A DNA stretch of 64,000 nucleotides, from the NCBI RefSeq assembly GCF_029626235.1, contig NZ_JARUBO010000005.1:496001-560000 (forward strand). Reading direction: 5' to 3'. Below the pieces are notes generated by a model. It saw only the letters and a list, made by a program, of their open reading frames with translations. It ran no database searches and had not been told where the DNA came from. Of this stretch, positions 1-64,000 are shown in pieces. Each line of letters begins with the position of its first letter. Position 1 is the stretch's first letter. The translations under genes were made by a program, and so were the position numbers. Source of the DNA: Micromonospora sp. WMMD1120 (GTDB lineage: Bacteria; Actinomycetota; Actinomycetes; Mycobacteriales; Micromonosporaceae).

Positions 1-158
1 CGAGATTGTGCTCGAACCAGGAAGTAGTGGCCTCCCGACGCACCGACACCACTACAACAATGTTCGAGCGCGATCTCGGGCGCCCGAAACCAACCGGTGC
101 GTGTTGGGCACGGAAAACGCCCGCCGGCATGCGGGCCGACGGGCGCGGGATGGAGAAG

Positions 159-231
159 CTCCCCCGATTGGACTCGAACCAATAACCTGCCGGTTAACAG
201 CCGGCTGCTCTGCCAATTGAGCTACAGGGGA
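159..231 (-). tRNA. tRNA-Asn (anticodon GTT)
   Basis: Read on the minus strand, the 73 nt fold as a cloverleaf. The acceptor arms are TCCCCTG and CGGGGGA with one G-T pair, the D arm contains AGCTCAATTGGCAGAGC, the anticodon loop is CTGTTAA (GTT), and the T arm is ATTGG-TTCGAGT-CCAAT. The discriminator base is G; the CCA end is not encoded. No integrase or att-like duplication is visible beside it, so I do not read it as a used integration site. Positions 1-158 hold no supported gene. Confidence 0.96.
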
Positions 232-524
232 CCGTGCACCGCGCGACACCGGATCTCCCCGACGCCGTGCGACGGGACAAGAGTACAGGACATTCCCCGG
301 TGGTGGTCCAGCGGGTTCCGCCCCGACTCGCGAAGATCAAGAAGCGCAGGTCACCGGCGGGACGTATCGACAATCGGTGTAAATCGCCATCCCGGCACAA
401 GCATGCTTGAGCGGGGAGCAGGATGGGTAGTTAGCTGCGGACAGAGGACGCAGGCGCGAACAGGTCGCCTTCCGACGGGGCAACCCGCCGGGGTGACGGC
501 GCGTCAGGTACGGAAGGAGCCGCC

Positions 525-929
525 ATGCGCGGAAAGATCATGTTTCTTGGCGGGCTGGCTGCGGGATTCGTCCTGGGCGCCCGTGCCGGCCGGGAGAAGT
601 ACGAGGAGCTGGTGGTCCGGGGCCGCAAGGTGCTCGACCACCCGACCGTCCAGGAGGCGGCCGGGGTCGCGCAGGCCCAGGCCAACAAGCTCTACAGCGA
701 GGGTAAGGACAAGCTCGGCCACACCAGGCTGGGCGAGAAGCTGGGCACCGGCAACGGCAGCTCCGGCAAGCAGGAGCTGACCGCCGCCGACGACGCGTTC
801 GCCGGCACGCCCGCCACCGTGGGCGCCAAGGCGGGCAACAGCCCGGTCGGCACGACCTCCGGGTCGCCGTCGTCCACGAACCCCCGCACCAAGCCGTCCG
901 GCACGGGCACGAACGCCAGCACGCTCTGA
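525..929 (+). CDS. YtxH domain-containing small membrane protein
   Basis: This is a 134-residue protein with a glycine-rich hydrophobic N-terminus (about residues 5-20, FLGGLAAGFVLGARAG) followed by a charged helix (REKYEELVVRGRKVL). That arrangement is typical of YtxH-like (general stress type) proteins. The C-terminal 60 residues are low-complexity, rich in Gly, Ser, Thr and Pro. The ATG at 525 follows a clear ribosome-binding site, GGAAGGAG at 512-519. The gene stands alone between the tRNA and a convergent isomerase gene. The exact role is unknown; a membrane-anchored stress or envelope function is a family-based guess. The 293 bases upstream (232-524) contain no other gene I can support. 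Confidence 0.8.
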   Translation: MRGKIMFLGGLAAGFVLGARAGREKYEELVVRGRKVLDHPTVQEAAGVAQAQANKLYSEGKDKLGHTRLGEKLGTGNGSSGKQELTAADDAFAGTPATVGAKAGNSPVGTTSGSPSSTNPRTKPSGTGTNASTL

Positions 930-993
930 TCCACCGCACCTCGACGGGCCGGTCGCCGCAGGGCGACCGGCCCGTGGTACGTCCGGGGTGCGC

Positions 994-2001
994 TCAGTCC
1001 TTGCTGCTGAACGCCGCGTCGAAGGCGGCGCTCGGGGCGTCGAAGGCGAGCCGGCGGACGAACTGCAACGCCTCCGGGGCACCGACCAGGCGGTCCATCC
1101 CGGCGTCCTCCCACTCGATCGAGATCGGGCCGTCGTAGCCGATCGCGTTCAGGGCGCGGAAGCAGTCCTCCCAGGGCACGTCGCCGTGCCCGGTGGAGAC
1201 GAAGTCCCACCCGCGGCGCAGGTCCGCCCAGGGCAGGTGCGAGGCGAGCCGGCCGCGTCGGCCGTCGCCGGTACGCACCTTGGCGTCCTTGCAGTCCACG
1301 TGGTAGATCCGGTCGGCGAAGTCGAAGATGAAGTTCACCGGGTCCAGCTCCTGCCAGACGAAGTGCGACGGGTCCCAGTTGAGCCCGAACGCCGGCCGGT
1401 TGCCGATCGCCTCCAACGTCCGCTTCGTCGTCCAGTAGTCGTACGCGATCTCGCTCGGGTGCACCTCGTGCGCGAACCGCACCCCCACCTCGTCGAACAC
1501 GTCGAGGATCGGGTTCCACCGGTCGGCGAAGTCCTGGTAGCCGCGCTCGATCATCGACGGCGGCACCGGCGGGAACATCGCGAGGGTGTGCCAGATCGAC
1601 GAGCCGGTGAAACCGACGACGGTGTTCACACCAAGCTTCGCCGCCGCCCGCGCGGTGTCCTTGATCTCCTCGGCGGCCCGCTGACGGACGCCCTCGGGCT
1701 CCCCGTCACCCCAGATGCGACCGGGCAGGATGTCCTGGTGCCGCTCGTCGATCGGGTGGTCGCAGACCGCCTGACCGACAAGGTGGTTGGAGATCGTGAA
1801 GACCTGGAGGTTGTGCTTCGCGAGGGTCTCCTTCTTACGCTCGACGTACGAGTCGTCGGCGAGCGCCTTGTCGACCTCGAAGTGGTCGCCCCAGCAGGCG
1901 AGCTCCAGACCGTCGTAGCCCCACTCGGAGGCGAGCCGGCAGACCTCCTCGAACGGAAGGTCGGCCCACTGGCCCGTGAAGAGCGTGATGGGTCGCGCCA
2001 T
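994..2001 (-). CDS. Sugar phosphate isomerase/epimerase (xylose isomerase-like TIM barrel)
   Basis: 335 residues with the AP-endonuclease-2/xylose-isomerase TIM-barrel pattern. Likely metal and substrate ligands lie in HEVHP (178-182), NWDPSH (208-213), HVDCKD (234-239) and EWED (296-299). The ATG at 2001 is preceded by GGAGAAGGA at good spacing, so the longer upstream frame is rejected. Family members isomerise or epimerise sugars and 3-keto-sugars, often with Gfo/Idh dehydrogenases. Here it lies next to a ThuA/DUF1080 gene and about 15 kb from a Gfo/Idh gene, which fits sugar or keto-glycoside catabolism, but the substrate cannot be read from sequence. It is probably cytoplasmic, as there is no signal peptide. 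Confidence 0.85.
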
Positions 2002-2210
2002 TGTCCTTCTCCCCTGTTGTGATGGGGATTCCCTGTGCGGACCGGGGCGAGGGTGACCGGACGTACGCGGCGAGGGACGGCCACCGGTGGGTGTGCTGCA
2101 CACCTGGGCCCGGCGGGTTGCGCCTCCCACCGGGTCACCGGCCACCGTACGGTCGCCGACCCCACCCTATTTGCGCCGCACCCCATCACGGAAGTCCCAG
2201 CGCCGGCCAA

Positions 2211-2702
2211 TCATCCGACCACCTCCTCCGGAGCGGGCAGAACCGCCCGGACGGTGAACCCACCACCGGCGCGTGGCCCGGCGGAGAACGTGCCGCCGAG
2301 CCGCTCGGCGCGCCTGCGTACCCCGAGCAGACCTTGACCGGCACCCCGGGTGGGCGCGCGAACGGCGCCCTCGTCGCGGACCTCGATCGTGATGCCGGTG
2401 GCGTCGTAGCGCAGGCGGACCGCCACCGGCGCGCCCGGGGCGTGCCGGCACGCGTTGGTCAGCGCCTCCTCGATGACCCGGTACGCCACCAGGTCGACCG
2501 GACCGGGCAGCGGCCGGGGCTGACCCGCCATGGTCCACCGCACCGGCTGACCGGCGGCGAAGCCCTCGACCAGCGCGTCGAGACGGTTCAGGCTGGCCGT
2601 CGACGTCGACGTGTCGTCGGGCTCCGCCGCCCGGCCCAGCGCGCCGCGCAGTTGGTGACCTCGCGCCAGCAGCATCCCGCGCCACTGCGCGAACCGACCC
2701 AT
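2211..2702 (-). pseudogene. Truncated sensor histidine kinase (ATPase domain only)
   Basis: The 163-residue frame carries an intact C-terminal HATPase_c domain: N-box EALTNACRHA, G1 VRDEG, and G2 GQGLLGVRRRAERLGG. This resembles the NarL-type (HisKA_3) kinases of actinomycetes. The sensor and the phospho-accepting His helix are missing. Just before the ATG at 2702 the coding signal runs into a C-rich low-complexity tract and a 68-bp palindromic repeat (2825-2892). No partner response regulator is adjacent. I read it as a remnant of a larger gene, though a short stand-alone ATPase protein is possible. The start lacks a convincing ribosome-binding site. Confidence 0.6.
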
Positions 2703-2703
2703 G

Positions 2704-2980
2704 CCCCCCAAACTACGCCCCCACCCACCCCCACCCACCCCCACCCCGCGCCCCCACCCCGCACCCCCACCCCGCCACACGCCCCGCCACACGCCCCGCC
2801 ACACGCCCCGCCACACGCCCCGCCGATCTTGCACTTTGTGCTGCCGAAATGCCGGTATTGATGGCATTGGTCGCGACAGGAAGTGCAAGATCGACGGGGC
2901 GTTGGGGCGGGGGCGTTGGGGCGGGGGCGTTGGGGCGGGGGCGGGGGTGGGGACGGCGTTGGGGCGGGGGCGGGGTGGGG
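2704..2980. repeat. Low-complexity GC collars around a palindromic element
   Basis: The left side (2704-2824) is C-rich, with runs of CACCCC and a 12-bp unit CCACACGCCCCG repeated about four times near 2772-2822. The right side (2893-2980) is G-rich, with GGGGCGTTGGGGCGGG repeats. The two collars are roughly complementary and flank the 68-bp element at 2825-2892, so the whole region could extrude as a large cruciform. No gene is supported here. It separates the truncated kinase from the ThuA gene, whose stop is at 2981. Confidence 0.75.
2825..2892. repeat. Family A 68-bp palindromic element, copy 1
   Basis: It begins GATCTTGCACTT and ends AAGTGCAAGATC, with 12-bp perfect ends and imperfect inner pairing. 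Its length is exactly 68 bp, the same as two further copies at 61780-61847 and 61911-61978. The interior is clearly less GC-rich than the surroundings. See the separate finding on this family. Confidence 0.8.
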
Positions 2981-5098
2981 TTAGGGCAGGGTCCACTTCT
3001 GGTTGGCGGCGTTGCTGATGCAGCTCCACAGGTGGACCACTGTGCTGTCGGCGGAGTTGTTGCCGGAGACGTCCAGGCACTTGCCCGACGACGGGTTGCG
3101 CAGGGTGCCGTCGGACTGCGCAGCCCAGTTCTGGGCGCCGCTGCCGTTGCAGGTCCAGAGCTGGATCTTGGTGCCGTTGGCGGTACCGCTGCCGTTGACG
3201 TCCAGGCACTTGCCGAGCGCCCTGATCGTCGGGGTCTGCGTCACGGTCCAGGTCTGCGCCGCGCTGCCGTTGCAGGTGTAGATCTGGACCTGGGTGCCGT
3301 CGGCGGTGCCGCCGTTGCGGACGTCCAGGCACTTGCCGGCCAGGCCCTTGATCGGGCCCACCCCGTTCGTGCCGCCGGTGCCCTTGACCAGTGTGAAGTC
3401 GTCGACGTCGAAGAGCCCGGTGCCGCTACCGGTGAAGGTGAGGTAGAGGTTCTGGGTGCCGGACGGGACGTTCGACAGCGTGGTGCTCACGTTCGCGTAG
3501 GTGTCCCAGCTGCCGGTGTTGGGCACCGCGACAGTGCCGAGCACCGGGCCGGTGGCCGAGCCGGTGCGCACCTGGATGCTGCCGCCCGCGCCGCCCGAGA
3601 CGACCCGGGTCGTGAACGAGGTGACACCGGTCAGGTTGACGCCGTTGTACGCGGCCCAGTCACCCGGCTCGATGTAGCCGAGCGTCTGCCCACCGTTGGC
3701 GCCCGCCTTGGTGAACGCGGAGACACCGTTCGCCGAGCTGAACGCCTCGGCCTGGATCGTGGTGTTGCCGGTCGGCGGGGGCGTGCCGCCCAGCTCCTTG
3801 ATCCGGATGTTGCGGAACGCGACGTCGTCACCGGTGCCGTGGTTCTGGATGCCGATGTGGCCGGCCAGTGAGCGGACCGGGTTGGTGTTGGTGAAGTCGT
3901 TGATCTTCACGCCGTTGAGGAAGACCTGCAACCGCTCACCCTCGACCAACAGCTCGTACGTGTTCCACTCCCCCGGCGCGTTCAGCGCCGCGTCGCGGGC
4001 GGCGATGTCGGCGGCCTTGTACGTGTAGACCGCGCCGGTGGTGCGGTCGACCGCGTCGGTGGCGTCGATCTGGACCTCGTAGCCGTTGTCGATCGCCGAC
4101 TGCGGGCTACTCGACGGCGGGAAGCCGATGAAGATGCCGGAGTTGTCGTCACCGGCCATCTTCCAGTCCAGCTTGAGCGAGTAGTTGGTGAACTGCTTGG
4201 CGCTGTACCAGTACAGGCCCATGCCGCCGACCGAGGTCAGCGTGGCGTCGGAGTTGGTGAAGCTGCCCGGACCGGCCTGCGACCACCCGGTCGTCGAGCC
4301 GTTGTACAGCGGGGTGTAGCCGGTCTCGGGCCGGCAGTCGGCCTTGCTCCGGCCGGAGGCGTACCGGATGCCGCCGAGCAGGTGGTTGCGGAACGCCGGC
4401 TCCGCGTACGACGCCTGGGTGTGCCCGGCGCCGGTGTAGAAGGACCGGCCGCCGTTGTAGCTCTTGCACCAGCTCAGCGGGTGGTCCGCGCCCATCCCGC
4501 CACCGGAGTACGACGACTCGTCGAGGGTGGCCAGCACGTGCGCCGTGGACCGGGGGTTGGTCCGGTAGTTGTACCACTCGTCGGTGCGGGTCCAGGTCTG
4601 CGGCAGGTGTGCGGTCGCCGCGTGCCCCCGGTCCTCCACCTTGATGGTGGCCTGCTGGATGGCCGGGTGCGAGTTGAACCACGCGCCCACCAGGTTGCCG
4701 TAGAACGGCCAGTCGTACTCGGTGTCGGCGGCGGCGTGCACGCCGACGTAGCCGCGCCCGGAGGCGATGTACGACTCGAAGGCGGTCTGCTGGGTGGCGT
4801 TGAGCACGTCGCCGGTGGTGTTGAGGAAGACCACCGCCTCGTACTGGTTGAGGTTGCTGGTGGTGAAGGCGGCGGCGTCCTCGGTGGCGGTGACGGTGAA
4901 GTTGTTCGCCGCGCCGAGGTCGCGGATGGTCTGGATGCCGACCGGGATCGCGTCGTGCCGGAAACCGGCGGTCTTGGAGAAGACCAGCACGTCGTAGGGG
5001 GCGTCGGCGGCGCTGGCCGGGGTGGCGGGTGTCGTACAGGCGAGGACGGCGAGGGCGGCCATGGCCGCACCGAGGACGGGTCGCAGGCGTCTGCGCAT
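2981..5098 (-). CDS. Secreted ThuA-DUF1080-CBM6-ricin B multidomain protein
   Basis: 705 residues. A signal peptide (1 to about 30, ending PASA-AD) is followed by a ThuA-like glutamine-amidotransferase-fold domain (about 35-250; LVFSKTAGFRH, VHAAADTEYDWPFY). Next is a DUF1080 (3-keto-disaccharide hydrolase) domain (about 260-440; WKMAGDDNSGIFIGF, GEWNTYELLVEG), a CBM6-like domain (about 446-575; IQAEAFSS, GDWAAYNGVNL) and a ricin-type beta-trefoil lectin (about 580-705; three GKCLDV repeats with QxW motifs). It is presumably exported and binds polysaccharide. DUF1080 and ThuA proteins are linked to 3-keto-glycoside breakdown; the substrate here is unknown. The ATG at 5098 follows TAGGAGAG. 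It lies 77 bp downstream of a protein with the same C-terminal modules. Confidence 0.9.
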   Translation of the reverse strand: MRRRLRPVLGAAMAALAVLACTTPATPASAADAPYDVLVFSKTAGFRHDAIPVGIQTIRDLGAANNFTVTATEDAAAFTTSNLNQYEAVVFLNTTGDVLNATQQTAFESYIASGRGYVGVHAAADTEYDWPFYGNLVGAWFNSHPAIQQATIKVEDRGHAATAHLPQTWTRTDEWYNYRTNPRSTAHVLATLDESSYSGGGMGADHPLSWCKSYNGGRSFYTGAGHTQASYAEPAFRNHLLGGIRYASGRSKADCRPETGYTPLYNGSTTGWSQAGPGSFTNSDATLTSVGGMGLYWYSAKQFTNYSLKLDWKMAGDDNSGIFIGFPPSSSPQSAIDNGYEVQIDATDAVDRTTGAVYTYKAADIAARDAALNAPGEWNTYELLVEGERLQVFLNGVKINDFTNTNPVRSLAGHIGIQNHGTGDDVAFRNIRIKELGGTPPPTGNTTIQAEAFSSANGVSAFTKAGANGGQTLGYIEPGDWAAYNGVNLTGVTSFTTRVVSGGAGGSIQVRTGSATGPVLGTVAVPNTGSWDTYANVSTTLSNVPSGTQNLYLTFTGSGTGLFDVDDFTLVKGTGGTNGVGPIKGLAGKCLDVRNGGTADGTQVQIYTCNGSAAQTWTVTQTPTIRALGKCLDVNGSGTANGTKIQLWTCNGSGAQNWAAQSDGTLRNPSSGKCLDVSGNNSADSTVVHLWSCISNAANQKWTLP

Positions 5099-5120
5099 AT
5101 CGCTCTCCTAATCGCGGGTT

Positions 5121-5171
5121 AGGAGGGGCCCCTCGGCAACCACTCTAGGCGCTGCCGAGGGGGCCTCTCCT
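5121..5171 (-). terminator. Strong hairpin between the two secreted-protein genes
   Basis: The arms AGGAGGGGCCCCTCGGCA (5121-5138) and TGCCGAGGGGGCCTCTCCT (5153-5171) enclose a 14-nt loop. It begins immediately after the stop of the 5176-8037 gene and ends only 22 nt before the start of the ThuA gene. There is no T-run, so it may terminate, attenuate or stabilise transcripts between the two genes rather than be a canonical terminator. Confidence 0.65.
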
Positions 5172-5175
5172 CAGC

Positions 5176-8037
5176 TCAGGGCAGGGTCCACTTCTGGTTT
5201 GCGGCACCGCTGACGCAGGTCCACAGGTGGACCACGGTGCTGTCGGCGGAGTTGTTGCCGGAGACGTCCAGGCACTTGCCGGACGCCGCGCTGCGCAGCG
5301 TGCCGTCGGCCTGGGCCGTCCAGTTCTGCGCGGCCGTACCGTTGCAGGTCCAGAGCTGGATCTTGGTGCCGTCCGCGGTCCCGGCGCCGGAGACGTCCAG
5401 GCACTTGCCCAACGATTTGATCGTGGAGTTGGGGGTGACCGCCCAGGTCTGCGCCGCGCTGCCGTTGCAGGTGTAGATCTGGATCTGCGTGCCGTCGGCG
5501 GTGGCCGCGTTGCGGACGTCCAGGCACTTGCCGCCCAGACCCTTGATCGGGCCGGTCCCGCCACCACCGGTGGAGGTGCCGGTGACGAAGGTGAAGGCGT
5601 CCAGGTCGAAGAGCGCCCCGGTGCCCGAGCCGGCGAACGTCAGGTAGAGCGTGGTGGTGCCGGTCGGCGGGTTGCTGATCGTCCCGGTGACGGTGGTGAA
5701 GGTTTCCCAGCCGCCGGTCACCGGGACCGGGGCCGAGCCGAGCACCGTGCCGGTGGCCGAGCCGGCCCGGACCTGGAGGGTGCCGCCGGCGCCCGCCGAG
5801 GAGACCCGGGCGGTGAACGACGTCACGTTGCCCAACCGGTACGGCTGGAACGCGATCCAGTCACCGTTGTTGATGTCGCCGACGGTCTTGCCACCCTCGG
5901 CCGGGGTCTTGCTGAACACGTTGATCCCGGACGAGGTGCCGTAGAACTCGGCCTGCCGGTGGCGCGGCGGCAGCGTGTGCTGGGTGTGCGTGGTCAGCCC
6001 GCCGGCGTCGGTGTACTCCGCGTCGAAGATCGCGAAGATGTTCGCCGCGTCGTCGTGCTCGCCGTCGACCGGGATGGTGATCGAGCCCGAGCAGCCGGTC
6101 TTCGAGGTGATCTGGTGTCCGTGCTGGTCGTGGCCGAGCACGTAGGTCATCTTGACCTTCGTGCAGTCGATGGTGCCGTCCTCCGGGTCGGTCACCGTGA
6201 TGCTGTACGGCACCGTGTCGCCGAAGCCGAAGAGCTGGCCGTTGCCCGGGTTGTTGATCGTGACCGTGGGCGCGGTGTTGCCGACGTTGATCCGTACGCT
6301 GCTGCTGCCGGTGGCCCCCTGCGGGTCGCGGACCGTCAGCGTGGCCGTGTAGGTGCCGTTCGAGGTGTACGTCTTCGTCGGGTTGGCCGCCGTCGAGGTG
6401 GTCCCGTCGCCGAAGGCCCACGAGTAGGTCAGCGTGCCGCCCTCGGGGTCGGACGAGCCGGCCGAGGAGAAGGTGACCGCGAGCGGGGCCGCCCCCGAGG
6501 TGCGGTTGGCGCTGGCCACCGCGGTGGGCGCCCGGTTGCCGCCACCGACGTAGTCGAAGCGGTAGAGCGCCGAGTTGGCGTCACCGTTGAAGTAGCCGGT
6601 GCCGTAGTCGAGCACGTAGTAGGCGCCGTCCGGGCCGAACGCCGAGTCCATCACCTGCTTGCCGACCCAGGGGAAGGTGTCGATGGCGCCCCGGGAGCCG
6701 TCGGAGTTGACGTGGATCGGCTTGATCCAACCCCGGCCGAACTCGGTGGCGAAGAACTGGCCGTCGAAGGACTGCGGGAACTTCGTGGTGGAGGTCGACG
6801 AGGCGTTGTACCGGTAGACCGGGCCGCCCATCGGCGACTCGGAGCCGCCGCCGAACTCGGTCGGGGTGCCGGCGTCACCGGCGTACCGGATCCAGGCCGG
6901 TTGGGCCGGCGGCAGGGTGGTCCGGCCGGTGTTGCGGAACGAGTTGTTGGTCGGCCCGCCGGTGCAGTTGTACTTCGCCCCGCTGGTGTTGGTGGCGAAG
7001 TCCCACTCGTTGTACGTCTCGGTGGTGGTGTTGGTGCCGGTGCAGTACGGCCAGCCGTAGTTGCCCGGCGCGGCGACCCTGTTGAACTCCACCTGGCCGG
7101 ACGGCCCGCGGGTGGAGCTGGTGGAGCCGGCGTCCGGCCCGTAGTCGCCGACGTAGACGACACCGGTGGCCTTGTCCACGCTGATCCGGAACGGGTTGCG
7201 GAAGCCCATCGCGTAGATCTCCGGGCGCGTCTGGGCGGTGCCGGGGGCGAACAGGTTGCCGGACGGGATGGAGTACGTCCCGTTCGCGTTCACCTTGATC
7301 CGCAGGATCTTGCCGCGCAGGTCGTTGGTGTTGCCGGCGCTGCGCTGGGCGTCGTACGCCGGGTTGCGGTTGGTCCGCTCGTCCAGCGGCGAGTAGCCGG
7401 CGGACTCGAACGGGTTGGTGTCGTCACCGGTCGACAGGTAGAGGTTGCCGGCGGCGTCGAAGTCGATGTCCCCACCGACGTGGCAGCACATGCCCCGGTT
7501 GGCCGGGACGTCGAGCACGTCGACCTTGCTGGACTGGTTGAGCGTGAAGTCGGAGTTCAGCGTGAACCGGGAGAGGCGGTTCACCCCGTTCCAGGCGGAG
7601 AAGTCGGTGCCGGTGGCGGGCGCGTCGCCGCTGGGTGTGGAGAGCGGCGGGGCGTAGTAGAGGTAGATCTGCCGGTTGCTGGCGAAGCCGGGGTCGACCC
7701 CGACGCCCTGCAACCCCTCCTCGTCGTGCGTGTAGACCGGGAGGGTGCCGATCACCGAGGTGGTGCCGCCCGCGTCGGTACGACGCAGGGTGCCGTTGCG
7801 GGCGGTGTGCAGGACCGACCGGTCCGGCAGCACCGCCAACGACATCGGCTCACCCATGTCGTTGACGCCGCGGGCCAGCTCGACCTGCTGGAAGTCGCTG
7901 GCGACGATGGTGTGCGCCTGCGCGGGCGCCGAGCCGGCGGCCAGCGCGACGCTGCCGGCGGTGACCGCCAGCAGCAGCGCTGATCCGGCTGAGGACCACC
8001 TTCGGGATCGACGCGTGGGAGCGTCCTTCATGGACAT
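5176..8037 (-). CDS. Secreted sugar dehydrogenase-PKD-CBM6-ricin B protein
   Basis: 953 residues. A signal peptide (to about 41, PAQA-H) is followed by a glucose/sorbosone dehydrogenase beta-propeller (about 50-490; GLQGVGVDPGFASNRQIYLYY, NRGMCCHVGGDIDFD, KILRIKVNANG, GFRNPFRISVD). Then come a PKD domain (about 495-585; SSDPEGGTLTYSWAFGDG), an unassigned beta-rich region with DHQHGHQ (about 590-690), a CBM6-like domain (about 690-815) and a C-terminal ricin B lectin (about 828-953). Sugar dehydrogenases of this class may use PQQ; no PQQ synthesis gene is in the window. The last about 125 residues closely match the neighbouring ThuA protein, suggesting module duplication. Two in-frame ATGs (8037 and 8031) are possible; AGGAAGGGG lies upstream. 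Confidence 0.88.
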   Translation of the reverse strand: MSMKDAPTRRSRRWSSAGSALLLAVTAGSVALAAGSAPAQAHTIVASDFQQVELARGVNDMGEPMSLAVLPDRSVLHTARNGTLRRTDAGGTTSVIGTLPVYTHDEEGLQGVGVDPGFASNRQIYLYYAPPLSTPSGDAPATGTDFSAWNGVNRLSRFTLNSDFTLNQSSKVDVLDVPANRGMCCHVGGDIDFDAAGNLYLSTGDDTNPFESAGYSPLDERTNRNPAYDAQRSAGNTNDLRGKILRIKVNANGTYSIPSGNLFAPGTAQTRPEIYAMGFRNPFRISVDKATGVVYVGDYGPDAGSTSSTRGPSGQVEFNRVAAPGNYGWPYCTGTNTTTETYNEWDFATNTSGAKYNCTGGPTNNSFRNTGRTTLPPAQPAWIRYAGDAGTPTEFGGGSESPMGGPVYRYNASSTSTTKFPQSFDGQFFATEFGRGWIKPIHVNSDGSRGAIDTFPWVGKQVMDSAFGPDGAYYVLDYGTGYFNGDANSALYRFDYVGGGNRAPTAVASANRTSGAAPLAVTFSSAGSSDPEGGTLTYSWAFGDGTTSTAANPTKTYTSNGTYTATLTVRDPQGATGSSSVRINVGNTAPTVTINNPGNGQLFGFGDTVPYSITVTDPEDGTIDCTKVKMTYVLGHDQHGHQITSKTGCSGSITIPVDGEHDDAANIFAIFDAEYTDAGGLTTHTQHTLPPRHRQAEFYGTSSGINVFSKTPAEGGKTVGDINNGDWIAFQPYRLGNVTSFTARVSSAGAGGTLQVRAGSATGTVLGSAPVPVTGGWETFTTVTGTISNPPTGTTTLYLTFAGSGTGALFDLDAFTFVTGTSTGGGGTGPIKGLGGKCLDVRNAATADGTQIQIYTCNGSAAQTWAVTPNSTIKSLGKCLDVSGAGTADGTKIQLWTCNGTAAQNWTAQADGTLRSAASGKCLDVSGNNSADSTVVHLWTCVSGAANQKWTLP

Positions 8038-8258
8038 CTGTGCTGCCCCTTCCTGACGATGGACTGCCAGGCCGGGCGCGCGCCGTCGCGCCGGATGCCG
8101 TAGCGGTGGGTGGTGGGGGTCGATGGGTTACCGCGCCGCCGGTTCACCTCGACGAAACAATGTCGTGTTGGTCACGACACTAAATAACGAGTGTCGATGT
8201 GTCCATACCTTCCGGCGACCCAGCATCAACTTTCGTCGATTTGATCGAAAGTCGCCGG
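8038..8258 (-). promoter_or_regulatory. Promoter region with two inverted repeats
   Basis: This 221-bp gap separates the polyprenyl synthetase stop (8259) from the secreted dehydrogenase start (8037). It contains TGTCGTG-N5-CACGACA (8161-8179) and ACTTTCG-N10-CGAAAGT (8229-8252), separated by an AT-richer stretch (TAAATAACGA). The first resembles a regulator operator. The second could be an operator or a terminator of the operon upstream. No gene is supported. Confidence 0.5.
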
Positions 8259-9326
8259 TCAGGCGCGGCGGTCGATGGCCTGTTCGGCCAGCGCGACAAG
8301 CGCCGCGCGCGCCTCGTCGGCCACCGCCGCGTTCTTCAGCGCGGCGAGCGCGGCCTCGGTCCGGACCCTGATCATCTGTTCGATCCGCTCCCGGGCGCCG
8401 GTCGCGTCGATGATCCCGCGCAGTTCCGCGGCGCCCTCGGCGTCCAACGCCGGGTTGCCGAACAGCTCCCGCAGCCGGATCGTCTGCGGCCGGTCGGCGG
8501 CGCTGCGGGCCAGCGCCATCATCACCGTGGGCTTGCCCTCCCGCAGGTCGTCGAGGATCGACTTGCCGGTGACCGCCGGGTCGCCGAAGACGCCCAGCAC
8601 GTCGTCGCGGAGCTGGAACGCGTCGCCCAGCGGGTCACCGAACTCGCCGAGCGCGTCTATCAGCTCCGGCTCCGCGCCGGCCAGGGCCGCGCCGATCTGC
8701 AACGGTCGGGTGACCGTGTACCGGGCCGCCTTCATCCGGATCACGGTGAGCGCGCTCGCCACCGAACCGTCGCCCACACCGGAGACCAGGTCCAGGTACT
8801 CCCCCGCGATCACCTCGGTGCGCATCAGGGCGAACACGCTGTATCCCCGGTGCACCTCCTCGGTGCTCAGCCCGCACTCGTGGAACATCTGGTCCGACCA
8901 GGCGGCGCAGAGGTCGCCGCAGAGCAGCGCGGTGTTGCGGCCGTACGCCTCGGGGTCGCCCCGCCAGGACGAGCGGGTGTGCAGGTCGGCGAAGAGCCGG
9001 TGCACCGACGGCTCGCCCCGGCGGCGGTCGCTGCCGTCCAGGATGTCGTCGTGGATCAGCGCGAACGCGTGGAACAGCTCCAGCGCCGCGGCGGCCACCA
9101 CGATCGGGGTGCCGTCGGCCGCTCCCGCGCCGCGCCAGCCCCAGTAGCAGAACAGCGGCCGGATCCGCTTGCCACCGGCCAGCACGAACCGCTGCAACGC
9201 GGTGAACACCCCGCGCGGCGCGCCGTCCGGCCAGTCCGGGCCCTGCCGGTCGAGGAACCCGGCCAGCTCGGCGTCGAAGCGCGCCCGCAGCTCACTCGCG
9301 TCGGTCGCCGCGACGGTGAGCGTCAT
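8259..9326 (-). CDS. Polyprenyl diphosphate synthase (geranylgeranyl type)
   Basis: 355 residues of the trans-isoprenyl diphosphate synthase fold, which condenses IPP onto allylic diphosphates. The substrate-binding motif GGKRIRP is at 51-57, the first aspartate-rich motif DDILD at 93-97 and the second DDVLG at 241-245. The DDxxG form of the second motif is common in bacterial geranylgeranyl-type enzymes. Chain length cannot be fixed by eye. Its ATG overlaps the stop of the upstream phosphodiesterase gene (ATGA at 9323-9326), so it is translationally coupled as the last gene of the ebo-like operon. There it could supply the prenyl donor for the UbiA-type enzyme at 14476-15426. Confidence 0.92.
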   Translation of the reverse strand: MTLTVAATDASELRARFDAELAGFLDRQGPDWPDGAPRGVFTALQRFVLAGGKRIRPLFCYWGWRGAGAADGTPIVVAAAALELFHAFALIHDDILDGSDRRRGEPSVHRLFADLHTRSSWRGDPEAYGRNTALLCGDLCAAWSDQMFHECGLSTEEVHRGYSVFALMRTEVIAGEYLDLVSGVGDGSVASALTVIRMKAARYTVTRPLQIGAALAGAEPELIDALGEFGDPLGDAFQLRDDVLGVFGDPAVTGKSILDDLREGKPTVMMALARSAADRPQTIRLRELFGNPALDAEGAAELRGIIDATGARERIEQMIRVRTEAALAALKNAAVADEARAALVALAEQAIDRRA

Positions 9327-10738
9327 CCCCGCTCCCCCGAGCCGTCCGCACCACCGGCGCCCAGGCCGGCCAGCTCCAGCAGCAGGGCCTTGACCTCGGT
9401 TGCCGCGATCCGGTCCCGGGCCGCCGTCGGGTCGGAGCAGAGCAGCACCGGTGCGTCCGCCGGGTCGTCCGGCAGCCGGCCGTGCGAGCCCCGCACCGCC
9501 CGCGCGCCGGCGTCCAGGCCGACAGCGCTCATCAGGTACCGCATGCCCAGCTTCTTGCGGGCCAGCGCCACACCGGCACGAGTCTTCGCCGCACCGGGGT
9601 TGGCCGGATCGAAGAACAGCTCGGCGGGGTCGTAACCCGGCTTCCGATGAATCTCCACGAGTCGGGCGAAGTCCGGTGCCCGGTCGTCGTCCAGCCAGTA
9701 GTAGTAGGTGAACCAGGCGTCCGGCTCGGCCACCAGCACCAGTTCACCGGCGCGCGGGTGGTCCAATCCGTGCGCGGCCTTGCCGTCGGCGTCGAGCACC
9801 TCGGCCACCCCGGGCAGGCCGGCGCAGAGCTTCGCCACCGCCGGCACGTCGGCCGGGTCCCTGACGTAGACGTGCGCGACCTGGTGGTCGGCGACGGCGA
9901 ACGCCTTCGACGTCCACGGGTCGAGGTATTCCATACCGGCCTGGGTGTGCACCCGCAACAGCCCCTCGGAGCGCAGCAACCGGTTGACGTCCACCGGCCG
10001 GGACACGTCGGTGATGCCGTACTCGGAGAGCACCACCACAGTGGCGTCCCGGGCCCGGGCGGCGTCCAGCAGCGGACCGAGCACCGCGTCCAGCTCGGCC
10101 GCCGCGGCTGCGGCCTGGGGTGACGACGGGCCGAACCGTTGCAGGTCGTAGTCGAGGTGCGGGACGTAGACAAGGGTCAGGTCCGGTGACACGTCCGCCA
10201 GTAGCTGCTCGGCCGCCTGACAGATCCACTTCGACGACGGCAGACCGGCGGTCGGCCCCCAGTAGGTGAACAGCGGGAACGTGCCGAGCCGCCCGGTCAG
10301 GGCGTCGTGCAGCTCCGGCGGGTCGGTGTAGCAGTCGGGCTCCTTGCGGCCGTCGGCGTAGTACACCGGGCGGGGGGTGACGGTCCAGTTGACGTCCGCG
10401 CCCATCGCGTACCACCAGCAGACGTTCGCCACCGTGTAGCCCGGCTCGGCCCGGCGGGCCGCGTGCCAGAGCTTGTCCCCGCCGACGAGCGCGTTGTGCT
10501 GCCGCCACAGCAGCACCTCGCCCAACTCCCGGAAATACCACCCGTTACCGACGATGCCGTGCCCGCTGGGCGGCTCACCGGTGAGGAAGGTGGACTGCAC
10601 CGAGCAGGTCACCGCCGGCAGCACCGTGCCCAGCTCGGCCCGGAAACCGCCGTCGGCGACGCCGCGCAGTCGGGGCATGTGCTTCAGCAGTCGCGGGGTC
10701 AACCCCACCACGTCGAGGACCACCAGTCGCCGGCTCAT
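9323..10738 (-). CDS. eboF: Alkaline phosphatase-family phosphodiesterase/pyrophosphatase (EboF-like)
   Basis: 471 residues of the type I phosphodiesterase/nucleotide pyrophosphatase superfamily. The N-terminal metal site is DVVG (Asp8) with a nucleophile region VTCSVQSTFLTGEPPSGHGIVGNGWY. Further metal-ligand motifs are YVPHLDYDLQRFG, VVLSEYGITDV, and GSHGRLP near the C-terminus. No signal peptide is seen, so it is probably cytoplasmic. In ebo clusters the phosphatase-like member is called EboF; the assignment here rests on family plus operon position. It overlaps EboE by ATGA (10735-10738) and the prenyl synthetase downstream. A plausible role is hydrolysis of a phosphate or diphosphate ester intermediate. 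Confidence 0.85.
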   Translation of the reverse strand: MSRRLVVLDVVGLTPRLLKHMPRLRGVADGGFRAELGTVLPAVTCSVQSTFLTGEPPSGHGIVGNGWYFRELGEVLLWRQHNALVGGDKLWHAARRAEPGYTVANVCWWYAMGADVNWTVTPRPVYYADGRKEPDCYTDPPELHDALTGRLGTFPLFTYWGPTAGLPSSKWICQAAEQLLADVSPDLTLVYVPHLDYDLQRFGPSSPQAAAAAAELDAVLGPLLDAARARDATVVVLSEYGITDVSRPVDVNRLLRSEGLLRVHTQAGMEYLDPWTSKAFAVADHQVAHVYVRDPADVPAVAKLCAGLPGVAEVLDADGKAAHGLDHPRAGELVLVAEPDAWFTYYYWLDDDRAPDFARLVEIHRKPGYDPAELFFDPANPGAAKTRAGVALARKKLGMRYLMSAVGLDAGARAVRGSHGRLPDDPADAPVLLCSDPTAARDRIAATEVKALLLELAGLGAGGADGSGERG

Positions 10739-11934
10739 CGCGTCACCCCCATGCTCACGGTTCGGTCAACGGTCAGCCCGAGGCCGACCAGTTCGTCGCG
10801 CGCGAAGGCCAGCTCGGCGGCGATGCCGGCGGCCAGCTCCGCGTCGGTGCCGGGCCGCCGTGCGGCCGGCAGCACCCCCCAGGTGTACGTCTCGACGTCG
10901 AGGTGGTCGCAGCCCGCGTCCGGCCCGTCGAAGAGCGCTCTCAGAGCCGCGCGGAGCACCGGTAGTGTCGAGCCGAGCGGTTCCTCGGGTGGCGCGTGCA
11001 GCGGCACGTGGTAGTGCACCCGCCACGGTCCGGGCAGGGCCCGGTCCAGCGCCTCGTCCAGGTCGTCGGCGGCGTACGCCGGGTCGGCCGGGTCACCCGG
11101 ACCGGCACAGCCGGCGCCCCGGGTCTGGTGCAGGAAGCGCGGCTCCACCCAACGGCGCAACGCCTCCGCCCCGCCCGCCGGGTCGGCGGCCTCCACCGCG
11201 GCGGAGACCTGCACCTTCACCACCGGCAGCCCGGCCGCCCGCAGTCGGCCCAGCGCCTCGGCCGGGTCCTCCCACGCGCACGCCAGGTGGGCCAGGTCGA
11301 GACAGATCCCCAGCCGGTCGGTGTCCATCCCGGACAGCAACGCGGCCGCCTGGCTGCTGCTCTCCACCACACACCCGGGCTCCGGCTCGAAGGCCACCCG
11401 CACCTCGCGGCCGGTGTCCCGCCGCACCCCGGCGAGACCGGCGGCGAGCTGGTCCAGCCGGCGGCGGGCCGCGTCCGCCATGTCGGCGTCCCACGGCTGC
11501 CGCCAGGCCAGCGGCAGGGTGGAGATGGAGCCCCGGGCGGCGTCGTCGGGCAGCAGGTCGGCGAGCACCCGGGCCAGATCCAGGGTGTACGTCAGGCGCT
11601 GCTCGGTGGTCCAGTCCGGGTGGTACACGTCCTGCTTGACCACCGGGGCCTGGAAGGCCGCGTACGGGAAGCCGTTGAGGGTGACCACCTCCAGACCGCG
11701 CGCGTCCAGCTCGGCGCGCAGCCGGCGGCGCAGCGTCGCGTCGGCGGCCAGCTCGGCGGCGACCGGGGCGGCCAGCCACAGCCCCAGCCCGAGCAGGTCG
11801 CTGCCGAGCGCCGCGCGGACCGGCACGGCGTAGGTGTCCAGTTGCCGCAGGATGCCGGCGAGGTCCTCGGCCGGGTGCACGTTCGTGCAGTAGCCGAGGT
11901 GGACGGTCTCGCCGCCGGCATGCCGCAGCCGCAT
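10735..11934 (-). CDS. eboE: Metabolite traffic protein EboE
   Basis: 399 residues with a TIM-barrel sugar-isomerase-like fold and motifs I associate with EboE: HLGYCTNVHPAEDLAGI near the N-terminus, TLNGFPYAAFQ, VKQDVYHPDW, VAFEPEPGCV, ICLDLAHLACAW and VHYHVPLH. It starts at 11934, sharing one base with the EboB stop (TGATG). EboE belongs to the ebo cluster, which in cyanobacteria is needed for export or processing of a scytonemin precursor and in Pseudomonas for a nematode repellent. The biochemical reaction is not established. The EPEPGC and DLAH motifs match metal-ligand positions of the isomerase fold, so it may act on a phospho-sugar or cyclitol. Confidence 0.88.
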   Translation of the reverse strand: MRLRHAGGETVHLGYCTNVHPAEDLAGILRQLDTYAVPVRAALGSDLLGLGLWLAAPVAAELAADATLRRRLRAELDARGLEVVTLNGFPYAAFQAPVVKQDVYHPDWTTEQRLTYTLDLARVLADLLPDDAARGSISTLPLAWRQPWDADMADAARRRLDQLAAGLAGVRRDTGREVRVAFEPEPGCVVESSSQAAALLSGMDTDRLGICLDLAHLACAWEDPAEALGRLRAAGLPVVKVQVSAAVEAADPAGGAEALRRWVEPRFLHQTRGAGCAGPGDPADPAYAADDLDEALDRALPGPWRVHYHVPLHAPPEEPLGSTLPVLRAALRALFDGPDAGCDHLDVETYTWGVLPAARRPGTDAELAAGIAAELAFARDELVGLGLTVDRTVSMGVTR

Positions 11935-12791
11935 CAGCTACCGCCGCGCAGGATCGAGTTGCCGGTCTGCGGGTCCACCGCTGCGGGGTCCTCCAGGTCG
12001 CTGAGGTCGAGCCGCCCGGACTGCCCGTAGAACTCCACCGGGTTGCGCCACAGCACGGTGTCGACGTCGTCGTTACTGAAGCCGGCCGCCAGCATCGCCT
12101 CGCCGGTGGCCCGGGTCAGCAGCGGGTCCGAGCGCCCCCAGTCGGCCGCCGAGTTGACGAGCATCCGCTCGGTGCCGTACTCGCGCAGCAGCTCGACCAT
12201 CCGCTGCGGCGTCATCTTGGTGTCCGGGTAGATGGAGAAGCCCATCCAGCAGCCGCTGTCCTTGACGAGCTTGACGGTCACCTCGTTGAGGTGGTCGACC
12301 ACCACGCGGCCCGCGTCGATGCCGGACTCGGCGACCACGGCGAGGGTGCGCTCGCAGCCGCGCGCCTTGTCCCGGTGCGGGGTGTGCACCAGCGCCGGCA
12401 GGTCGTACGCCACGGCGAGGGCGAGCTGCGCGGCGAACGCCTCGTCCTCCTCCGGCGTCATCGAGTCGTACCCGATCTCGCCGACCGCCACGACCGCGTC
12501 CTTGTCCAGGTAGCGGGGCAGCAGGTCCAGCACCGGCCGGCAGCGCGGGTCGTTGGCCTCCTTCGGGTTGAGCGCGATGGTGGCGAAGTGGCGCACCCCG
12601 AACTGCCCGGCCCGGAACGGCTCCCAGCCGATCAGCGAGTCGAAGTAGTCGACGAACGACGCGGCGCTGGTGCGCGGCTGCCCCAACCAGAACGCCGGCT
12701 CCACCAGCGCGCGTACGCCGGCGGCGGCCATCCGTTCGTAGTCGTCGGTGGTGCGCGAGGTCATGTGGATGTGGGGGTCGAAGATGCGCAT
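11934..12791 (-). CDS. eboB: TatD-family metal-dependent hydrolase (EboB-like)
   Basis: 285 residues of an amidohydrolase/TatD barrel. The N-terminal HxH motif is in DPHIHM (His7, His9). Later ligands are GEIGYDS, VHTPHRDKARG, VVDHLNE and NSAADWGRSD, giving the usual two-metal site. The start at 12791 directly abuts the EboA stop (12792-12794). TatD members are often nucleases, but operon-embedded members such as EboB probably act on a small metabolite. It is co-transcribed and coupled with the neighbouring ebo genes. Confidence 0.87.
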   Translation of the reverse strand: MRIFDPHIHMTSRTTDDYERMAAAGVRALVEPAFWLGQPRTSAASFVDYFDSLIGWEPFRAGQFGVRHFATIALNPKEANDPRCRPVLDLLPRYLDKDAVVAVGEIGYDSMTPEEDEAFAAQLALAVAYDLPALVHTPHRDKARGCERTLAVVAESGIDAGRVVVDHLNEVTVKLVKDSGCWMGFSIYPDTKMTPQRMVELLREYGTERMLVNSAADWGRSDPLLTRATGEAMLAAGFSNDDVDTVLWRNPVEFYGQSGRLDLSDLEDPAAVDPQTGNSILRGGS

Positions 12792-13400
12792 TCACGCCTC
12801 CCGGGGCGATGCGGCGGTGAGCCGGTGGAGCAGGGCGGTGGCGTCGGCGGGCAGGTCCCGGCCGGCGGCGTGTCGTTCGGCGGCCAACGCGGCGAGCATG
12901 GTGGCCAGTTCCCCGTCGGCCCGGGTGTCCAGGTCGGCCACCGCGGCGAGCGGGACGCCGCTGAACACGCACTTGAGCACCGCCTGCCGCCAGGCGGCCG
13001 GGTCGAGGTGTTCCGCGTAGGGGCCGAGCGCGGCCGCGACCAGCCGGGTGTCGTTGGTCCGGATCGCGTCGTGCAGCAGCGGCACCGCCTCGGCGCCGAT
13101 CGGCAGCAGCGGCAGGGCCCGCAGCACGGCGCGCTTCTCGGCCGCGTCCCCGTGCTGGTAGAGGTTCTGGGCGTACTCGGCGTGGTCGCCGGGCAGGCTG
13201 GTCAGCAGCAGCACCCGGGCGGCGTCGTCGGCGGTCCAGCCGGGGGCGTCGGGCAGCGCGGCCCGACCGCACTTCCGGCCGGCGGCGGGAAAGAGCCGGG
13301 TGATCGCCGTGGGCTCGGTCGCGACCCGGCGCACTGCCGTGTCCAGCCAGTCGGGATCGGGTACGCCTCGCAGCGCGGCCCGTAGTGAATCCGGTGTCAT
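12792..13400 (-). CDS. eboA: EboA domain-containing protein
   Basis: 202 residues, mostly alpha-helical. It has the EboA signature layout: WLDTAVRRVATEP, TAITRLFPAAGRKCGRA, ARVLLLTSLP, YQHGDAAEKRAVLRALPLLP, and LKCVFSGVPLAAVADLD. The family has no known catalytic activity and is diagnostic of ebo clusters. The ATG at 13400 follows GGGGAGGAG with a 5-nt spacer, so longer upstream starts were rejected. It sits 62 bp after the stop of the isomerase gene and abuts eboB. Confidence 0.88.
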   Translation of the reverse strand: MTPDSLRAALRGVPDPDWLDTAVRRVATEPTAITRLFPAAGRKCGRAALPDAPGWTADDAARVLLLTSLPGDHAEYAQNLYQHGDAAEKRAVLRALPLLPIGAEAVPLLHDAIRTNDTRLVAAALGPYAEHLDPAAWRQAVLKCVFSGVPLAAVADLDTRADGELATMLAALAAERHAAGRDLPADATALLHRLTAASPREA

Positions 13401-13447
13401 CCCGTCTCCTCCCCTTGTGCGTGCTGCTCGCGGTGGCCAGCCACCCG

Positions 13448-13596
13448 CCCTTTGCTCTGCACCTACATGTGCGCCGGGGTCCCGTCGGCGGCCGGCGCGC
13501 CGGCGGGCGGCGCGCCGGCGGGCGGCGTGTGGGCCGCGGACGCATCGGCGGCCGGCGCATCGGCGGCCGGCGCATCGGTGGGTGCAGAGCAAAGGG
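13448..13596. repeat. 149-bp palindrome-bounded element forming the 3' end of a gene
   Basis: Perfect 16-bp inverted ends, CCCTTTGCTCTGCACC (13448-13463) and GGTGCAGAGCAAAGGG (13581-13596), bound a core of short tandem repeats (GCCGGCGCATCGGCG and GCGCGCCGGCGGGCG). The isomerase stop codon (13463-13465) lies at the left end. The element therefore supplies its last about 40 residues, an Ala/Pro-rich tail. Confidence 0.75.
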
Positions 13597-14479
13597 TGTG
13601 GTCACTGCGGCCGGCGGTGGCTGCGGCGGCACGCAGGAACTCGATCGACCGGGCGGCCACGGCCGGCGCGGCGTGCGAGTCGCGGGGCAGCTCCACCGCG
13701 ACCAGCCCCCGGTAGCCGGCGGTCGCCAGGGCGGCCAGCACCGGCGGGAAGTCGATCTCGCCGACGCCGAACTCCAGGTGCTCGTGCACGCCCCGGCGCA
13801 TGTCGTCGATCTGGACGTTGACCAGGTGCTCGGCAACCTCGGCGACGCACTGCGGCACCGGCCACGGCTCCAGGCAGCGGCAGTGGCCGATGTCGAGGGT
13901 GATGCCGAAGCGCGCCGGAGCGTCCAGGGCGGCGTACAGCCGACGCCAGTCCGCGATGTCCTGCACGAGCATGCCCGGCTCCGGTTCGAAGCCGACAGTG
14001 ACGCCGGCGGCGTCGGCCGCGTCGACGACGGTGGCGCAGCCGGCCACCAGCCGGTCCCAGGCACACTGCGGGGACACCGTCTCGGGTCGGACGCCGGCCC
14101 AGAAGGAGACCGCCTCCGCGCCCAGTTCGGCGCCGATGCGCACGGCCCGGCGCAGGAACTCGATCCGCCGGGTCGGGTCGTCGTGCAGCAGCGTCGGCGC
14201 GTGCTTCTGCCACGGGTCGAGCAGGTAGCGGGCCCCGGTCTCGATCACCACGGCGAGGCCCAGCTCGCTCAGCCGGCGACCCACAGCGGCGACCCGGCGG
14301 GTCAGCCCGGGGGCGAACGGGTCCAGGTGGTCGTGGTCCAGGGTGAGCGCCACCCCGTCGTAGCCGAGGTCGGCCAGGACGGCGAGCGCGTCGTCGAGAC
14401 GGTGGTTGGCGAAGCCGTTGGTGCCGTACCCGAGGCGCAGCGTCGCGGCGTCGGCGGCGCGGGGCGCGGGGACGCTCAT
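13463..14479 (-). CDS. Sugar phosphate isomerase/epimerase in the ebo-like operon
   Basis: 338 residues. The first about 295 form a xylose-isomerase-like TIM barrel with LRLGYGTNGFANHRLDDAL at the N-terminus, VALTLDHDHLDPF, VGFEPEPGML, GITLDIGHCRCLEPWP, VQIDDM and VAVELPRDSH. The Glu, Asp and His residues of EPEPG, DIGH and ELPRDSH are the likely metal ligands. The remaining tail is repetitive (APAADAPAAD-like) and is encoded by the palindrome-bounded element at 13448-13596, so it is probably dispensable. The start at 14479 overlaps the prenyltransferase stop (ATGA). It is distinct from EboE and acts in the same operon; the substrate is unknown, perhaps a phosphorylated sugar or cyclitol. Confidence 0.85.
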   Translation of the reverse strand: MSVPAPRAADAATLRLGYGTNGFANHRLDDALAVLADLGYDGVALTLDHDHLDPFAPGLTRRVAAVGRRLSELGLAVVIETGARYLLDPWQKHAPTLLHDDPTRRIEFLRRAVRIGAELGAEAVSFWAGVRPETVSPQCAWDRLVAGCATVVDAADAAGVTVGFEPEPGMLVQDIADWRRLYAALDAPARFGITLDIGHCRCLEPWPVPQCVAEVAEHLVNVQIDDMRRGVHEHLEFGVGEIDFPPVLAALATAGYRGLVAVELPRDSHAAPAVAARSIEFLRAAAATAGRSDHTLCSAPTDAPAADAPAADASAAHTPPAGAPPAGAPAADGTPAHM

Positions 14480-15426
14480 GTCGGGGAGACTTTCCGGGCC
14501 AGCCGCCGGCCCAGCGGCGCGGCGGCCGCGACGGCCAACCCGAGCAGACCGGCGCCGCCGCGTGCGGTGAGCGCTCCCTGGAGGGCGGGCAGCCCGGTGA
14601 TGCCGGCGCCGACGGCGGCGCGGACCCGACCGGCGGACGGGTCCCGGACCACCTCCGCCTGCGCCGCGCCGTAGCGGGCGGCGTACCAACCGGCCAGCAC
14701 GGCCGGCAGCACCGTCGCGATCCCGGCGGACCTCGTCGCGTGCCCACCGACCCCGTCGACGGCCCCGGCCCGGTCGGTGCCGCCGGCACGCTCGGCCGCC
14801 ACGCGCCGGGCGCGCGGCACGGCGACGGCGGCGCTGGCGGCGACCACCACGGTGCCGGCGAGGGTGCGCTTCGGCAGGGTGGTGTCGGCCCCACTGACCT
14901 CGCGCCGGGACAGCGCGGTGACCGTCCAGGTGTGCGCGGCGACGGTGGCCGCCGCCGGCAACGCCCTGGCCCACCGGCCACCGGACGCGCCGAGCAGCAC
15001 GTCCAGCCCTCGACAGGCCGCCATCACGGCCGGGCCGGCAGCGGTGTTCTTGGCCAGCAGGTCGTACCCCCAGATGCTGGCGGCCAGCGGCACGGCGAGC
15101 GCGGCGGCGCGGCGACCGCCCACGGCGGTGGCCAGGCCCACGCCGGCGGCCGTGAGCCCCGCCGCCAGGCCGACGGCGGCGGCCGGGCTGATCCGACCGC
15201 TGGGGATCGGCCGCTCCGGCCGCTCCACGGCGTCCAGCCGCCGGTCGGACCAGTCGTTGGCGGCCATGCCGGCCCAGTAGAGCAGCACCGACGCGCCGGC
15301 CAGGGCGGGGGTACGGGGACCGAGCGCACCGGCAGCCGCCGCCCCGGCGATCACGTCGCCGGGGACGGAGAGCGCGGCCGGAGCCCGGACCAGCTCGGCG
15401 ACGTCAGCCAGCGTGGCCATCGGCAC
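14476..15426 (-). CDS. eboC: UbiA-type prenyltransferase (EboC / SCO3242 family)
   Basis: 316 residues, very hydrophobic, an integral membrane UbiA-superfamily enzyme. The prenyl-diphosphate/Mg motif NDWSDRRLD (NDxxDxxxD) lies about residues 60-68, followed by ERPERPIPSGRISP. The second motif YDLLAKN is near 125. Alternating Ala/Val/Leu-rich helices account for the rest. This family transfers prenyl groups to aromatic or polar acceptors. Here it is encoded between an inositol-phosphate synthase and a sugar isomerase, so a cyclitol or sugar acceptor is possible. It overlaps the upstream gene by 23 bp (15404-15426) and the downstream gene by ATGA. Starts at 15426 or 15420 are both possible. Confidence 0.88.
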   Translation of the reverse strand: MPMATLADVAELVRAPAALSVPGDVIAGAAAAGALGPRTPALAGASVLLYWAGMAANDWSDRRLDAVERPERPIPSGRISPAAAVGLAAGLTAAGVGLATAVGGRRAAALAVPLAASIWGYDLLAKNTAAGPAVMAACRGLDVLLGASGGRWARALPAAATVAAHTWTVTALSRREVSGADTTLPKRTLAGTVVVAASAAVAVPRARRVAAERAGGTDRAGAVDGVGGHATRSAGIATVLPAVLAGWYAARYGAAQAEVVRDPSAGRVRAAVGAGITGLPALQGALTARGGAGLLGLAVAAAAPLGRRLARKVSPT

Positions 15427-16570
15427 CGTCCCGGCCCTCGTGCAGTTGCCGGGCGAACGCGGTCAGCCGCGCCCACTGCTCGCCCAGCGAGTGGGTGGGC
15501 GAGCCGAGCGGGTCCTTGAAGAAGAAGCCGAGGTCGGCGAGCGGCCCCACCCGCCCGGCCGCGTGCGCGGCGGCGGTGAGCCGGGCCAGGTCGAGCACCA
15601 GCGGCGCGGCCAGCGCGGAGTCGCAGCCGTGCCAGGTGAACTCCATCCGCATGCCGGTGCCGAGGAAGCCGGAGAAGGTGATCAAATCCCAGGCGGTCTT
15701 GAAGTCGCCCAGCTCCTCGACGAACTCGATGCGGGTGCCGCCCTGCGGGACGTAGCCCAGCGTCTCGCCGAGCACCCGCTGCTTGCTCTGCACCTTCGCC
15801 GCGTTGGCGGCCGGGTCGGCGAGCGTGGCGCCGTCGCCACCACCGAGCAGGTTGACCCCGGACCAGGAGCCCACGGTCAGGTTGCGCATCGCGAACATCG
15901 GCGCGAGCACCGACTTGACCAGGGTCTCCCCGGTCTTGCCGTCGTGCCCGGCGTACGGCAGGCGGGCCTCCTCGGCCAGCGCGGCCAGCGCCGGCAGCCG
16001 CAGCCCGGTGGACGGGGTGAAGTCGACGTACGGGCAGCCGGCCAGCAGAGCCGCATAGGCGTAGAGGGAGCTGACCGGCAGCACCTCGTCCGGCCCGTCG
16101 AGGGCGGCGCGCAGCGCGGCCGGGTCGGCGTGCCCGGGGTGCGGTAGCGGGGCGGGCTCGGTGGCGGAGACGTTCACCACCACCACCCGGTCCAGCCCGT
16201 GCCGCTCGCGGAAGCTGGTGAGGTCGCGGACCACGGCGGCGGCCCGGTCGGCCTGGGTGACGCCGGTCGGCGCGGGCCGCAGCTCCTGGTCGACGGTGAC
16301 CAGCTCGTCCCGGAGCGCGGCGACCAGTCGCCAGGGGATGACACCCGCGTCGGCAAGCGCCTCGGCGCGCTTGCACAGCGGGGTGGTGGCCAGGTCGTGC
16401 CCGCCGAAGACCAGGTCGGCGAAGGCCGGTAGCGCGGGGCCGCGCAGCTCGGGCAGCTCGGTGACGCAGCCGGTGGGCCCGGCCAGGCCGGCTCGCAACG
16501 CGAGCCCCCCGACGATGCTGGTGGTCGCGACGGAACCGCGCGCCCCTACCAGCCAGACACCTGTTCGCAT
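15404..16570 (-). CDS. Inositol-3-phosphate synthase family protein
   Basis: 388 residues of the NAD-dependent family that cyclises glucose 6-phosphate to inositol phosphate. The NAD-binding motif GARGSVATTSIVGG is at about 8-21. Conserved family blocks are VSSLYAYAALLAGCPYVDFTPS, GHDGKTGETLVKSVLAPMFAMRNL, SKQRVLGETLGY, DFKTAWDLITFSGFLG and DLGFFFKDPLGSPTHS. The ATG at 16570 has AAGGAG 4 nt upstream. It is the first gene of the ebo-like operon. Because it is linked to secondary-metabolite-like genes it may be a pathway-specific copy rather than the housekeeping enzyme; whether another copy exists elsewhere cannot be seen. Confidence 0.9.
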   Translation of the reverse strand: MRTGVWLVGARGSVATTSIVGGLALRAGLAGPTGCVTELPELRGPALPAFADLVFGGHDLATTPLCKRAEALADAGVIPWRLVAALRDELVTVDQELRPAPTGVTQADRAAAVVRDLTSFRERHGLDRVVVVNVSATEPAPLPHPGHADPAALRAALDGPDEVLPVSSLYAYAALLAGCPYVDFTPSTGLRLPALAALAEEARLPYAGHDGKTGETLVKSVLAPMFAMRNLTVGSWSGVNLLGGGDGATLADPAANAAKVQSKQRVLGETLGYVPQGGTRIEFVEELGDFKTAWDLITFSGFLGTGMRMEFTWHGCDSALAAPLVLDLARLTAAAHAAGRVGPLADLGFFFKDPLGSPTHSLGEQWARLTAFARQLHEGRDGADGHAG

Positions 16571-16632
16571 GGTGCTCCTTCCCCGTTCACGAGGAACCGT
16601 CGGTACCGCCAAATATAGGAATATCAGAATAT

Positions 16633-16664
16633 GTTTCGGAAAGATACGGCCTGGTTTCGGAAAC
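16633..16664 (-). promoter_or_regulatory. Candidate operator: two GTTTCGGAAA boxes 21 bp apart
   Basis: GTTTCGGAAA occurs at 16633-16642 and 16654-16663, in the same orientation and 21 bp apart, that is about two helical turns. The second extends to the 11-bp palindrome GTTTCGGAAAC. They lie 60-95 bp upstream of the inositol-phosphate synthase ATG, next to a TATATT-like -10 candidate on the minus strand. The binding regulator is not identified. Confidence 0.5.
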
Positions 16665-16789
16665 ACAGGCCGGGTGGATAGGCCCCGTCCGCCCGTCCGT
16701 ACCGGAACGGCACCGGGTTCCGACGTCGGCGTCGGCGGCGACGACGCCGGACCGATCCCCGGTACGGGTGTGGGCAGACGGGGCTGGTA

Positions 16790-16820
16790 GGCAGGGTCGG
16801 GTCGGCGTCTCGACCCTGCC
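16790..16820 (-). terminator. Possible terminator hairpin after the sugar ABC operon
   Basis: GGCAGGGTCG (16790-16799) and CGACCCTGCC (16811-16820) form a perfect 10-bp stem with an 11-nt loop. It lies 330 bp beyond the Gfo/Idh stop and has no T-run, so the assignment is tentative. Confidence 0.35.
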
Positions 16821-17147
16821 TCCCCCGCATCCGACCAGCCGGGGCGTTGGGGCTGCCCCGACCGGGCGTCTCAGGTCACCGCGCCACGGCGAGCGGTGCC
16901 GTCAGTCTTTCGGTGTCCACCGGTTGGTGGCGGTCCTCCGGTGCGGCCGGGGAATCCCGGTCCGGTCGCACCGGACGACCGTCCTGCTCGTGCGCCACCG
17001 GGCCGTACGGCCCGGCCGCACGCTCTCCGACGCCGACCTCTGTCCCGGCCACGGGGCGCAATCCGTGGTCGGTCCCTCGCCGGTCGGCTCCGGGAAGCTG
17101 GTCGGGCGGCGGCGGTTCGGACACCGCCGTCGCGGATGGTCAGAAGG

Positions 17148-18356
17148 TCAGGCGACCGCCGCGCTCAGCGCCGGTTCCACCTCGGCCCAGGAAGAGCCGA
17201 GCTCCGCCGAGCGGGCCACCGCGTCCAGCACCAGCTGGACCTGCAACGCGTCGGCGAACGACGGAGTCGGGTCGACGCCGGTGGCGACCGCCTCGATGAA
17301 GTCGCGCATCTCGTGCGTGAACGAGTGCTCGTAGCCGATGATGTGGCCCGGCGGCCACCACGCCGACATGTACGGGTGCTCGCCCTCGGTCACCAGGATG
17401 CGACTGAAGCCCTGCTCGGCCGCCGGTCGGGTGGCGTCGTAGAACTCCAGCTCGTTGAGGCGCTCGAGGTCGAAGACCACGCTGCCCAGCGAGCCGTTGA
17501 TCTCGACACGCAGGCCGTTCTTCCGGCCGGTGGCGAACCGGCTCGCCTCGTACGTGGCCAGCGCGCCACCGTCCAGCCGGGCCACGAAGACCGCGGCGTC
17601 GTCGACGGTGACCGGCCCGGTGGGGGCGCTGCCGCCGTCCACCGTCGCCGCCAGACCGCTCGACTCGGCCGGCAACGGCCGCTCCTTGACGAAGGTCTCG
17701 GTGATCGCGCTGACCCCGCTGATCCGCTGGCCGGTGACGTACTGGGTCAGATCGATGATGTGGGCACCGATGTCACCGAGCGCGCCGGAGCCCGCCCTGT
17801 CCTTCTGGAGGCGCCAGACCAGCGGGAACTGCGGGTCCACGATCCAATCCTGGAGGTACGTCGCACGGACGTGTCGAATCACCCCGAGTCGTCCGTCGGC
17901 CACCAACTGGCGCATCATCGTGACCGCGGGGACCCGGCGGTAGTTGAACCCGCACATCGACCGGACTCCGGCGGCCCGGGCGGCGTCCGCCGCGGCGGTC
18001 ATCGCCCGAGCCTCCTCCACAGTGTTTGCCAGCGGCTTCTCACACAGGACGTGCTTGCCGGCGGCCAACGCGGCGAGGGCGATCTCGGCGTGACTGTCGC
18101 CCGGGGTGCAGATGTCGACAACGTCGATGTCGTCCCGGTTGATCAGGTCACGCCAGTCCGTGGTGTACGCGTCCCAGCCGAGCGTGTCGGCGGCCTCGGC
18201 CACCTTCGCGGTGTCTCGGCCGCAGATCAGCGCCATCCGGGCCCGCGCCGGCACGTCGAACACGCGGTTCACGGTGCGCCACGCCTGCGAGTGCGCGGCG
18301 CCCATGAACGCGTAGCCGACCATGCCGATCCGCAGTTCTTTGTCTGTCGTGGACAA
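17148..18356 (-). CDS. Gfo/Idh/MocA family oxidoreductase
   Basis: 402 residues. The N-terminal Rossmann NAD(P) domain reads RIGMVGYAFMGAAHSQAW (GxxGxxx variant), followed by DDIDVVDICTPGDSHAEIALAALAAGKHVLCEKPLA, where EKP carries the conserved lysine. The C-terminal alpha/beta domain includes GALGDIGAHIIDLTQYVTG, with the conserved GxxxDxGxHxxD pattern. These enzymes oxidise sugars, inositols or glycosides at a ring carbon. It is the last gene of the ROK-ABC transporter operon, 21 bp after the binding-protein gene, so it probably performs the first catabolic step on the imported sugar. The substrate is unknown. Confidence 0.92.
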   Translation of the reverse strand: MSTTDKELRIGMVGYAFMGAAHSQAWRTVNRVFDVPARARMALICGRDTAKVAEAADTLGWDAYTTDWRDLINRDDIDVVDICTPGDSHAEIALAALAAGKHVLCEKPLANTVEEARAMTAAADAARAAGVRSMCGFNYRRVPAVTMMRQLVADGRLGVIRHVRATYLQDWIVDPQFPLVWRLQKDRAGSGALGDIGAHIIDLTQYVTGQRISGVSAITETFVKERPLPAESSGLAATVDGGSAPTGPVTVDDAAVFVARLDGGALATYEASRFATGRKNGLRVEINGSLGSVVFDLERLNELEFYDATRPAAEQGFSRILVTEGEHPYMSAWWPPGHIIGYEHSFTHEMRDFIEAVATGVDPTPSFADALQVQLVLDAVARSAELGSSWAEVEPALSAAVA

Positions 18357-18377
18357 GGTGGGTCTCCCCCCGGTATG

Positions 18378-19430
18378 TCAGAACCCGAGCTTGTCGTAGC
18401 TGCTCGCGTTCTCCTTGGTGATCGTCTCCGAGGCCAGGGTCACTTCCTTGGGCACCTGGAGCTCCGTCAGGTCGCCCAGGCCCCGACCCTGCGCGATGAG
18501 CCGCGCGAGCGAGATCGCCGAGGAGGCCATCGACGGGTTGTAGGTGACCGTCGCCTTGAGCACGCTGTTGTCTGCCTTGATCGCGTCGATCGCGAGCTTG
18601 GAGCCCGCGCCGCCGACCATGAAGAACTCCGACCGGTTGGCCTGCTTGATGGCGGCCAGCACGCCGATGCCCTGGTCGTCGTCGTGGTTCCAGATGGCGT
18701 CGATCTTCGGCAGCGCCTGGAGGAGCTGCGCCGCCTCGCGCTGGCCGCTGTCCGAGGTGAACTCGGCCGAACGCCGGTTGGCCACCTTGAACCCGTACGT
18801 CGCCAGGGCGGCGTTGAAGCCAGTGGTGCGCTCGACGGTCAGCGGGATCTCCAGACCGGCGATCTCACCGATGACCGGGTTGGTGACGCCCTTGTCCTTG
18901 AGCATCTTGCCGATGAAGTGGCCGGCGGCGACGCCCATGCCGTAGTTGTCACCCTTGATCACCAGCCGAGAGGCCAGCGCGTCCGGGAAGACCCGGTCGA
19001 GGTTGACGATCGGGATGCCCGCCTGCATCGCCTGGAGGGCAACCGCGTTGACCTCCTTGCCGTCGTGCGGCAGCACGACGATGATGTCCGGCTTCTGGGC
19101 GATCAGCGTGCCGAGCGTGGAGCGCTGGGCCTCGGAGCTCGAGCCACCGTCGACCTCCTTGAACTCCACGTCCGAGTAGGCGGCGGCCTGCGCCTTGGCG
19201 TTGGCGTGGATGGCGCCCATCCAGCCGTGGTCGGCGGCCGGGGCGGAGAAGCCGATGACGACCTTCTTGCCCGGGGCGTTGTTGCCCTCGCCGCCGCCCG
19301 CGGCCTTGGTCTGGGTGCTGGCGGCCGGAGTCTCGTTGCTGGTGCAGGCGGTCAGCAGGGTGGCGGCGCCAACTGCGGCTCCACCGAAGAGCAACCGGCG
19401 GCGCGACACGTCGCGACTGTGCTGGGTCAT
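18378..19430 (-). CDS. Sugar ABC transporter substrate-binding lipoprotein (RbsB type)
   Basis: 350 residues. The N-terminus has a twin-arginine motif (SRRRLLF, 9-15) followed by a hydrophobic stretch and a lipobox ending at Cys29 (LLTAC), so it is probably a Tat-exported lipoprotein. The mature part is a periplasmic-binding-protein-1 type sugar binder: VVIGFSAPAADHGWMGAIHANAKAQA, PDIIVVLPHDGKEVNAVALQAMQAGIPIVNLDR, and IDAIWNHDDDQGIGVLAAI. It lies between the permease gene and the Gfo/Idh gene. The ligand is likely a monosaccharide or cyclitol but is not determined. Confidence 0.92.
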   Translation of the reverse strand: MTQHSRDVSRRRLLFGGAAVGAATLLTACTSNETPAASTQTKAAGGGEGNNAPGKKVVIGFSAPAADHGWMGAIHANAKAQAAAYSDVEFKEVDGGSSSEAQRSTLGTLIAQKPDIIVVLPHDGKEVNAVALQAMQAGIPIVNLDRVFPDALASRLVIKGDNYGMGVAAGHFIGKMLKDKGVTNPVIGEIAGLEIPLTVERTTGFNAALATYGFKVANRRSAEFTSDSGQREAAQLLQALPKIDAIWNHDDDQGIGVLAAIKQANRSEFFMVGGAGSKLAIDAIKADNSVLKATVTYNPSMASSAISLARLIAQGRGLGDLTELQVPKEVTLASETITKENASSYDKLGF

Positions 19431-19528
19431 GAACGACCTCCTGGGAGCGGTATCTGTCTGAATGAGGGTGTGCGGGGCCCTGCCCACGTCGAAAGTCTCG
19501 ACGTGGCCAGGGACATCGGTGCGGTGCG

Positions 19529-20653
19529 TCAGGCGGTGGTGACCCTGTTCCGCGCGAGGAGCCGAGTGACGGACTTGTACTGGAACTGCTGGATCAGGAC
19601 GGCGGCGACGATGATGCCGCCCTTGACCATGTTCTGCGCCTCGATGGAGAGGCCGTTGATGGCGAAGAGGTTCGTGATCGTGGCGAAGATGATGACGCCG
19701 AGCAGCGAGCCGACGATCGTGCCCCGACCACCGCTGAGCAGCGTCCCGCCGATGATCGCGGCGGCGATCGCGTCCAACTCGTACAGGTTGGCCATCGCCG
19801 CCTGGGCCGAGGTGGCCTGCGAGGTGAGCATGATGGCCGCGATGCCGCAGCAGAGGCCGGAGAGCGCGTAGAGCAGCATGGTGTGCCGCTTGACATTGAT
19901 GCCGGCCAGCCGCGCCGCCTCCGGGTTGCCGCCGACGGCGATGGTGCGGCGGCCGAAGGTCGTCCGGTTGAGCATGATCCAGCCGGCCAGCACCACAGCG
20001 CCGAGGATGTAGACGAGGATCGGAATCCCCAGCACCTTGCGGGCCGCGATGTCGTTGATGAACGTGCTGGTGGAGACCTGGGTCTGCTTGTTCGAGATCG
20101 AGGCCGCGAGGCCGCGGGCGGCCACCAGCATCGCGAGCGTCGCGATGAACGGCACCAACCTGCCGTACGAGATGAGCACGCCGTTGACCAGGCCGACGCA
20201 GAGACCGACAGCGAGGGCGGTGAAGATCATGCCGCCGGCGCCGTAGCTCTGGGTGGCGACGGTGGTGCACCAGACGCCGGCCAGCGCGACGATCGCCCCG
20301 ACCGACAGGTCGATGCCGCCCCCGATGATCACGAAGGTCATCCCGACGGTGACCACGCCGACGACCGAGGCGAGTTGAAGGATGGCCAGGACGTTGTTCC
20401 AGACCCAGTTCGGGTCGCCGTACAGGTCGGGCTTGGTGATCGCGCCGACCACGACGAGCGCGGCGAGCACCCCGATCAGGCCGAGGTTTCGCTTCGCGCC
20501 GTCGCCGCCGTCGCCCCGCCACCAGGAGAGCCGGCCCGCGCCCGCCGCCTTGTCGCTGGCAGCCGCCGTCTCCGCCGGGTCCACCGGCGGTGACTGCGGC
20601 GGAAGCTGCGGGCGCTCCGGTGTCGCGGTGGGAGTGGGAGTCGCGTCGCTCAT
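19529..20653 (-). CDS. Sugar ABC transporter permease (RbsC type)
   Basis: 374 residues. A Pro-rich cytoplasmic N-terminus (about 1-50) precedes 8-10 hydrophobic segments. Family motifs are GMTFVIIGGGIDLSVGAIVALAG, VNGVLISYGRLVPFIATLAMLVAARGLA, FGRRTIAVGGNPEAARLAGI and AAIIGGTLLSGGRGTIVGSLLG. It forms the membrane channel for the operon's transporter. The start overlaps the ATPase stop (ATGA, 20650-20653). The 98 bp to the binding-protein gene hold no other gene. Confidence 0.93.
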   Translation of the reverse strand: MSDATPTPTATPERPQLPPQSPPVDPAETAAASDKAAGAGRLSWWRGDGGDGAKRNLGLIGVLAALVVVGAITKPDLYGDPNWVWNNVLAILQLASVVGVVTVGMTFVIIGGGIDLSVGAIVALAGVWCTTVATQSYGAGGMIFTALAVGLCVGLVNGVLISYGRLVPFIATLAMLVAARGLAASISNKQTQVSTSTFINDIAARKVLGIPILVYILGAVVLAGWIMLNRTTFGRRTIAVGGNPEAARLAGINVKRHTMLLYALSGLCCGIAAIMLTSQATSAQAAMANLYELDAIAAAIIGGTLLSGGRGTIVGSLLGVIIFATITNLFAINGLSIEAQNMVKGGIIVAAVLIQQFQYKSVTRLLARNRVTTA

Positions 20654-22272
20654 GCCGGTGCGCCTTCCATCAAGGACCCCGCCATCACGAGGTCAAGCAC
20701 AGTGTTCTCATCGAGTTCGCCGGCCGCGGCCTCGCGGACGACCCGCCCTTCCCGCATCACCAGCACCCGGTCGGCCAGGCCCAGCACCTCGGGCACCTCG
20801 CTGGAGACCAGCAGCACCCCGACGCCCTGGGCGGCCAACGAGCGGATGACCTGGTAAAGCTCGGCCCGCGCGCCCACGTCCACACCGCGGGTGGGCTCGT
20901 CGAGCAGCAACAACTTGGTGCCGCCGAGCAGCCAGCGCCCGACCACCACCTTCTGCTGGTTTCCGCCGGACAGGGTGCGTACCGGCCGGTCGACGTCCCG
21001 GGGACGCAGCTCCAGGGTCTCGGCGATCCGGTCCGCCTCGGCGCGTTCCTTGGCGGCGTCGGTGAAGCCGAGCCGCGCGTACCGGCCGAAGGTGGCCAGC
21101 GTGACGTTGCGGTAGATCGGCTCGCCGAGCAGCAACGCCTGGCTCTTGCGCTCCTCCGGGGCCATGCCCATGCCGGCCCGGACCGCCGCGCCGACGCCGG
21201 GCCGCAGCACCTTGCCGTCCATCCGGACCGTGCCGGCCTCCGGCAGTCGGGCGCCGTAGATGGTCTCCAGCAGCTCGGAACGGCCCGAGCCGACCAGACC
21301 CGCGATGCCGACGATCTCCCCGGCCCGCACGGTCAGCGAGACGTCGGCGAACTCGCCGGTCCGGGTCAGCCCCTCGACCTGGAGCAGATCGGCGCCCGCG
21401 GTGTCGTCGGCCGGACGGTCCGGGAAGACGTACTCGATGGTCCGGCCGGTCATCCGGCTGACCAGGTCGCGGGTCGGGGTGTCGCGCGCCGGCAGGTTCG
21501 CCGCCGTGGTCCGGCCGTCCTTGAGTACGGTGACCCGGTCGCCGATCTCGCGGATCTCCTCGAGTCGGTGCGAGATGTAGATGACGGCGATGCCCTGCGC
21601 GGTCAGCTCCCGGATGATCCGGAACAGGTTCTCGACCTCGTCGTGGGCCAGCACCGCGCTCGGCTCGTCCATGATGATCAGTCGCGCCTCGTGCGACAGC
21701 GCGCGGGCCATGCTGACGATCTGCTTGCCGGCCGCCGGCAGCGAGCGGACCATCCGACCCGGCGGGATCTCACCGTGGCCGAGCCGACCGAGGATCTGCC
21801 GGGTGTGCCGCGCCATGCTGCCGCGCCGGACGAACCCGAAGCGGCGGTACTCGTGACCGAGGAAGGCGTTCTCCGCCACCGACAGGTCCTCGACGAGGTC
21901 CAACTCCTGGTAGATGGTGGCGATGCCGGCCCTCATCGCGGCCTGCGGGTTGGCAAAGGTGGCCGGCTCGCCGCACCACTCCACCAGCCCGGAGTCCGGT
22001 TGGTGCACCCCGGCGAGCACCTTGATCAGGGTGGACTTGCCGGCGCCGTTCTGCCCGAGCAGGCAGTGCACCTCGCCGGCACGCACCTCCAACTGCACGC
22101 CGTCGAGCGCGCGTACACCGGGGAAGGTCTTGACCACATCGGTGAGGCGCAGGACCACCTCGCCCGCGACGGTGTCGGCGGGAGCCTCGACCAGCGGTGC
22201 CTCGGCGACGGCCTCGGCCGACGCGGTGGCGGGGTCATCCTCGGGCAGAGCCACAGTCTCCTCCTCGCTCAC
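20650..22272 (-). CDS. Sugar ABC transporter ATP-binding protein (RbsA type, two cassettes)
   Basis: 540 residues with duplicated ABC cassettes after an acidic N-terminal extension (about 1-38). Cassette 1 has Walker A GQNGAGKST and Walker B LIIMDEPS, but an eroded signature (LPAAGKQ in place of the usual LSxGxxQ). Cassette 2 has a degenerate Walker A (GLVGSGRSE), a good signature LSGGNQQK and Walker B LLLLDEPTRGVD. Such asymmetric pairs are normal for RbsA/MglA proteins. The gene is 33 bp downstream of the ROK regulator and overlaps the permease. It energises import of the operon's sugar. Confidence 0.93.
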   Translation of the reverse strand: MSEEETVALPEDDPATASAEAVAEAPLVEAPADTVAGEVVLRLTDVVKTFPGVRALDGVQLEVRAGEVHCLLGQNGAGKSTLIKVLAGVHQPDSGLVEWCGEPATFANPQAAMRAGIATIYQELDLVEDLSVAENAFLGHEYRRFGFVRRGSMARHTRQILGRLGHGEIPPGRMVRSLPAAGKQIVSMARALSHEARLIIMDEPSAVLAHDEVENLFRIIRELTAQGIAVIYISHRLEEIREIGDRVTVLKDGRTTAANLPARDTPTRDLVSRMTGRTIEYVFPDRPADDTAGADLLQVEGLTRTGEFADVSLTVRAGEIVGIAGLVGSGRSELLETIYGARLPEAGTVRMDGKVLRPGVGAAVRAGMGMAPEERKSQALLLGEPIYRNVTLATFGRYARLGFTDAAKERAEADRIAETLELRPRDVDRPVRTLSGGNQQKVVVGRWLLGGTKLLLLDEPTRGVDVGARAELYQVIRSLAAQGVGVLLVSSEVPEVLGLADRVLVMREGRVVREAAAGELDENTVLDLVMAGSLMEGAPA

Positions 22273-22305
22273 GACGGATCTCGGTCAGCCGCACGACGGC
22301 CCCAC

Positions 22306-23484
22306 TCATGACGCCTCCCCGAAGGCGACGTCGCTGGCGAGCACGGCGGCGCCGGCGACACCGGCCCGGCCACCCAGTTCGGACAGCACCACGGGCAGGT
22401 TGCCGGTGGCCAGGGGTAGCGACCGGCGGTAGACCACACTGCGGATCTCGGCGAGCAGGATGTGCCCCAGTTGGGCCAGCCCGCCGCCGATCACGATCAT
22501 CGACGGGTTGGTGAAGCTGACCAGGCCGGCGAGCACCCCGCCGACCCGCCGTCCGCCGTCGCGGATCAGCTGGATGCAGGTCACGTCGCCCTCGACGGCG
22601 CCCTCGGCGACGTCCTGGGCGGTCACCGCGCCGCGCACTGCCAGCCGCTCGGCGAGCGCCGGCGACGCCCCGCTGCGCGCGGCGGCGAGCGCGTCCTTGG
22701 CCAGCGCGGCGCCGCTGAACAACGCCTCCAGGCAGCCGATGTTGCCGCAGGAGCACATCGGACCGTGCGAGTCGACCTGGATGTGGCCGATGTCGCCGGC
22801 GCAGCCGTCGGTGCCCCGGTAGACCTCGCCGGTGAGGTAGATGCCGCACCCGATGCCGGTGCCGATCTTCACGAAGAGGAAGTCGTCCACCGAGTGGGCG
22901 ACCCCACCGTGCCGCTCACCGATCGCCATGATGTTGACGTCGTTGTCGACCACCGCCGGGCAGCCGTGCTCACGGCTGAGCAGCTCGCGCACGGGGAACC
23001 GGTCCCACCCCGGCATGATCGGCGGCGAGACCGGGACGCCGTCGCGGAAGCTGACCGGTCCGGGCACGCCGATGCCGACCGCGTCCAGTCGCTCGTACGC
23101 GCCGTCGACGCGGGCCTTGTGCAGCAACTCGTTGACCCGTTGCAGGGTCACCTTGGGTCCGTTGCGGATGTCGGCGGCCTCGGCGTAGTAGGCGACCGGC
23201 TCCAGCCGGCCGTTGACCACCTCGACGTCGATCGAGCTGGCGCCGAGGTCGACTGCGGCGAAGCGGAGCTGCGGGTTCAGCTCGACGAGCGTCGAGCGTC
23301 GCCCGCCCCGGGACGCGGCGAGCCCGGCCTCGGCGACATAGCCCAGCGCGACCAGACGATCAAGCTCGGCCAGCATCCGGGGGCGCGGCATCTGGAGACG
23401 GTCGCCCAGCTCGGCGCGGGACACGGCGCCCTCGTCGCGGAGCAGCCGCAGCAGTCGCACGTGCAGGGGGTCGACCGTCCGCAC
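22306..23484 (-). CDS. ROK family transcriptional regulator
   Basis: With the preferred GTG start at 23484 the protein has 392 residues. The N-terminal winged HTH reads VDPLHVRLLRLLRDEGAVSRAELGDRLQMPRPRMLAELDRL. The C-terminal ROK domain has the zinc/sugar motif CSCGNIGCLEAL, with DNDVNIMAIGE and GTGIGCGIYL. A longer frame to 23568 exists, but it would translate the palindrome TGTGTCCGACACA. The GTG at 23484 has AGAGGGGG 5 nt upstream, so I chose it. It is first in the operon and probably represses the sugar transporter genes until the inducing sugar binds. Confidence 0.88.
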   Translation of the reverse strand: MRTVDPLHVRLLRLLRDEGAVSRAELGDRLQMPRPRMLAELDRLVALGYVAEAGLAASRGGRRSTLVELNPQLRFAAVDLGASSIDVEVVNGRLEPVAYYAEAADIRNGPKVTLQRVNELLHKARVDGAYERLDAVGIGVPGPVSFRDGVPVSPPIMPGWDRFPVRELLSREHGCPAVVDNDVNIMAIGERHGGVAHSVDDFLFVKIGTGIGCGIYLTGEVYRGTDGCAGDIGHIQVDSHGPMCSCGNIGCLEALFSGAALAKDALAAARSGASPALAERLAVRGAVTAQDVAEGAVEGDVTCIQLIRDGGRRVGGVLAGLVSFTNPSMIVIGGGLAQLGHILLAEIRSVVYRRSLPLATGNLPVVLSELGGRAGVAGAAVLASDVAFGEAS

Positions 23485-23535
23485 CGGAGCCCCCTCTGAA
23501 TTGGCATCGTTCACATCGACGCAATGCCGATGTGT

Positions 23536-23548
23536 TGTGTCCGACACA
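23536..23548 (-). promoter_or_regulatory. Candidate operator TGTGTC-C-GACACA
   Basis: A perfect 13-bp palindrome lies about 50 bp upstream of the preferred ROK start. It is well placed for autoregulation, but the binding protein is inferred only from position. Confidence 0.4.
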
Positions 23549-23598
23549 GTAGAAGCGCTCCACGGCACCTGTCCAGAGCTTCGACCGTTCCGAGGCCA

Positions 23599-23622
23599 AC
23601 TTTTGTCCGAAAGAACAAAAGC
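23599..23622 (-). promoter_or_regulatory. Candidate operator CTTTTGT-N10-ACAAAAG
   Basis: An inverted repeat on an AT-rich patch about 120 bp upstream of the ROK gene reads ACTTTTGTCCGA then AAGAACAAAAGC. The flanking sequence is among the most AT-rich of the window, consistent with a promoter. ROK regulators bind similar T-rich/A-rich palindromes. Confidence 0.4.
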
Positions 23623-23694
23623 TACTAGTTGATCAAGGAAAGGTTCACTGGCTGCCCGCGCGCGCTCGCGAGCAGTTTCATCGACGGACGCGAA

Positions 23695-23732
23695 AAACGC
23701 CCCACCAGCGGAGACCGTCCGGTGGGGCGTTT
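23695..23732 (-). terminator. Rho-independent terminator of the YihY gene
   Basis: The arms AAACGCCCCACC (23695-23706) and GGTGGGGCGTTT (23721-23732) form a 12-bp stem. On the minus strand the stem is followed by further T residues. It lies 18 bp after the YihY stop at 23750. Confidence 0.85.
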
Positions 23733-23749
23733 CGGGTGCGGTGCCGCGG

Positions 23750-24781
23750 TCAGCGGCGAGCGGCGGAGTTGCGCTTCTTGCGGAGCTTGCGGTCGTCGCG
23801 CAGCTCGACGTACGGCTCGTCGTCCGCCGGGTGGCCGGCCGAGATCGCGCGACTGCGCTCCAACTCCGCGTCGAACTCGGCGCCGAGCAGGATCGCGATG
23901 TTGCTCAGCCAGAGCCAGATCAGGAAGATGATGACGCCGGCCAGCGTCCCGTACGTCTTGTTGTACGAGCCGAAGTTGCTCACGTAGAACGCGAACAGGC
24001 CGGAGATCACCAGCCAGATCACCACGGCCAGCACGCCGCCGGGGCTGACCCAGCGGAAGCCGCCGTGTCGCGCGTTCGGCGACGCCCAGTAGAGGATCGC
24101 GAACATCAGGCTGACCAGGACCAGCAGCACCGGCCACTTCGCGACGTCCCACACCGCCACCGCCGTCGAGCCGACGCCGATCACGTCGCCGACCGATTCG
24201 GCGAGACGACCGGTGAACACCACGATCACCGCGCTGGCCAGCAGCAGCACCCCGATCACGGCGGTCACGCCGAGGCGGATCGGCAGGGTCTTCCAGATCG
24301 GCCGCCCCTCCGGCACGTCGTAGATCGTGTTCGAGGCACGCATGAACGCACCGACGTAGCCGGACGCGGACCAGAACGCCGCGACCAGACCGAGGATCGC
24401 GGCGATGCTCGCCAGGCCGCCGTTGCGGTCCGCGGTGTCGATCGCGTCGGTGATGATCTGCCGGATGTTGCCCTCCGGGACCGCCTGGTTGACGGTGTCC
24501 GTCACGCCCTGGGTGGCGCTCTCCCCGAGCAGGCCGAGCAGGGAGATCAGCACCAGCACGCCGGGGAAGATGGAGAGCACCCCGTAGTAGGTGAGCGCCG
24601 CCGCCCAGTCGGTCAGACTGTCGTCCTGGAATTCGGTGACCGTCCGGCGCAGCGCCGCCTTCCAACCACTGCCGGGCAGGTCGGTGGGGCTGTCCGGCCC
24701 CGCGTCCGGCCCGACCGGGCCGACCGCGCCGGCCTGGTCACGCTCACGCTCCCGCTGGGCGGAAGACTCGTCCGAGGCCAT
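23750..24781 (-). CDS. YihY/BrkB family inner membrane protein
   Basis: 343 residues. A charged, Pro-rich N-terminus (1-40) precedes the YihY core: WAAALTYYGVLSIFPGVLVLISLLGLLGE, about six transmembrane segments, ASGYVGAFMRASNTIYDVPEGRPIWKTLP, FRWVSPGGVLAVVIWLVISGLFAFYV, and YNKTYGTLAGVIIFLIWLWLSNIAILLGAEFDAELER. The C-terminal tail is basic. The family was once called ribonuclease BN; that activity is not supported and the transport role is unknown. It is a single gene with its own terminator, and is probably not co-transcribed with the ABC-2 permeases upstream (65-bp gap). Confidence 0.92.
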   Translation of the reverse strand: MASDESSAQRERERDQAGAVGPVGPDAGPDSPTDLPGSGWKAALRRTVTEFQDDSLTDWAAALTYYGVLSIFPGVLVLISLLGLLGESATQGVTDTVNQAVPEGNIRQIITDAIDTADRNGGLASIAAILGLVAAFWSASGYVGAFMRASNTIYDVPEGRPIWKTLPIRLGVTAVIGVLLLASAVIVVFTGRLAESVGDVIGVGSTAVAVWDVAKWPVLLVLVSLMFAILYWASPNARHGGFRWVSPGGVLAVVIWLVISGLFAFYVSNFGSYNKTYGTLAGVIIFLIWLWLSNIAILLGAEFDAELERSRAISAGHPADDEPYVELRDDRKLRKKRNSAARR

Positions 24782-24845
24782 CGCCCCTCCTCATCGTCGG
24801 CGGTGTCACCTGCGGACATGCCCCGTCGACGGGCCCGGATAACCC

Positions 24846-25655
24846 CTACGTGTAGAGCAACCTGCCCATCCGGCGGGAGGCCACCAGCAGACCGACCGCC
24901 ATCATCGCCAGCAGGTAGAGCACGTCGAGCAGCCAGAGCCAGCCGCCGGCGCCCAACGTGACCCCGCGGATCAGGTGCACCGACCGGTACAGCGGGGTGA
25001 CCTCGACCAGCCAGTGCAGCACCGCCGGGTACGCCTGGGCCGGCACGAACGTGCCGGAGAAGAAGAAGAGGGTGAACTGGGCCGACCCCACCAGGTCGAA
25101 GTCCTGCCACGAGCGCATGACGGTGGCCACCGCCATGCCGAGCGCGCCGAACGAGAAGCCGACGAGCACCGCCGCCGGAAGCGCGGCCAGGGCCCGTGGC
25201 ACGGTGGTCAGGTCGAGCGCGATCATCACGGCGAGGAACGCCGCCGAGTACGCGCTGCCGCGCAGCATCGCCCAGCCCAACTCACCCAGGGCGATCTCGA
25301 TCGGCCGGACGGGGGTGGCGATCATCCCGTCGTACAGCTTCATGTACTTCATCTTGCCGAAGAAATTGAACGTGGTCTCCGAGATCGCCCCGGTCATCGC
25401 CGACGACGCCAGCATCGCCGGGGCCACGAACTCGGCGTACGGGACCAGCCGCCCGTCGGGCAGCGGCAGCTCACCGACGAGCGCGCCGACGCCCACCCCG
25501 ATGGAGAGGAGATAGAGCAGCGGCTCCACGAAGCCGGAGAGCAGCAACAGCCAGTAGACCGACTTCAACGCCGTGACGTTGCGCTCCAGCACCGACGCCG
25601 ATCGGCGGGACGCGCCGGAGACGTCGACCAGCCGGGGTAGCAGCAGCGTGACCAC
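24846..25655 (-). CDS. ABC-2 type transporter permease
   Basis: 269 residues from the GTG at 25655, which has AGGAG 5 nt upstream; the longer frame would overlap the preceding gene and was rejected. About six transmembrane helices show the ABC-2/NodJ pattern: ALKSVYWLLLLSGFVEPLLYLLSIGVGVGALVG, FVAPAMLASSAMTGAISETTFNFFGKMKYMKLYDGMIATPVRPIEIALGE, and FSGTFVPAQAYPAVLHWLVEVTPLYRSVHLIRG. It pairs with the adjacent permease (25664-26470) to form a heterodimeric export channel. The probable ATPase lies at 28415-29347. Confidence 0.9.
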   Translation of the reverse strand: MVTLLLPRLVDVSGASRRSASVLERNVTALKSVYWLLLLSGFVEPLLYLLSIGVGVGALVGELPLPDGRLVPYAEFVAPAMLASSAMTGAISETTFNFFGKMKYMKLYDGMIATPVRPIEIALGELGWAMLRGSAYSAAFLAVMIALDLTTVPRALAALPAAVLVGFSFGALGMAVATVMRSWQDFDLVGSAQFTLFFFSGTFVPAQAYPAVLHWLVEVTPLYRSVHLIRGVTLGAGGWLWLLDVLYLLAMMAVGLLVASRRMGRLLYT

Positions 25656-25663
25656 GCGATCTC

Positions 25664-26470
25664 CTAGACGACGAGCTTGCGACGGAAGGCGCGCAGCGCC
25701 AGCAGCCACCCGGCGACCGCCCAGGCCGCCAGGTAGAGCAGGTGCCCGACGATCGACCACTGCGGGGCGACCCCGAGCGTGGCAGCCCGGCACAGGTCGA
25801 CGGCGTGCCACAGCGGCGTCGCATAGGCCAGCCAACGCAACCCTTCGGGCAACGACTCGACCGGGAAGAACACCCCGGCGAACAGGCTCATCGGGATGAC
25901 CGCGAAGCGGAACAGCATGGCCAGCCAGTTGTCACTGGGCACCGACGCCGCGTACGCGAAGGTCGGCGCACCGACGGCCAGCCCGAGCAACGCCACCACC
26001 GGCAGGGTCAACACCGCCCAGGGCGACGCCAGCGCCCCGAACAACCCGGTGACCAGCAGGAACACCGCGATCGTGGTGAGCACCCGGAACAGCACGAAGG
26101 CCAGGTGCCCGGCCAGGATGTCGCCGACCCGCAACGGCGACGCGGTCTGCGCGAAGTAGGTCTTGACCCACTGGAAGTTGCTGAACACCGGCCAGGTCGA
26201 GTCACCCACGGTCACCTGGAGAGCGGTCGAGGCGATCAACCCCGGGACCAGCCACTGGAGATAGGGCACCCCGTCGACACCCTGGTCGATGTAACCCCCG
26301 ACACCCACGCCGAACCCGAGCACCGTCAGCACCGGCAGCAGGAACGACGAGAAGACCCCCGCCCGCCAGGTGCGCCGCAGCCCGACCAGGTAGTGCTCGA
26401 ACACCGCCCACGCCGGCAGCCACGGCGACCCGGGCCGCTCCCGGCTCCGGGCCGCTCCCACCACGCTCAC
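25664..26470 (-). CDS. ABC-2 type transporter permease
   Basis: 268 residues with the same architecture as its downstream neighbour. It has FSSFLLPVLTVLGFGVGVGGYIDQGVDGVPYLQWLVPGLIASTALQ, STWPVFSNFQWVKTYFAQTASPLRVGDILAGHLAF, and FAGVFFPVESLPEGLRWLAYATPLWHAVDLCRA, and about six membrane spans. It lies 8 bp upstream of the second permease. Such pairs normally sit directly behind their ATPase gene; here about 2 kb of unrelated sequence intervenes. The export substrate (drug, lipid or polymer) is unknown. Confidence 0.9.
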   Translation of the reverse strand: MSVVGAARSRERPGSPWLPAWAVFEHYLVGLRRTWRAGVFSSFLLPVLTVLGFGVGVGGYIDQGVDGVPYLQWLVPGLIASTALQVTVGDSTWPVFSNFQWVKTYFAQTASPLRVGDILAGHLAFVLFRVLTTIAVFLLVTGLFGALASPWAVLTLPVVALLGLAVGAPTFAYAASVPSDNWLAMLFRFAVIPMSLFAGVFFPVESLPEGLRWLAYATPLWHAVDLCRAATLGVAPQWSIVGHLLYLAAWAVAGWLLALRAFRRKLVV

Positions 26471-26557
26471 GCGCGACCACCTCCGCCCGACCGTCCGACC
26501 ACGACCTGTCTACCCCTGAGGTACGACAGCCGCGACCCGGTTTCGGCCGCGCCCGCC

Positions 26558-26637
26558 GTGATCAACTCGGTTTTCCGGGAAGTCGGGGTATCAACCGCTG
26601 ACGGATGCCCCAACTTCCTGCACGTCGAGTGGATCAC
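26558..26637. repeat. Family B palindromic element, copy 1
   Basis: 80 bp, beginning GTGATCAACTCGG and ending CGAGTGGATCAC. The inner arms pair imperfectly (TTCCGGGAAGTCGGGG against GCCCCAACTTCCTGCA). It is related to copies at 26704-26782 and 44237-44315. Confidence 0.75.
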
Positions 26638-26703
26638 CCGCTGGCGGCGCTCTCGGCGGACCGGCGCAGGGCCGCGCGGGTCCGTCGAGTCGCGCACTGC
26701 CGC

Positions 26704-26782
26704 CAGATCAACTCGGCTTTCCGGAAACCGGGGTGTCCCGGTCCCGCAGACACCCCGGTTTGCAGGAAGCCGAGTGGACCTT
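26704..26782. repeat. Family B palindromic element, copy 2
   Basis: About 79 bp. The left arm is GATCAACTCGGCTTTCC with AAACCGGGGTGT; the right arm is ACACCCCGGTTTGCAGG with AAGCCGAGTGGACC. It lies about 66 bp from copy 1 in the same orientation, so the two form a tandem pair ahead of the ABC-2 permease genes. Confidence 0.75.
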
Positions 26783-26825
26783 GGCGCGCTGGCCGAGGGG
26801 TCCGACCGTGCGACCGACCGGCCAC

Positions 26826-27017
26826 CTAACCGGCACCGGCACCGAGCCTGACGAACGCGCGCCACGCCTCGGGCGCGAAGACCAGCACCGGACCGTCCGG
26901 GTCCTTCGAGTCACGAACGGCCACCACTCCCGGGAGGTTGTCGGCAACCTCCACACAGTTGCCACCGTCCGGACCGCTACGACTGCTCCTGCGCCACCGG
27001 GCGCCGATCAGATCCAT
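26826..27017 (-). CDS. DUF397 domain-containing protein
   Basis: 63 residues, the complete short DUF397 fold: WRRSSRSGPDGGNCVEVA, VVAVRDSKDPDGPVLVF, and WRAFVRLG. DUF397 genes in actinomycetes are usually paired with a DUF5753 XRE regulator, as here, and behave like BldB/WhiJ-associated small partners in developmental control or toxin-antitoxin-like pairs. It overlaps the regulator's 3' end by 10 bp (27008-27017), indicating translational coupling. Confidence 0.92.
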   Translation of the reverse strand: MDLIGARWRRSSRSGPDGGNCVEVADNLPGVVAVRDSKDPDGPVLVFAPEAWRAFVRLGAGAG

Positions 27018-27811
27018 GTCTCTGCCACTTCCGCCATCAGATCGAGGGACTGTCCGTGCGATAGTGCCTCACCCCGGATCGACTCCCATACCTCGACCAT
27101 CTGCCGGACGTACTCGGCCCGGTCGATGACCTGCCCGTGTCGCTGGCCAGCGAGGTAGACCAGGTCCTCCCCCGGTGGCGACGTCGCGATCACGAAGGGT
27201 CCTCCGAGCCCGGCGTAAGCACCGGCAGAGGTCGGCACCACCTGGATTCGCACCCGCGGAAACACCGAACCGAGTTTCACGAGATGCTGAACCTGCTCGC
27301 GCATCACCTCCGGCCCACCGACATCACGGCGCAGCACGTGCTCGTCGATCACGGCGGTGATCAGCGGCGGCCGCTCGCGGGCGAGCAGTGTCTGCCGGTC
27401 CAGCCTGGTCGCCACATGTTGCTCGACTTCGTCCGGCGCGAACAACCCGCCACCGGTCAACAGTGCGCGGGCGTAGCCTTCGGTCTGCACCAGACCTGGC
27501 ACACACAGCGGCTCGAACCAACGCAGGGCTGTGCTCTCCTGCTCGATGCCGGCCCAGTCGCGGAACCACGGCACTACTGCCTCGCGGCTGATCCGCCGTT
27601 GGATGCGTTCGAACCGGCCGTCGGCACCGAACACCACGTCACACCGGCGCGCGAAGTCCAGGCTCGGCCGACGCTCGGAGGTCTCCACCTTGGCGACCAG
27701 CGCACCCGAGTAGCTCAACGCCTCGGCGAGCGCCGCCTGTGACATGCCACTGGCGGCACGGGCGAGCCGTAGTTCCTCGGCGAAGTGCTCCAGCATGGAC
27801 GAACTCTCCAC
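27008..27811 (-). CDS. Helix-turn-helix regulator with DUF5753 domain
   Basis: 267 residues from the GTG at 27811, which follows GGAGG with a 6-nt spacer; the ATG 15 bp downstream is the alternative. An N-terminal XRE HTH (about 6-66: LRLARAASGMSQAALAEALSYSGALVAKVETSERRPSLDFARRCD) is followed by the DUF5753 domain (about 85-260: WFEPLCVPGLVQTEGYARALL, RQTLLARERPPLITAVIDEHVLRRDVGG, GAYAGLGGPFVIA). It forms a coupled pair with DUF397. The signal it senses and its target genes are unknown. It is divergent from the small gene at 28045. Confidence 0.92.
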   Translation of the reverse strand: MESSSMLEHFAEELRLARAASGMSQAALAEALSYSGALVAKVETSERRPSLDFARRCDVVFGADGRFERIQRRISREAVVPWFRDWAGIEQESTALRWFEPLCVPGLVQTEGYARALLTGGGLFAPDEVEQHVATRLDRQTLLARERPPLITAVIDEHVLRRDVGGPEVMREQVQHLVKLGSVFPRVRIQVVPTSAGAYAGLGGPFVIATSPPGEDLVYLAGQRHGQVIDRAEYVRQMVEVWESIRGEALSHGQSLDLMAEVAETWI

Positions 27812-28044
27812 GGACAACCTCCGTACATCGTCGTACCGTGCCGGGCCGACCGCCGGACGCGCTGGTCGTCGGCGTGCGGGACCTCCCACCGTAGTCGGAT
27901 CATCAGCAGACTGTCACGCAGCGGAACCGCTCACGGGATCGGACGACGGGCGGAACCAGGCCGGGAGCGCCCCGTGACCCCCGATCCGGGGCGCTCCCCA
28001 TCCAATCCGCCCGGCCCGCCGACTGGCAGCAATGGGAGGTGTCC

Positions 28045-28272
28045 ATGCCCCGCTACCGCCCGCACGTGGCGGCGCGCCCGTCGTGGCGCTGCCGGGTCTG
28101 CGGGGCCGCCTGGCCGTGCTCGCCGGCTCGCCTGGCGCTGCTCGGCGAGTACCGGGAGAACCGGACCGGCCTGCTCGTCTACCTCGCCACGCTGCTCGAC
28201 GAGGCGACCGGGGACCTCCCCGGCGTCGACCCGCTGACCGACCGCTTCCTCACCTGGGCCAGAACCCGATGA
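28045..28272 (+). CDS. Small zinc-ribbon-like hypothetical protein
   Basis: 75 residues. A CxxC pair (RVCGAAWPCSP, WRC-RVC) suggests a metal-binding knuckle, followed by an amphipathic helix (RLALLGEYRENRTGLLVYLATLLDEATGDLP). Similar short proteins are common beside XRE-DUF397 pairs in Micromonosporaceae and have sometimes been labelled flavin reductase, a label I do not endorse. The ATG at 28045 has GGGAGG 5 nt upstream. It is transcribed divergently from the XRE gene and ends before a strong hairpin. Confidence 0.7.
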   Translation: MPRYRPHVAARPSWRCRVCGAAWPCSPARLALLGEYRENRTGLLVYLATLLDEATGDLPGVDPLTDRFLTWARTR

Positions 28273-28300
28273 GCGCCGACGAGTCGCTGCGACACAAGGA

Positions 28301-28347
28301 GATCTTGGACAGTTTCCGTCACGTGATGACGGAAACTGTCCAAGATC
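28301..28347. terminator. Perfect 21-bp hairpin between convergent genes
   Basis: The left arm (28301-28321) starts GATCTTGGACAG and the right arm (28327-28347) ends CTGTCCAAGATC. All 21 pairs match around a 5-nt loop. It lies between the + gene ending at 28272 and the - ATPase gene ending at 28415, so it is well placed as a bidirectional terminator. Its GATC-bounded ends resemble the family A repeats. Confidence 0.75.
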
Positions 28348-28414
28348 TCGAGATCGTGCGAGGACGGGGGGGCCGGACCGCGTCGTTGGCTGGATCGGCC
28401 GCGTCGGGGCCGTA

Positions 28415-29347
28415 TCAGTCGACCAGGGTTCGGCCGGTCAGGTGCAGGAAGACATCCTCCAGGCTGCTGCGCCGCACCAGGACGTTCGCCGGCTGCAACC
28501 CCAGGGCGGCCACCTGCGCGACCGCCACGTCGCCATCGGCCACGTAGAGCAGGACCCGGTCGGGCAGCACCTCGACCCGCTCCCCCAGACCGTCGAGCTT
28601 GGCGGCGAACGGCTCCTGCGACTCGGCGGCGAACCGTAGCTCGACCACCTCGCGGGTGGAGTGCCGCTCGATCAGCGCTCGGGGGGAGCCCTCCGCGACG
28701 ATCCGCCCGCCGTCCATCACCACCAGCCGGTCGCAGAGCTGCTCGGCCTCGTCCATGTAGTGCGTGGTGAGCACCAGTGTGACGCCCTGCTGCTTCAGTC
28801 GGAACAGCCGCTCCCACACCAGGTGCCGGGCCTGCGGATCGAGCCCGGTGGTCGGCTCGTCGAGCAGCACGATCTCCGGGTCGTTGACCAGGGCGCGGGC
28901 GATGGTCAGCCGGCGCTTCATGCCGCCGGAGAGCGGGTCGACCTTGCTGTTGGCCCGCTCGCTGAGCTGGACGAAGTCGAGCAGCTCGTCGGCGCGTGCC
29001 CGCGCCGCCCGGCGCGGAATGCCGAAGTAGCGGGCGTAGACGGTCAGATTCTCCCGGACGGTCAGCTCCGGGTCGAGGTTGTCGAGCTGCGGGCAGACCC
29101 CGAGGCGGGCCCGGATCGCCGGCCCGTCGGCCACCGGGTCCAGGCCGAGGATGCGCAGCTCACCGGCGGTGGGTGGGGAGATGCAGCCGACCATCCGCAT
29201 GGTGGAGGACTTGCCCGCGCCGTTCGGCCCGAGGAAACCGAACGCCTCACCCGCCCGCACCTCGACGTCGATGCCGTCCACGGCGGTGAAGTCATCGAAG
29301 CGCTTCACCAGCCCGCGCGCCTGAATCAGTGCTCGCCCCGCAGTCAT
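28415..29347 (-). CDS. ABC transporter ATP-binding protein (drug/NodI type)
   Basis: 310 residues. One ABC cassette (about 8-230) has Walker A GPNGAGKSS, Q-loop CPQLDNLD, signature LSGGMKRR, Walker B IVLLDEPTTGLD and an H-loop TTHYMDEAE. A C-terminal DUF4162-like domain (about 235-310) follows. The best partners are the two ABC-2 permeases at 24846-26470, on the same strand but about 2 kb downstream and separated by the XRE/DUF397 unit and two B repeats. The likely role is export of a lipid, drug or oligosaccharide. Confidence 0.92.
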   Translation of the reverse strand: MTAGRALIQARGLVKRFDDFTAVDGIDVEVRAGEAFGFLGPNGAGKSSTMRMVGCISPPTAGELRILGLDPVADGPAIRARLGVCPQLDNLDPELTVRENLTVYARYFGIPRRAARARADELLDFVQLSERANSKVDPLSGGMKRRLTIARALVNDPEIVLLDEPTTGLDPQARHLVWERLFRLKQQGVTLVLTTHYMDEAEQLCDRLVVMDGGRIVAEGSPRALIERHSTREVVELRFAAESQEPFAAKLDGLGERVEVLPDRVLLYVADGDVAVAQVAALGLQPANVLVRRSSLEDVFLHLTGRTLVD

Positions 29348-29484
29348 CGCCCGACAGTAGACGCCGGATACGACACAACTCCACGTGAATACCCGACCGG
29401 CCGACCACCCGTCGACAGCGGCGTCGACGAGGAAACACCGGCCGGTGCCACGTCCATCCGCCGATCGACAGGTATCGTCCCCTT

Positions 29485-31835
29485 GTGTCGCCCATCAGCT
29501 CACCCGATGGTCCGCCGCCACCCGCCCGACCAGCCAACTCTCCCCCCGACGGGCCGCACACCGGCACCGCCGACGACACCCCCACGCGCGCCACCGGCGC
29601 ACCCGCCACGCACGCCAACGACAGCCCACCCCGACCGCGCGTGCCCGCCGAGCCGGCCAGAACAGCCGCGCCAACCAACACCGCCGAGCCAACCAACGCC
29701 GCCGAGCCAACCAACACCGCCGCGCCAACCAACACCGCCGCGCCAACCAACACCGCCGAGCCGGCCACCCGGGACCTGGCCGCCCGGTTCGAGGACGAGA
29801 AGCCCGGCCGGGCGCTGACCGGACCGGCGGGCCTGCTGCTCGGCGCGGCGGCGCTGGCGGTCGGCGCGCTCGCCCTCTGGCAGGTGTTCCGCCCACTGTC
29901 GCAGGGCAGCAAGTACTACCTGATCATCTTCCTGGCCGGCATACTCCCGCTCGTCTTCCTCGCCTACCCGGCCGACCTGCCGCGCTGGACCCGACGACGC
30001 CCGCCGCGACAGAACGGCGAGAGCGTCCGGGCGACGGCGTCGACCCGACCCACCGTCACCGACTGGGCGCTGGCCGGCCTGACCCTGGTGGCCTGCCTCT
30101 ACCCCGTCCTGCCGATCACGATCGGTGCCGGTGGTGGCGGCTACGACGCGTTCCTGGACCGGCAGGGCCTGCTCGCGCCGGCGGACCTGGTGCTGGGCAC
30201 CGTGCTGCTGCTCCTGCTGCTGGAGGCGTGCCGGCGTACGACAGGGTGGGTTCTGCCCGTGGTCTGCCTGCTGTTCCTCGGGTACGGCTACTACGGCGGA
30301 CTGCTGCCGCAGTCCTGGCCGGTCGCGCACGCCGGGCTCGACTTCGGTCAACTGGTGGACGCGTTCTACAACTCCGACAGCGGTTTCTACGGCACCCCGC
30401 TGGACGTGGCCGCCACGTACATCGTGCTGTTCACCATCTACGGCGCGGTGCTGGAGGTGTCCGGGGCCGGGCGGTTCTTCGTCGACCTGTCCGCCGCCGC
30501 GTTCCGGCGCTCGCGTACCGCCGCCGGTCGGACGGCGGTGGCCTCCGGCTTCCTGCTCGGCACCGTCTCCGGCTCGGGTGCGGCGACGACGGTGAGCATC
30601 GGCGCGGTCACCTGGCCGTTGCTGCGCCGCGCCGGCTATCCGCCGGAGCGTGCCGGCGGCATGTTGGCGGCGGCCGGGGTGGGCGCGATCCTCTCCCGCC
30701 CACCCTGGGGGCGGCGGCGTTCATCATCGCGGAATACCTGGGCGTCTCCTACCTTCAGGTGCTGGGCTGGGCGACGGTGCCGACGGTCCTCTACTACCTG
30801 GGCATCCTGCTCTCCGTGGAGATCGACGCCCGCCGGTCCGGGATACGCCCGGTCGTGCTCGACGTCGGCTCGCCGTGGCGGCTGCTGGGCCGATTCGGCT
30901 ACCACTTCGCCTCGTTGATCGCGATCATCGTGTTCCTCGCGGTCGGTGTCTCCGCGACGAGGGCTGTGGTGTTCGCCATCGTCCTCACCGTCGCGCTGTC
31001 CTACCTGGACCGGGGGCACCGACTCACCCCGGCCCGGCTGGTGACAGCGCTCGTCACCGGCGTACGCGGGGTGCTGGCGGTCACCGCGGTGTGCGCCGCC
31101 GCCGGCATCATCACCGCGACCACCACCAAGACCGGCCTCGGGCCGCAGGCGGCGGCGCTGCTGGTCGGCGGGGCACAGGCGGTCACCTCGGACCCGACGC
31201 TGGTCCTGCTGCTCACGGCCCTGCTCGCCGCCGTCGCGCTCAGCCTGCTGGGGCTGGCCGTGCCGGTCACCGCCTCGTTCGTGATCGGGTGGGTGATCAT
31301 CGGCCCGGCCCTGTTCGACCTGGGCGTGAGCCCGCCCGCCGTGGCGATGTTCGTCTTCTACTTCGCCGTACTCTCCGAGGTGTCGCCGCCGACCGCGCTC
31401 GCCGCGGTGGCCGCCGCCGCCGTCACCGGCGGCCGGCTGGTGCCGACCATGTGGCAGACCCTGCGGTACGCGCTGCCGGCCTACCTGACCCCGATCGCGT
31501 TCGTCGTGACGCCCGCCGGGCTCGGCCTGCTCGGCATCGGCGGTGTGCGACGGATCGCCGTCGCCGCCGTGGTCACCGCGCTCAGCGTGGCGGTCCTCGC
31601 CGTCGCCGCCGGTGGCTGGCTGCCCGGGGTGGGGCCGGCCGGCGTCCCGGAGCGGGTGCTCGGCGCGCTCGGCGGCGTCACGTTGCTCTGGCTCGAACCC
31701 GTTCCGGTCGCCGTCGGCGCGACGCTCGCCGCCGTCGCGGCGGCGGGCGTCCTCCTGCGACGGGCCCGCCGACCGTCGCCCCGACCACCGACCGAACCCG
31801 GATCACCAGCCGAACCCGTAAAGGAGCACCAGTGA
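29485..31835 (+). pseudogene. TRAP transporter fused permease, frameshifted
   Basis: Two overlapping frames together encode a TRAP permease of about 780 residues. The first part runs from the GTG at 29485 through a Pro/Thr-rich N-terminus and many membrane helices to GVGAILS. The remainder continues in another frame with PPTLGAAAFIIAEYLGVSYLQVLGWATVP to the stop at 31835. TRAP permeases have a conserved block reading about GAILSPPTLGAAAF. A single missing C in the C-run near 30694-30698 (CTCTCCCGCC) explains the break. Without it translation would stop at 30918. It overlaps the binding-protein gene by GTGA. A sequencing error is the simplest alternative to real inactivation. Confidence 0.85.
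29671..29760 (+). repeat. Five 18-bp tandem repeats in the TRAP permease gene
   Basis: Unit CCAACCAACACCGCCGAG, five copies filling exactly 90 bp, encodes PTNTAE-like hexapeptides (PTNTA[EA] with one PTNAAE). The repeats lie in the disordered N-terminal extension before the first membrane helix. They have no spacers, so this is not a CRISPR array. Confidence 0.85.
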
Positions 31836-32851
31836 GACGAATCGACGTACGGCTCGCGGCGGGCCTGAGCGCGCTCGCCCTGATCACGGCGGGCGCCACC
31901 GGCTGCGGCGGTCGGCAGGGCGGCGCGGCCACCGACGACACGGCCAGCGAGGTCACCTGCGAGGTGACCCGGGAGACCCGGGTGGGCATCGCCACCGGCA
32001 ACGCCACCGGCGTCTACTACGTGGTCGGCAACGCCCTGGCCGGGCAGCTGTCCGGGGCCACCGGCGGCAAGCTCACCGGCACCGCCGCCGAGACCGGCGC
32101 CTCGGTGCAGAACGTCGAGCAGTTGGTCGGCGGGCAGTACGACGTGGCGTTCTCGCTGTTCGACACCGCTGTCAACGCGGTCGAGGGCAAGGGCAGCTTC
32201 ACCGCGCCGCAACCGGTGCAGGCGCTGGCCCGCATCTACGACAACTACACGCAGGTGGTGGTCCGTAAGGACTCCGGCATCACCTCGGTGGCCGGGATGC
32301 GCGGCAAGCGGATCTCCACCGGTTCCCCGAAGTCCGGCACCGAGGTGATCGCGAACCGGCTGCTGGAGGCCGCCGGCCTCGATCCGGCGAAGGACGTCCG
32401 GGCGCAGCGGCTCGACCTCACCAAGACCGTCGAGGGCGTCAAGGACGGCAGCATCGACGGGTTCTTCTGGTCCGGTGGCCTGCCCACCGGCGGTCTGACG
32501 GATCTGTTCACCACCGCCGGCGACACCGTGACGTTCGTCGACATCGCGTCGCTGCTGCCGAAGATGACCGAGTTGAGCCCCGCCTACCAGGCCGGGACGA
32601 TCGGCCGGGACGCGTACCGGACGGCGACCGACACGCCGACCATCGTCGTACCCAACGTGTTGTTGGTCCGTCGCGACCTGGACGCCAACGTGGCGTGCGC
32701 GATCACCCGGACGGTGTTCGACAAGCGGGACACGCTGGCCCAGGCGAACCCGGCGGCCCGCGGCATCTCGCTGGAGACGGCCCGCCGGACCGAGCCGGTG
32801 CCGTTGCACCGCGGCGCGGAGAAGGCGCTGCGGGACCTGGGCGCGAAGTGA
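31832..32851 (+). CDS. TAXI family TRAP transporter solute-binding protein
   Basis: 339 residues. The signal peptide has a lipobox-like end (TGCGG, Cys at about 25). The mature protein has the TAXI pattern: RVGIATGNATGVYYVVGNALAGQL, ETGASVQNVEQLVGGQYDVAFSLFDTAVNAV, and FWSGGLPTGGLTDLF. The GTG at 31832 has AAGGAG upstream and overlaps the permease stop (GTGA). It should deliver its ligand (often an organic acid or amino acid) to the frameshifted permease, so if that gene is truly broken this protein would be orphaned. Confidence 0.92.
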   Translation: MRRIDVRLAAGLSALALITAGATGCGGRQGGAATDDTASEVTCEVTRETRVGIATGNATGVYYVVGNALAGQLSGATGGKLTGTAAETGASVQNVEQLVGGQYDVAFSLFDTAVNAVEGKGSFTAPQPVQALARIYDNYTQVVVRKDSGITSVAGMRGKRISTGSPKSGTEVIANRLLEAAGLDPAKDVRAQRLDLTKTVEGVKDGSIDGFFWSGGLPTGGLTDLFTTAGDTVTFVDIASLLPKMTELSPAYQAGTIGRDAYRTATDTPTIVVPNVLLVRRDLDANVACAITRTVFDKRDTLAQANPAARGISLETARRTEPVPLHRGAEKALRDLGAK

Positions 32852-32860
32852 CCCGGTCGG

Positions 32861-33397
32861 TCAGGCGTCGGCCGGCGCGGTGGCGGCGCGGGCCGCGCTG
32901 ACCAGGGCGTCGATCTCGACGAGAAGAGCCTCGTCGTCCGCCGGCGTGCCGGGGTCGAGTCGGACCGTCCAGGTCAGACCGTCGACTCCGGCCACCCGGC
33001 GGGCCGCGACGCGCCCCGCGCCGCCGGGGACCGGGTGGTGTTGGGTGTACGCGACCGAGCGGGTCACCCGCGCCCGCACCTGGTGCGGCAGCTCGCCCGG
33101 GTCGAGCAGGAGGTAGGTCTCGGCCGGACCGTCGGCGACCACCGCGTAGCCGTCCCGCTCGACGACGGGTTCGGCGGGCGTGACCGTCAACTCCCGGCCG
33201 GACCAGACCGCCTTGAGGATGCTGTGCCAGCCGATCCGGTGGCCCCGGCCGGGCAGCCACAGCCCGAGGTTGGTGGCGACCACCACCCCGTCGCCCTCGC
33301 CGTTGCCGGCCGCCGCCCACGCCAGCACCCGCTCGTCGGCGGCGAGTGGCGGCCGGTCGGCCGGCGGCAGCTTCGGCTTGCGACTGAACAGTCCCAT
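32861..33397 (-). CDS. Conserved hypothetical protein downstream of dnaG
   Basis: 178 residues, no signal peptide or membrane segment. Visible patterns are a basic N-terminus (MGLFSRKPKLPP), LAADERVLAWAAAGNGEG, VVATNLGLWLPGRGHRIGWHSILKAVWSG, and a C-terminal WTVRLDPGTPADDEALLVEIDALV. The layout suggests a PH-like or beta-rich fold that I cannot name. The ATG at 33397 immediately follows the dnaG stop (33398-33400), so it is co-transcribed and possibly coupled. Function unknown. Confidence 0.8.
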   Translation of the reverse strand: MGLFSRKPKLPPADRPPLAADERVLAWAAAGNGEGDGVVVATNLGLWLPGRGHRIGWHSILKAVWSGRELTVTPAEPVVERDGYAVVADGPAETYLLLDPGELPHQVRARVTRSVAYTQHHPVPGGAGRVAARRVAGVDGLTWTVRLDPGTPADDEALLVEIDALVSAARAATAPADA

Positions 33398-35278
33398 CTA
33401 GAGCCCTCCCGCGGCCTGCTCGCGCAGCGCCCGGGCGTGCTGCTCCAGGGACAGCAGCTCGCCGAAGGCGGCGAAGTAGTCGTCCTTGTTGTTGACCGGG
33501 TTGATCCGCTGGATGCGGGACTTGAGGTCGCGGATGCGGGCCGTGACCGAGCCGAACTGCACCCGCGCCATGGTGATCGACACGTAGCGGGGGTCCGGTT
33601 CGCCGTCGATCCGCAGCGGTTCGACCGCCAGCTCACCGACGAGCGCCGCCGCGGCCAGGTCGGCGCAGGCGTCGCGGACCGACTCGATCCAGACCGCGCC
33701 GCCGGTCGCCGACACCGCGCCACCGGCCGCCGCGATGGCCGTACGCACCGCGACGTGCACCGGGTGGCGGTATTCGGTGGCCTCGACGGCGTCGAACATC
33801 GGCCCGGCCAGGACCGGCTGTTGGAGGGCGAGCTTCAGCGCCTCCCGCTCGACCATGGACTGCGGGCTGTCCACCGCCGGTTCGGGTTGGGCCGGGGCGG
33901 GCCGGGCGGCGGGTGGCGCGTCACGGCCGGCGGACGGCGGGGTGTTGGCGGCGGCGAGCACCGCCCGCTGCACCGGCTCGATCTCCATCCCGAGGTCCAT
34001 GGCGAGCTTGCGGACGTACTCCGGGCGCTTCTCCCGGTCCTTGAGTCGCGCGACGAGGGGCGCGGCGTGCCGCATGGCCTCCACCCGACCGTCCACCGTG
34101 TCCAGGTCGAAGCGGCTGATCACGTGGCGGAGAGCGAAGTCGACGAGCGGTTCGCGGCGCGCGACCAGGTCACGCACCGCCAGGTCGCCCTTGGCCAGCC
34201 GCAGGTCGCACGGGTCCATGTTGTCCGGGCTGACCGCGATGAACGTGCGGCCGACGAAGCGCTGGTCGTCCTCGAAGGCGCGCAGCGCGGCCTTCTGCCC
34301 GGCGGCGTCGCCGTCGAAGGTAAAAATGATCTCGCCGGCCACCTCGTCGCTGTCGAACAGCAGCCGGCGCAGGACGGCGATGTGGTCGGCGGCGAAGGCG
34401 GTGCCGCAGGTCGCCACGGCCGTGGTCACCCCGGCCAGGTGGCAGGCCATCACGTCGGTGTAGCCCTCGACGATCACCGCCCGCCCCTGCTTGGCGATGT
34501 CCCGCTTGGCCTGGTCGATGCCGTAGAGCACCTGGGACTTCTTGTAGATCGGCGTCTCGGGTGTGTTCAGGTATTTCGGGCCGTCGTCGTCGTCGAAGAG
34601 CTTGCGGGCGCCGAAGCCGATCACGTCGCCGGCCAGGTCGCGGATCGGCCAGAGCAGGCGGCGGCGGAACCTGTCGATCAGGCTGCCGGAACGGGCCTCC
34701 CGGGACAGCCCGGCGGTGACCAGCTCCTGGTGGGTGAAGCCCTGCTGGCGCAGGTGCTTGGTGAGCAGGTCCCAGCCGTCGGGCGCGAAGCCGCAGCCGT
34801 AGCGTTCGGCGGCGGCCCGGTCGAAGCCGCGTCGGGCCAGGAACTCCCGGGCCGGCCGGGCGCCGGCGGTGCCGAGCTGCGCCCGGTAGAACTCGACAGC
34901 CGCGGCGTGCGCGGCCACCAACCGCTGGCGTTGCCCCTGCTGGGGGCGGGCACGCGGGGCGCCCCGGTCGTCCTCGACGTAGCGCAGTTGGATGCCGGCG
35001 CGAGCGGCCAGCCGCTCGACGGACTCCACGAAGCTGAGGTGGTCGGCGTCCATCAGGAACTTGATGGCGTCGCCGCCGGCCCCGCAGCCGAAGCAATACC
35101 ACACGTTGCGGGCCGGCGAGACGTTGAACGACGGGCTCTTCTCGTCGTGGAACGGGCACAGCCCCTTGAGGTTGCCGCCGCCGGCGGACTTCAGGGTGAC
35201 CGTCTCGGAGATCACATCCCCGATCGAGGTGCGTTCCCGGACCAGTGCGATGTCCTCGTCCCGGATCCGCCCAGCCAT
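33398..35278 (-). CDS. dnaG: DNA primase DnaG
   Basis: 626 residues, the usual primase length. The N-terminal CHC2 zinc finger has Cys41, His44, Cys62 and Cys65 (CPFHDEK, YCFGCG). The primase core has YKKSQVLYGIDQAKRDI, TOPRIM motif VIVEGYTDVMA with FTFDGDAAGQKAA, and DPCDLRLAKG. The C-terminal helicase-binding region is variable and Pro/Ala-rich around 440-470. It synthesises RNA primers at the replication fork. The ATG at 35278 begins MAGRIRDEDI, as in other actinobacterial DnaG. It is divergent from the LtrA gene (135-bp gap). Confidence 0.97.
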   Translation of the reverse strand: MAGRIRDEDIALVRERTSIGDVISETVTLKSAGGGNLKGLCPFHDEKSPSFNVSPARNVWYCFGCGAGGDAIKFLMDADHLSFVESVERLAARAGIQLRYVEDDRGAPRARPQQGQRQRLVAAHAAAVEFYRAQLGTAGARPAREFLARRGFDRAAAERYGCGFAPDGWDLLTKHLRQQGFTHQELVTAGLSREARSGSLIDRFRRRLLWPIRDLAGDVIGFGARKLFDDDDGPKYLNTPETPIYKKSQVLYGIDQAKRDIAKQGRAVIVEGYTDVMACHLAGVTTAVATCGTAFAADHIAVLRRLLFDSDEVAGEIIFTFDGDAAGQKAALRAFEDDQRFVGRTFIAVSPDNMDPCDLRLAKGDLAVRDLVARREPLVDFALRHVISRFDLDTVDGRVEAMRHAAPLVARLKDREKRPEYVRKLAMDLGMEIEPVQRAVLAAANTPPSAGRDAPPAARPAPAQPEPAVDSPQSMVEREALKLALQQPVLAGPMFDAVEATEYRHPVHVAVRTAIAAAGGAVSATGGAVWIESVRDACADLAAAALVGELAVEPLRIDGEPDPRYVSITMARVQFGSVTARIRDLKSRIQRINPVNNKDDYFAAFGELLSLEQHARALREQAAGGL

Positions 35279-35413
35279 GCGCCACCCCCTCGCCGTACAT
35301 CCTGCCCTGCCGGACCGACGACACGCCGGCCGGGGGACGCCGGTGTGGCGACCGCCGCTGCCGGCTACGCGGTTCCGGCCCGCCGGTCCGCGCCGTCCGG
35401 GGACCATGACCAC

Positions 35414-36619
35414 ATGCGCAGGGTACGAACCGCGGCCCCCCACCTGCCGAGATGGCTGGCGGGCTGGTTCGGGCTGCGCGGCCAGGCCCCGCAGGCGGAC
35501 GAGGCCGGCCACCGGCACGCCACCTGGCTGGAGCTCTTCCTCGACCTCATCTTCGTGTACGCCCTGGCGGCGGTGGTGCGCCGGCTGGGCGACGACGTGA
35601 CCCCGTCGCCGAGCGCCGTGCTGACCGTGATCGGGCTCTTCGTGGTGGTGCAGTGGGCGTGGCTGGGGCAGGTCTTCTACGACACCCGGTTCGACCCGGA
35701 CGACGCGGTGCAGCGCCTGCTGGTCCTGGCCGCGTTGGTCGGCGCGGGCGCGATCACGCTTGGGGTCGACGAGGTTCCGGAGAGCGTGCTGCTGCCGGTC
35801 GGGTACCTGATCGTGCGGGGGGTGCTGCTCCTGCTGTACGTCCGGGCCCGGCCGACCAGCCCGATGGCCCGGGTGGTGACAACTGTCTACCTGATCGGCT
35901 TCGGGTCGGGTTGGCTGATCTGGCTGGCGTCGCTGACCGCACCCGCCGAGCTGCGCCCGGCGCTGTGGATCGCCGCGATGACCATCGAGCTGGCCACCCC
36001 CTGGGTCGGCGTCCGCTGGCTGAACCGCTGGCCGGTGGACAACCGGCACCTGCCGGAACGGATCGGGCAGTTCACCATCATCGTGCTGGGCAGCGCGCTG
36101 GCCAACCTGCTCTTCGCCGTACCGGACCACCCGCCGCCGCACATGATCCTCACCGCCGCGTTGGCCTTCCTGATTCCGGCCGCCGTCTGGTGGATCTACA
36201 CCACCTTCGTCACCACCCGCCTGTTGCAGCGTCGGCTGCGTGGCGGGCAGGCCTACACCTACCTGCACATTCCGCTCGGTGGCGCGCTGTTGCTGCTCGG
36301 CTGGGCGCTCGGGCAGACGGTCCGGCTGATCGACGCGGACGCGCCCCGACTGCCGCTGGAGCTGCGGCTGCTGCTGGGCGCGTCGATTGTGATCTGGACG
36401 GTGTGCGGCCTGGCGCTGTACTGGCTGTGGACCCGGCCGAGCGCCGTGCGGTTGGCGATCGCCGGCTACGGGGTGGTCTCGGCCTGCGTGATCACCACGA
36501 CGGTGCACCAACCGAGGCTGATGCTGTCGCTGCTGGCCGCGGCGGTCGTCGGGTACGCGGTGCTGCTCAACCGACGACTCACCCAAGCCGGCGCGGAGCA
36601 CCGACCCCCGGCGGGATGA
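35414..36619 (+). CDS. ltrA: Low temperature requirement A (LtrA) family membrane protein
   Basis: 401 residues. The LtrA signature HATWLELFLDLIFVYALAAVVRRLGDD is near residue 30, followed by about ten hydrophobic helices (VIGLFVVVQWAWLGQVFYDTRFDPDDAVQRLL, ERIGQFTIIVLGSALANLLF). The family name comes from a Listeria cold-growth mutant; the biochemical role is unknown. The ATG at 35414 has no strong ribosome-binding site. It is divergent from dnaG and convergent with the siderophore-interacting protein gene, 7 bp away. Confidence 0.9.
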   Translation: MRRVRTAAPHLPRWLAGWFGLRGQAPQADEAGHRHATWLELFLDLIFVYALAAVVRRLGDDVTPSPSAVLTVIGLFVVVQWAWLGQVFYDTRFDPDDAVQRLLVLAALVGAGAITLGVDEVPESVLLPVGYLIVRGVLLLLYVRARPTSPMARVVTTVYLIGFGSGWLIWLASLTAPAELRPALWIAAMTIELATPWVGVRWLNRWPVDNRHLPERIGQFTIIVLGSALANLLFAVPDHPPPHMILTAALAFLIPAAVWWIYTTFVTTRLLQRRLRGGQAYTYLHIPLGGALLLLGWALGQTVRLIDADAPRLPLELRLLLGASIVIWTVCGLALYWLWTRPSAVRLAIAGYGVVSACVITTTVHQPRLMLSLLAAAVVGYAVLLNRRLTQAGAEHRPPAG

Positions 36620-36626
36620 GGGGACC

Positions 36627-37472
36627 TCAGGCGGCCAGCGCCCCCGCGCTGCTCTCCTCCTCGGCCGCCACCTGCCGGTTCCAGTCCGCCTTGGTGGAGC
36701 GCCACCCCTCGTCGTCCATGCCCCGCCGCCAGTAGCCGGAGATGGAGAGCTGGTCCATCGGTACGCCCCGCTCCCCGCGCAGCAGCCGGCGCAGGTCCCG
36801 GACGAAGGCGGCCTCGCCGTGCACGAAGGCGTGCACCCGACCGGCCGGGAACTCCAGCGCGCGCACCGCCTCGACGAGCGCCTCGCCCACCGGCCGGTCG
36901 CCACGGTGCAGCCAGGTCAGCGTGACCGCCGCCGGGCTGAGCAGCTTCTGCTCGTCCGCCGGGTCGGCGATCTCGACGAAGACGTGCGCCGGTGCGCCGA
37001 GCGGCAGCCGCTCCACCGCGGCGGCGATCGCCGGCAGAGCGCTCTCGTCGCCGACCAGCAGGTGCCAGTCCGCCTCCGGGTTCGGGGCGTACGCCCCGCC
37101 GGGGCCGACGAAGCGCACCGGGTCGCCGGGGCGCAGGGCGGCGGCCCACGGGCCGGCCAACCCCTCGTCGCCGTGGTGCACCACGTCCACCGTCAGCTCC
37201 CCGGCCAGCGGGTCCCAGCGTCGCACCGTGTACGCGCGCAGCCGGGGCCACTGCTCGCGCGGCAGGTCCCGGCGGATGGCCGCGAGGTCCATCGGCTGCG
37301 GGTACGCGACGCCGGGCTGCGGGAACACCACCTTGATGTAGTGGTCGGTGAACTCGCCCACCGGCAGGTCGGCCAGCTCGTCGCCGCCGAGGATGAGCCG
37401 GATCAGGTGCGGGGTGGGCCGCTCGGTGCGCAGCACCCGGGCCGAGGTGACGTTCCTGGGACGTTCCGTCAT
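36627..37472 (-). CDS. Siderophore-interacting protein (ferric-siderophore reductase)
   Basis: 281 residues of the SIP/ViuB FAD-dependent family that releases iron from ferric siderophores in the cytoplasm. The FAD domain has HLIRLILGGDEL, FTDHYIKVVFPQPG, and LRAYTVRRWDP (RxYTVR motif). The NADPH domain has HLLVGDESALPAIAAAVERLP and HAFVHGEAAFVRDLRRLLRGERG, ending ISGYWRRGMDDEGW. It is immediately downstream of an iron-box palindrome (37478-37492) and 15 bp after the dgt stop, so iron-dependent repression from its own promoter is likely. Confidence 0.93.
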   Translation of the reverse strand: MTERPRNVTSARVLRTERPTPHLIRLILGGDELADLPVGEFTDHYIKVVFPQPGVAYPQPMDLAAIRRDLPREQWPRLRAYTVRRWDPLAGELTVDVVHHGDEGLAGPWAAALRPGDPVRFVGPGGAYAPNPEADWHLLVGDESALPAIAAAVERLPLGAPAHVFVEIADPADEQKLLSPAAVTLTWLHRGDRPVGEALVEAVRALEFPAGRVHAFVHGEAAFVRDLRRLLRGERGVPMDQLSISGYWRRGMDDEGWRSTKADWNRQVAAEEESSAGALAA

Positions 37473-37477
37473 ACCAG

Positions 37478-37492
37478 TTAGGCTAGCCTAAG
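37478..37492 (-). promoter_or_regulatory. Iron box (DtxR/IdeR-type operator)
   Basis: TTAGGCTAGCCTAAG is a near-perfect palindrome matching the actinobacterial iron-repressor consensus (TTAGGTTAGGCTAACCTAA-like). It starts 5 bp upstream of the siderophore-interacting protein ATG and contains the dgt stop codon (37488-37490). Confidence 0.8.
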
Positions 37493-38744
37493 CTGACTCA
37501 TCGACGATCGGCGGTGCAACTTTCCCGATGAGGCGGGTGTGCCAGGTCACGGCCGCCGGATCGGTGAGCGAGGCGACCTGGTCGATCACCACCCGCAGCC
37601 GGCCCGCGTCGTCCGGCGCTGCCCGCCAGAGCGCGGCGTAGATCGGGTCGAGCCCGTCCGGGGCCCGTCGGACCAGCGCGGCGACCAACTCGGCCAGGAT
37701 CGTCCGCTGCCGCTCGTAGCGGCCCCGGAAGCCGCTGCGGCGCATCACGTACCGCAGCGCGATGCCCTTCAGCAGGGCGCACTGCGCCCGGACCAGGCGG
37801 GGCACCACCAGATCGGCACCGTAGCGGCGGTGCGGACCGGGACCGAACCGCTCCTCCGTGGCGGCCACCGCCGCCGACACGAACCGCCCGGTCACCTGGC
37901 TGGTGGTGGCCTTCAACGCGACCTGCGCGCGGTGACTGCCGTCGTACCCGGCGAGCGGGGCGAGCAGGGGACCGGCCAGCAGCTCGACGAGCACCTCGGC
38001 CAGGTCGTCGGCGGACTCCCCGGAGTAGGCGGCGGCCACGTCGGCGCAGAGCGCGGCACGCTCGTCGGCGTCCACGAGCAGCGGCCGCAACGTGACGTAG
38101 CCGCCGTGGATGCCGTCCTCCACGTCGTGCACCGAGTACGCGACGTCGTCGGCCCAGTCCATCACCTGCGCCTCCAGGCACCGCCGCTCGCCGGGCGCGT
38201 CGGCGCGGATCCACGTGAACACCGCCGCGTCGTCGGCGTACACCCCGAACTTGCGCTCCCCCGGCCGGCGCGGCCAGGGGTACTTGCCGATCGCGTCGAG
38301 CGACGCCCGGGTCAGGTTCAGGCCGGCGGACGACCCGTCCGGGGCGAGCACCTTCGCCTCCAGCCGGGTCAGCACCCGCAGCGTCTGCGCGTTGCCCTCG
38401 AAGCCCCCGCAGGGCGTGGCGAGCAGGTCCAGAGCGGCCTCACCGTTGTGCCCGAACGGTGGGTGGCCGAGGTCGTGAGCGAGCCCCGCCACGTCCACCA
38501 CGTCCGGGTCGCACCCGAGCCGGGAACCCATCTCCCTGGCGATCTGGGCAACCTCCAGCGAGTGGGTGAGCCGGGTACGCAGGAAGTCGTCGGTGCCGGC
38601 GGTGTGCACCTGGGTCTTGGCGGCCAGTCGGCGGAACGCCGCCGAGTGCAGCACCCGGGCGCGGTCGCGCTCGTACGGTGAGCGACGGTGACCGGTGTCC
38701 TTGGGCGGCTCCTCGACCAGCCGAGCCTCCGGGTCACTCCTCAC
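37488..38744 (-). CDS. dgt: Deoxyguanosinetriphosphate triphosphohydrolase (dGTPase)
   Basis: 418 residues of the HD-domain dNTPase family, which hydrolyses dNTPs to nucleosides and tripolyphosphate. The N-terminus has SPYERDRARVLHSAAFRRLAAKTQV. The HD metal site is HSLEVAQIAREM plus AHDLGHPPFGHNGE. Later blocks are EAQVMDWADDVAYSVHDVEDG and LIGKVAPP. The GTG at 38744 lacks a strong ribosome-binding site. The gene is followed at 15 bp by the iron-regulated SIP gene; the pairing is positional rather than functional. Confidence 0.93.
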   Translation of the reverse strand: MRSDPEARLVEEPPKDTGHRRSPYERDRARVLHSAAFRRLAAKTQVHTAGTDDFLRTRLTHSLEVAQIAREMGSRLGCDPDVVDVAGLAHDLGHPPFGHNGEAALDLLATPCGGFEGNAQTLRVLTRLEAKVLAPDGSSAGLNLTRASLDAIGKYPWPRRPGERKFGVYADDAAVFTWIRADAPGERRCLEAQVMDWADDVAYSVHDVEDGIHGGYVTLRPLLVDADERAALCADVAAAYSGESADDLAEVLVELLAGPLLAPLAGYDGSHRAQVALKATTSQVTGRFVSAAVAATEERFGPGPHRRYGADLVVPRLVRAQCALLKGIALRYVMRRSGFRGRYERQRTILAELVAALVRRAPDGLDPIYAALWRAAPDDAGRLRVVIDQVASLTDPAAVTWHTRLIGKVAPPIVDESA

Positions 38745-38748
38745 GCAG

Positions 38749-38859
38749 CCGCCACTGCTCGCGACCGCGGGGCTCGCACGACCGGCTCACTCCTCGCGCT
38801 CGCCTGAGCCGCCGTCGCTCGCGACTGCGGGGCTCGCAAAACCGGCTCACTCCTCGCGC
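38749..38859. repeat. Two 60-bp direct repeats between dgt and the VOC gene
   Basis: Two copies with a 60-bp period differ at a few positions; the shared core is GGGGCTCGC followed by ACCGGCTCACTCCTCGCGCT. The right copy supplies the stop codon of the VOC gene (38847-38849) and its last few codons; the left copy repeats the same TCA. Confidence 0.75.
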
Positions 38860-39206
38860 TCGCGCTCGCGGAGCACGCAGAACTCGTTGCCCTCCGGGTC
38901 GGCGAGCACCGTCCACTCGACGTCGCCCTGGCCGATGTCGACGTGCCGGGCGCCCATGTCGACGAGCCGTTCGACCTCGGCCTCCCGGTCGGCCGGACGC
39001 AGGTCGAGGTGCAGGCGGTTCTTGCGCTCCTTGCCGTCGGCCACCGGCACGAACACCAGGCCGGGCAGACGGTCGGGGGACTGACGGATCTCCACCTCGT
39101 CCGGTCGCTCGGTGACCACCTGATAGCCGAGCGCCTCGGCCCACCACCGCGCCAGCCGGGCCGGATCGCGGGCATCGACAGTCAGGCTCTCCCAGACGCT
39201 TGTCAT
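38847..39206 (-). CDS. VOC family (glyoxalase/bleomycin-resistance-like) protein
   Basis: 119 residues, a single vicinal-oxygen-chelate unit: SLTVDARDPARLARWWAEALGYQVV, KNRLHLDLRPAD, ERLVDMGARHVDIGQGDVEWTVLADPEGNEFCVL. The His of HLDL and Glu of GNEFCVL fit metal-ligand positions. The ATG at 39206 follows GGAAGGG; an upstream frame to 39317 is rejected because it is Gly/Arg-rich with no RBS. The last residues (REREREE) come from a direct repeat. Substrate unknown; a dimer is expected. Confidence 0.88.
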   Translation of the reverse strand: MTSVWESLTVDARDPARLARWWAEALGYQVVTERPDEVEIRQSPDRLPGLVFVPVADGKERKNRLHLDLRPADREAEVERLVDMGARHVDIGQGDVEWTVLADPEGNEFCVLREREREE

Positions 39207-39360
39207 GCAGTCACCCTTCCCGTTCGACGGCGTACGCAATCGGCCGTGTGCGAGCGAGCCAAGATTACGCCCGCCACCGCCGCCCGGCCCGCCGACGACG
39301 CATCGACGATCGGCCACTCATCCCGGCCCACCTGGCCTGGCCCGCCGATCCGAGCACCGG

Positions 39361-39386
39361 CGGCGGCCGGGTGACCGGGCCGCCGC
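39361..39386 (-). terminator. Hairpin after ppdK
   Basis: CGGCGGCC and GGCCGCCG, with an inner GGGTGACC segment, form a compact GC stem 10-35 bp beyond the ppdK stop (39396). No T-run follows, so strength is uncertain. Confidence 0.5.
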
Positions 39387-39395
39387 CGGTTCGCG

Positions 39396-42158
39396 TCACC
39401 TGCTGTCCGACCCGTCGGTCTCCACCGCGGCGCGCCCGGCCTCCAACCGGGCCACCGGCACCCGGAACGGCGAGCAGGACACGTAGTCCAGGCCGACGGA
39501 GTGGAAGAAGTGCACCGAGTCCGGGTCACCCCCGTGCTCGCCGCAGACGCCGAGCTTCAGTCCGGGTCGCGCGGCCCTGCCCTCCTCGGCGGCGATGCGC
39601 ACCAGCCGGCCGACGCCGTCCCGGTCGATCGACTCGAACGGCGAGATGCCGAAGATGCCCAGCTCCAGGTAACGCCAGAAGAACGCGCCCTCGACGTCGT
39701 CGCGGGAGAAGCCCCAGCCCATCTGGGTCAGATCGTTGGTGCCGAAGGAGAAGAACTCGGCCGCCTCGGCGATCTGCCCGGCGGTCAGCGCCGCCCGGGG
39801 CACCTCGATCATCGTGCCGATCAGCACCTCGACCCCGCTGTCCCCGACCACGTCCGCGATGATCCGCTCGGCCTCGGCGCGGACCGTCTCCAACTCCTGC
39901 ACCGCACCGACCAGCGGCACCATGATCTCCGGACAGGCGGCGCCGCCGGCGCGGGTGACCGCGACCGCCGCCTCGGCGATGGCCCGGACCTGCATCGCGA
40001 ACAGGCCGGGGATGACCAGGCCGAGACGGACGCCACGCAACCCGAGCATCGGGTTCTCCTCGTGCATACGCCGGACGGCGGCGAGCAGGGCCTCCTCCTT
40101 GGCGACGTCCTCACCGCGTTCCTGAGCGACAGCGACGTTGACGGCGAGCTGCTCCAACGGTGGCAGGAACTCGTGCAGCGGCGGGTCGATCAGCCGGACG
40201 GTGACCGGCAGGCCGTCCATCTCCCGGAAGATCTCCTCGAAGTCGGCGCGCTGCAACGGCAGCAGCGCCGCCAGCGCCGCCTCCCGCTCACCCTCCGCCC
40301 GCGCCAGGATCAGCCGTTCGACCAGCTCCCGCCGGTCACCGAGGAACATGTGCTCGGTGCGGCACAGCCCGATGCCCTCGGCGCCGAAGCGCCGGGCCCG
40401 CGCCGCGTCCGCGCCGGTGTCGGCGTTCGTGCGGACCGCCAGCCGCCGCTTCCCGTCGGCGTGCGTCATGATCCGGTGTACGGCCCGGACCAGCGCGTCG
40501 TCGACGCGCTCGGGGTCGAGGCTGCCCTCGAAGTACTGCACCACCTCCGACGGCGTGACCGGCACCTCGCCGAGGTAGACCTTGCCGGTGGTGCCGTCGA
40601 TGGAGACGACGTCGCCCTCGTTGACTGTCTGCCCGGCCACCGCGAACCGCTTCGCCGGGACGTTGACGTCGATCTCGTCGGCGCCGGAGACGCAGGTCTT
40701 GCCCATCCCCCGGGCCACCACGGCGGCGTGGCTGGTCTTGCCGCCCCGCGAGGTGAGGATGCCCTTCGCCGCGATCATGCCGTTCAGGTCGTCGGGGTTG
40801 GTCTCCCGGCGGACCAGGATCACCGACTCGCCCTCGGCGGCCAGCTCGACGGCCCGCGCCGAGGTGAAGACGACCTTCCCGGACGCCGCGCCCGGCGACG
40901 CGCCGATGCCCGTGGCGACCGGCTCGAACTCGTGGTCGAGCTGGAAGCGGGGGAACATCAGCTGCGCCAGTTGGGCGCCGTTGACCCGGTGCAGCGCCTC
41001 GTCCAGGTCGATCAGCCCTTCGTCGACGAGTTGCCCGGCGATGACGAACGCGGCGGCGGCGGTGCGCTTGCCGACCCGGGTCTGCAACATCCACAGCTTG
41101 CCGCGTTCGATGGTGAACTCGATGTCGCAGAGGTCCCGGTAGTGCTCCTCCAGCCGGGCCATGATGCCGAGCAGCTCGTCGTAGGAGGTCTTGTCGAGCC
41201 GCTCCAACTCCTGCAACGGCACCGTGTTACGGATGCCGGCGACGACGTCCTCACCCTGGGCGTTGGCCAGGTAGTCGCCGTAGATGCCCTGGGCGCCACT
41301 GGCCGGGTCGCGGGTGAACGCGACGCCGGTGCCGGAGTCGGGCCCGAGGTTGCCGAAGACCATGCTCACCACGTTGACAGCGGTGCCGAGGTCGGCCGGA
41401 ATCCGCTCCTGGCGCCGGTAGAGCACCGCCCGCTCGGCGTTCCACGAGTCGAAGACGGCACGGATGGCCAGGTGGAGTTGCTCGCGCGGTTCCTGCGGAA
41501 ACTCCCGGCCGGTGTGCTTCGAGAAGATCTTCTTGTACGCGTCGACGAGCCCCCGTAGGTCGTCAGCGTCCAGATCCAGGTCGTTGTGGGTGCCCTTGGC
41601 GTTCTTGACCTCGTCGAGCGCGTGCTCGAACTCCTCGCCGGGCACCTCGCAGACGGTCTTGCCGAACATCTGGATGAGCCGGCGGTAGGAGTCCCAGGCG
41701 AACCTGTCGTTGCCGCCGGAGGCGGCCGGGTCGGCGGAGCCGCCGGAGGCGGCCGGGTCGGCGGAGCCGCCGGCCTGCGCGGCGAGCCCGATCACGCTCT
41801 GGTCGTTGAGACCGACGTTGAGGACGGTCTCCATCATGCCGGGCATGGAGAACTTGGCGCCGGAGCGGACGGACACCAGCAGGGGGTCCCGCGGGTCGCC
41901 GAGCCGCCTGCCCATCGCGCGCTCCAGTGCTTCCAGGTGCGCCTCGATCTGGGCGGCGAGTCCGTCCGGCTCCCGTCCGGTCGCGAGGTACGCCTGGCAG
42001 GCCTCGGTGGTGATGGTGAAGCCCGGCGGTACGGGCAGGCCGAGGTTCGTCATCTCGGCGAGGTTGGCTCCCTTGCCGCCGAGCAGGTCCTTGAGGTCCT
42101 TGTTGCCTTCGGAGAAGTCATAGACGTACTTGTGATCGACGGTCTCTTGCGCTGCCAC
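39396..42158 (-). CDS. ppdK: Pyruvate, phosphate dikinase
   Basis: 920 residues from the GTG at 42158, which has GGAGG 5 nt upstream; a GTG 12 bp earlier is less well placed. The N-terminal nucleotide-binding domain has GGKGANLAEMTNLGLPVPPGFTIT and SVRSGAKFSMPGMMETVLNVGLN. The swivelling His domain has GGKTSHAAVVARGMGKTCVSG with the phospho-accepting His. The C-terminal PEP/pyruvate barrel has RTEHMFLGDR, IGTMIEVPRAAL, FSFGTNDLTQM and LGVCGEHGGDP. It interconverts PEP and pyruvate with ATP/AMP and PPi/Pi. A 9-residue tandem duplication (GGSADPAAS twice) near 150 is unusual. Confidence 0.96.
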   Translation of the reverse strand: MAAQETVDHKYVYDFSEGNKDLKDLLGGKGANLAEMTNLGLPVPPGFTITTEACQAYLATGREPDGLAAQIEAHLEALERAMGRRLGDPRDPLLVSVRSGAKFSMPGMMETVLNVGLNDQSVIGLAAQAGGSADPAASGGSADPAASGGNDRFAWDSYRRLIQMFGKTVCEVPGEEFEHALDEVKNAKGTHNDLDLDADDLRGLVDAYKKIFSKHTGREFPQEPREQLHLAIRAVFDSWNAERAVLYRRQERIPADLGTAVNVVSMVFGNLGPDSGTGVAFTRDPASGAQGIYGDYLANAQGEDVVAGIRNTVPLQELERLDKTSYDELLGIMARLEEHYRDLCDIEFTIERGKLWMLQTRVGKRTAAAAFVIAGQLVDEGLIDLDEALHRVNGAQLAQLMFPRFQLDHEFEPVATGIGASPGAASGKVVFTSARAVELAAEGESVILVRRETNPDDLNGMIAAKGILTSRGGKTSHAAVVARGMGKTCVSGADEIDVNVPAKRFAVAGQTVNEGDVVSIDGTTGKVYLGEVPVTPSEVVQYFEGSLDPERVDDALVRAVHRIMTHADGKRRLAVRTNADTGADAARARRFGAEGIGLCRTEHMFLGDRRELVERLILARAEGEREAALAALLPLQRADFEEIFREMDGLPVTVRLIDPPLHEFLPPLEQLAVNVAVAQERGEDVAKEEALLAAVRRMHEENPMLGLRGVRLGLVIPGLFAMQVRAIAEAAVAVTRAGGAACPEIMVPLVGAVQELETVRAEAERIIADVVGDSGVEVLIGTMIEVPRAALTAGQIAEAAEFFSFGTNDLTQMGWGFSRDDVEGAFFWRYLELGIFGISPFESIDRDGVGRLVRIAAEEGRAARPGLKLGVCGEHGGDPDSVHFFHSVGLDYVSCSPFRVPVARLEAGRAAVETDGSDSR
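41712..41765 (-). repeat. 27-bp tandem duplication in ppdK
   Basis: Two perfect copies of a 27-bp unit starting GCCGCCGGAGGCGGCC add nine residues (GGSADPAAS) per copy to a surface-loop region of the nucleotide-binding domain. The reading frame is kept. Confidence 0.85.
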
Positions 42159-42471
42159 CAGAGCCTCCACAACACGCGCCGGACGGAAACTTAACGAAGG
42201 TTCAGTTTTCTTCTTCCCCGAGGTGGACCGCCGGTAATCCCGGGGTCGACGCTGATCGGTGGGCGAAGGTTAAGCGACCATCGAGCGACCTGGGACCGTT
42301 CGGTGACAATTGGCACAGCTATCACGACTATCCGTGTTCGTACCGGTTTTTGGGAACGCTTCCACGCGCACCATCACGCACCCCCGCCCACCGTCGTACG
42401 CTTGACGGCACGCCAGCCGGTGAACCTCGCTTTTGCCATAACCCACGCGAATACACCCCGGAGTCGCCACC
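42159..42471. other. 313-bp divergent intergenic region
   Basis: Lies between the divergently read ppdK and GH20 genes, so it must hold both promoters. Around 42190-42215 there is an AT-richer patch (ACTTAACGAAGG, TTTTCTTCTT) on the ppdK side, and near 42300-42320 CAATTGGCACAGC. No gene, clear operator or repeat is seen. The GH20 start is preceded by CGGAG 8 nt upstream. Confidence 0.5.
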
Positions 42472-44232
42472 GTGTCGACCATCCCCTCCCCCAGCTCCGC
42501 CGCCGTTCCGGCGCGGGAGCCGGCAGCGGCCGCGCTGGCCCAGGCCGCCGAGCGGACCGCCGGCGACCTGCTCACCCCACCCGCCCCGCACCGCCTGGAC
42601 GAGGTGGTGCCCGCCCCGCGGCAGGTCGAGCTCGGGCCGGCCGGGGCATGGGTGCTGCCACCGGACGCGATCATCGCGGTCAGCGCCGACCCGGCCGCGC
42701 TCGCGGTCGCCGAGCAGCTCGCCGGGCTGCTGCGCCCCGCCACCGGCTACCCGCTACCGGTCACCGACGCCATCACCCCGGAGCCCGCCGGCGGCATCGC
42801 CCTGGTGCTCAACAGCAGCGCCGACCTCGGCGCAGGGCACGACAGCGCCGACCCCGGCGCAGGGCACGACAGCGCCGACCCCGGCGCAGGGCACGACAGC
42901 GCCGACCTCGGCGCGGAGGGCTATCGGCTCGACATCACCACCGACGGGGTCCGCCTCACCGCGGCCACCGCCGCCGGCCTCTTCTACGGCGTGCAGACGC
43001 TGCGCCAACTACTGCCGGCGGCGATCGAGAGTCCGGTCCCGGTCACCGAACGCTGGGCGCTTCCCCGCGGCACGATCACCGACGCGCCCCGGTTCCCGTA
43101 CCGGGGAGCGATGCTCGACGTCGCCCGCCACTTCTTCGGCGTCGAGGACGTGCTGCGGGTCATCGACCACCTGGCCCGTTACAAGCTCAACCACCTGCAC
43201 CTGCACCTCACCGACGACCAGGGCTGGCGGATCACCGTCGACTCGTGGCCGGAGCTGACCACTGTCGGCGCCGCCACCGAGGTCGGCGGCGGCCCCGGTG
43301 GGCACTACACGAAGGCCGACTACGCCCGGATCGTCGCCTACGCGACCGCCCGCCACATCACCGTCGTCCCGGAGATCGACCTTCCCGGGCACACCAACTC
43401 GGCGCTCGTCGCGTACCCGCACCTGGCACCGGACAAGATCGCGCCACCGCCGTACACCGGCACCGAGGTCGGCTTCAGCTACGTCGACCCATCCGACGAG
43501 CGGACGTACGACTTCGTCGCCGACGTCCTGGGCGAGGTGGCCGCGCTGACCCCCGGACCGTGGCTGCACGTCGGCGGTGACGAGGCGTTCAAGGTCAAGG
43601 GCGCTGTCTACACCGGTTTCGTCGAGCGGGTCCAGCGCATCGTGGCCGACCTCGGCAAGAGCGTCGTCGGGTGGCACCAGCTCGCGCCGGCCGCCCACAG
43701 CGACGGACGCGTCCTGCAGTGGTGGGGCACCAACGGCGAAGACCCCACCACCGCCGACGCCGTACGCCGGGGCGCCCGGCTGGTCCTCTCCCCCGGTAAC
43801 CACGCATACCTGGACATGAAGTACGCCCCGGACACCCCGATCGGGCACGACTGGGCCGGCCTGATCGACGTCCACACGGCGTACGACTGGGACCCGGGCA
43901 GCCACGTCGCCGACGTGCCCGCGACTGCCGTCCTCGGCGTGGAGGCCCCGCTCTGGACCGAATCGGTCACCTCGCTGACCGACATCGAGTTCCTGCTCCT
44001 GCCCCGTCTCCCCGCGATCGCCGAGCTGGGCTGGTCCCCACGCCACACCCACGACTGGGCCAACTTCCGTGACCGCCTGGCCGGGCAGGGCCCCCGCTGG
44101 ACAGCCGCCGGCATCACCTTCCACCGCGCGCCCGAGATCCCCTGGCCGAGCGCCCGGGGCATCCCCGGCCAGCGCCCCGCACCCGAGGCCGACACCGCCG
44201 CATCCCGCCCGGACGGGAGCAACCAGTCGTGA
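42472..44232 (+). CDS. Beta-N-acetylhexosaminidase (GH20)
   Basis: 586 residues with no signal peptide, so probably cytoplasmic or non-classically exported. The N-terminal GH20b-like domain (about 40-190) precedes the catalytic barrel: YRGAMLDVARHFFGVEDVLRVIDHLARYKLNHLHLHLTDDQGWRI, VVPEIDLPGHTNSAL, and HVGGDEAF with the catalytic Asp-Glu pair. Later blocks are WHQLAPAA, WWGTNGED and GVEAPLWTESV. It removes terminal GlcNAc/GalNAc residues, for example from chitin or peptidoglycan fragments. The N-terminal domain has 3.5 tandem copies of a nine-residue unit (AGHDSADPG). Confidence 0.95.
   Translation: MSTIPSPSSAAVPAREPAAAALAQAAERTAGDLLTPPAPHRLDEVVPAPRQVELGPAGAWVLPPDAIIAVSADPAALAVAEQLAGLLRPATGYPLPVTDAITPEPAGGIALVLNSSADLGAGHDSADPGAGHDSADPGAGHDSADLGAEGYRLDITTDGVRLTAATAAGLFYGVQTLRQLLPAAIESPVPVTERWALPRGTITDAPRFPYRGAMLDVARHFFGVEDVLRVIDHLARYKLNHLHLHLTDDQGWRITVDSWPELTTVGAATEVGGGPGGHYTKADYARIVAYATARHITVVPEIDLPGHTNSALVAYPHLAPDKIAPPPYTGTEVGFSYVDPSDERTYDFVADVLGEVAALTPGPWLHVGGDEAFKVKGAVYTGFVERVQRIVADLGKSVVGWHQLAPAAHSDGRVLQWWGTNGEDPTTADAVRRGARLVLSPGNHAYLDMKYAPDTPIGHDWAGLIDVHTAYDWDPGSHVADVPATAVLGVEAPLWTESVTSLTDIEFLLLPRLPAIAELGWSPRHTHDWANFRDRLAGQGPRWTAAGITFHRAPEIPWPSARGIPGQRPAPEADTAASRPDGSNQS
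42817..42913 (+). repeat. 27-bp minisatellite in the GH20 gene
   Basis: About 3.5 copies of a 27-bp unit beginning AGCGCCGACCTCGGCGCAGG encode SADLGAGHD/SADPGAGHD. It preserves the frame and lies in the N-terminal non-catalytic domain. Confidence 0.85.
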
Positions 44233-44889
44233 TCGGGTGATCGACTCGGCTTCCGTGAAACCGGGCCATCCCACACAGCCGGAAGGCCCGACTTCCAGCA
44301 AGCCGAGTGGATCACTCGGATGGGCGGTGGCGGCGGACCGCCCGAATCCGGTGGTCATCCGGCGGACCGCCCGCTGGGTGTTCGCGGCAGACCGGTCCCG
44401 TGGGTGTTCGTGCGGCAGACCGCCCGATGGGCCATTCGTCCGGTTTGCCGCCTCGCGTCCCGTGGGCGGGGCCACTCTGACGGCGGAATCCCCGCCGGGG
44501 TGAGGCCGTTATACCTGGCACGCCGCCGCGACTGTCAGCTGGCGGCGCAGGGCAGCCGCCGGGAACACCGGCCGGGCCGGTCGAGTTGGACACCGCAACA
44601 CCCGCGAGCCCCGGCCCCGACGCCACACCGGCCTCGCCCGTCGCGATCGTGGCCCCGGCCCTCAAGCCTCGGCCCGAGCCGGGAACACCGGCCGGCGCCG
44701 CCCGGTTACACCTCCGGGCCGCACCTGTCGCGGGTCCCCGGGGCCCGGGAATGAGCCCCGGTCGGGTGTCGTTACACCCGGTCCCGATGCCGACCCCACC
44801 GCAGGGCCGCCGGGCACCCCGATCTTCCCCGCACGAACACACCCCCCATCGTGTGGGTCTATCCCCCGAATGCAGAGGAGCACGCCATC
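44233..44889. other. 657-bp intergenic region with repeats and hairpins
   Basis: No gene is supported. It holds family B copy 3 (44237-44315). Degenerate repeats of GGTGTTCG and GCGGCAGACCG follow (44335-44430). GGGAACACCGGCCGG occurs twice (near 44562 and 44682). A GGGGC...GCCCC hairpin lies near 44739-44760, and CGGGTGT-CGTT-ACACCCG at 44763-44780. The last is 110 bp before the C39-like gene and may be regulatory. Confidence 0.55.
44237..44315. repeat. Family B palindromic element, copy 3
   Basis: 79 bp, GTGATCGACTCGGCTTCC at the left and AAGCCGAGTGGATCAC at the right end, inner arms AAACCGGGCC and GGCCCGACTT. It starts 5 bp after the GH20 stop and could serve as that gene's terminator-like 3' structure. 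Confidence 0.75.
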
Positions 44890-45549
44890 ATGCGTACCGA
44901 TCTGATTCGCAAGACCGCTCTGACCGCCGCCGGCCTCGCCTTCACCGGTGGCGCCATCGCAGGCCCCGTCACCGCGGCCTACGCCATGGCCGACGCCAAG
45001 CCCACCACCCAGACGGTCACCGACCGCAAGGGTCACGGTGAGCGGGAACTCGGCGTGCGCTACGAGGCCCAGCCGAACTTCTACTACTGCGGCCCCGCCG
45101 CCACCCGCAACGCCCTGTCCGTCCAGGGCAAGAACATCAACGTCGACGACATGGCCAAGGAGATGGGCACCACCGAGGCCGGCACCAACTCCATCAACGA
45201 CATCACCCCCGTGCTGAACAAGGAGACCGGCAAGGCCAACGCCTACCGCTCCGTGGAGATCAGCACCCCGGACGCCAACACCGCGCAGACCGACCAGCTC
45301 CGCGCCGACATCGTCAAGACCATCGACGACGGCCGCGCCGTGGTCGCCAACATCGCCGGCACCAGCACCGACACCGACGGCAACACCCACTCCTACGAGG
45401 GCGGGCACTACATCAGCGTCACCGGCTACCGCGACAACGGCAACGTCGTCACGATCGCCGACTCCGCCAACCCCGACACCGCCTCCTACCAGATCACCGT
45501 CGAGCACCTCGCCGACTGGATCGCCACCCGCGGCTACGCCGCCAGCTGA
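44890..45549 (+). CDS. Secreted C39-like cysteine peptidase-fold protein
   Basis: 219 residues. An N-terminal signal (1 to about 33; TALTAAGLAFTGGAIAGPVTAAYA) precedes a papain-like C39 family core: Cys67 in QPNFYYCGPAATRNALSVQ, His in YEGGHYISVTGYRDNG (about 175), and Asp in TIADSANP (about 196). These are the triad positions of the C39/C39_2 family. The substrate is unknown; it has no ABC-transporter domain, so it is not a bacteriocin-processing exporter. The ATG at 44890 follows AGAGGAG. A strong terminator lies 20 bp past the stop. It is monocistronic. Confidence 0.87.
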   Translation: MRTDLIRKTALTAAGLAFTGGAIAGPVTAAYAMADAKPTTQTVTDRKGHGERELGVRYEAQPNFYYCGPAATRNALSVQGKNINVDDMAKEMGTTEAGTNSINDITPVLNKETGKANAYRSVEISTPDANTAQTDQLRADIVKTIDDGRAVVANIAGTSTDTDGNTHSYEGGHYISVTGYRDNGNVVTIADSANPDTASYQITVEHLADWIATRGYAAS

Positions 45550-45568
45550 CCCAACTACAGGCACTCAC

Positions 45569-45602
45569 GAAGGGCCGGACCCCACCCGGGGCCCGGCCCT
45601 TC
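45569..45602 (+). terminator. Terminator of the C39-like gene
   Basis: GAAGGGCCGG (45569-45578) pairs with CCGGCCCTTC (45593-45602), extended inward by CCC/GGG. It starts 20 bp after the stop codon; the tail CACCATCTCC is only weakly T-rich. Confidence 0.75.
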
Positions 45603-45621
45603 ACCATCTCCGCACCCGGGC

Positions 45622-45681
45622 CGTCCGCAGGACGCGCACCGGAGGTCACCCGGGCGTCCGCAGCGACGCGCACCGGAGGTC
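45622..45681. repeat. Short direct repeat
   Basis: CGTCCGCAG followed by GACGCGCACCGGAGGTC occurs at 45622-45647 and, with one added base, at 45655-45681. It lies in the gap between the C39-like gene and dusB (convergent) and encodes nothing. Confidence 0.6.
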
Positions 45682-45733
45682 GGACCCGGCGCCCGGCAAC
45701 GGCGCGCCCGACCACCCGACAACAGCCCGACCG

Positions 45734-46906
45734 TCAGCCGCCGGAGTCGTCCATCTCGGCGCCCTCGGGCACCGTGTCGTCGTCGCGGTCGACCAGCCAG
45801 CCGTCGGGCAGGGCGACCTTGCCCGGCGCGTTGGTGCGCCCGCGCGGCTGCCCCAGGGCGGTGACCGGGAACGGCTCCGCCGGGTCGAGCTTGCCGAGCA
45901 GGTCGTCGAGCTGGGCCAGGCTCTCGATCATCGCGAGCGAGCGGCGCAGTTCGCCGCCGACCGGGAAGCCCTTGAGGTACCAGGCGACGTGCTTGCGGAA
46001 GTCGGTGCAGCCGTCGCGTTCGCCCCGCGCCGGGTTGCGGGCGCCGGCCGAGAACTGGTCGACGAGCAGTTCGGCGTGCCGGCGCATGGTCACCGCCACC
46101 TCGCCGAGGGTGGGCAGCCGCCGCTCCGGCCGGCCGTTGAAGGCGGCCTCCAGGTCGGCGAAGAGCCACGGCCGACCGAGGCAGCCGCGCCCGACCACCA
46201 CGCCGTCGACGCCGGTGTGCGCGACCATCCGCAGCGCGTCGTCGGCCTCCCAGATGTCGCCGTTGCCGAGCACCGGCACGTCGAGGGCCTGCTTCAACGT
46301 GGCGATCGCGTCCCAGTCGGCGGTGCCCGAGTAACGCTGCGCGGCCGTCCGCCCGTGCAGGGCCACAGCGGCCACGCCGGCTTCCTGGGCGGCCAGCCCC
46401 GCTTCGACGTACGTCAGGTGGTCGTCGTCGATGCCCTTGCGCATCTTGACCGTGACGGGCACCCCGGCCGGCGCCGCGGCGGCCACCGCGGCCCGGACCA
46501 GCCGTGCGAAGAGCCGGCGGCGCCAGGGCAGCGCCGCGCCGCCGCCACGCCGGGTGACCTTGGGTACGGGGCAGCCGAAGTTGAGGTCGATGTGATCGGC
46601 CAGGTCGCGTTCGACGACGATACGCACGGCGGCGGCGGTGATCTCCGGATCGGTGCCGTAGAGCTGGAGGCTGCGGGGCTTCTCGTCGTCACCGAACGCG
46701 ATCATGCGCAGCGTCTTCGGGTTGCGTTCGACCAACGCCCTGGTGGTGATCATCTCGCAGACGTAGATGCCGCCGCCCTGCTCACGGCAGAGCCGGCGGA
46801 ACCCCACGTTCGTGATGCCGGCCATCGGCGCGAGCACCACCGGCGGCCACACCTGGTGCGGCCCGAGGGTCAACGGGCGCGGCGTGGACACGGTCGAGGC
46901 AGTCAC
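45734..46906 (-). CDS. dusB: tRNA-dihydrouridine synthase (DusB)
   Basis: 390 residues. FMN-dependent TIM barrel that reduces uridine to dihydrouridine in the tRNA D-loop. N-terminal VLAPMAGITNVGFRRLCREQG, SLQLYGTDPE, catalytic Cys in DHIDLNFGCPVPKVTRRGGGAAL, VTVKMRKGID, ALHGRTAAQRYSG, VPVLGNGDI and VDGVVVGRGCLGRPWLF are all present. A C-terminal helical domain (about 260-340) completes the fold; the last about 50 residues are poorly conserved. It is next to glyS, separated by the glyS terminator. Confidence 0.95.
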   Translation of the reverse strand: MTASTVSTPRPLTLGPHQVWPPVVLAPMAGITNVGFRRLCREQGGGIYVCEMITTRALVERNPKTLRMIAFGDDEKPRSLQLYGTDPEITAAAVRIVVERDLADHIDLNFGCPVPKVTRRGGGAALPWRRRLFARLVRAAVAAAAPAGVPVTVKMRKGIDDDHLTYVEAGLAAQEAGVAAVALHGRTAAQRYSGTADWDAIATLKQALDVPVLGNGDIWEADDALRMVAHTGVDGVVVGRGCLGRPWLFADLEAAFNGRPERRLPTLGEVAVTMRRHAELLVDQFSAGARNPARGERDGCTDFRKHVAWYLKGFPVGGELRRSLAMIESLAQLDDLLGKLDPAEPFPVTALGQPRGRTNAPGKVALPDGWLVDRDDDTVPEGAEMDDSGG

Positions 46907-46917
46907 CGGACAAGTGT

Positions 46918-46960
46918 ACGGGGCCCCGACCGGCGCTTTTCGCGTCGGCCGAGGCCCCGT
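46918..46960 (-). terminator. Terminator of glyS
   Basis: ACGGGGCC (46918-46925) pairs with GGCCCCGT (46953-46960), with an inner stem CGACCGGCG/CGCGTCGGC around CTTTT. It begins 10 bp after the glyS stop at 46971, between glyS and the start of dusB. Confidence 0.75.
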
Positions 46961-46970
46961 GCGCGGCGTC

Positions 46971-48350
46971 TCAGCAGCCGGGGAGTCGCTCGATCAGGTA
47001 GCGCTCCACCTGGTCGAGGGAGACCCGCTCCTGGGCCATGGTGTCCCGGTTACGGACCGTCACGGCGTTGTCGTCCAGCGTGTCGAAGTCGACTGTGACG
47101 CAGAACGGGGTGCCGATCTCGTCCTGCCGGCGGTAGCGGCGGCCGATCGCCTGCGAGTCGTCGAACTCCACCACCCAGCGCTTGCGCAGCAGCGTGGCGA
47201 GGTCCTTGGCCTTCGGCGACAGCGCCTCGTTGCGGGACAGCGGCAGCACCGCCACCTTGACCGGGGCGAGCCGCGGGTCGAAGCGCATCACGGTGCGCTT
47301 GTCCACGCCGCCCTTGGTGTTCGGCGCCTCGTCCTCGTCGTACGCCTCCAGCAGGAAGGCGAGCACCGCGCGGGTCAGACCCGCGGCCGGCTCGATGACG
47401 TACGGCATCCAGCGCTCACTCTTGCTCTGGTCGAAGTACGACAGGTCGACGCCGGAGTGCTTGCTGTGCGTGGAGAGGTCGAAGTCGGTGCGGTTGGCGA
47501 CACCCTCCAGCTCGGCGAACTCGCTGCCGCCGAACTGGAAGCGGTACTCGATGTCCACGGTCCGCTTCGAGTAGTGCGACAGCTTCTCCTTGGGGTGCTC
47601 GTAGAGGCGCAGGTTGTCCGCCGACAGGCCGAGGTCGAGGTACCAGTTCCAGCGCTCCTGGAGCCAGTACTCGTGCCACTGCTCGTCGGTGCCCGGCTCG
47701 ACGAAGAACTCCATCTCCATCTGCTCGAACTCACGGGTACGGAAGATGAAGTTGCCCGGGGTGATCTCGTTGCGGAACGACTTGCCGGTCTGCGCGATGC
47801 CGAACGGCGGCTTCTTGCGGGCGACCGTCTCGACGTTCTTGTAGTTGACGAAGATGCCCTGCGCGGTCTCCGGGCGCAGGTAGTGCAGCCCTTCGTCGCT
47901 CTCCACCGGGCCCAGGTAGGTCTTCATCAGGCCGTTGAACATCTTCGGCTCGGTGAAGGTGCCCTTGTTGCCGCAGTTGGGGCAGTTCAGCTCCGACAGC
48001 GAGGTGAGCGGCTTGCCGTGCTTCTCGGCGTACGCCTCCTCCAGGTGGTCGGCCCGGAACCGCTTGTGGCAGAACTGGCACTCGGTGAGCGGGTCGACGA
48101 ACTCGGCGATGTGGCCGGACGCCTCCCACACCTTGCGGGCCAGGATCACCGCGGAGTCGAGACCGACGACGTCGTCGCGCTGCTGGACCATGGTCTTCCA
48201 CCACTGCCGGCGGACGTTCTCCTTCAGCTCCACGCCGAGCGGGCCGTAGTCCCACGCCGATCGGGTGCCTCCGTAGATCTCGCTGGAGGGGAAGACGAAG
48301 CCTCGGCGCTTGGCGAGGCTGACGACGGCGTCGATACGGTCGGCTGGCAT
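46971..48350 (-). CDS. glyS: Glycyl-tRNA synthetase (alpha2, class II)
   Basis: 459 residues, the single-chain eukaryote/archaea/actinobacteria-type enzyme. Motif regions are [29 protein letters not shown], a zinc-ribbon-like CQFCHKRF...CPNCGNKG (about 92-130), [44 protein letters not shown] (motif 2), [20 protein letters not shown] (motif 3) and a C-terminal anticodon-binding domain ([16 protein letters not shown]). The ATG is at 48350. No T-box leader is visible in the 114 bp upstream. Confidence 0.97.
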
Positions 48351-48464
48351 GTTTCCTCCTACGCCGGCTGGCGGTCGGCGGGGGCGAGATGTGGATGGAA
48401 CGGTCGGTCCGGGACAACGGTACGACCACCGCCGCCCCGAGCCCAGCAGAATACCGCTGGCGGG

Positions 48465-48944
48465 TCAGCTGACCCCGCAGACCTCCACGCCACCGGTCTG
48501 CCCGTCCTGACCGAGGCTGACCTGCTGCTGATCCCGGTCGCCACCGGCGAGCGTCACGTCGACCGGCACGGTCAGGTTGGTGGTGTCCACCTCGCCCACC
48601 CGGAACGCGGTGACCTGAGGTTCGGCAGAGGCGCGCCGCTCGAACTCGGGCCGGGACTCCCGCCGCTGCGCGTCGTCGCAGAGCTGGTCGTACGCCCGCC
48701 CGTAGTCGCGCTCGACGAGCGCCTGATAGTAGTCGCCGGTCACGGTGCGGGCCTGCTCGCGGATCGCCTGCACGCCGGTGACGGCCAGGCCGACGACGGC
48801 GGTGCCACCCCCGCCGCAGCAGAGCGCCACGGCGAGCGCGCCGACGCCGAGGCCGATCCAGAGCCGGGTCCGGCGGCCCTCGGTGGGCGGCGCGGCGAAC
48901 GGCGGCGCCACCCCGGGACCGGGTGGCGGGGCGGGTGCGGTCAT
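48465..48944 (-). CDS. Membrane-anchored hypothetical protein
   Basis: 159 residues. A Pro-rich N-terminus (1-22) and one transmembrane helix (about 28-50, LWIGLGVGALAVALCC) precede an extracytoplasmic domain (about 60-159) with ARTVTGDYYQALVERDYGRAYDQLCDDAQRRESRPEFERRASAEPQVTAFRV. The latter looks like a DUF4878/NTF2-like region common in actinobacterial membrane proteins. It contains two Cys residues that could form a disulfide. Function unknown. It lies upstream of glyS on the same strand with a 114-bp gap. Confidence 0.75.
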   Translation of the reverse strand: MTAPAPPPGPGVAPPFAAPPTEGRRTRLWIGLGVGALAVALCCGGGGTAVVGLAVTGVQAIREQARTVTGDYYQALVERDYGRAYDQLCDDAQRRESRPEFERRASAEPQVTAFRVGEVDTTNLTVPVDVTLAGGDRDQQQVSLGQDGQTGGVEVCGVS

Positions 48945-48968
48945 AGGAGCAGCGTAGTGTCCAGCGGC

Positions 48969-49310
48969 TCAGCGGTAAGGACCCGCAGCCCGATCACTCT
49001 CGGCGACCACCACGGCCCCGCCGGGGGCGGCGGTGGCCAGCGCCTCGTACGCGGAGGGCTCGTCGACCGACTCGGCGAGCAGCGGGACGGCGCTGACCTT
49101 GACCTCGAAGGCGCCCAGGGCCCGCCGGTAGGTGCCGACCGACTCCCACTCGGTGACCAGCGACCAGTACCGCGGGGCGTCGAGCGCGCGGACCAGTTGA
49201 CCCCGCAGGTAGCCGGGGCGGGCGGCCAGCGCGGTGAGGGCGGCGTGCGCCCGCTCGGTGAAGTCGTCGGCGGCGTCGACGTCGACCACGAACCGGTTGG
49301 TCACCAGCAA
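48969..49310 (-). CDS. Antibiotic biosynthesis monooxygenase-like (ABM fold) protein
   Basis: 113 residues with the dimeric alpha/beta-barrel (ABM/heme-degrading-like) pattern: VTNRFVVDVDAADDFTERAHAALTALAARPGYLRGQLVRALDAPRYWSLVTEWESVGTYRRALGAFEVKV. The start is a TTG at 49310 or the GTG two codons later; GAGG lies upstream. The enzyme activity cannot be fixed from sequence. It is divergent from the small membrane gene at 49340, with only 29 bp between starts. Confidence 0.78.
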   Translation of the reverse strand: MLVTNRFVVDVDAADDFTERAHAALTALAARPGYLRGQLVRALDAPRYWSLVTEWESVGTYRRALGAFEVKVSAVPLLAESVDEPSAYEALATAAPGGAVVVAESDRAAGPYR

Positions 49311-49339
49311 CGGGGGTGCCTCCTCGTAGAGTCTGTGGG

Positions 49340-49597
49340 ATGCAGCGTACGCAGCGCCCTCTGCTCGCCCGGTTGGCCGGGGCGAACCCGACGTCGGTGT
49401 TCCTGCTCACCCTGGTGGTGGTGCTGGTGGCGTTCTTCACGCCGGGGGTGGTCGGCGCCCTGCTGACGCTCGCGCTCGCCGGGGTGTTGATCGCCCTGTT
49501 GGCGACGACCTGGGCGGTTCAGACGCCGCAGACCCGGCTGGTGCGACTGCTGATGCTGACCCTGCTGGTGGCGGTCGGCCTCGCGAAGCTGCTCTGA
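49340..49597 (+). CDS. Small two- or three-helix membrane protein
   Basis: 85 residues: a basic N-terminus (MQRTQRPLLARLAG), two strong hydrophobic helices (SVFLLTLVVVLVAFFTPGVVGALLTLALAGVLIALLATTWAV) and a third near the C-terminus (LLMLTLLVAVGLAKLL). It resembles the short DUF6703-type membrane proteins of actinomycetes, an uncertain comparison. The ATG at 49340 has only a weak ribosome-binding site. It ends 18 bp before the Zur box of the zinc transporter operon. Confidence 0.7.
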   Translation: MQRTQRPLLARLAGANPTSVFLLTLVVVLVAFFTPGVVGALLTLALAGVLIALLATTWAVQTPQTRLVRLLMLTLLVAVGLAKLL

Positions 49598-49615
49598 CAT
49601 GCAATCATGCGTTTT

Positions 49616-49630
49616 TGACAATCATTATCG
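49616..49630 (+). promoter_or_regulatory. Zur box of the zinc uptake operon
   Basis: TGACAATCATTATCG matches the actinobacterial Zur operator pattern (TGAAAATCATTTTCA-like), in an otherwise GC-rich stretch. It overlaps a TTGACA -35-like sequence (49615-49620) and lies 22 bp upstream of the znuA ATG. Confidence 0.8.
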
Positions 49631-49651
49631 TTGCCACGGACAGTTGAGGAC

Positions 49652-50596
49652 ATGACCAACCGCGCCACGTACCGTGTCCTCGCCGCCGCCGCGACCGCCC
49701 TGCTCACAGTGGGCGCCGGGGCCGGCTGCTCCACCGACGGCGCCGGCGCCGACCCGCAGCGAGTCGACGTGGTGGCCGCGTTCTACCCCCTCCAGTTCCT
49801 GGCCGAGCGGGTCGGCGGCGACGCCGTCCGGGTGACGAACCTGGCCAAGCCCGGCGCCGAGCCGCACGACCTGGAGCTCAACCCGAGCCAGGTCGGCCAG
49901 GTGTCCGAGGCGGAGTTGATCGTCTACCTCAAGGGTTTCCAGCCCGCCGTGGACGACGCCGTCGCGCAGAACGGCGGCGACCGGGCGTTCGACGTGACGA
50001 GCGTGCAGCCGCTGCTGGACGCGTCCGCCGGTGGGCACGACCACGAGGGTGAGGAGGGGCACACCGAGGAGGGCGGCGGCAAGGACCCGCACGTCTGGCT
50101 CGACCCGACGCGACTGGCCGGCATCGGCGACCAGCTCGCCCAGCGGCTCGGCACCGCCGACGCGGAACACGCCGCCGACTACACCGCCCGCGCCGCGGCG
50201 CTGCGCGCCGACCTGGAGACCCTGGACGGCGAGTTCCGCACCGGTCTCGCGACCTGCCAGCGGCGGGAGATCGTGACCAGCCACGCCGCGTTCGGTTACC
50301 TGGCCGACCGCTACCAGCTCGACCAGGTCGGCATCACCGGGCTGAGCCCGGACGTCGAGCCCTCCCCGCAGCGGCTGGCGCACGTGATCGAGGAGGCCAA
50401 GGAGCACCGGGCCACCACGATCTTCTTCGAGACGCTGGTCAGCCCGAAGGTCGCCGAGACCATCGCCGGTCAGGTCGGCGCGAGGACCGCGGTGCTGGAC
50501 CCGATCGAAGGACTCGCCGCGGGCAGCGACGGGGACTACCTTTCCGTCATGCGTACCAACCTGCGGACCCTACAGACGGCCCTGGGCTGCTCGTGA
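49652..50596 (+). CDS. znuA: Zinc ABC transporter substrate-binding protein ZnuA
   Basis: 314 residues. The signal peptide ends in a lipobox-like AGAGCS (Cys about 26). The cluster A-I metal binder has VVAAFYPLQFLAERVGGDAVRVTNLAKPGAEPHDLEL (His of PHDLE), a His/Glu-rich loop GGHDHEGEEGHTEEGGGKDPHVWLDP, TSHAAFGYLADRY, GLSPDVEPSPQRL and FFETLVSPKVAETIA. These are the Zn ligands and scavenging loop of ZnuA/AdcA. The ATG at 49652 follows TTGAGG. Its stop overlaps the znuC start (GTGA). Repressed by Zur, as the box upstream shows. Confidence 0.94.
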   Translation: MTNRATYRVLAAAATALLTVGAGAGCSTDGAGADPQRVDVVAAFYPLQFLAERVGGDAVRVTNLAKPGAEPHDLELNPSQVGQVSEAELIVYLKGFQPAVDDAVAQNGGDRAFDVTSVQPLLDASAGGHDHEGEEGHTEEGGGKDPHVWLDPTRLAGIGDQLAQRLGTADAEHAADYTARAAALRADLETLDGEFRTGLATCQRREIVTSHAAFGYLADRYQLDQVGITGLSPDVEPSPQRLAHVIEEAKEHRATTIFFETLVSPKVAETIAGQVGARTAVLDPIEGLAAGSDGDYLSVMRTNLRTLQTALGCS

Positions 50597-51354
50597 CCGC
50601 ACCTGTCATCACCGTCGAGCACGGGGTGGTCGGCTACGACGGCCGCCCCGTGCTCCGGGACGTCTCGTTCACGGTGACCGCCGGCGAGGTGGTAGCGGTG
50701 CTCGGCGCCAACGGCTCCGGCAAGTCGACGCTGATCCGCGCCGTGCTCGGGCTGGTGCCGATCAGCGCCGGCTCGGTCACCCTCTTCGACCGGCCGGTGC
50801 GGCGCTTCCGGCAGTGGGCCCGCATCGGGTACGTCCCGCAGCGGCTGGGCGCCGGCGGCGGCGTACCGGCCACCGTCCGCGAGGTGGTGGCCTCCGGCCG
50901 GCTGGCCCGCCGGGGAGTGCTGCGGCCCCCCGGTCGCGCCGACCGGGCCGCCGTCGACGCCGCCCTGCTCGCTGTCGGGCTCGCCGACCGGGCCGGCGAC
51001 CCGGTGTCCACGCTCTCCGGCGGCCAGCAGCAGCGCACCCTGATCGCCCGGGCACTGGCCGGCGAGCCGGAGCTGCTGGTGCTCGACGAGCCCACCGCCG
51101 GTGTGGACGCGGTCAGCCAGGAGGCGTTCGCCGACGCGCTGCGCGACTTCGTGGCCGGCGGCGGGACGGTGCTGCTCGTCGCGCACGAGCTGGGTCCGCT
51201 GCGGCCGGTGATCAGCCGGGCTGTCGTCGTACACGAGGGTCGCATCGCCCACGACGGCGCGGTGCCGGACCCGGCCGGGCATCACGCGGAGCCCGGCCAC
51301 GACCACGTGCATCCGCACTGCTACGACGAGCCCGCCGGGCTGTGGAGCAACTGA
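50593..51354 (+). CDS. znuC: Zinc ABC transporter ATP-binding protein ZnuC
   Basis: 253 residues. ABC cassette with Walker A GANGSGKST, Q-loop YVPQ, signature LSGGQQQR, Walker B LLVLDEPTAGVD and H-loop VAHELG. The C-terminus is His-rich (HHAEPGHDHVHPHCYDE), which may bind zinc. The GTG start overlaps znuA, and the stop is 3 bp before the znuB ATG. It energises zinc import. Confidence 0.94.
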   Translation: MTAPVITVEHGVVGYDGRPVLRDVSFTVTAGEVVAVLGANGSGKSTLIRAVLGLVPISAGSVTLFDRPVRRFRQWARIGYVPQRLGAGGGVPATVREVVASGRLARRGVLRPPGRADRAAVDAALLAVGLADRAGDPVSTLSGGQQQRTLIARALAGEPELLVLDEPTAGVDAVSQEAFADALRDFVAGGGTVLLVAHELGPLRPVISRAVVVHEGRIAHDGAVPDPAGHHAEPGHDHVHPHCYDEPAGLWSN

Positions 51355-51357
51355 CCC

Positions 51358-52224
51358 ATGGAACTCTTCCAGTACCCCTACATGCAGCGCGCCCTGATCG
51401 GCGCGTTGGTGATCGGCCTGGCCGCGCCGGCGCTCGGCATCTACCTGGTGCAGCGCCGGTTGGCGCTGATCGGCGACGGTGTCGGGCACGTGGCGTTGAC
51501 CGGCGTCGGGGCCGGCCTGCTCCTCAACCGCTCCCCGGTGCTGGTCGCGGTGATCGCCGCCACCATCGGCGCGATCGCCATCGAGGTGGTCCGCGCCCGC
51601 GGGCGTACCTCCGGTGACCTGGCCCTGGCCCTGCTCTTCTACGGGGGCATCGCGGGCGGTGTGCTGCTGGTCGGCCTCTCCGACGCGACCAGCGCGAACC
51701 TCAACGCCTACCTGTTCGGGTCGCTGACCACCATCTCCCCCGCCGACCTGCTCACCATCGGGGTGCTCGGCGCGGCCATCCTGGTCACGATGATCGCGCT
51801 GCGGCCGGCCCTCTTCGCGGTCAGCCACGACGAGGAGTACGCCCGGGTCTCCGGCCTGCCGGTCCGGACCCTGAACCTGCTCATCGCGGTCGCCACGGCG
51901 GTCACCGTGACCATCGCGATGCGGGCCGTCGGCGTGCTGCTGATCAGCGCCCTGATGGTGGTGCCGGTCGCCACCGCCCAACAGGTCACCCGGGGGTTCC
52001 GGAGCACGATGGCCGCCGCGATGGCGCTCGGGTTGTTCGCCGCCGGCTCGGGTGTGTGGATCGCGGCCACCGCCGACACCGCTCCGGGCGCCTCGGTGGT
52101 CCTGGTGGCGATCGCGTCCTTCCTGGTCGTGGCCGTGGCCGGTGGCGTCTGGCGGACGCTGCGCCGCCGGGCGACACCGGCCGCCACGCCGGTGCCGGAG
52201 CCGCACGAGGTGGTGCTGAGCTGA
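51358..52224 (+). CDS. znuB: Zinc ABC transporter permease ZnuB
   Basis: 288 residues with about eight membrane spans. Family motifs are MQRALIGALVIGLAAPALGIYLVQRRLALIGDGVGHVALTGVGAGLLL, YLFGSLTTISPADL, and AMRAVGVLLISALMVVPVATAQQVTRGFRS. It forms the zinc channel with ZnuC. It is the third gene of znuACB and is followed 43 bp later by the ArsR gene. Confidence 0.94.
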   Translation: MELFQYPYMQRALIGALVIGLAAPALGIYLVQRRLALIGDGVGHVALTGVGAGLLLNRSPVLVAVIAATIGAIAIEVVRARGRTSGDLALALLFYGGIAGGVLLVGLSDATSANLNAYLFGSLTTISPADLLTIGVLGAAILVTMIALRPALFAVSHDEEYARVSGLPVRTLNLLIAVATAVTVTIAMRAVGVLLISALMVVPVATAQQVTRGFRSTMAAAMALGLFAAGSGVWIAATADTAPGASVVLVAIASFLVVAVAGGVWRTLRRRATPAATPVPEPHEVVLS

Positions 52225-52267
52225 TCCTCAGCGGCAGGACCTCAGTGGTATTGGTTACCGTTGCCTG

Positions 52268-52567
52268 ATGACCAGCGCGACGGGCTATGACGGGTTCGAC
52301 GGGGCCAGCGAGTTGCTCCGTGCCCTGTCCGCACCCATCCGGCTGGCCATCGTCAGCGAGCTGTCCGGCGGCGAACGGTGCGTCCACGAGCTGGTGGAGA
52401 AGCTCGGGGCCGCGCAGCCACTCGTCTCCCAGCACCTGCGGGTGCTGCGTGGGGCGGGTGTGGTGCGCGGCTCCCGCCGTGGCCGGGAGATCGCGTACAG
52501 CCTGGTCGACGAGCATGTCGCACACATCGTGGCGGACGCGGTCAGCCACGCCGGGGAGGGGTCATGA
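52268..52567 (+). CDS. ArsR/SmtB family metal-responsive regulator
   Basis: 99 residues. Winged HTH: LLRALSAPIRLAIVSELSGGERCVHELVEKLGAAQPLVSQHLRVLRGAGVVRGSRRGREIAYSLVDEHVAHIVADAV. The C-terminal DEHVAHIV can provide alpha5-type zinc ligands, and Cys in ERCVHEL fits alpha3-like sites. It probably senses zinc excess and may control an efflux system elsewhere or the zur gene, with which it overlaps by ATGA. A TGGTATTGGTTACC motif just upstream might be its operator; this is weak. Confidence 0.9.
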   Translation: MTSATGYDGFDGASELLRALSAPIRLAIVSELSGGERCVHELVEKLGAAQPLVSQHLRVLRGAGVVRGSRRGREIAYSLVDEHVAHIVADAVSHAGEGS

Positions 52568-52962
52568 GCGAGAGCGGCGCCGCGGTGCGCAACACCCGGC
52601 AGCGCTCGGCGGTGAGCGCGCTGTTGGGCGAGATGGAGGGCTTCCACAGCGCCCAGGACCTGCACGCCATGCTGCGCCAGCGCGGCGAGCGGGTCGGCCT
52701 GACCACCGTCTACCGCACCCTTCAGGGGCTGGCCGACGCGGGCGAGATCGACGTGATGCGCCCGCCGGGTGGCGAGCACCTCTACCGCCGGTGCAGCGAG
52801 GGGCACCACCACCACCTGGTCTGCCGGGCCTGCGGGCGTACCGTCGAGGTGGCCGGCCCGGCGGTGGAGAGCTGGGCCGACCGGGTCGCCACCCAGCACG
52901 GCTACGCCGACGTCAGCCACACCCTGGAGATCTTCGGCACCTGCCCGGCCTGCCTCCGCTGA
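52564..52962 (+). CDS. zur: Zinc uptake regulator Zur (Fur family)
   Basis: 132 residues. N-terminal HTH: RNTRQRSAVSALLGEMEGFHSAQDLHAMLRQRGERVGLTTVYRTLQGLADAGEIDVM. The metal and dimerisation domain has HLYRRCSEGHHHHLVCRACGRTVEV and a C-terminal CPACLR, giving the two-CxxC structural zinc site. Its position downstream of znuACB and the Zur box identify it as Zur rather than Fur. The coupled start overlaps the ArsR stop. Confidence 0.93.
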   Translation: MSESGAAVRNTRQRSAVSALLGEMEGFHSAQDLHAMLRQRGERVGLTTVYRTLQGLADAGEIDVMRPPGGEHLYRRCSEGHHHHLVCRACGRTVEVAGPAVESWADRVATQHGYADVSHTLEIFGTCPACLR

Positions 52963-53016
52963 CCAGGCCGATCCGACGGGTGCCGGTCCCGACGGGTTCG
53001 TGACACGCTGACCGGC

Positions 53017-53625
53017 GTGAAAATCTACGCCGATCGGTTTCCGACCGCCGCCCGTCAGTTGATCACCGACCTGCTCGTCGTCGCCTGGGTGTACGCGGCT
53101 ATCCGCGGCGCGCTGTGGCTGCACGACCTGGTGCAGAAGCTCGCCGTACCCGGACAGAAGCTGGAGGGCGCGGGCAGCGGCCTCGCCGACAACCTGGCCG
53201 ACGCCGGCGGCAAGGTCCGTCGGGTGCCGCTGGTCGGCGACGAGTTGACAGCGCCCTTCCGGCAGGCGGCCGACGCCGCCCGGGGGCTCGCCGACGCCGG
53301 CCGCGACCAGCAGCACCTGGTCGACCAACTCGCGCTCGCCCTCGCCGTCGCGGTGCTGATCTTCCCGCTCGGGCTGGTGCTCTTCGGCTGGCTGCCGCTG
53401 CGCATCCGGTGGATGCGTCGGGCCGGGTCGGCGGCGAGACTGGCCGTCGGGCCGGCCGGCCGGGACCTGCTCGCCCTACGCGCCCTGGCCACCCAGCCGC
53501 TGGGTCGGCTGAGCCGGATCGGCCCGGACGTCGCCGAGGCGTGGCGACGCGGCGACGACGCCACCGTCGACGCGCTGGCCGCGCTGGAGCTACGCCACCT
53601 CGGCCTGCGTGGCCGAGACCGCTGA
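53017..53625 (+). CDS. Hypothetical membrane protein
   Basis: 202 residues. An N-terminal hydrophobic segment (about 16-38, LITDLLVVAWVYAAIRGALWL), an amphipathic middle (GSGLADNLADAGGKVRRVPLVGDELTAPFRQAADAARGLADAGRD), a second membrane helix (about 108-130, LALALAVAVLIFPLGLVLFGWL) and a basic cytoplasmic C-terminus. No family is recognised. The GTG at 53017 lacks a strong ribosome-binding site. It lies 54 bp after zur and may be part of the same transcript, but nothing links it to zinc. Confidence 0.8.
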   Translation: MKIYADRFPTAARQLITDLLVVAWVYAAIRGALWLHDLVQKLAVPGQKLEGAGSGLADNLADAGGKVRRVPLVGDELTAPFRQAADAARGLADAGRDQQHLVDQLALALAVAVLIFPLGLVLFGWLPLRIRWMRRAGSAARLAVGPAGRDLLALRALATQPLGRLSRIGPDVAEAWRRGDDATVDALAALELRHLGLRGRDR

Positions 53626-53705
53626 GCCGTCGCCCGCACAGGCCCGCGCCCCTGCGCCCCTGCGCCCCCGTGCCCCCGTGCCCCCGTGCTTCCGCCTGGC
53701 GCCTC

Positions 53706-53765
53706 GATCAAGTGATGAGGAGTAGTTCCGCACGCGGCTTCTGAGCTACTCCTCATCACTTGATC
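53706..53765. repeat. GATC-bounded 60-bp hairpin with perfect 20-bp arms
   Basis: The left arm is GATCAAGTGATGAGGAGTAG (53706-53725), the right arm its exact complement (53746-53765), around a 20-nt loop. It lies 80 bp after the 53017-53625 gene and 90 bp before the small gene at 53854, so it may terminate transcription. It resembles the other GATC-bounded palindromes of the window in design but not in sequence. Confidence 0.8.
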
Positions 53766-53853
53766 AAGGGAAAGCCGCGGCGGCGACGTTTCGGGCGACC
53801 GGCGTGCGCAGCGCCAACTCGGTCTGCGTGGGCGGGGCCGCTAAGGTCGTCGG

Positions 53854-54021
53854 GTGTTCTACTTCCTCGTCGTCATCGCCGTCCTGCTGCTCGGCTATGC
53901 CGCTGTCCTGGTCTCCTTCGTCCGCCGGGGCAAGCGGATCCCGCCCGCGGCGTACCTGACCCTGGCCGGGCTCAACGGCCTGATCCTGGCGGGGGTGCTG
54001 GCCTGGGCCGTCGCCCGCTGA
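53854..54021 (+). CDS. Small membrane protein (55 residues)
   Basis: A GTG-started frame encodes MFYFLVVIAVLLLGYAAVLV, then SFVRRGKRIPPAAYLTLAGLN and a second hydrophobic segment GLILAGVLAWAVAR. Two transmembrane helices flank a basic loop. The codon pattern (third-position G/C) is coding-like. No strong ribosome-binding site is seen. Similar very short membrane proteins are common in Micromonosporaceae. It is convergent with the acyl-CoA dehydrogenase gene. Function unknown. Confidence 0.6.
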   Translation: MFYFLVVIAVLLLGYAAVLVSFVRRGKRIPPAAYLTLAGLNGLILAGVLAWAVAR

Positions 54022-54097
54022 CCGGCCGGCGGCGCGACGCGACACAGCCGGGCAGCGCGACACAGCCGGGCAGCGCGACACCGCTGACCGGGCACGG

Positions 54098-56098
54098 TCA
54101 GGGCTTGGGTGGGATGCGGCGGCGGACGTCGTCGGCGGTGGACGGGCCGGGCGCCCAGCGGGCCACCCAGGGCAGCTCGGTGGGCGGGGTGATGACACCC
54201 TCCTCCAGAGCCGCGTACCGGCCGGCGAGGATCCGCTTCGCGGCGGTGGTGTCGACCGCGTCGGTGTTGTCCCACAGCGCGGCGAAGAGGGCGTCCACCC
54301 GCACCCGGGCCTGCCGGCAGAACAGGTCGGCCAGTTCGACGTTCTCCGGGCGGTCGTCGCGTTCGGTCCAGGCGCGGACGCACACCGCCGACATCGCGAA
54401 CAACTCGGCGCCGATGTCGACCACCCGGCCGAGGAACGCCTGCTTGCGCTCCATCTTTCCCTGCCAGCGGGACATCGCGTAGAACGTCGACCGGGCCAGC
54501 TTGCGCGAGGACCGCTCGACCTGGCGCAGGTGGGCGGCGAGCGGCCCGAACTCGGCGTACGCCGATGGGGTCTGCCCCCGACCCACGGCCAGGGTGGGCA
54601 GCCACCTCGCGTAGAAGACGCCGGCGCGGGCGCCGGCGCGGGCCTTGCGGCCCAGCCCGGCGTCCGGGTCGATGATGTCGCCGGCCACCGACAGGTGGGC
54701 GTCGACCGCCTCCCGGGCGATCAGCAGGTGCATGATCTCGGTCGAGCCCTCGAAGATGCGGTTGATGCGCAGGTCGCGCATCATCTGCTCGACGGCCGCC
54801 GCGCGTTCACCCCGGGCGGCGAGCGAGTCGGCCGTCTCGTAGCCGCGCCCGCCCCGGATCTGGATCAGCTCGTCGGCGATCTTCCAGGCCATCTCGCTGG
54901 CGTACAGCTTGACCAGCGCCGCCTCGATGCGGATGTCGTTGCGGTCGTCGTCGGCGAGCAGGCAGCACAGGTCGAGCATCGTCTCCATGCCGTAGGTGGT
55001 GGCGGCGATGAAGGAGAGCTTCTGCGCCACCGCCTGGTGCTCGCCCACCGGCCGACCCCACTGGACCCGGTCGGCGGCCCACTCCCGGGCCACGTGCAAC
55101 GCCCACTTGCCGGCGCCCACGCACATCGCCGGCAGCGAGAGCCGGCCGGTGTTCAGGGTGGTCAGGGCGATCCTCAGGCCCTTGCCCTCGCCGCCGATGA
55201 CGTTCTCGGCGGGCACCAACACGTCGTGGAAGCGGGTGAGGCTGTTCTCCAGGCCGCGCAGGCCGACGAACTCGTTACGCCGCTCGACGGTGATGCCCGC
55301 GCTGTCGCCCTCCACCACGAACGCGGTGATCCCGCCGCGCCGTCCCGGCGCCGCCGGCACCCGGGCCATCACCACCAGCAGGGTGGCCACCGTGCCGTTG
55401 GTGGCCCACAGCTTCACCCCGTTGAGCCGGTAGCCGGCGCCGTCCTCGGTGGGCTCGGCGACGGTGGCCAGCCGGGCCGGGTCGGAGCCGACGTCCGGTT
55501 CGGTGAGCAGGAACGCGGACACCTCACCGGCGGCGAGCCGGGGCAGGAACCGCTGTTTCTGCTCGGCGGTGCCGAACATCTTCAGCGGCTGCGGCACACC
55601 GATCGACTGGTGCGCGGAGAGCAGGGCGCCGATGGCCGGGCTGACCGAGCCGGCGAGCATCAGCGCCCGGCAGTAGTGCAGGTTGCTCAGCCCGAGCCCG
55701 CCGTACCTCCGGTCGATCTTCATGCCGAACGCGCCGAGGTCGGCCAGGCCGTGGAACACCCGGTCCGGAATGGAGGCGTCCCGCTCGATGGCCGCGCCGT
55801 CCACCTCGGAGGTGAGGAAGGCGCGGAACCGGCCGAGGAAATCCTCGGCGCGGGTCGCCTCCTCCGGGTCGGAGCGGGGCCACGGGTCGATCAGGTCGAG
55901 TCGGAACCGGCCGAGGAACAGCTCCTTGCCGAAGCTGGGGCGGTCCCAGGTGGACTCGCGGGCCGCCTCGGCGACCTGCCGGGCCTCCTTCTCGGAGACC
56001 TGCCCGGCCTCCGCCGGCAGGGGGGCGGCGACGCCCGGCGGGGTGGCCTCCGGCTCGCGGTCGTCCGGTGCCGGTCGGCTGTCCTGCGTCGTGCTCAC
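54098..56098 (-). CDS. Acyl-CoA dehydrogenase family protein, long form
   Basis: 666 residues from the GTG at 56098 (GGGG upstream); the longer ATG frame to 56149 is less likely because it would run into the palindrome at 56151-56183. The N-terminus is unordered (1-45). The ACAD core (about 100-460) has GAFGMKIDRRYGGLGLSNLHYCRALMLAGSVSPAIGALLSAHQSIGVPQPLKMFGT, FLLTEPDVGSDPARL, KLWATNGTVA, GITVERRNEFVGLRGLENSLTRFHDV and QIRGGRGYETADS with RINRIFEGSTEI. A C-terminal about 180-residue extension resembles VLCAD/ACAD9-type proteins. It oxidises an acyl-CoA with FAD; chain length unknown. Confidence 0.92.
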   Translation of the reverse strand: MSTTQDSRPAPDDREPEATPPGVAAPLPAEAGQVSEKEARQVAEAARESTWDRPSFGKELFLGRFRLDLIDPWPRSDPEEATRAEDFLGRFRAFLTSEVDGAAIERDASIPDRVFHGLADLGAFGMKIDRRYGGLGLSNLHYCRALMLAGSVSPAIGALLSAHQSIGVPQPLKMFGTAEQKQRFLPRLAAGEVSAFLLTEPDVGSDPARLATVAEPTEDGAGYRLNGVKLWATNGTVATLLVVMARVPAAPGRRGGITAFVVEGDSAGITVERRNEFVGLRGLENSLTRFHDVLVPAENVIGGEGKGLRIALTTLNTGRLSLPAMCVGAGKWALHVAREWAADRVQWGRPVGEHQAVAQKLSFIAATTYGMETMLDLCCLLADDDRNDIRIEAALVKLYASEMAWKIADELIQIRGGRGYETADSLAARGERAAAVEQMMRDLRINRIFEGSTEIMHLLIAREAVDAHLSVAGDIIDPDAGLGRKARAGARAGVFYARWLPTLAVGRGQTPSAYAEFGPLAAHLRQVERSSRKLARSTFYAMSRWQGKMERKQAFLGRVVDIGAELFAMSAVCVRAWTERDDRPENVELADLFCRQARVRVDALFAALWDNTDAVDTTAAKRILAGRYAALEEGVITPPTELPWVARWAPGPSTADDVRRRIPPKP

Positions 56099-56150
56099 GG
56101 CTGCCCCCTCGAACCTCGATGCGGCTGCGTCGACGTGCGCGACTACCACA

Positions 56151-56183
56151 ACGCTACCCCCGGGTATTACCCGGGGGTAGCGT
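56151..56183. promoter_or_regulatory. Perfect palindrome with 15-bp arms upstream of the acyl-CoA dehydrogenase
   Basis: ACGCTACCCCCGGGT and ACCCGGGGGTAGCGT flank ATT. It lies between the DUF6328 stop (56203) and the acyl-CoA dehydrogenase start (56098). A tight 3-nt loop fits either a terminator hairpin without T-tail or a large operator. It may belong to either gene. Confidence 0.55.
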
Positions 56184-56202
56184 CGCGTGGTGTCCGGTCC
56201 TG

Positions 56203-56706
56203 TCAGCGCCCGATCGTCGTCTCCGGGTCGTCGTCGTCATCGTCGATGTCGTCCTCGCCCCAGTTGCGACGGGCGAACGGGAGGATCATCCAGAACGTCA
56301 GGAACCAGACTCCGGTCAGCGCGCTGAGCAGGAAGGCGATCGGCCGGGCCAGCACGAAGTCGGTGATCAGCAGCACCGCGCTGACCATCGCGATCAGCAT
56401 GAAGGCGAGACCGCCGCTGGCCATCCGGTGCGCGAAGCGGACCAGTTCCGGCTTGCGCCCCTGCCGGAACAACGCCCTGTGGAACGCCACCGGCGAGATG
56501 ATCATGGCGGTGGCCGCGGCCGCCGCGAGCAGAGCGACGATGTAGACGTCCCGCTGGAACTCGCTGGTGCGGGTGAACCCGTTGCTGAAGGGCAGGGTGA
56601 GCAGGAAGGCGAAGAGGATCTGCACTCCGGTTTGTGCGACCCGCAACTCCTGCAACAGGTCGGCGAAGTTGCGCTGCCAACGCTGCTTCTCGGTCTCCTT
56701 GGACAC
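56203..56706 (-). CDS. DUF6328 family membrane protein
   Basis: 167 residues with four hydrophobic helices after a charged start: RWQRNFADLLQELRVAQTGVQILFAFLLTLPFSNGFT, DVYIVALLAAAAATAMIISPVAFHRALFRQGRK, RMASGGLAFMLIAMVSAVLLITD, and PIAFLLSALTGVWFLTFWMILPF. It ends in an acidic tail (EDDIDDDDDDPE). The ELRVAQTGVQILFAFLL block is the family signature. The GTG at 56706 has GGAGG 6 nt upstream. Function unknown. Confidence 0.87.
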   Translation of the reverse strand: MSKETEKQRWQRNFADLLQELRVAQTGVQILFAFLLTLPFSNGFTRTSEFQRDVYIVALLAAAAATAMIISPVAFHRALFRQGRKPELVRFAHRMASGGLAFMLIAMVSAVLLITDFVLARPIAFLLSALTGVWFLTFWMILPFARRNWGEDDIDDDDDDPETTIGR

Positions 56707-56856
56707 GCGCTACCTCCGGTGCGACGCTACTGCCGGCGGTCCCGGCCGCCGGCAGCAACGCCAATGCCCCACCCGGCCGAGCGCGAAACAGCTTCACGAC
56801 ATCCCGCGTTCATCTCGGAGACGCACCTCGGCCACGTATGCCGACCGGACCGGGCG

Positions 56857-57606
56857 TCAGGCGCCCCGCCGGATGCGGCCCGCGTACCGGGCCTCCCACT
56901 CCGTGTTGTGCGCGTCGCCGTCGGGGATGTTCGCCGACAGGTAGACCGGCGGCCGCTCCCCCGCCGCCAGCAACCGCGCCACCACCTCCACGGTGATCTG
57001 CTGGGCCAGCAGCGCGGCGGTGATCGAGGAGACCGCGCCGACCGCGCCGCCACCGGGCAGCGGCAGCGTCGCGTCACCGTACGGGGCGCCGTTGTCGAGC
57101 ACCACGTCGGCGAGGTCGCTCAGCCTCCGCCCGGACGGGTGCCGGGAGGCCATCCGGTCGGAGTGCTGCGCCGAGGTGATCGCCACCAGCGGGTGACCGT
57201 GCTCCTTCACCAGCGTGGCGAACTCCACCATCGCGCCGTTGACCCCGGAGTTCGAGGCGAGCACGAAGACGTCGGTGGGTCGCACCGGCGCCAGCTCGTA
57301 CAGGCGGTGCGCGACCGACGGGTCCCGTTCCAGAAACGGACCGAGCCGGTCGGCCGGTTCGCCGCCCAGCAGCACCAGGTCCCGTAGCGCGATCCGGTTG
57401 GTCGGCACCAGCCCACCGGCCCGACCGGCGATCTCCATGGCCAGGGCCTCCGAGTGCCCCGTGCCGAACGCGTGCACCACACCGTCGGCGCGGACCGCCT
57501 CGGCGATCAGGTCGGCGGCCCGCCCCACCGCCTCCCGTTGGCTGGCGGCCACCCGGCCGATCGTCTCGGTCACCACAGCCAGATAGGCCTCGGCGCTCAC
57601 CGTCAT
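56857..57606 (-). CDS. SIS domain-containing sugar isomerase-like protein
   Basis: 249 residues of the SIS (phosphosugar-binding) fold: VHAFGTGHSEALAMEIAGRAGG, VFVLASNSGVNGAMVEFATLVKEHGHPLVAITSAQHSDRMASRHPSGRRLSDLADVVLDNGAPYGDATL. The Ser-rich SNSGVN loop binds phosphate in such proteins. It is related to the UPF0309/GmhA-type family, probably a phosphosugar isomerase or sensor. The ATG at 57606 has GGAGG 4 nt upstream. The 150 bp to the DUF6328 start hold no gene. Confidence 0.88.
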   Translation of the reverse strand: MTVSAEAYLAVVTETIGRVAASQREAVGRAADLIAEAVRADGVVHAFGTGHSEALAMEIAGRAGGLVPTNRIALRDLVLLGGEPADRLGPFLERDPSVAHRLYELAPVRPTDVFVLASNSGVNGAMVEFATLVKEHGHPLVAITSAQHSDRMASRHPSGRRLSDLADVVLDNGAPYGDATLPLPGGGAVGAVSSITAALLAQQITVEVVARLLAAGERPPVYLSANIPDGDAHNTEWEARYAGRIRRGA

Positions 57607-57733
57607 GCGTCCTCCAATGTCCGATTGCCGCCCAGTCGACTCACCGCGAGGTCGACCGCCGCCCGTCGGCGCGTCAACCTGCTGATTCCGGACCGGCGCG
57701 AACCGCCCCCGGCCGGTGGTGGCGGCCCGCCAC

Positions 57734-58564
57734 TCAGGCCGTCCCACCGGCGCGGGCCAGGATCGCCTCGGCGAGCGGGCCGGGCGCGACGTCCGGAATC
57801 CAGTGGCTCACCCCGGGGATCGGCACGAAGCGGTAGTCCCCGGTGACGTTCGCCGCGCAGGCCTCGGCCGCGGTCCGGCCGATGGCGACGTCCCGGTCGC
57901 TCCAGACGTACGTGGTGGGCACCGCGACCGGGCCGACGCCGGCCAGGTCGGCGCGCGACATCGCCCGGTACCAGTTCAGCGCGGCCGTGAGCGCCCCCGG
58001 CGCGCGCATCGGGTCGGCGTACCGGTTCACCCGGGCCGCGTCGCCCACCCCGCCGAGCAGCTTGCGCAGTGCGGTGGCGTGCCAGGCCAGCAGCACCCTC
58101 TCCGCCTTCTCCGGTTTGCGGAACAGCGCGATGTACGACGAGCGGGCCTTCTGCTGGGCGTCGGTGGCCAGCGCGTGCGCCATCGCGGCCGGATGCGGCA
58201 CGGACACCGCGGTCAGCGTGCGGACCCGCTCGGGGTGCCGGGCCGCGACCGCCCAGGCCACCACCGCGCCCCAGTCGTGGCCGACCAGGTGCACGGCGTC
58301 CAGTCCGAGGGCGTCGAGCACCGCTACCGCGTCGGCGACAAGCTCGGGGATCCGGTAGTCGGCCACCGCCGTGGGCCGGGCCCCGGGCGAGTAGCCGCGC
58401 TGGTCCAGCGCGTACGTGCGCAGGCCCCCCGCGTGCAGCGCCGGCACCACGTCGTCCCACTCGCCGCTGTGCTGGGGAAAACCGTGCAACAACAGAACGG
58501 GTACGCCGTCCGGCGGACCGTCGACGGTCACCTCGAACGTGAAGCCTCGCGCGTCAACCCGCAT
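57734..58564 (-). CDS. Alpha/beta hydrolase (epoxide hydrolase-like)
   Basis: 276 residues. Oxyanion HGFPQHSGEWDDV, nucleophile elbow GHDWGAVVAWAVA (catalytic Asp), acid WSDRDVAIGR, and catalytic His in IPGVSHWIPDVAP. The Asp nucleophile with HGFPQ motif points to epoxide hydrolase or haloalkane-dehalogenase-like enzymes. Substrate unknown. The ATG is at 58564; there is no nearby partner. Confidence 0.92.
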   Translation of the reverse strand: MRVDARGFTFEVTVDGPPDGVPVLLLHGFPQHSGEWDDVVPALHAGGLRTYALDQRGYSPGARPTAVADYRIPELVADAVAVLDALGLDAVHLVGHDWGAVVAWAVAARHPERVRTLTAVSVPHPAAMAHALATDAQQKARSSYIALFRKPEKAERVLLAWHATALRKLLGGVGDAARVNRYADPMRAPGALTAALNWYRAMSRADLAGVGPVAVPTTYVWSDRDVAIGRTAAEACAANVTGDYRFVPIPGVSHWIPDVAPGPLAEAILARAGGTA

Positions 58565-58674
58565 GATCGACAGCGTACCCAGTCGGCGGCGGACGGATCG
58601 CCGCCGCAGGTCAGGCGGATGCCCGCTGGGCCGGCGGCCCGGGTCGGTGTTAGCGTCAGCGAGACAACTTCATA

Positions 58675-58762
<88 letters not shown>

Positions 58763-58849
58763 GTCGACCTCCAGCCGCGCCGTGGTCCGGCGCCACCGGG
58801 CACGGCGTGCGTCTTCTCCTGGTTCTCTTCACTTGAACTGGGAGCAAAC

Positions 58850-59443
58850 ATGACATCCACCAGCGACACCAACCGTTGGCGCACCATCGACATCGTGGTC
58901 GCCTCGGTGATCGCTGTCGCCTTCGGCGTCATCTTCTGGGCCTGGGGTCTGGTCTGGAGCGCCACCGAGGGCGCGTTCGCCTTCTTCCCACCGGCGCAGA
59001 CGCTGCTCTACGGCGTCTGGCTGATGCCGGCAGTGCTCGGCGGGCTGGTCATCCGCAAGCCCGGCGCCGCGCTGTACTGCGAGACGGTGGCGGCGGTCCT
59101 CTCGGCGCTGCTGGGCAGCCAGTGGGCCGGCACGGTGATCCCGCAGGGCTTGGTGCAGGGCATCGGCGCCGAGTTGGCGTTCGCCGCCTTCCGGTACCGG
59201 TCGTTCCGGCTGCCGACCGCGGTGCTGGCCGGCGCGTTGACCGGTCTGAGCGCCGCGCTGTTCGACTTCTTCGTCTGGAACGTCGACTACGCGCTGGGCG
59301 ACTACCGCATCCCGTACGCGCTGCTCACCATCGTCAGCGCCACCGTCATCGCCGGCGCGGGCAGCTGGCTGCTCACCCGGGCGCTGGCCAACACCGGCGT
59401 GCTGGACCGCTTTCCCGCGGGCCGCGACCGCGCCCTGATCTGA
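58850..59443 (+). CDS. ykoE: ECF transporter S component (YkoE-like, thiamine/HMP)
   Basis: 197 residues, six hydrophobic helices: IDIVVASVIAVAFGVIFWAWGLVW, FPPAQTLLYGVWLMPAVLGGLVIRKPGAALYCETVAAVLSALLGSQWAG, and FDFFVWNVDYALGDYRIPYALLTIV. These are the substrate-binding (S) component pattern of YkoE. Regulation by the TPP riboswitch immediately upstream identifies the ligand class. The ATG at 58850 follows GGGAG. It is the first gene of ykoEDC. Confidence 0.93.
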   Translation: MTSTSDTNRWRTIDIVVASVIAVAFGVIFWAWGLVWSATEGAFAFFPPAQTLLYGVWLMPAVLGGLVIRKPGAALYCETVAAVLSALLGSQWAGTVIPQGLVQGIGAELAFAAFRYRSFRLPTAVLAGALTGLSAALFDFFVWNVDYALGDYRIPYALLTIVSATVIAGAGSWLLTRALANTGVLDRFPAGRDRALI

Positions 59444-59475
59444 CCGCCCGGACGGGCACCGCAGAGGGGGGTCTG

Positions 59476-60903
59476 GTGGGCGGGGTACTGCTGCGCGGGT
59501 TCGGCTGGCGGCACGCCGGCCGGCGGGCCTGGGCGCTGCGCGGGGTGGACCTGCGGGTCGAGGCCGGGGAACGGGTGCTGCTGCTCGGGCCGTCGGGGGC
59601 CGGCAAGAGCACGCTGCTCAGCGCCCTCGCCGGGCTGCTCCCGGAGGACTCCGGCGAACAGGAGGGCACCGTCGAGATCGACGGCCTCGACCCGCGCAAG
59701 GGGCGGGAACGGGTCGGCGTCGTCTTCCAGGACCCGGAGACCCAACTGGTGATGGCGCGCTGCGGCGACGACGTCGCGTTCGGGTTGGAGAACCGGGGCG
59801 TACCGACCGACGAGATCTGGCCCCGGGTCGACGCGGCGCTGCGCCGGGTCGGTTTCCGCTATCCCCGCGACCGCGCCACCGCCGCGCTCTCCGGCGGCGA
59901 ACAGCAGCGCCTCGCCCTGGCCGGCGCGCTGGCCCTGCGCCCCGGCCTGCTCCTGCTCGACGAGCCGACGGCCAACCTCGACCCGGTCGGCGCCGAGCTG
60001 GTCCGGCACGCGGTGGCCGGCGCCCTGGACGCCGACACCACACTGATCCTGGTCGAGCACCGGGTCGCCGAGGCGCTGCCGCTCGTCGACCGGGTGGTCG
60101 TACTGGAGCCCGGCGGCGGCGTCCGCGCGGACGGCGCCCCCGACGCGGTCTTCGCGGCGCACGGCGCGGCCCTGGCCGCCGAGGGGGTCTGGGTGCCCGG
60201 TCACCCCATCGCGCCCCGACCGGCCACCGCCGGGCCCGGGGAGGTGTTGCTCACCGCCGACCGGCTCGGCCTGCCGCCCCGGCTGGGCTCCACCGATCTT
60301 TCGGTACGCGCCGGTGAGGCGCTCGCCGTACGCGGACCCAACGGCGCCGGCAAGTCGACACTGGCGCTGCTGCTCGGCGGGCTGCTCCGGCCGGGCGCCG
60401 GGCGGGTCACCGCGTCCGCCGAGCTGGCCGGCGCGGACCACCGCACTCCCCCGCACCGCTGGCGTGCGCCCGCGTTGGCCCGGCGGATCGGGTCGGTCTT
60501 CCAGGACCCGGAGCACCAGTTCGTCACCAGCACCGTCTTCGACGAGCTGGCGCTCGGTCCGCGCCGGACGGGTCAGCCCGAGCCGGTGGTCAGCCAAACG
60601 GTGGCCGGGCTGCTCGACCGGTTGCGGCTGGCCACGCTCGCCGCCGCCAACCCGTACACCCTCTCGGGTGGCGAGGCGCGGAGGCTGAGCGTGGCGACCG
60701 CCCTGGCCACCGCGCCCCGCCTGCTGGTCTGCGACGAACCCACCTTCGGCCAGGACCGGCGGACCTGGCGGGAGCTCGTCGACCTCTTCGCCGACCTGCG
60801 CGACGCCGGCCACGGTGTCGTCGCGGTCACCCACGACGCGGACTTCGTCGCCGCGCTCGCCGACCGCACCGTCACCCTGCCGGCGTCGGACCGCGAGCGA
60901 TGA
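59476..60903 (+). CDS. ykoD: ECF transporter ATPase (YkoD-like, two cassettes)
   Basis: 475 residues from the GTG at 59476 (GGGGG 5 nt upstream). Two fused ABC cassettes: Walker A GPSGAGKST / signature LSGGEQQR / Walker B LLLLDEPTANLD in the first, and GPNGAGKST / LSGGEARR / LLVCDEPTFGQD in the second. Both have VFQDPE Q-loops, typical of ECF ATPases. It energises thiamine-precursor uptake. The stop overlaps the ykoC ATG. Confidence 0.93.
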   Translation: MGGVLLRGFGWRHAGRRAWALRGVDLRVEAGERVLLLGPSGAGKSTLLSALAGLLPEDSGEQEGTVEIDGLDPRKGRERVGVVFQDPETQLVMARCGDDVAFGLENRGVPTDEIWPRVDAALRRVGFRYPRDRATAALSGGEQQRLALAGALALRPGLLLLDEPTANLDPVGAELVRHAVAGALDADTTLILVEHRVAEALPLVDRVVVLEPGGGVRADGAPDAVFAAHGAALAAEGVWVPGHPIAPRPATAGPGEVLLTADRLGLPPRLGSTDLSVRAGEALAVRGPNGAGKSTLALLLGGLLRPGAGRVTASAELAGADHRTPPHRWRAPALARRIGSVFQDPEHQFVTSTVFDELALGPRRTGQPEPVVSQTVAGLLDRLRLATLAAANPYTLSGGEARRLSVATALATAPRLLVCDEPTFGQDRRTWRELVDLFADLRDAGHGVVAVTHDADFVAALADRTVTLPASDRER

Positions 60904-61700
60904 TCAGCATCGAGCCGGTCGCCGCGCCCGACGCTCCGCTGGCCCGCCGCAACCCGGTGGCGAAGGTCGCCGCCGCGATGGTCTTCTCGTTCACCCTGCT
61001 GGCGACCCTGGACCCGCTGGCGCCGGCCATCGCCATCGCCATCGAACTCGCCGTGCTGCCGCTGTTCGGCATCCGCTACCGGGTGCTGGCCCGCCGGGCC
61101 TGGCCGCTGCTGCTCAGCGCCGCCGGCATCCTGGTCACCCTGGTGCTCTTCGCCGCCGACCGGTCCGGCCAGGTCCTGCTGGACGCCGGTCCGGTGCTGG
61201 TCAGCACCGGTGTGCTGCTCACCGCCCTCGGCCTGGTGCTCAGGGTGTTCGCGGTGGCGCTGCCCGGCGTGATCGTCTTCGCGACCACCGATCCCACCGA
61301 CCTTGCCGACGCGTTGATCCAGAACGTCCGGGCGCCGGCCCGGTTCGCCATCGGGGCGCTGGCCGCGTTCCGGCTGGTGCCGCTCCTCGGCCAGGAGTGG
61401 CAGATGATCAGCATGGCGCGACGCGCGCGGGGCGTCGACGCGGGCCACAATCCGGTGGCGAAGCTGCGGCTCTTCGCCTCCACCGCGTTCGCGCTGCTGG
61501 TCGGCGCGATCCGCCGGGGCACCCGGCTGGCGGTCGCGATGGACGCCCGCGGCTTCGACGCCGGCACCCCCCGTACCGTCGCCCGCCGCCAGCGGTTCAC
61601 CCGCGCCGACGCCCTCCTCGTCGCCGGCGCCCTCACGCTGGCCGCGGCGACCCTGACCACGAGCGTCCTGGCCGGCACCTTCCGCCCCCTACTCAGCTAA
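60900..61700 (+). CDS. ykoC: ECF transporter transmembrane T component (YkoC-like)
   Basis: 266 residues. Helices at about 25-125 (NPVAKVAAAMVFSFTLLATLDPLAPAIAIAIELAVLPLFG, LLLSAAGILVTLVLFAA) and the coupling-helix motifs RFAIGALAAFRLVPLL and MARRARGVD plus MDARGFDAGTPRT. These Ala-Arg-Gly signatures contact the ATPases. It completes the ykoEDC operon. A repeat-rich gap follows the stop at 61700. Confidence 0.92.
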   Translation: MISIEPVAAPDAPLARRNPVAKVAAAMVFSFTLLATLDPLAPAIAIAIELAVLPLFGIRYRVLARRAWPLLLSAAGILVTLVLFAADRSGQVLLDAGPVLVSTGVLLTALGLVLRVFAVALPGVIVFATTDPTDLADALIQNVRAPARFAIGALAAFRLVPLLGQEWQMISMARRARGVDAGHNPVAKLRLFASTAFALLVGAIRRGTRLAVAMDARGFDAGTPRTVARRQRFTRADALLVAGALTLAAATLTTSVLAGTFRPLLS

Positions 61701-61779
61701 CCCCACCCGCCTCGCGCCCGCGCCCGCCGCACCCGGGCCCCCCGCCCCCAGCCCTCGCGCCCCGCGCCCCGCGCCCGCC

Positions 61780-61847
61780 GATCTTGCAGTTCCTGTTGCC
61801 GATATTTGGCCACTCGCGGCTTTTGCGACAGCAGAAAGTGCAAGATC
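61780..61847. repeat. Family A 68-bp palindromic element, copy 2
   Basis: Begins GATCTTGCAGTTCCTG and ends AGAAAGTGCAAGATC. The ends pair over 9 bp, then with mismatches. The interior is AT-richer than its surroundings. Confidence 0.8.
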
Positions 61848-61910
61848 GATCAGGGCCGACGCCCGCACACCGCTCCCGCCTCCCCGCCTCCCCGCCTCCC
61901 CGCCTCCGTC

Positions 61911-61978
61911 GATCTTGCAGTTCCTGTTGCCGATACGTGGTGTTTTGCGGCTTATAGGACGACAGAAAGTGCAAGATC
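61911..61978. repeat. Family A 68-bp palindromic element, copy 3
   Basis: The first 25 bases are identical to copy 2 and it ends with the same AGAAAGTGCAAGATC; the core (GTGTTTTGCGG) differs. It lies 63 bp after copy 2, with flanks GCCTCCGTC and GACGGAGGC extending the palindrome. Confidence 0.8.
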
Positions 61979-62100
61979 GACGGAGGCGGAGGGCTGAGGG
62001 CGGAGGGCTGAGGGGCGGAGGGCTGAGGGCTGAGCGAGGGGCGGGGGCTGCGGGGCTGGCGCGGGCTAAGGGCGGGGCGGGGCGGGGCGGGGCGGGGGGT

Positions 62101-62397
62101 TTAGCTTCGGCGGAAGGCGTAGCGGCGGGGTTGGCCCGCCTGTTGGCTCTTGCCGCCGGCGGGGTGGGCGGCGGTGGCCTGGGGCGGGCCAGCCTTCGGT
62201 GCCGCCGACTGTGGCTTGATCAGCGCGGGTGGGGACTGCACCACCAGGCGCACGTCGACCACCAGCGGCACCTCGGGCGCCGGCACGGCGAGCGGATCGG
62301 CCACGGCGGCGAACGGGCCGTCGCCGGCCGCCGGGCCGGTGCCGGGCGGCGTCATCTTCGGGGTACGGGACTTTTTCGGGTTACGCCTGGCGGGCAT
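62101..62397 (-). CDS. Small basic hypothetical protein
   Basis: 98 residues. Basic N-terminus (MPARRNPKKSRTPKMTPPG), a more ordered middle (VPLVVDVRLVVQSPPALIKPQ), and a basic end RRYAFRRS. The ATG at 62397 has GAAGGAGG 5 nt upstream, a strong sign that the gene is real. No family recognised. It lies between the thiamine transporter and the thiamine-binding gene on the opposite strand. Confidence 0.65.
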   Translation of the reverse strand: MPARRNPKKSRTPKMTPPGTGPAAGDGPFAAVADPLAVPAPEVPLVVDVRLVVQSPPALIKPQSAAPKAGPPQATAAHPAGGKSQQAGQPRRYAFRRS

Positions 62398-62686
62398 CCG
62401 GGCCTCCTTCGGTGCCGACCGACACGGCCGGTCCCGCGCAGCGGCGGTCGGTCGGTTCGGCTGGTGACCGTCGCGGCGCGACGATCGAGGGGGACTGACT
62501 GCTCACCGGGTCGGGCACGGCCGACGCCGCCACACGGCAGGACGAGAGATGCGGGACGCCCGGGAGCGCACGGACCGCGACGCGGGACAGCGGGCCGGCT
62601 CGGAGGAGGGGGCGTCAGTTACGCATGCCCGTACCCTAGCCACCGCCCGCCCGCACGCGCACCCCAATTACTGGCACGATCGGCGC

Positions 62687-62983
62687 ATGCTGATCGCGTT
62701 CTCGGTCACCCCGCTCGGCGGTGACGACTCAGTGGGCGACCTGGTCGCCGAAGCGGTGCGGGTGGTCCGCGAGTCCGGCCTACCCAACCGGACCGATGCC
62801 ATGTTCACCACCATCGAGGGCGAGTGGGACGAGGTGATGGCCGTGGTCAAGCGGGCGGTCGACGTGGTCGCCGCGCACGCGCCCCGGGTGAGTGTGGTGC
62901 TCAAGGCCGACGTCCGGCCCGGTGTCACCGACGCGCTGACCGGCAAGGTCGCGCGGATAGACGCACGTCTCGCCGAGGGCTGA
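62687..62983 (+). CDS. Thiamine-binding protein (MTH1187/YkoF-like, UPF0045)
   Basis: 98 residues of the ACT-like MTH1187 family: [61 protein letters not shown] with [14 protein letters not shown]. The family (TIGR00106) is related to the YkoF domain that binds thiamine/HMP next to YkoEDC in Bacillus. Its location 1 kb after ykoEDC supports a link. The ATG at 62687 lacks a strong RBS. No TPP aptamer is seen directly upstream. Confidence 0.88.
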
Positions 62984-63107
62984 CCCGCCACTGGTCGTCC
63001 CCGCCGGTCCCACTCCTTGTGACGCGCGCCTGATCGCTGGTCCCTGTCGGGGCGTGTCACGGTAAGTTTCCAGACGCCAATAGTGGTGACGAGAGGTGGC
63101 GGCACGG

Positions 63108-64000
63108 ATGGCTGAGCAGGCGAGGGCACAGATCGGTGTGACCGGGCTGGCGGTGATGGGTCGGAATCTGGCCCGCAACCTGGCCCGTAACGGCTTCACG
63201 GTGGCGGTGCACAACCGCTCTCCGGAGCGCACCCGCAGCCTGGTGGCCGAGCACGGCGACGAGGGCACGTTCATCCCGGGCGAGACGATGGCCGACTTCG
63301 TGGCGTCTCTGGAACGCCCCCGCGCGGTCATCGTCATGGTCAAGGCCGGCGCGCCCACCGATGCGGTGATCGACGAGTTGGTGCCGCTGCTCGACGAGGG
63401 CGACATCATCGTCGACTGCGGCAACGCCCACTTCGCCGACACCCGTCGGCGTGAGGAGGCGCTGCGCGCGCAGGGGCTGCACTTCAGCGGCACCGGTGTC
63501 TCCGGTGGCGAGGAGGGCGCGCTGCTCGGGCCGAGCATCATGCCGGGCGGCTCCGCCGAGTCGTACGCCAAGCTCGGGCCGATGTTCGAGAAGATCGCCG
63601 CCCAGGTGGACGGGGTGCCGTGCTGCACGCATGTCGGGCCGGACGGCGCCGGGCACTTCGTCAAGATGGTGCACAACGGCATCGAGTACGCCGACATGCA
63701 GCTCATCGCCGAGGCGTACGACCTGTTGCGGGCCGGCCTGGACGCGACGCCGGCCGAGATCGCGGAGATTTTCCGGGAGTGGAACAACGGCGAGCTGGAG
63801 TCGTTCCTGATCGAGATCACCGCCGATGTGCTCGCGCACACCGACGCCGCGACCGGCCGGGCGTTCGTCGACATCGTGCAGGACCGGGCCGAGCAGAAGG
63901 GCACCGGCCGCTGGACCGTGCAGAGCGCGCTCGACCTGGGCATCCCGATCACCGGGATCGCCGAGGCGACCTTCGCCCGCTCGCTCTCCGGGCACGTCGA
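63108..64000 (+). CDS. gnd: 6-phosphogluconate dehydrogenase, decarboxylating (partial)
   Basis: At least 297 residues; the 3' end is beyond the window. N-terminal NADP site QIGVTGLAVMGRNLARNLARNGFTVAVHNRSPERT, substrate motif DCGNAHFADTRRREEAL, signature FSGTGVSGGEEGALLGPSIMPGG, catalytic Lys in GHFVKMVHNGIEYADMQLIAEAYDL. Asn-Arg-Ser after the Rossmann glycines suggests NADP preference. It catalyses the third step of the oxidative pentose phosphate pathway. The ATG at 63108 has GAGAGG upstream. Confidence 0.95.
   Translation, partial: MAEQARAQIGVTGLAVMGRNLARNLARNGFTVAVHNRSPERTRSLVAEHGDEGTFIPGETMADFVASLERPRAVIVMVKAGAPTDAVIDELVPLLDEGDIIVDCGNAHFADTRRREEALRAQGLHFSGTGVSGGEEGALLGPSIMPGGSAESYAKLGPMFEKIAAQVDGVPCCTHVGPDGAGHFVKMVHNGIEYADMQLIAEAYDLLRAGLDATPAEIAEIFREWNNGELESFLIEITADVLAHTDAATGRAFVDIVQDRAEQKGTGRWTVQSALDLGIPITGIAEATFARSLSGHV

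Follow-up and report, generated by a model that had tools for sequence, protein, structure and literature searches.

The ebo operon, eboABCDEF, has been described in two main reports (Yurchenko 2016; Klicki 2018). According to PMC6282210, Nostoc needs the operon to export scytonemin, and mutants lacking eboA, eboB, eboC, eboE or eboF keep the scytonemin monomer in the cytoplasm; transposon mutants identify the operon as needed for nematode repellence in Pseudomonas. The idea that EboD and EboC together make a prenyl-cyclitol was published in 2016 (PMC5133447, sections available). The same sections describe the BE-40644 pathway (EEVS plus a UbiA farnesyl transferase), in which a cyclitol made by a cyclase is then presumably prenylated by the UbiA enzyme; its cyclase differs from that described here, and for this pathway these sections do not mention EboA, EboB, EboE or EboF. 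A further parallel is found in Streptomyces coelicolor, where SCO3242 and SCO3243, a transferase and a myo-inositol phosphate synthase with neighbouring gene numbers, are grouped with the cluster for the CDA antibiotic and not described as ebo in the available portion of PMC3610822. SCO3242 is the namesake of NF045897, the family to which the EboC protein of the present operon belongs.

EboD and the other sugar phosphate cyclases (PF01761: AroB, EEVS, DOIS) belong to a different protein family from the inositol-phosphate synthases (MIPS; PF07994/PF01658), although both close the ring of a sugar phosphate in an NAD-dependent reaction. The window analysed here, a 64,000-nucleotide stretch of the Micromonospora sp. 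WMMD1120 genome, contains an operon that shares EboA, EboB, EboE, EboF and a coupled UbiA transferase with eboABCDEF but lacks EboD; it carries instead a MIPS and a xylose-isomerase-like protein (Iso), together with an EboC of the SCO3242 subfamily and an added polyprenyl diphosphate synthase (PPS). A literature search that mostly covered papers outside subscription found none that places MIPS in ebo clusters.

The ebo operon of the window

Profile searches and open reading frame coordinates confirm an ebo operon of eight tightly packed genes (MIPS, EboC, Iso, EboA, EboB, EboE, EboF and PPS, in minus-strand order) between positions 8259 and 16570, bearing out the gene order and single strand given by the initial annotation. 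The overlaps of 1-23 bp that it described hold for most junctions (EboC/Iso, EboE/EboF and EboF/PPS, 4 bp each; EboB/EboE, 1 bp), with EboA directly abutting EboB, but Iso and EboA are separated by 62 bp. MIPS and EboC overlap by 17 bp if EboC starts at the ATG at 15420, or by 23 bp if it starts at the GTG at 15426.

Features of the ebo operon, with window positions and the profile matches on which each assignment rests
Feature	Description	Position	Strand	Evidence
MIPS	inositol-3-phosphate synthase, first gene, 388 aa	15404..16570	-	PF07994 165 bits, PF01658 97 bits, both above cut-off
EboC position	SCO3242-type UbiA prenyltransferase	14476..15420	-	NF045897 371 bits (cut-off 260), PF01040
Iso	xylose-isomerase-like TIM barrel, 338 aa	13463..14479	-	PF01261 130.6 bits
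EboA	202 aa	12792..13400	-	NF035938 161.5 bits, above cut-off
EboB	TatD-like metal-dependent hydrolase, 285 aa	11934..12791	-	PF01026 50 bits, above cut-off
EboE	predicted xylose-isomerase-like TIM barrel, 399 aa	10735..11934	-	NF035939 411 bits, above cut-off
EboF	protein of NPP fold, metal site modified, 471 aa	9323..10738	-	PF01663 218 bits
PPS	all-trans polyprenyl diphosphate synthase, 355 aa	8259..9326	-	PF00348 156 bits
Repeat element	short repeat with inverted ends, between Iso and EboA	13449..13595	none	encodes the C-terminal tail of Iso

Gene content and spacing place EboA, EboB, EboE and EboF in one predicted transcription unit. The EboC protein belongs to the UbiA family, yet to the SCO3242 subfamily rather than that of the EboC equivalog NF035940 (123 bits, under the cut-off of 250). 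The lack of EboD lowers membership of the canonical ebo operon but not of a variant, since a few EboD-less clusters, in a Leeuwenhoekiella and in planctomycetes, are known from print.

Distribution of MIPS and EboD across ebo clusters

The absence of EboD noted in the initial annotation extends from the operon to the whole genome, as searches with PF01761, NF004852 and our own EboD profile found no separate eboD. The PF01761 search returned two genes, the first of which is AroB (TIGR01357 320 bits, cut-off 305). The second (C5:6263806-6264921) was ruled out as an EboD: it scores 225 against the aroB cut-off of 305, 226 against the cut-off of 333 for NF004852, a model that EboDs pass, and 215 bits with our EboD profile, where true EboDs reach ~610. 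Its best solved relative is 4p53, "Cyclase" (351 bits), which we take to be the EEVS ValA.

To compare operons, we read 154 loci, among which were 136 ebo clusters; 54 carried MIPS, 79 EboD, none both and three neither (L028, L045 and L213, a Streptomyces locus that keeps just EboB-E-F). The proposal that an inositol-phosphate synthase stands in EboD's place, for which such a count had been suggested, is thus supported by zero co-occurrences in 136 clusters. Neither a second-site eboD nor frequent co-occurrence, the two refuting outcomes of the initial annotation that sequence data could reveal, was seen. The samples behind these comparisons included 80 named loci, the top-ranked among 578 confirmed candidates, which lean to the EboD type because they were ranked against a Deinococcus EboF query; 40 own-family regions hand-picked across the listed genera, extra EboE copies of some genomes included; 15 plasmid records with EboE, fetched out of lists of 48 and 47; and 20 genomes hand-picked after matches to ThuA had appeared. 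Loci with ebo genes span 12 named phyla. At 1e-80, EboD was found in none of 325 genomes of the class, while EboE was found in 87 of the same 325; the same EboD profile gave matches in genome G381 and in Azospirillum. The EboE family search also matched the Haloferax volcanii control, below cut-off. As MIPS occurs with ebo genes in 54 other loci, the operon is not a chance arrangement, and the MIPS type is a recurrent variant rather than an oddity.

MIPS and Iso together seem to form the unit that replaces EboD, as Iso is present in 54/54 MIPS clusters, a constant pairing overlooked when the sugar isomerase was first, and correctly, listed. In EboD clusters, no protein had the window's Iso as its best-matching query above 48 bits, and one EboD cluster (L048) carries a different sugar-phosphate isomerase.

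Gemmatirosa (Gemmatimonadota) likewise carries MIPS and Iso without EboD, on a 1.04-Mb plasmid record. Its EboB, EboE and EboF nevertheless fall inside the EboD-type tree, and a single clade of Gemmatirosa and actinobacterial MIPS-type clusters was rejected for EboB+E+F (AU p=0.0001; quick searches, LG+G4), so that at least two swaps are required, one in the actinobacterial clade and one in Gemmatirosa. The independent swaps shown number only two, one of them from a single plasmid. In the best EboC tree (this and the MIPS tree from careful searches, LG+G4), Gemmatirosa EboC lies beside MIPS-type EboC, apart from its EboB/E/F neighbours (AU p=0.0018), without strong support for the placement (75/57); a matched pair of transferase and cyclase would give this pattern. 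Other causes also move EboC, however, as that of two EboD-type loci (L072 and L121) also departs from the EboB/E/F tree. The Gemmatirosa transferase prefers the SCO3242 model, which alone means little. In the MIPS tree, a sister relation between Gemmatimonadota MIPS and actinobacterial ebo-MIPS was unsupported either way.

A proposed role for the operon

We favour, with a probability of roughly 0.55, the reading that in this ebo operon an unrelated cyclase module, MIPS plus Iso, has displaced EboD and supplies a cyclitol to EboC. MIPS would convert glucose-6-phosphate to inositol phosphate, as its conserved catalytic residues suggest, and Iso and EboE, which are epimerase- or isomerase-like and keep their catalytic residues, may adjust the cyclitol. 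The predicted fold of EboE is a xylose-isomerase-like TIM barrel; sequence searches up to E=1 returned no solved relatives for it. EboC, a membrane UbiA transferase, would then join the cyclitol to a prenyl diphosphate, yielding a prenylated cyclitol that in actinobacteria would derive from inositol.

That a prenyl chain becomes attached to a cyclitol would be consistent with the data. In EboC, the residues of the NDxxDxxxD motif are invariant in 131/131 sequences from both cluster types, and, while MIPS-type clusters carry their own EboC subfamily by profile match and tree, an EboD-type Deinococcus EboC matches the two transferase models about equally well, with 100 and 96 bits. Models of GGGP geranylgeranyltransferases, a type of enzyme that prenylates a polyol hydroxyl, are among the next matches for both SCO3242-type EboC and a Deinococcus EboC. 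Nostoc EboC has likewise been linked to GGGP geranylgeranyltransferase in print. A result from PMC9235831 speaks against a cyclitol acceptor: the EboC UbiA-297 farnesylated 8-hydroxyquinoline-2-carboxylic acid, an aromatic acceptor, in vitro.

Here the prenyl diphosphate may come from the operon's own PPS, but the original scheme, which made this enzyme part of the pathway, was too simple. PPS is present in 22/33 own-family clusters, where it adjoins EboF (with a 4-bp overlap in 13 of the 22), in 0/12 of Streptomycetaceae and in 2/8 of others, at other positions. As it is limited mainly to own-family clusters, we rejected it as a core ebo gene in favour of a lineage add-on.

Ester hydrolysis had been proposed for both EboB and EboF, of which EboB keeps its metal site. 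EboB is 56% identical to an Azospirillum ebo TatD gene and matches the solved structure 3guw (AF_1765) with 101 bits; its likely metal-site residues are invariant in 131/131, and it may hydrolyse an intermediate. EboF has the NPP phosphodiesterase fold without the usual two-metal site, the ligands of which are, we presume, Asp, Thr, Asp, His, Asp-His and His. By sequence alignment rather than atom-by-atom superposition, four of the seven ligand positions differ from those of NPP-type phosphodiesterases (Xac NPP, ENPP5/6, autotaxin) in 137/137 copies, being replaced by invariant V, Q, E and Y, with Thr, one Asp and the last His retained. Hydrolysis by EboF is therefore doubtful; it may bind or handle a phospho-lipid instead. 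EboA, which shares one reading frame with Iso in 10/52 relatives, may hold the enzymes together.

What EboD uses as substrate is a guess in print, and we know of no identified ebo product. Replacement of EboD by an unrelated MIPS with a known usual reaction lends independent support to the guess that a cyclitol is involved, and the swap, which this soil bacterium shares with many of its relatives, is a concrete clue to the membrane-linked ebo compound. It would make inositol phosphate a defined entry metabolite, traceable by labelling or feeding in easily handled Streptomyces and Micromonospora, and marks Iso as a needed partner. The MIPS product is a phosphorylated polyol without a ketone and that of EboD presumably an unphosphorylated keto-cyclitol, so the two cyclases would not make the same molecule. 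This difference, and the existence of clusters that have neither cyclase, count against the favoured reading.

Alternative accounts

A larger divergence is conceivable, though we consider it unlikely: the two cluster types may yield different end products, with MIPS plus Iso making another cyclitol rather than replacing EboD's function, and EboB, EboE and EboF alone being shared, acting on a common sugar-phosphate motif. The added Iso, the separate EboC subfamily and the bare EboB-E-F set of the Streptomyces locus fit such a divergence, and one member of the MIPS family, 6k96, which matches ebo-MIPS with 44 bits, is a synthase of a five-membered cyclitol phosphate. The best solved relative, however, is a true mIPS, 1u1i (237 bits), which we take to be the Archaeoglobus enzyme. 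Active-site lysines and motif residues are present: among 54 rows, with the window counted in and one fragment excluded, K212, K263, K352, D317 and N240 are invariant, although the K219 position is Arg in 10. Mutual exclusion and the Gemmatirosa exchange inside the EboD lineage also fit equivalence better.

It is improbable that MIPS does no more than replenish the cell's inositol, or that the operon is part of a sugar-oxidation locus, in either of which cases MIPS would be uninformative on the Ebo product. The operon's neighbours encode ThuA/3-keto-disaccharide hydrolase, GSDH, a levoglucosan-dehydrogenase-like GFO/IDH protein, a sugar ABC transporter and a ROK protein, and ThuA or GSDH lies beside 29/52 MIPS-type loci versus 3/67 EboD-type loci (queries were the window's own proteins at a 200-bit threshold, which favours actinobacteria). 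Displacement of EboD does not explain these sugar-oxidising neighbours, but 23/52 MIPS-type loci keep ebo-MIPS without ThuA or GSDH matches. As for inositol supply, the genome encodes a separate mycothiol-type Ino1 (TIGR03450 661 bits, cut-off 638) and a third MIPS, and ebo-MIPS forms its own group in the MIPS tree (95/73). In a survey of 246 genomes from the phylum, each of the 11 MIPS that reach at least 326 bits is encoded beside EboE, with the next-best MIPS at 229 bits, which argues that ebo-MIPS is dedicated to ebo; by script-guessed gene starts, MIPS and EboC overlap in 42/54 clusters and lie at most 11 bp apart in two more. A shared housekeeping MIPS was rejected on these grounds. Among the 120 matches listed of 7810 in a MIPS protein search, the named ones were all Micromonospora or Verrucosispora; matches also occur in Gemmatimonadota, with no ebo linkage implied.

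We give little credence, as a separate account, to the Ebo proteins making, rather than an end product, a lipid or machinery for trafficking, with the cyclitol part of a carrier that takes other metabolites through the membrane; this is compatible with displacement of EboD by MIPS plus Iso and not exclusive of it. The Nostoc deletion phenotypes and the CDA association of SCO3242/SCO3243 favour it, as does a ScyE-family gene (NF033206 255 bits, cut-off 80) just upstream of MIPS in Streptomyces locus L046. In Salipiger, one EboD carries a fused VTT/DedA domain (PF09335 67.9 bits, cut-off 33.9), but this fusion occurs at one locus, with a separate VTT gene beside one other, and the other Salipiger EboD, with an annotated length of 442 aa, lacks the long fused form. 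Speculatively, the Ebo core of both operon types could make prenylated cyclitols that form a membrane lipid class of their own, new to science. An exchangeable cyclase would determine the head group, which would be inositol-type in actinobacteria and Gemmatimonadota and C7-cyclitol-type in other groups. Moved across the membrane with DedA/VTT help, the lipid would ferry secondary metabolites out, EboF being a former phosphodiesterase that now handles the lipid head group.

The repeat element between Iso and EboA has exact ends that are absent from the loci of 14 relatives; in this genome the end sequence occurs in 21 copies (nine inverted pairs and three singles), against none in the control.

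The ebo operon and its inositol phosphate synthase

The eight-gene operon in the window is a real, recurrent variant of the known ebo operon, carrying a useful clue to function and a putative product. The initial annotation had described all eight genes as coupled; their order and tight junctions were borne out, with five of the seven junctions overlapping by 1 to 17 bp (23 with a GTG start) and the EboA and EboB genes abutting, but the Iso and EboA genes are separated by a gap of 62 bp rather than overlapping. The EboA and EboE of the window score above the cut-offs of curated ebo models; the transferase exceeds the cut-off of the SCO3242 model (371 bits against 260) but not that of the EboC model (123 against 250). 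The window corresponds to C5:496001-560000 of a 7.15-Mb genome, and among the matches listed (best 120 of 7810) the closest named relatives of its MIPS are from Micromonospora parva and M. noduli (94%).

Features discussed in the text, by window position unless prefixed with a contig or locus. MIPS, inositol-3-phosphate synthase; Iso, xylose-isomerase-like TIM barrel; PPS, polyprenyl diphosphate synthase
Feature	Location	Strand	Description
ebo operon	16570-8259	minus	eight genes in order MIPS, SCO3242-type UbiA transferase, Iso, EboA, EboB, EboE, EboF, PPS
EboF	9323-10738		NPP fold
Repeat element	13449-13595		short, inverted ends GGTGCAGAGCAAAGG
Sugar locus	994-8037 and 17148-23568		operon lies within it
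EEVS-like gene	C5:6263806-6264921		second PF01761 gene of the genome
EboD fusion	L174:7073-8974		Salipiger sp. CCB-MM3 plasmid
ScyD/ScyE-family gene	L046:3026-4225		Streptomyces sp. NBC_00028 plasmid

The usual sugar phosphate cyclase of ebo operons, EboD, had been reported missing from this operon, and searches with PF01761, NF004852 and our own EboD profile found none elsewhere in the genome either. PF01761 recovered two genes, the first of which is AroB (320 bits, cut-off 305). The second falls below both the aroB model (225 of 305) and NF004852 (226 of 333), a model passed by the EboDs of Deinococcus (585 bits), the actinobacterial locus L031 (564) and Salipiger (530). Against our EboD profile it reaches 215 bits where a true EboD reaches 610, and the solved structure that matches it best is 4p53 (351 bits), which we take to be ValA, an EEVS. 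This gene is therefore EEVS-like, and its candidacy as EboD was ruled out; it perhaps belongs to a C7-cyclitol gene cluster.

The MIPS copy in the operon (ebo-MIPS) is dedicated to the ebo cluster. Among 246 phylum genomes, all 11 MIPS of at least 326 bits sit no more than about 5 kb from that genome's EboE gene, and the third MIPS of the window genome ranks next with 229 bits; the housekeeping Ino1 of the window genome is a separate gene (TIGR03450, 661 bits, cut-off 638). In the MIPS tree, a branch (95/73) sets the actinobacterial ebo-MIPS apart from the rest, and MIPS from outside ebo clusters form a group of their own (99/100). By script-guessed starts, the genes for MIPS and EboC overlap at 42 of the 54 loci, and at two more they are at most 11 bp apart; in Gemmatirosa kalamazoonensis (L049) the order differs, with EboC ahead of MIPS. 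Residues K212, K263, K352, D317 and N240 are invariant in 54/54 rows (window included, the L164 fragment excluded), and K219 is replaced by Arg in 10 of 54. The lysines of the best match that align with K263 and K352 have been changed to alanine in two of its solved variants.

The tail of the window Iso is encoded by a short repeat element, about 70 to 150 bp long, that resembles a MITE or an element of the REP type. Its ends occur at 21 sites in the genome (nine inverted pairs and three single ends; reversed control, 0), and its exact ends were not found at the corresponding loci of 14 relatives.

Cyclase type across ebo clusters

EboE was found in 19 of 396 evenly drawn phylum genomes, 87 of 325 class genomes and 143 of 200 genomes of the Micromonosporaceae. 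EboD was found in none of the 325 class genomes at 1e-80, and a search of the 396 phylum genomes at 1e-60 returned only one genome of that draw (G381) and the EEVS-like gene of the window genome. We read 154 loci, comprising 19 neighbourhoods from the phylum draw, 40 from the Micromonosporaceae, 80 named loci (best 80 of 578 from a genome-wide EboF scan) and 15 plasmid loci. Requiring at least three of EboA, B, C, E and F defined 136 clusters, the window itself being outside the counts.

EboD and MIPS exclude each other in the loci read: 54 clusters carry MIPS without EboD, 79 carry EboD without MIPS, and none of the 136 carries both. The three without a cyclase are a second cluster (L028) of a genome that also holds a MIPS-bearing copy (L029), a locus with a broken EboE (L045) and one with only EboB-E-F and no transferase (L213). 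The remaining 18 loci are fragments or lone genes, 14 without either cyclase and four with EboD. The MIPS variant is general in actinobacteria, and the 19 phylum neighbourhoods comprise 16 of MIPS type, one of EboD type (L031) and two with neither; the 80 named loci, a set biased to the EboD type by the EboF query, include 75 with EboD and none with MIPS.

Iso accompanies MIPS throughout, as it, EboC, EboE and EboF are each present in 54/54 MIPS clusters; by the same search EboB is missing from L164, and EboA from L049 and L164. With the window Iso as best query, nothing in the EboD clusters exceeded 48 bits (top, L081). Of 52 loci, 10 have Iso and EboA joined in a single open frame, in agreement with actinobacterial fusions mentioned in the available text of Yurchenko et al. 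(PMC5133447). In the EboD-type cluster of Ketogulonicigenium vulgare (L048), EboD is preceded by two Gfo/Idh/MocA oxidoreductase genes and EboB is followed by another sugar phosphate isomerase, which we read as further cyclitol or sugar enzymes.

Exchange of cyclases and published knowledge

In a tree of EboB, EboF and EboE (54 rows), the starred branches require the cyclase type to have changed twice: once in the actinobacterial clade and once in G. kalamazoonensis, which lies among EboD-type rows of Thermomicrobiota, Deinococcus, Acidobacteriota and L031. A single clade of all MIPS rows was rejected (AU p=0.0001), and at least two cyclase swaps are needed. L031 groups with Deinococcus and Thermomicrobiales, as if its cluster had been acquired by transfer. 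In the Gemmatirosa cluster, EboB-EboF-EboC-MIPS-Iso share a strand and EboE lies on the opposite one, and a search confined to its 1.04-Mb record, outside the chromosome, found no EboD.

If the cyclase product were the acceptor of the EboC transferase, joint travel of the transferase with MIPS and Iso would be expected. Gemmatirosa EboC scores 172 bits with the SCO3242 model and 135 with the EboC model, both below cut-off, but these scores alone say little, since Deinococcus EboC likewise scores 100 and 96. In the EboC tree the Gemmatirosa protein stands beside MIPS-type EboC (75/57, not strong), and groupings with L031, L050 and L068 (p=0.0018) or with L072 and L121 (p=0.0021) were rejected; the transferase may therefore have moved together with MIPS and Iso. 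The argument is weak, because EboC of the EboD-type loci L072 and L121 also conflicts with the EboB/E/F tree.

Yurchenko et al. (2016), who named the ebo operon, proposed an isoprenoid-cyclitol as the joint product of EboD and EboC, and mentioned that a few clusters lack EboD (PMC5133447, available text). In the portions available of further reports, passage of the scytonemin monomer to the periplasm requires five ebo genes (Klicki et al. 2018; PMC6282210), the EboC protein UbiA-297 attaches a farnesyl group to 8-hydroxyquinoline-2-carboxylic acid in vitro (PMC9235831), and SCO3242 (transferase) and SCO3243 (myo-inositol phosphate synthase) are listed with the CDA cluster (PMC3610822). No paper linking MIPS to ebo genes was found in the literature searched. 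The general prenyl-cyclitol idea is thus already in print, whereas the recurrent replacement by MIPS and Iso, the exclusion of EboD, the Gemmatirosa exchange and the change in the EboF site appear to be unreported there.

PPS, EboF and neighbouring genes

PPS is an add-on, present in 22 of 33 Micromonosporaceae clusters, always beside EboF on the same strand (22/22; 13 with a 4-bp overlap), in none of 12 Streptomycetaceae clusters (named plasmids and a sampled group taken as Streptomyces), and in two of eight others, elsewhere in the cluster. In the window PPS the first Asp-rich motif reads FALIHDDILD, and the aromatic residue five places ahead of it would predict C15-C20 products. In EboF, four of the seven metal-ligand positions hold other residues, invariant in 137/137 copies.

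The surrounding sugar locus encodes an IolE-like TIM barrel, a levoglucosan-dehydrogenase-like GFO/IDH protein, a permease, an ABC ATPase, a ROK regulator, and ThuA/3-keto-disaccharide hydrolase and GSDH proteins with CBM6 and ricin-type lectin domains. ThuA or GSDH genes adjoin 29 of 52 MIPS-type loci (at least 15 kb) versus 3 of 67 EboD-type loci, using the window's own proteins as queries with a 200-bit threshold, a choice biased towards close relatives. Their gene order differs between the presumed Streptomyces and Micromonospora, and ThuA lies within about 9 kb of EboE in 16 of 20 hand-chosen genomes. In the same sugar locus, two other Micromonosporaceae (L146, L150) have only an EboE relative that has lost several active-site residues, and a third (L144) has an incomplete cluster of EboC-Iso-EboE-PPS; decay of the operon seems to be under way in some lineages.

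On the Salipiger sp. CCB-MM3 plasmid, EboD forms one fused protein with a VTT/DedA (UptA-like) membrane domain in front of it (PF09335, 67.9 bits), a hint of lipid transport; a second Salipiger plasmid has a shorter EboD, and a VTT-like gene adjoins the L121 cluster. The Haloferax volcanii control genome has a sub-cut-off EboE family match, possibly an archaeal relative. The ScyD/ScyE-family gene of Streptomyces sp. NBC_00028 (NF033206, 255 bits, cut-off 80) lies immediately upstream of an ebo operon of the MIPS type, and a gene for a multicopper oxidase follows downstream; the literature, in the text available, confines scytonemin to cyanobacteria. A lone EboE gene lies within an apparent type II polyketide cluster on a Streptomyces sp. 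NBC_01244 plasmid (L180), and on a Streptomyces sp. AMCC400023 plasmid (L051) a MIPS-type operon adjoins FAD monooxygenase, methyltransferase, amidase and glutamine-synthetase-family genes, a setting that resembles a biosynthetic cluster.
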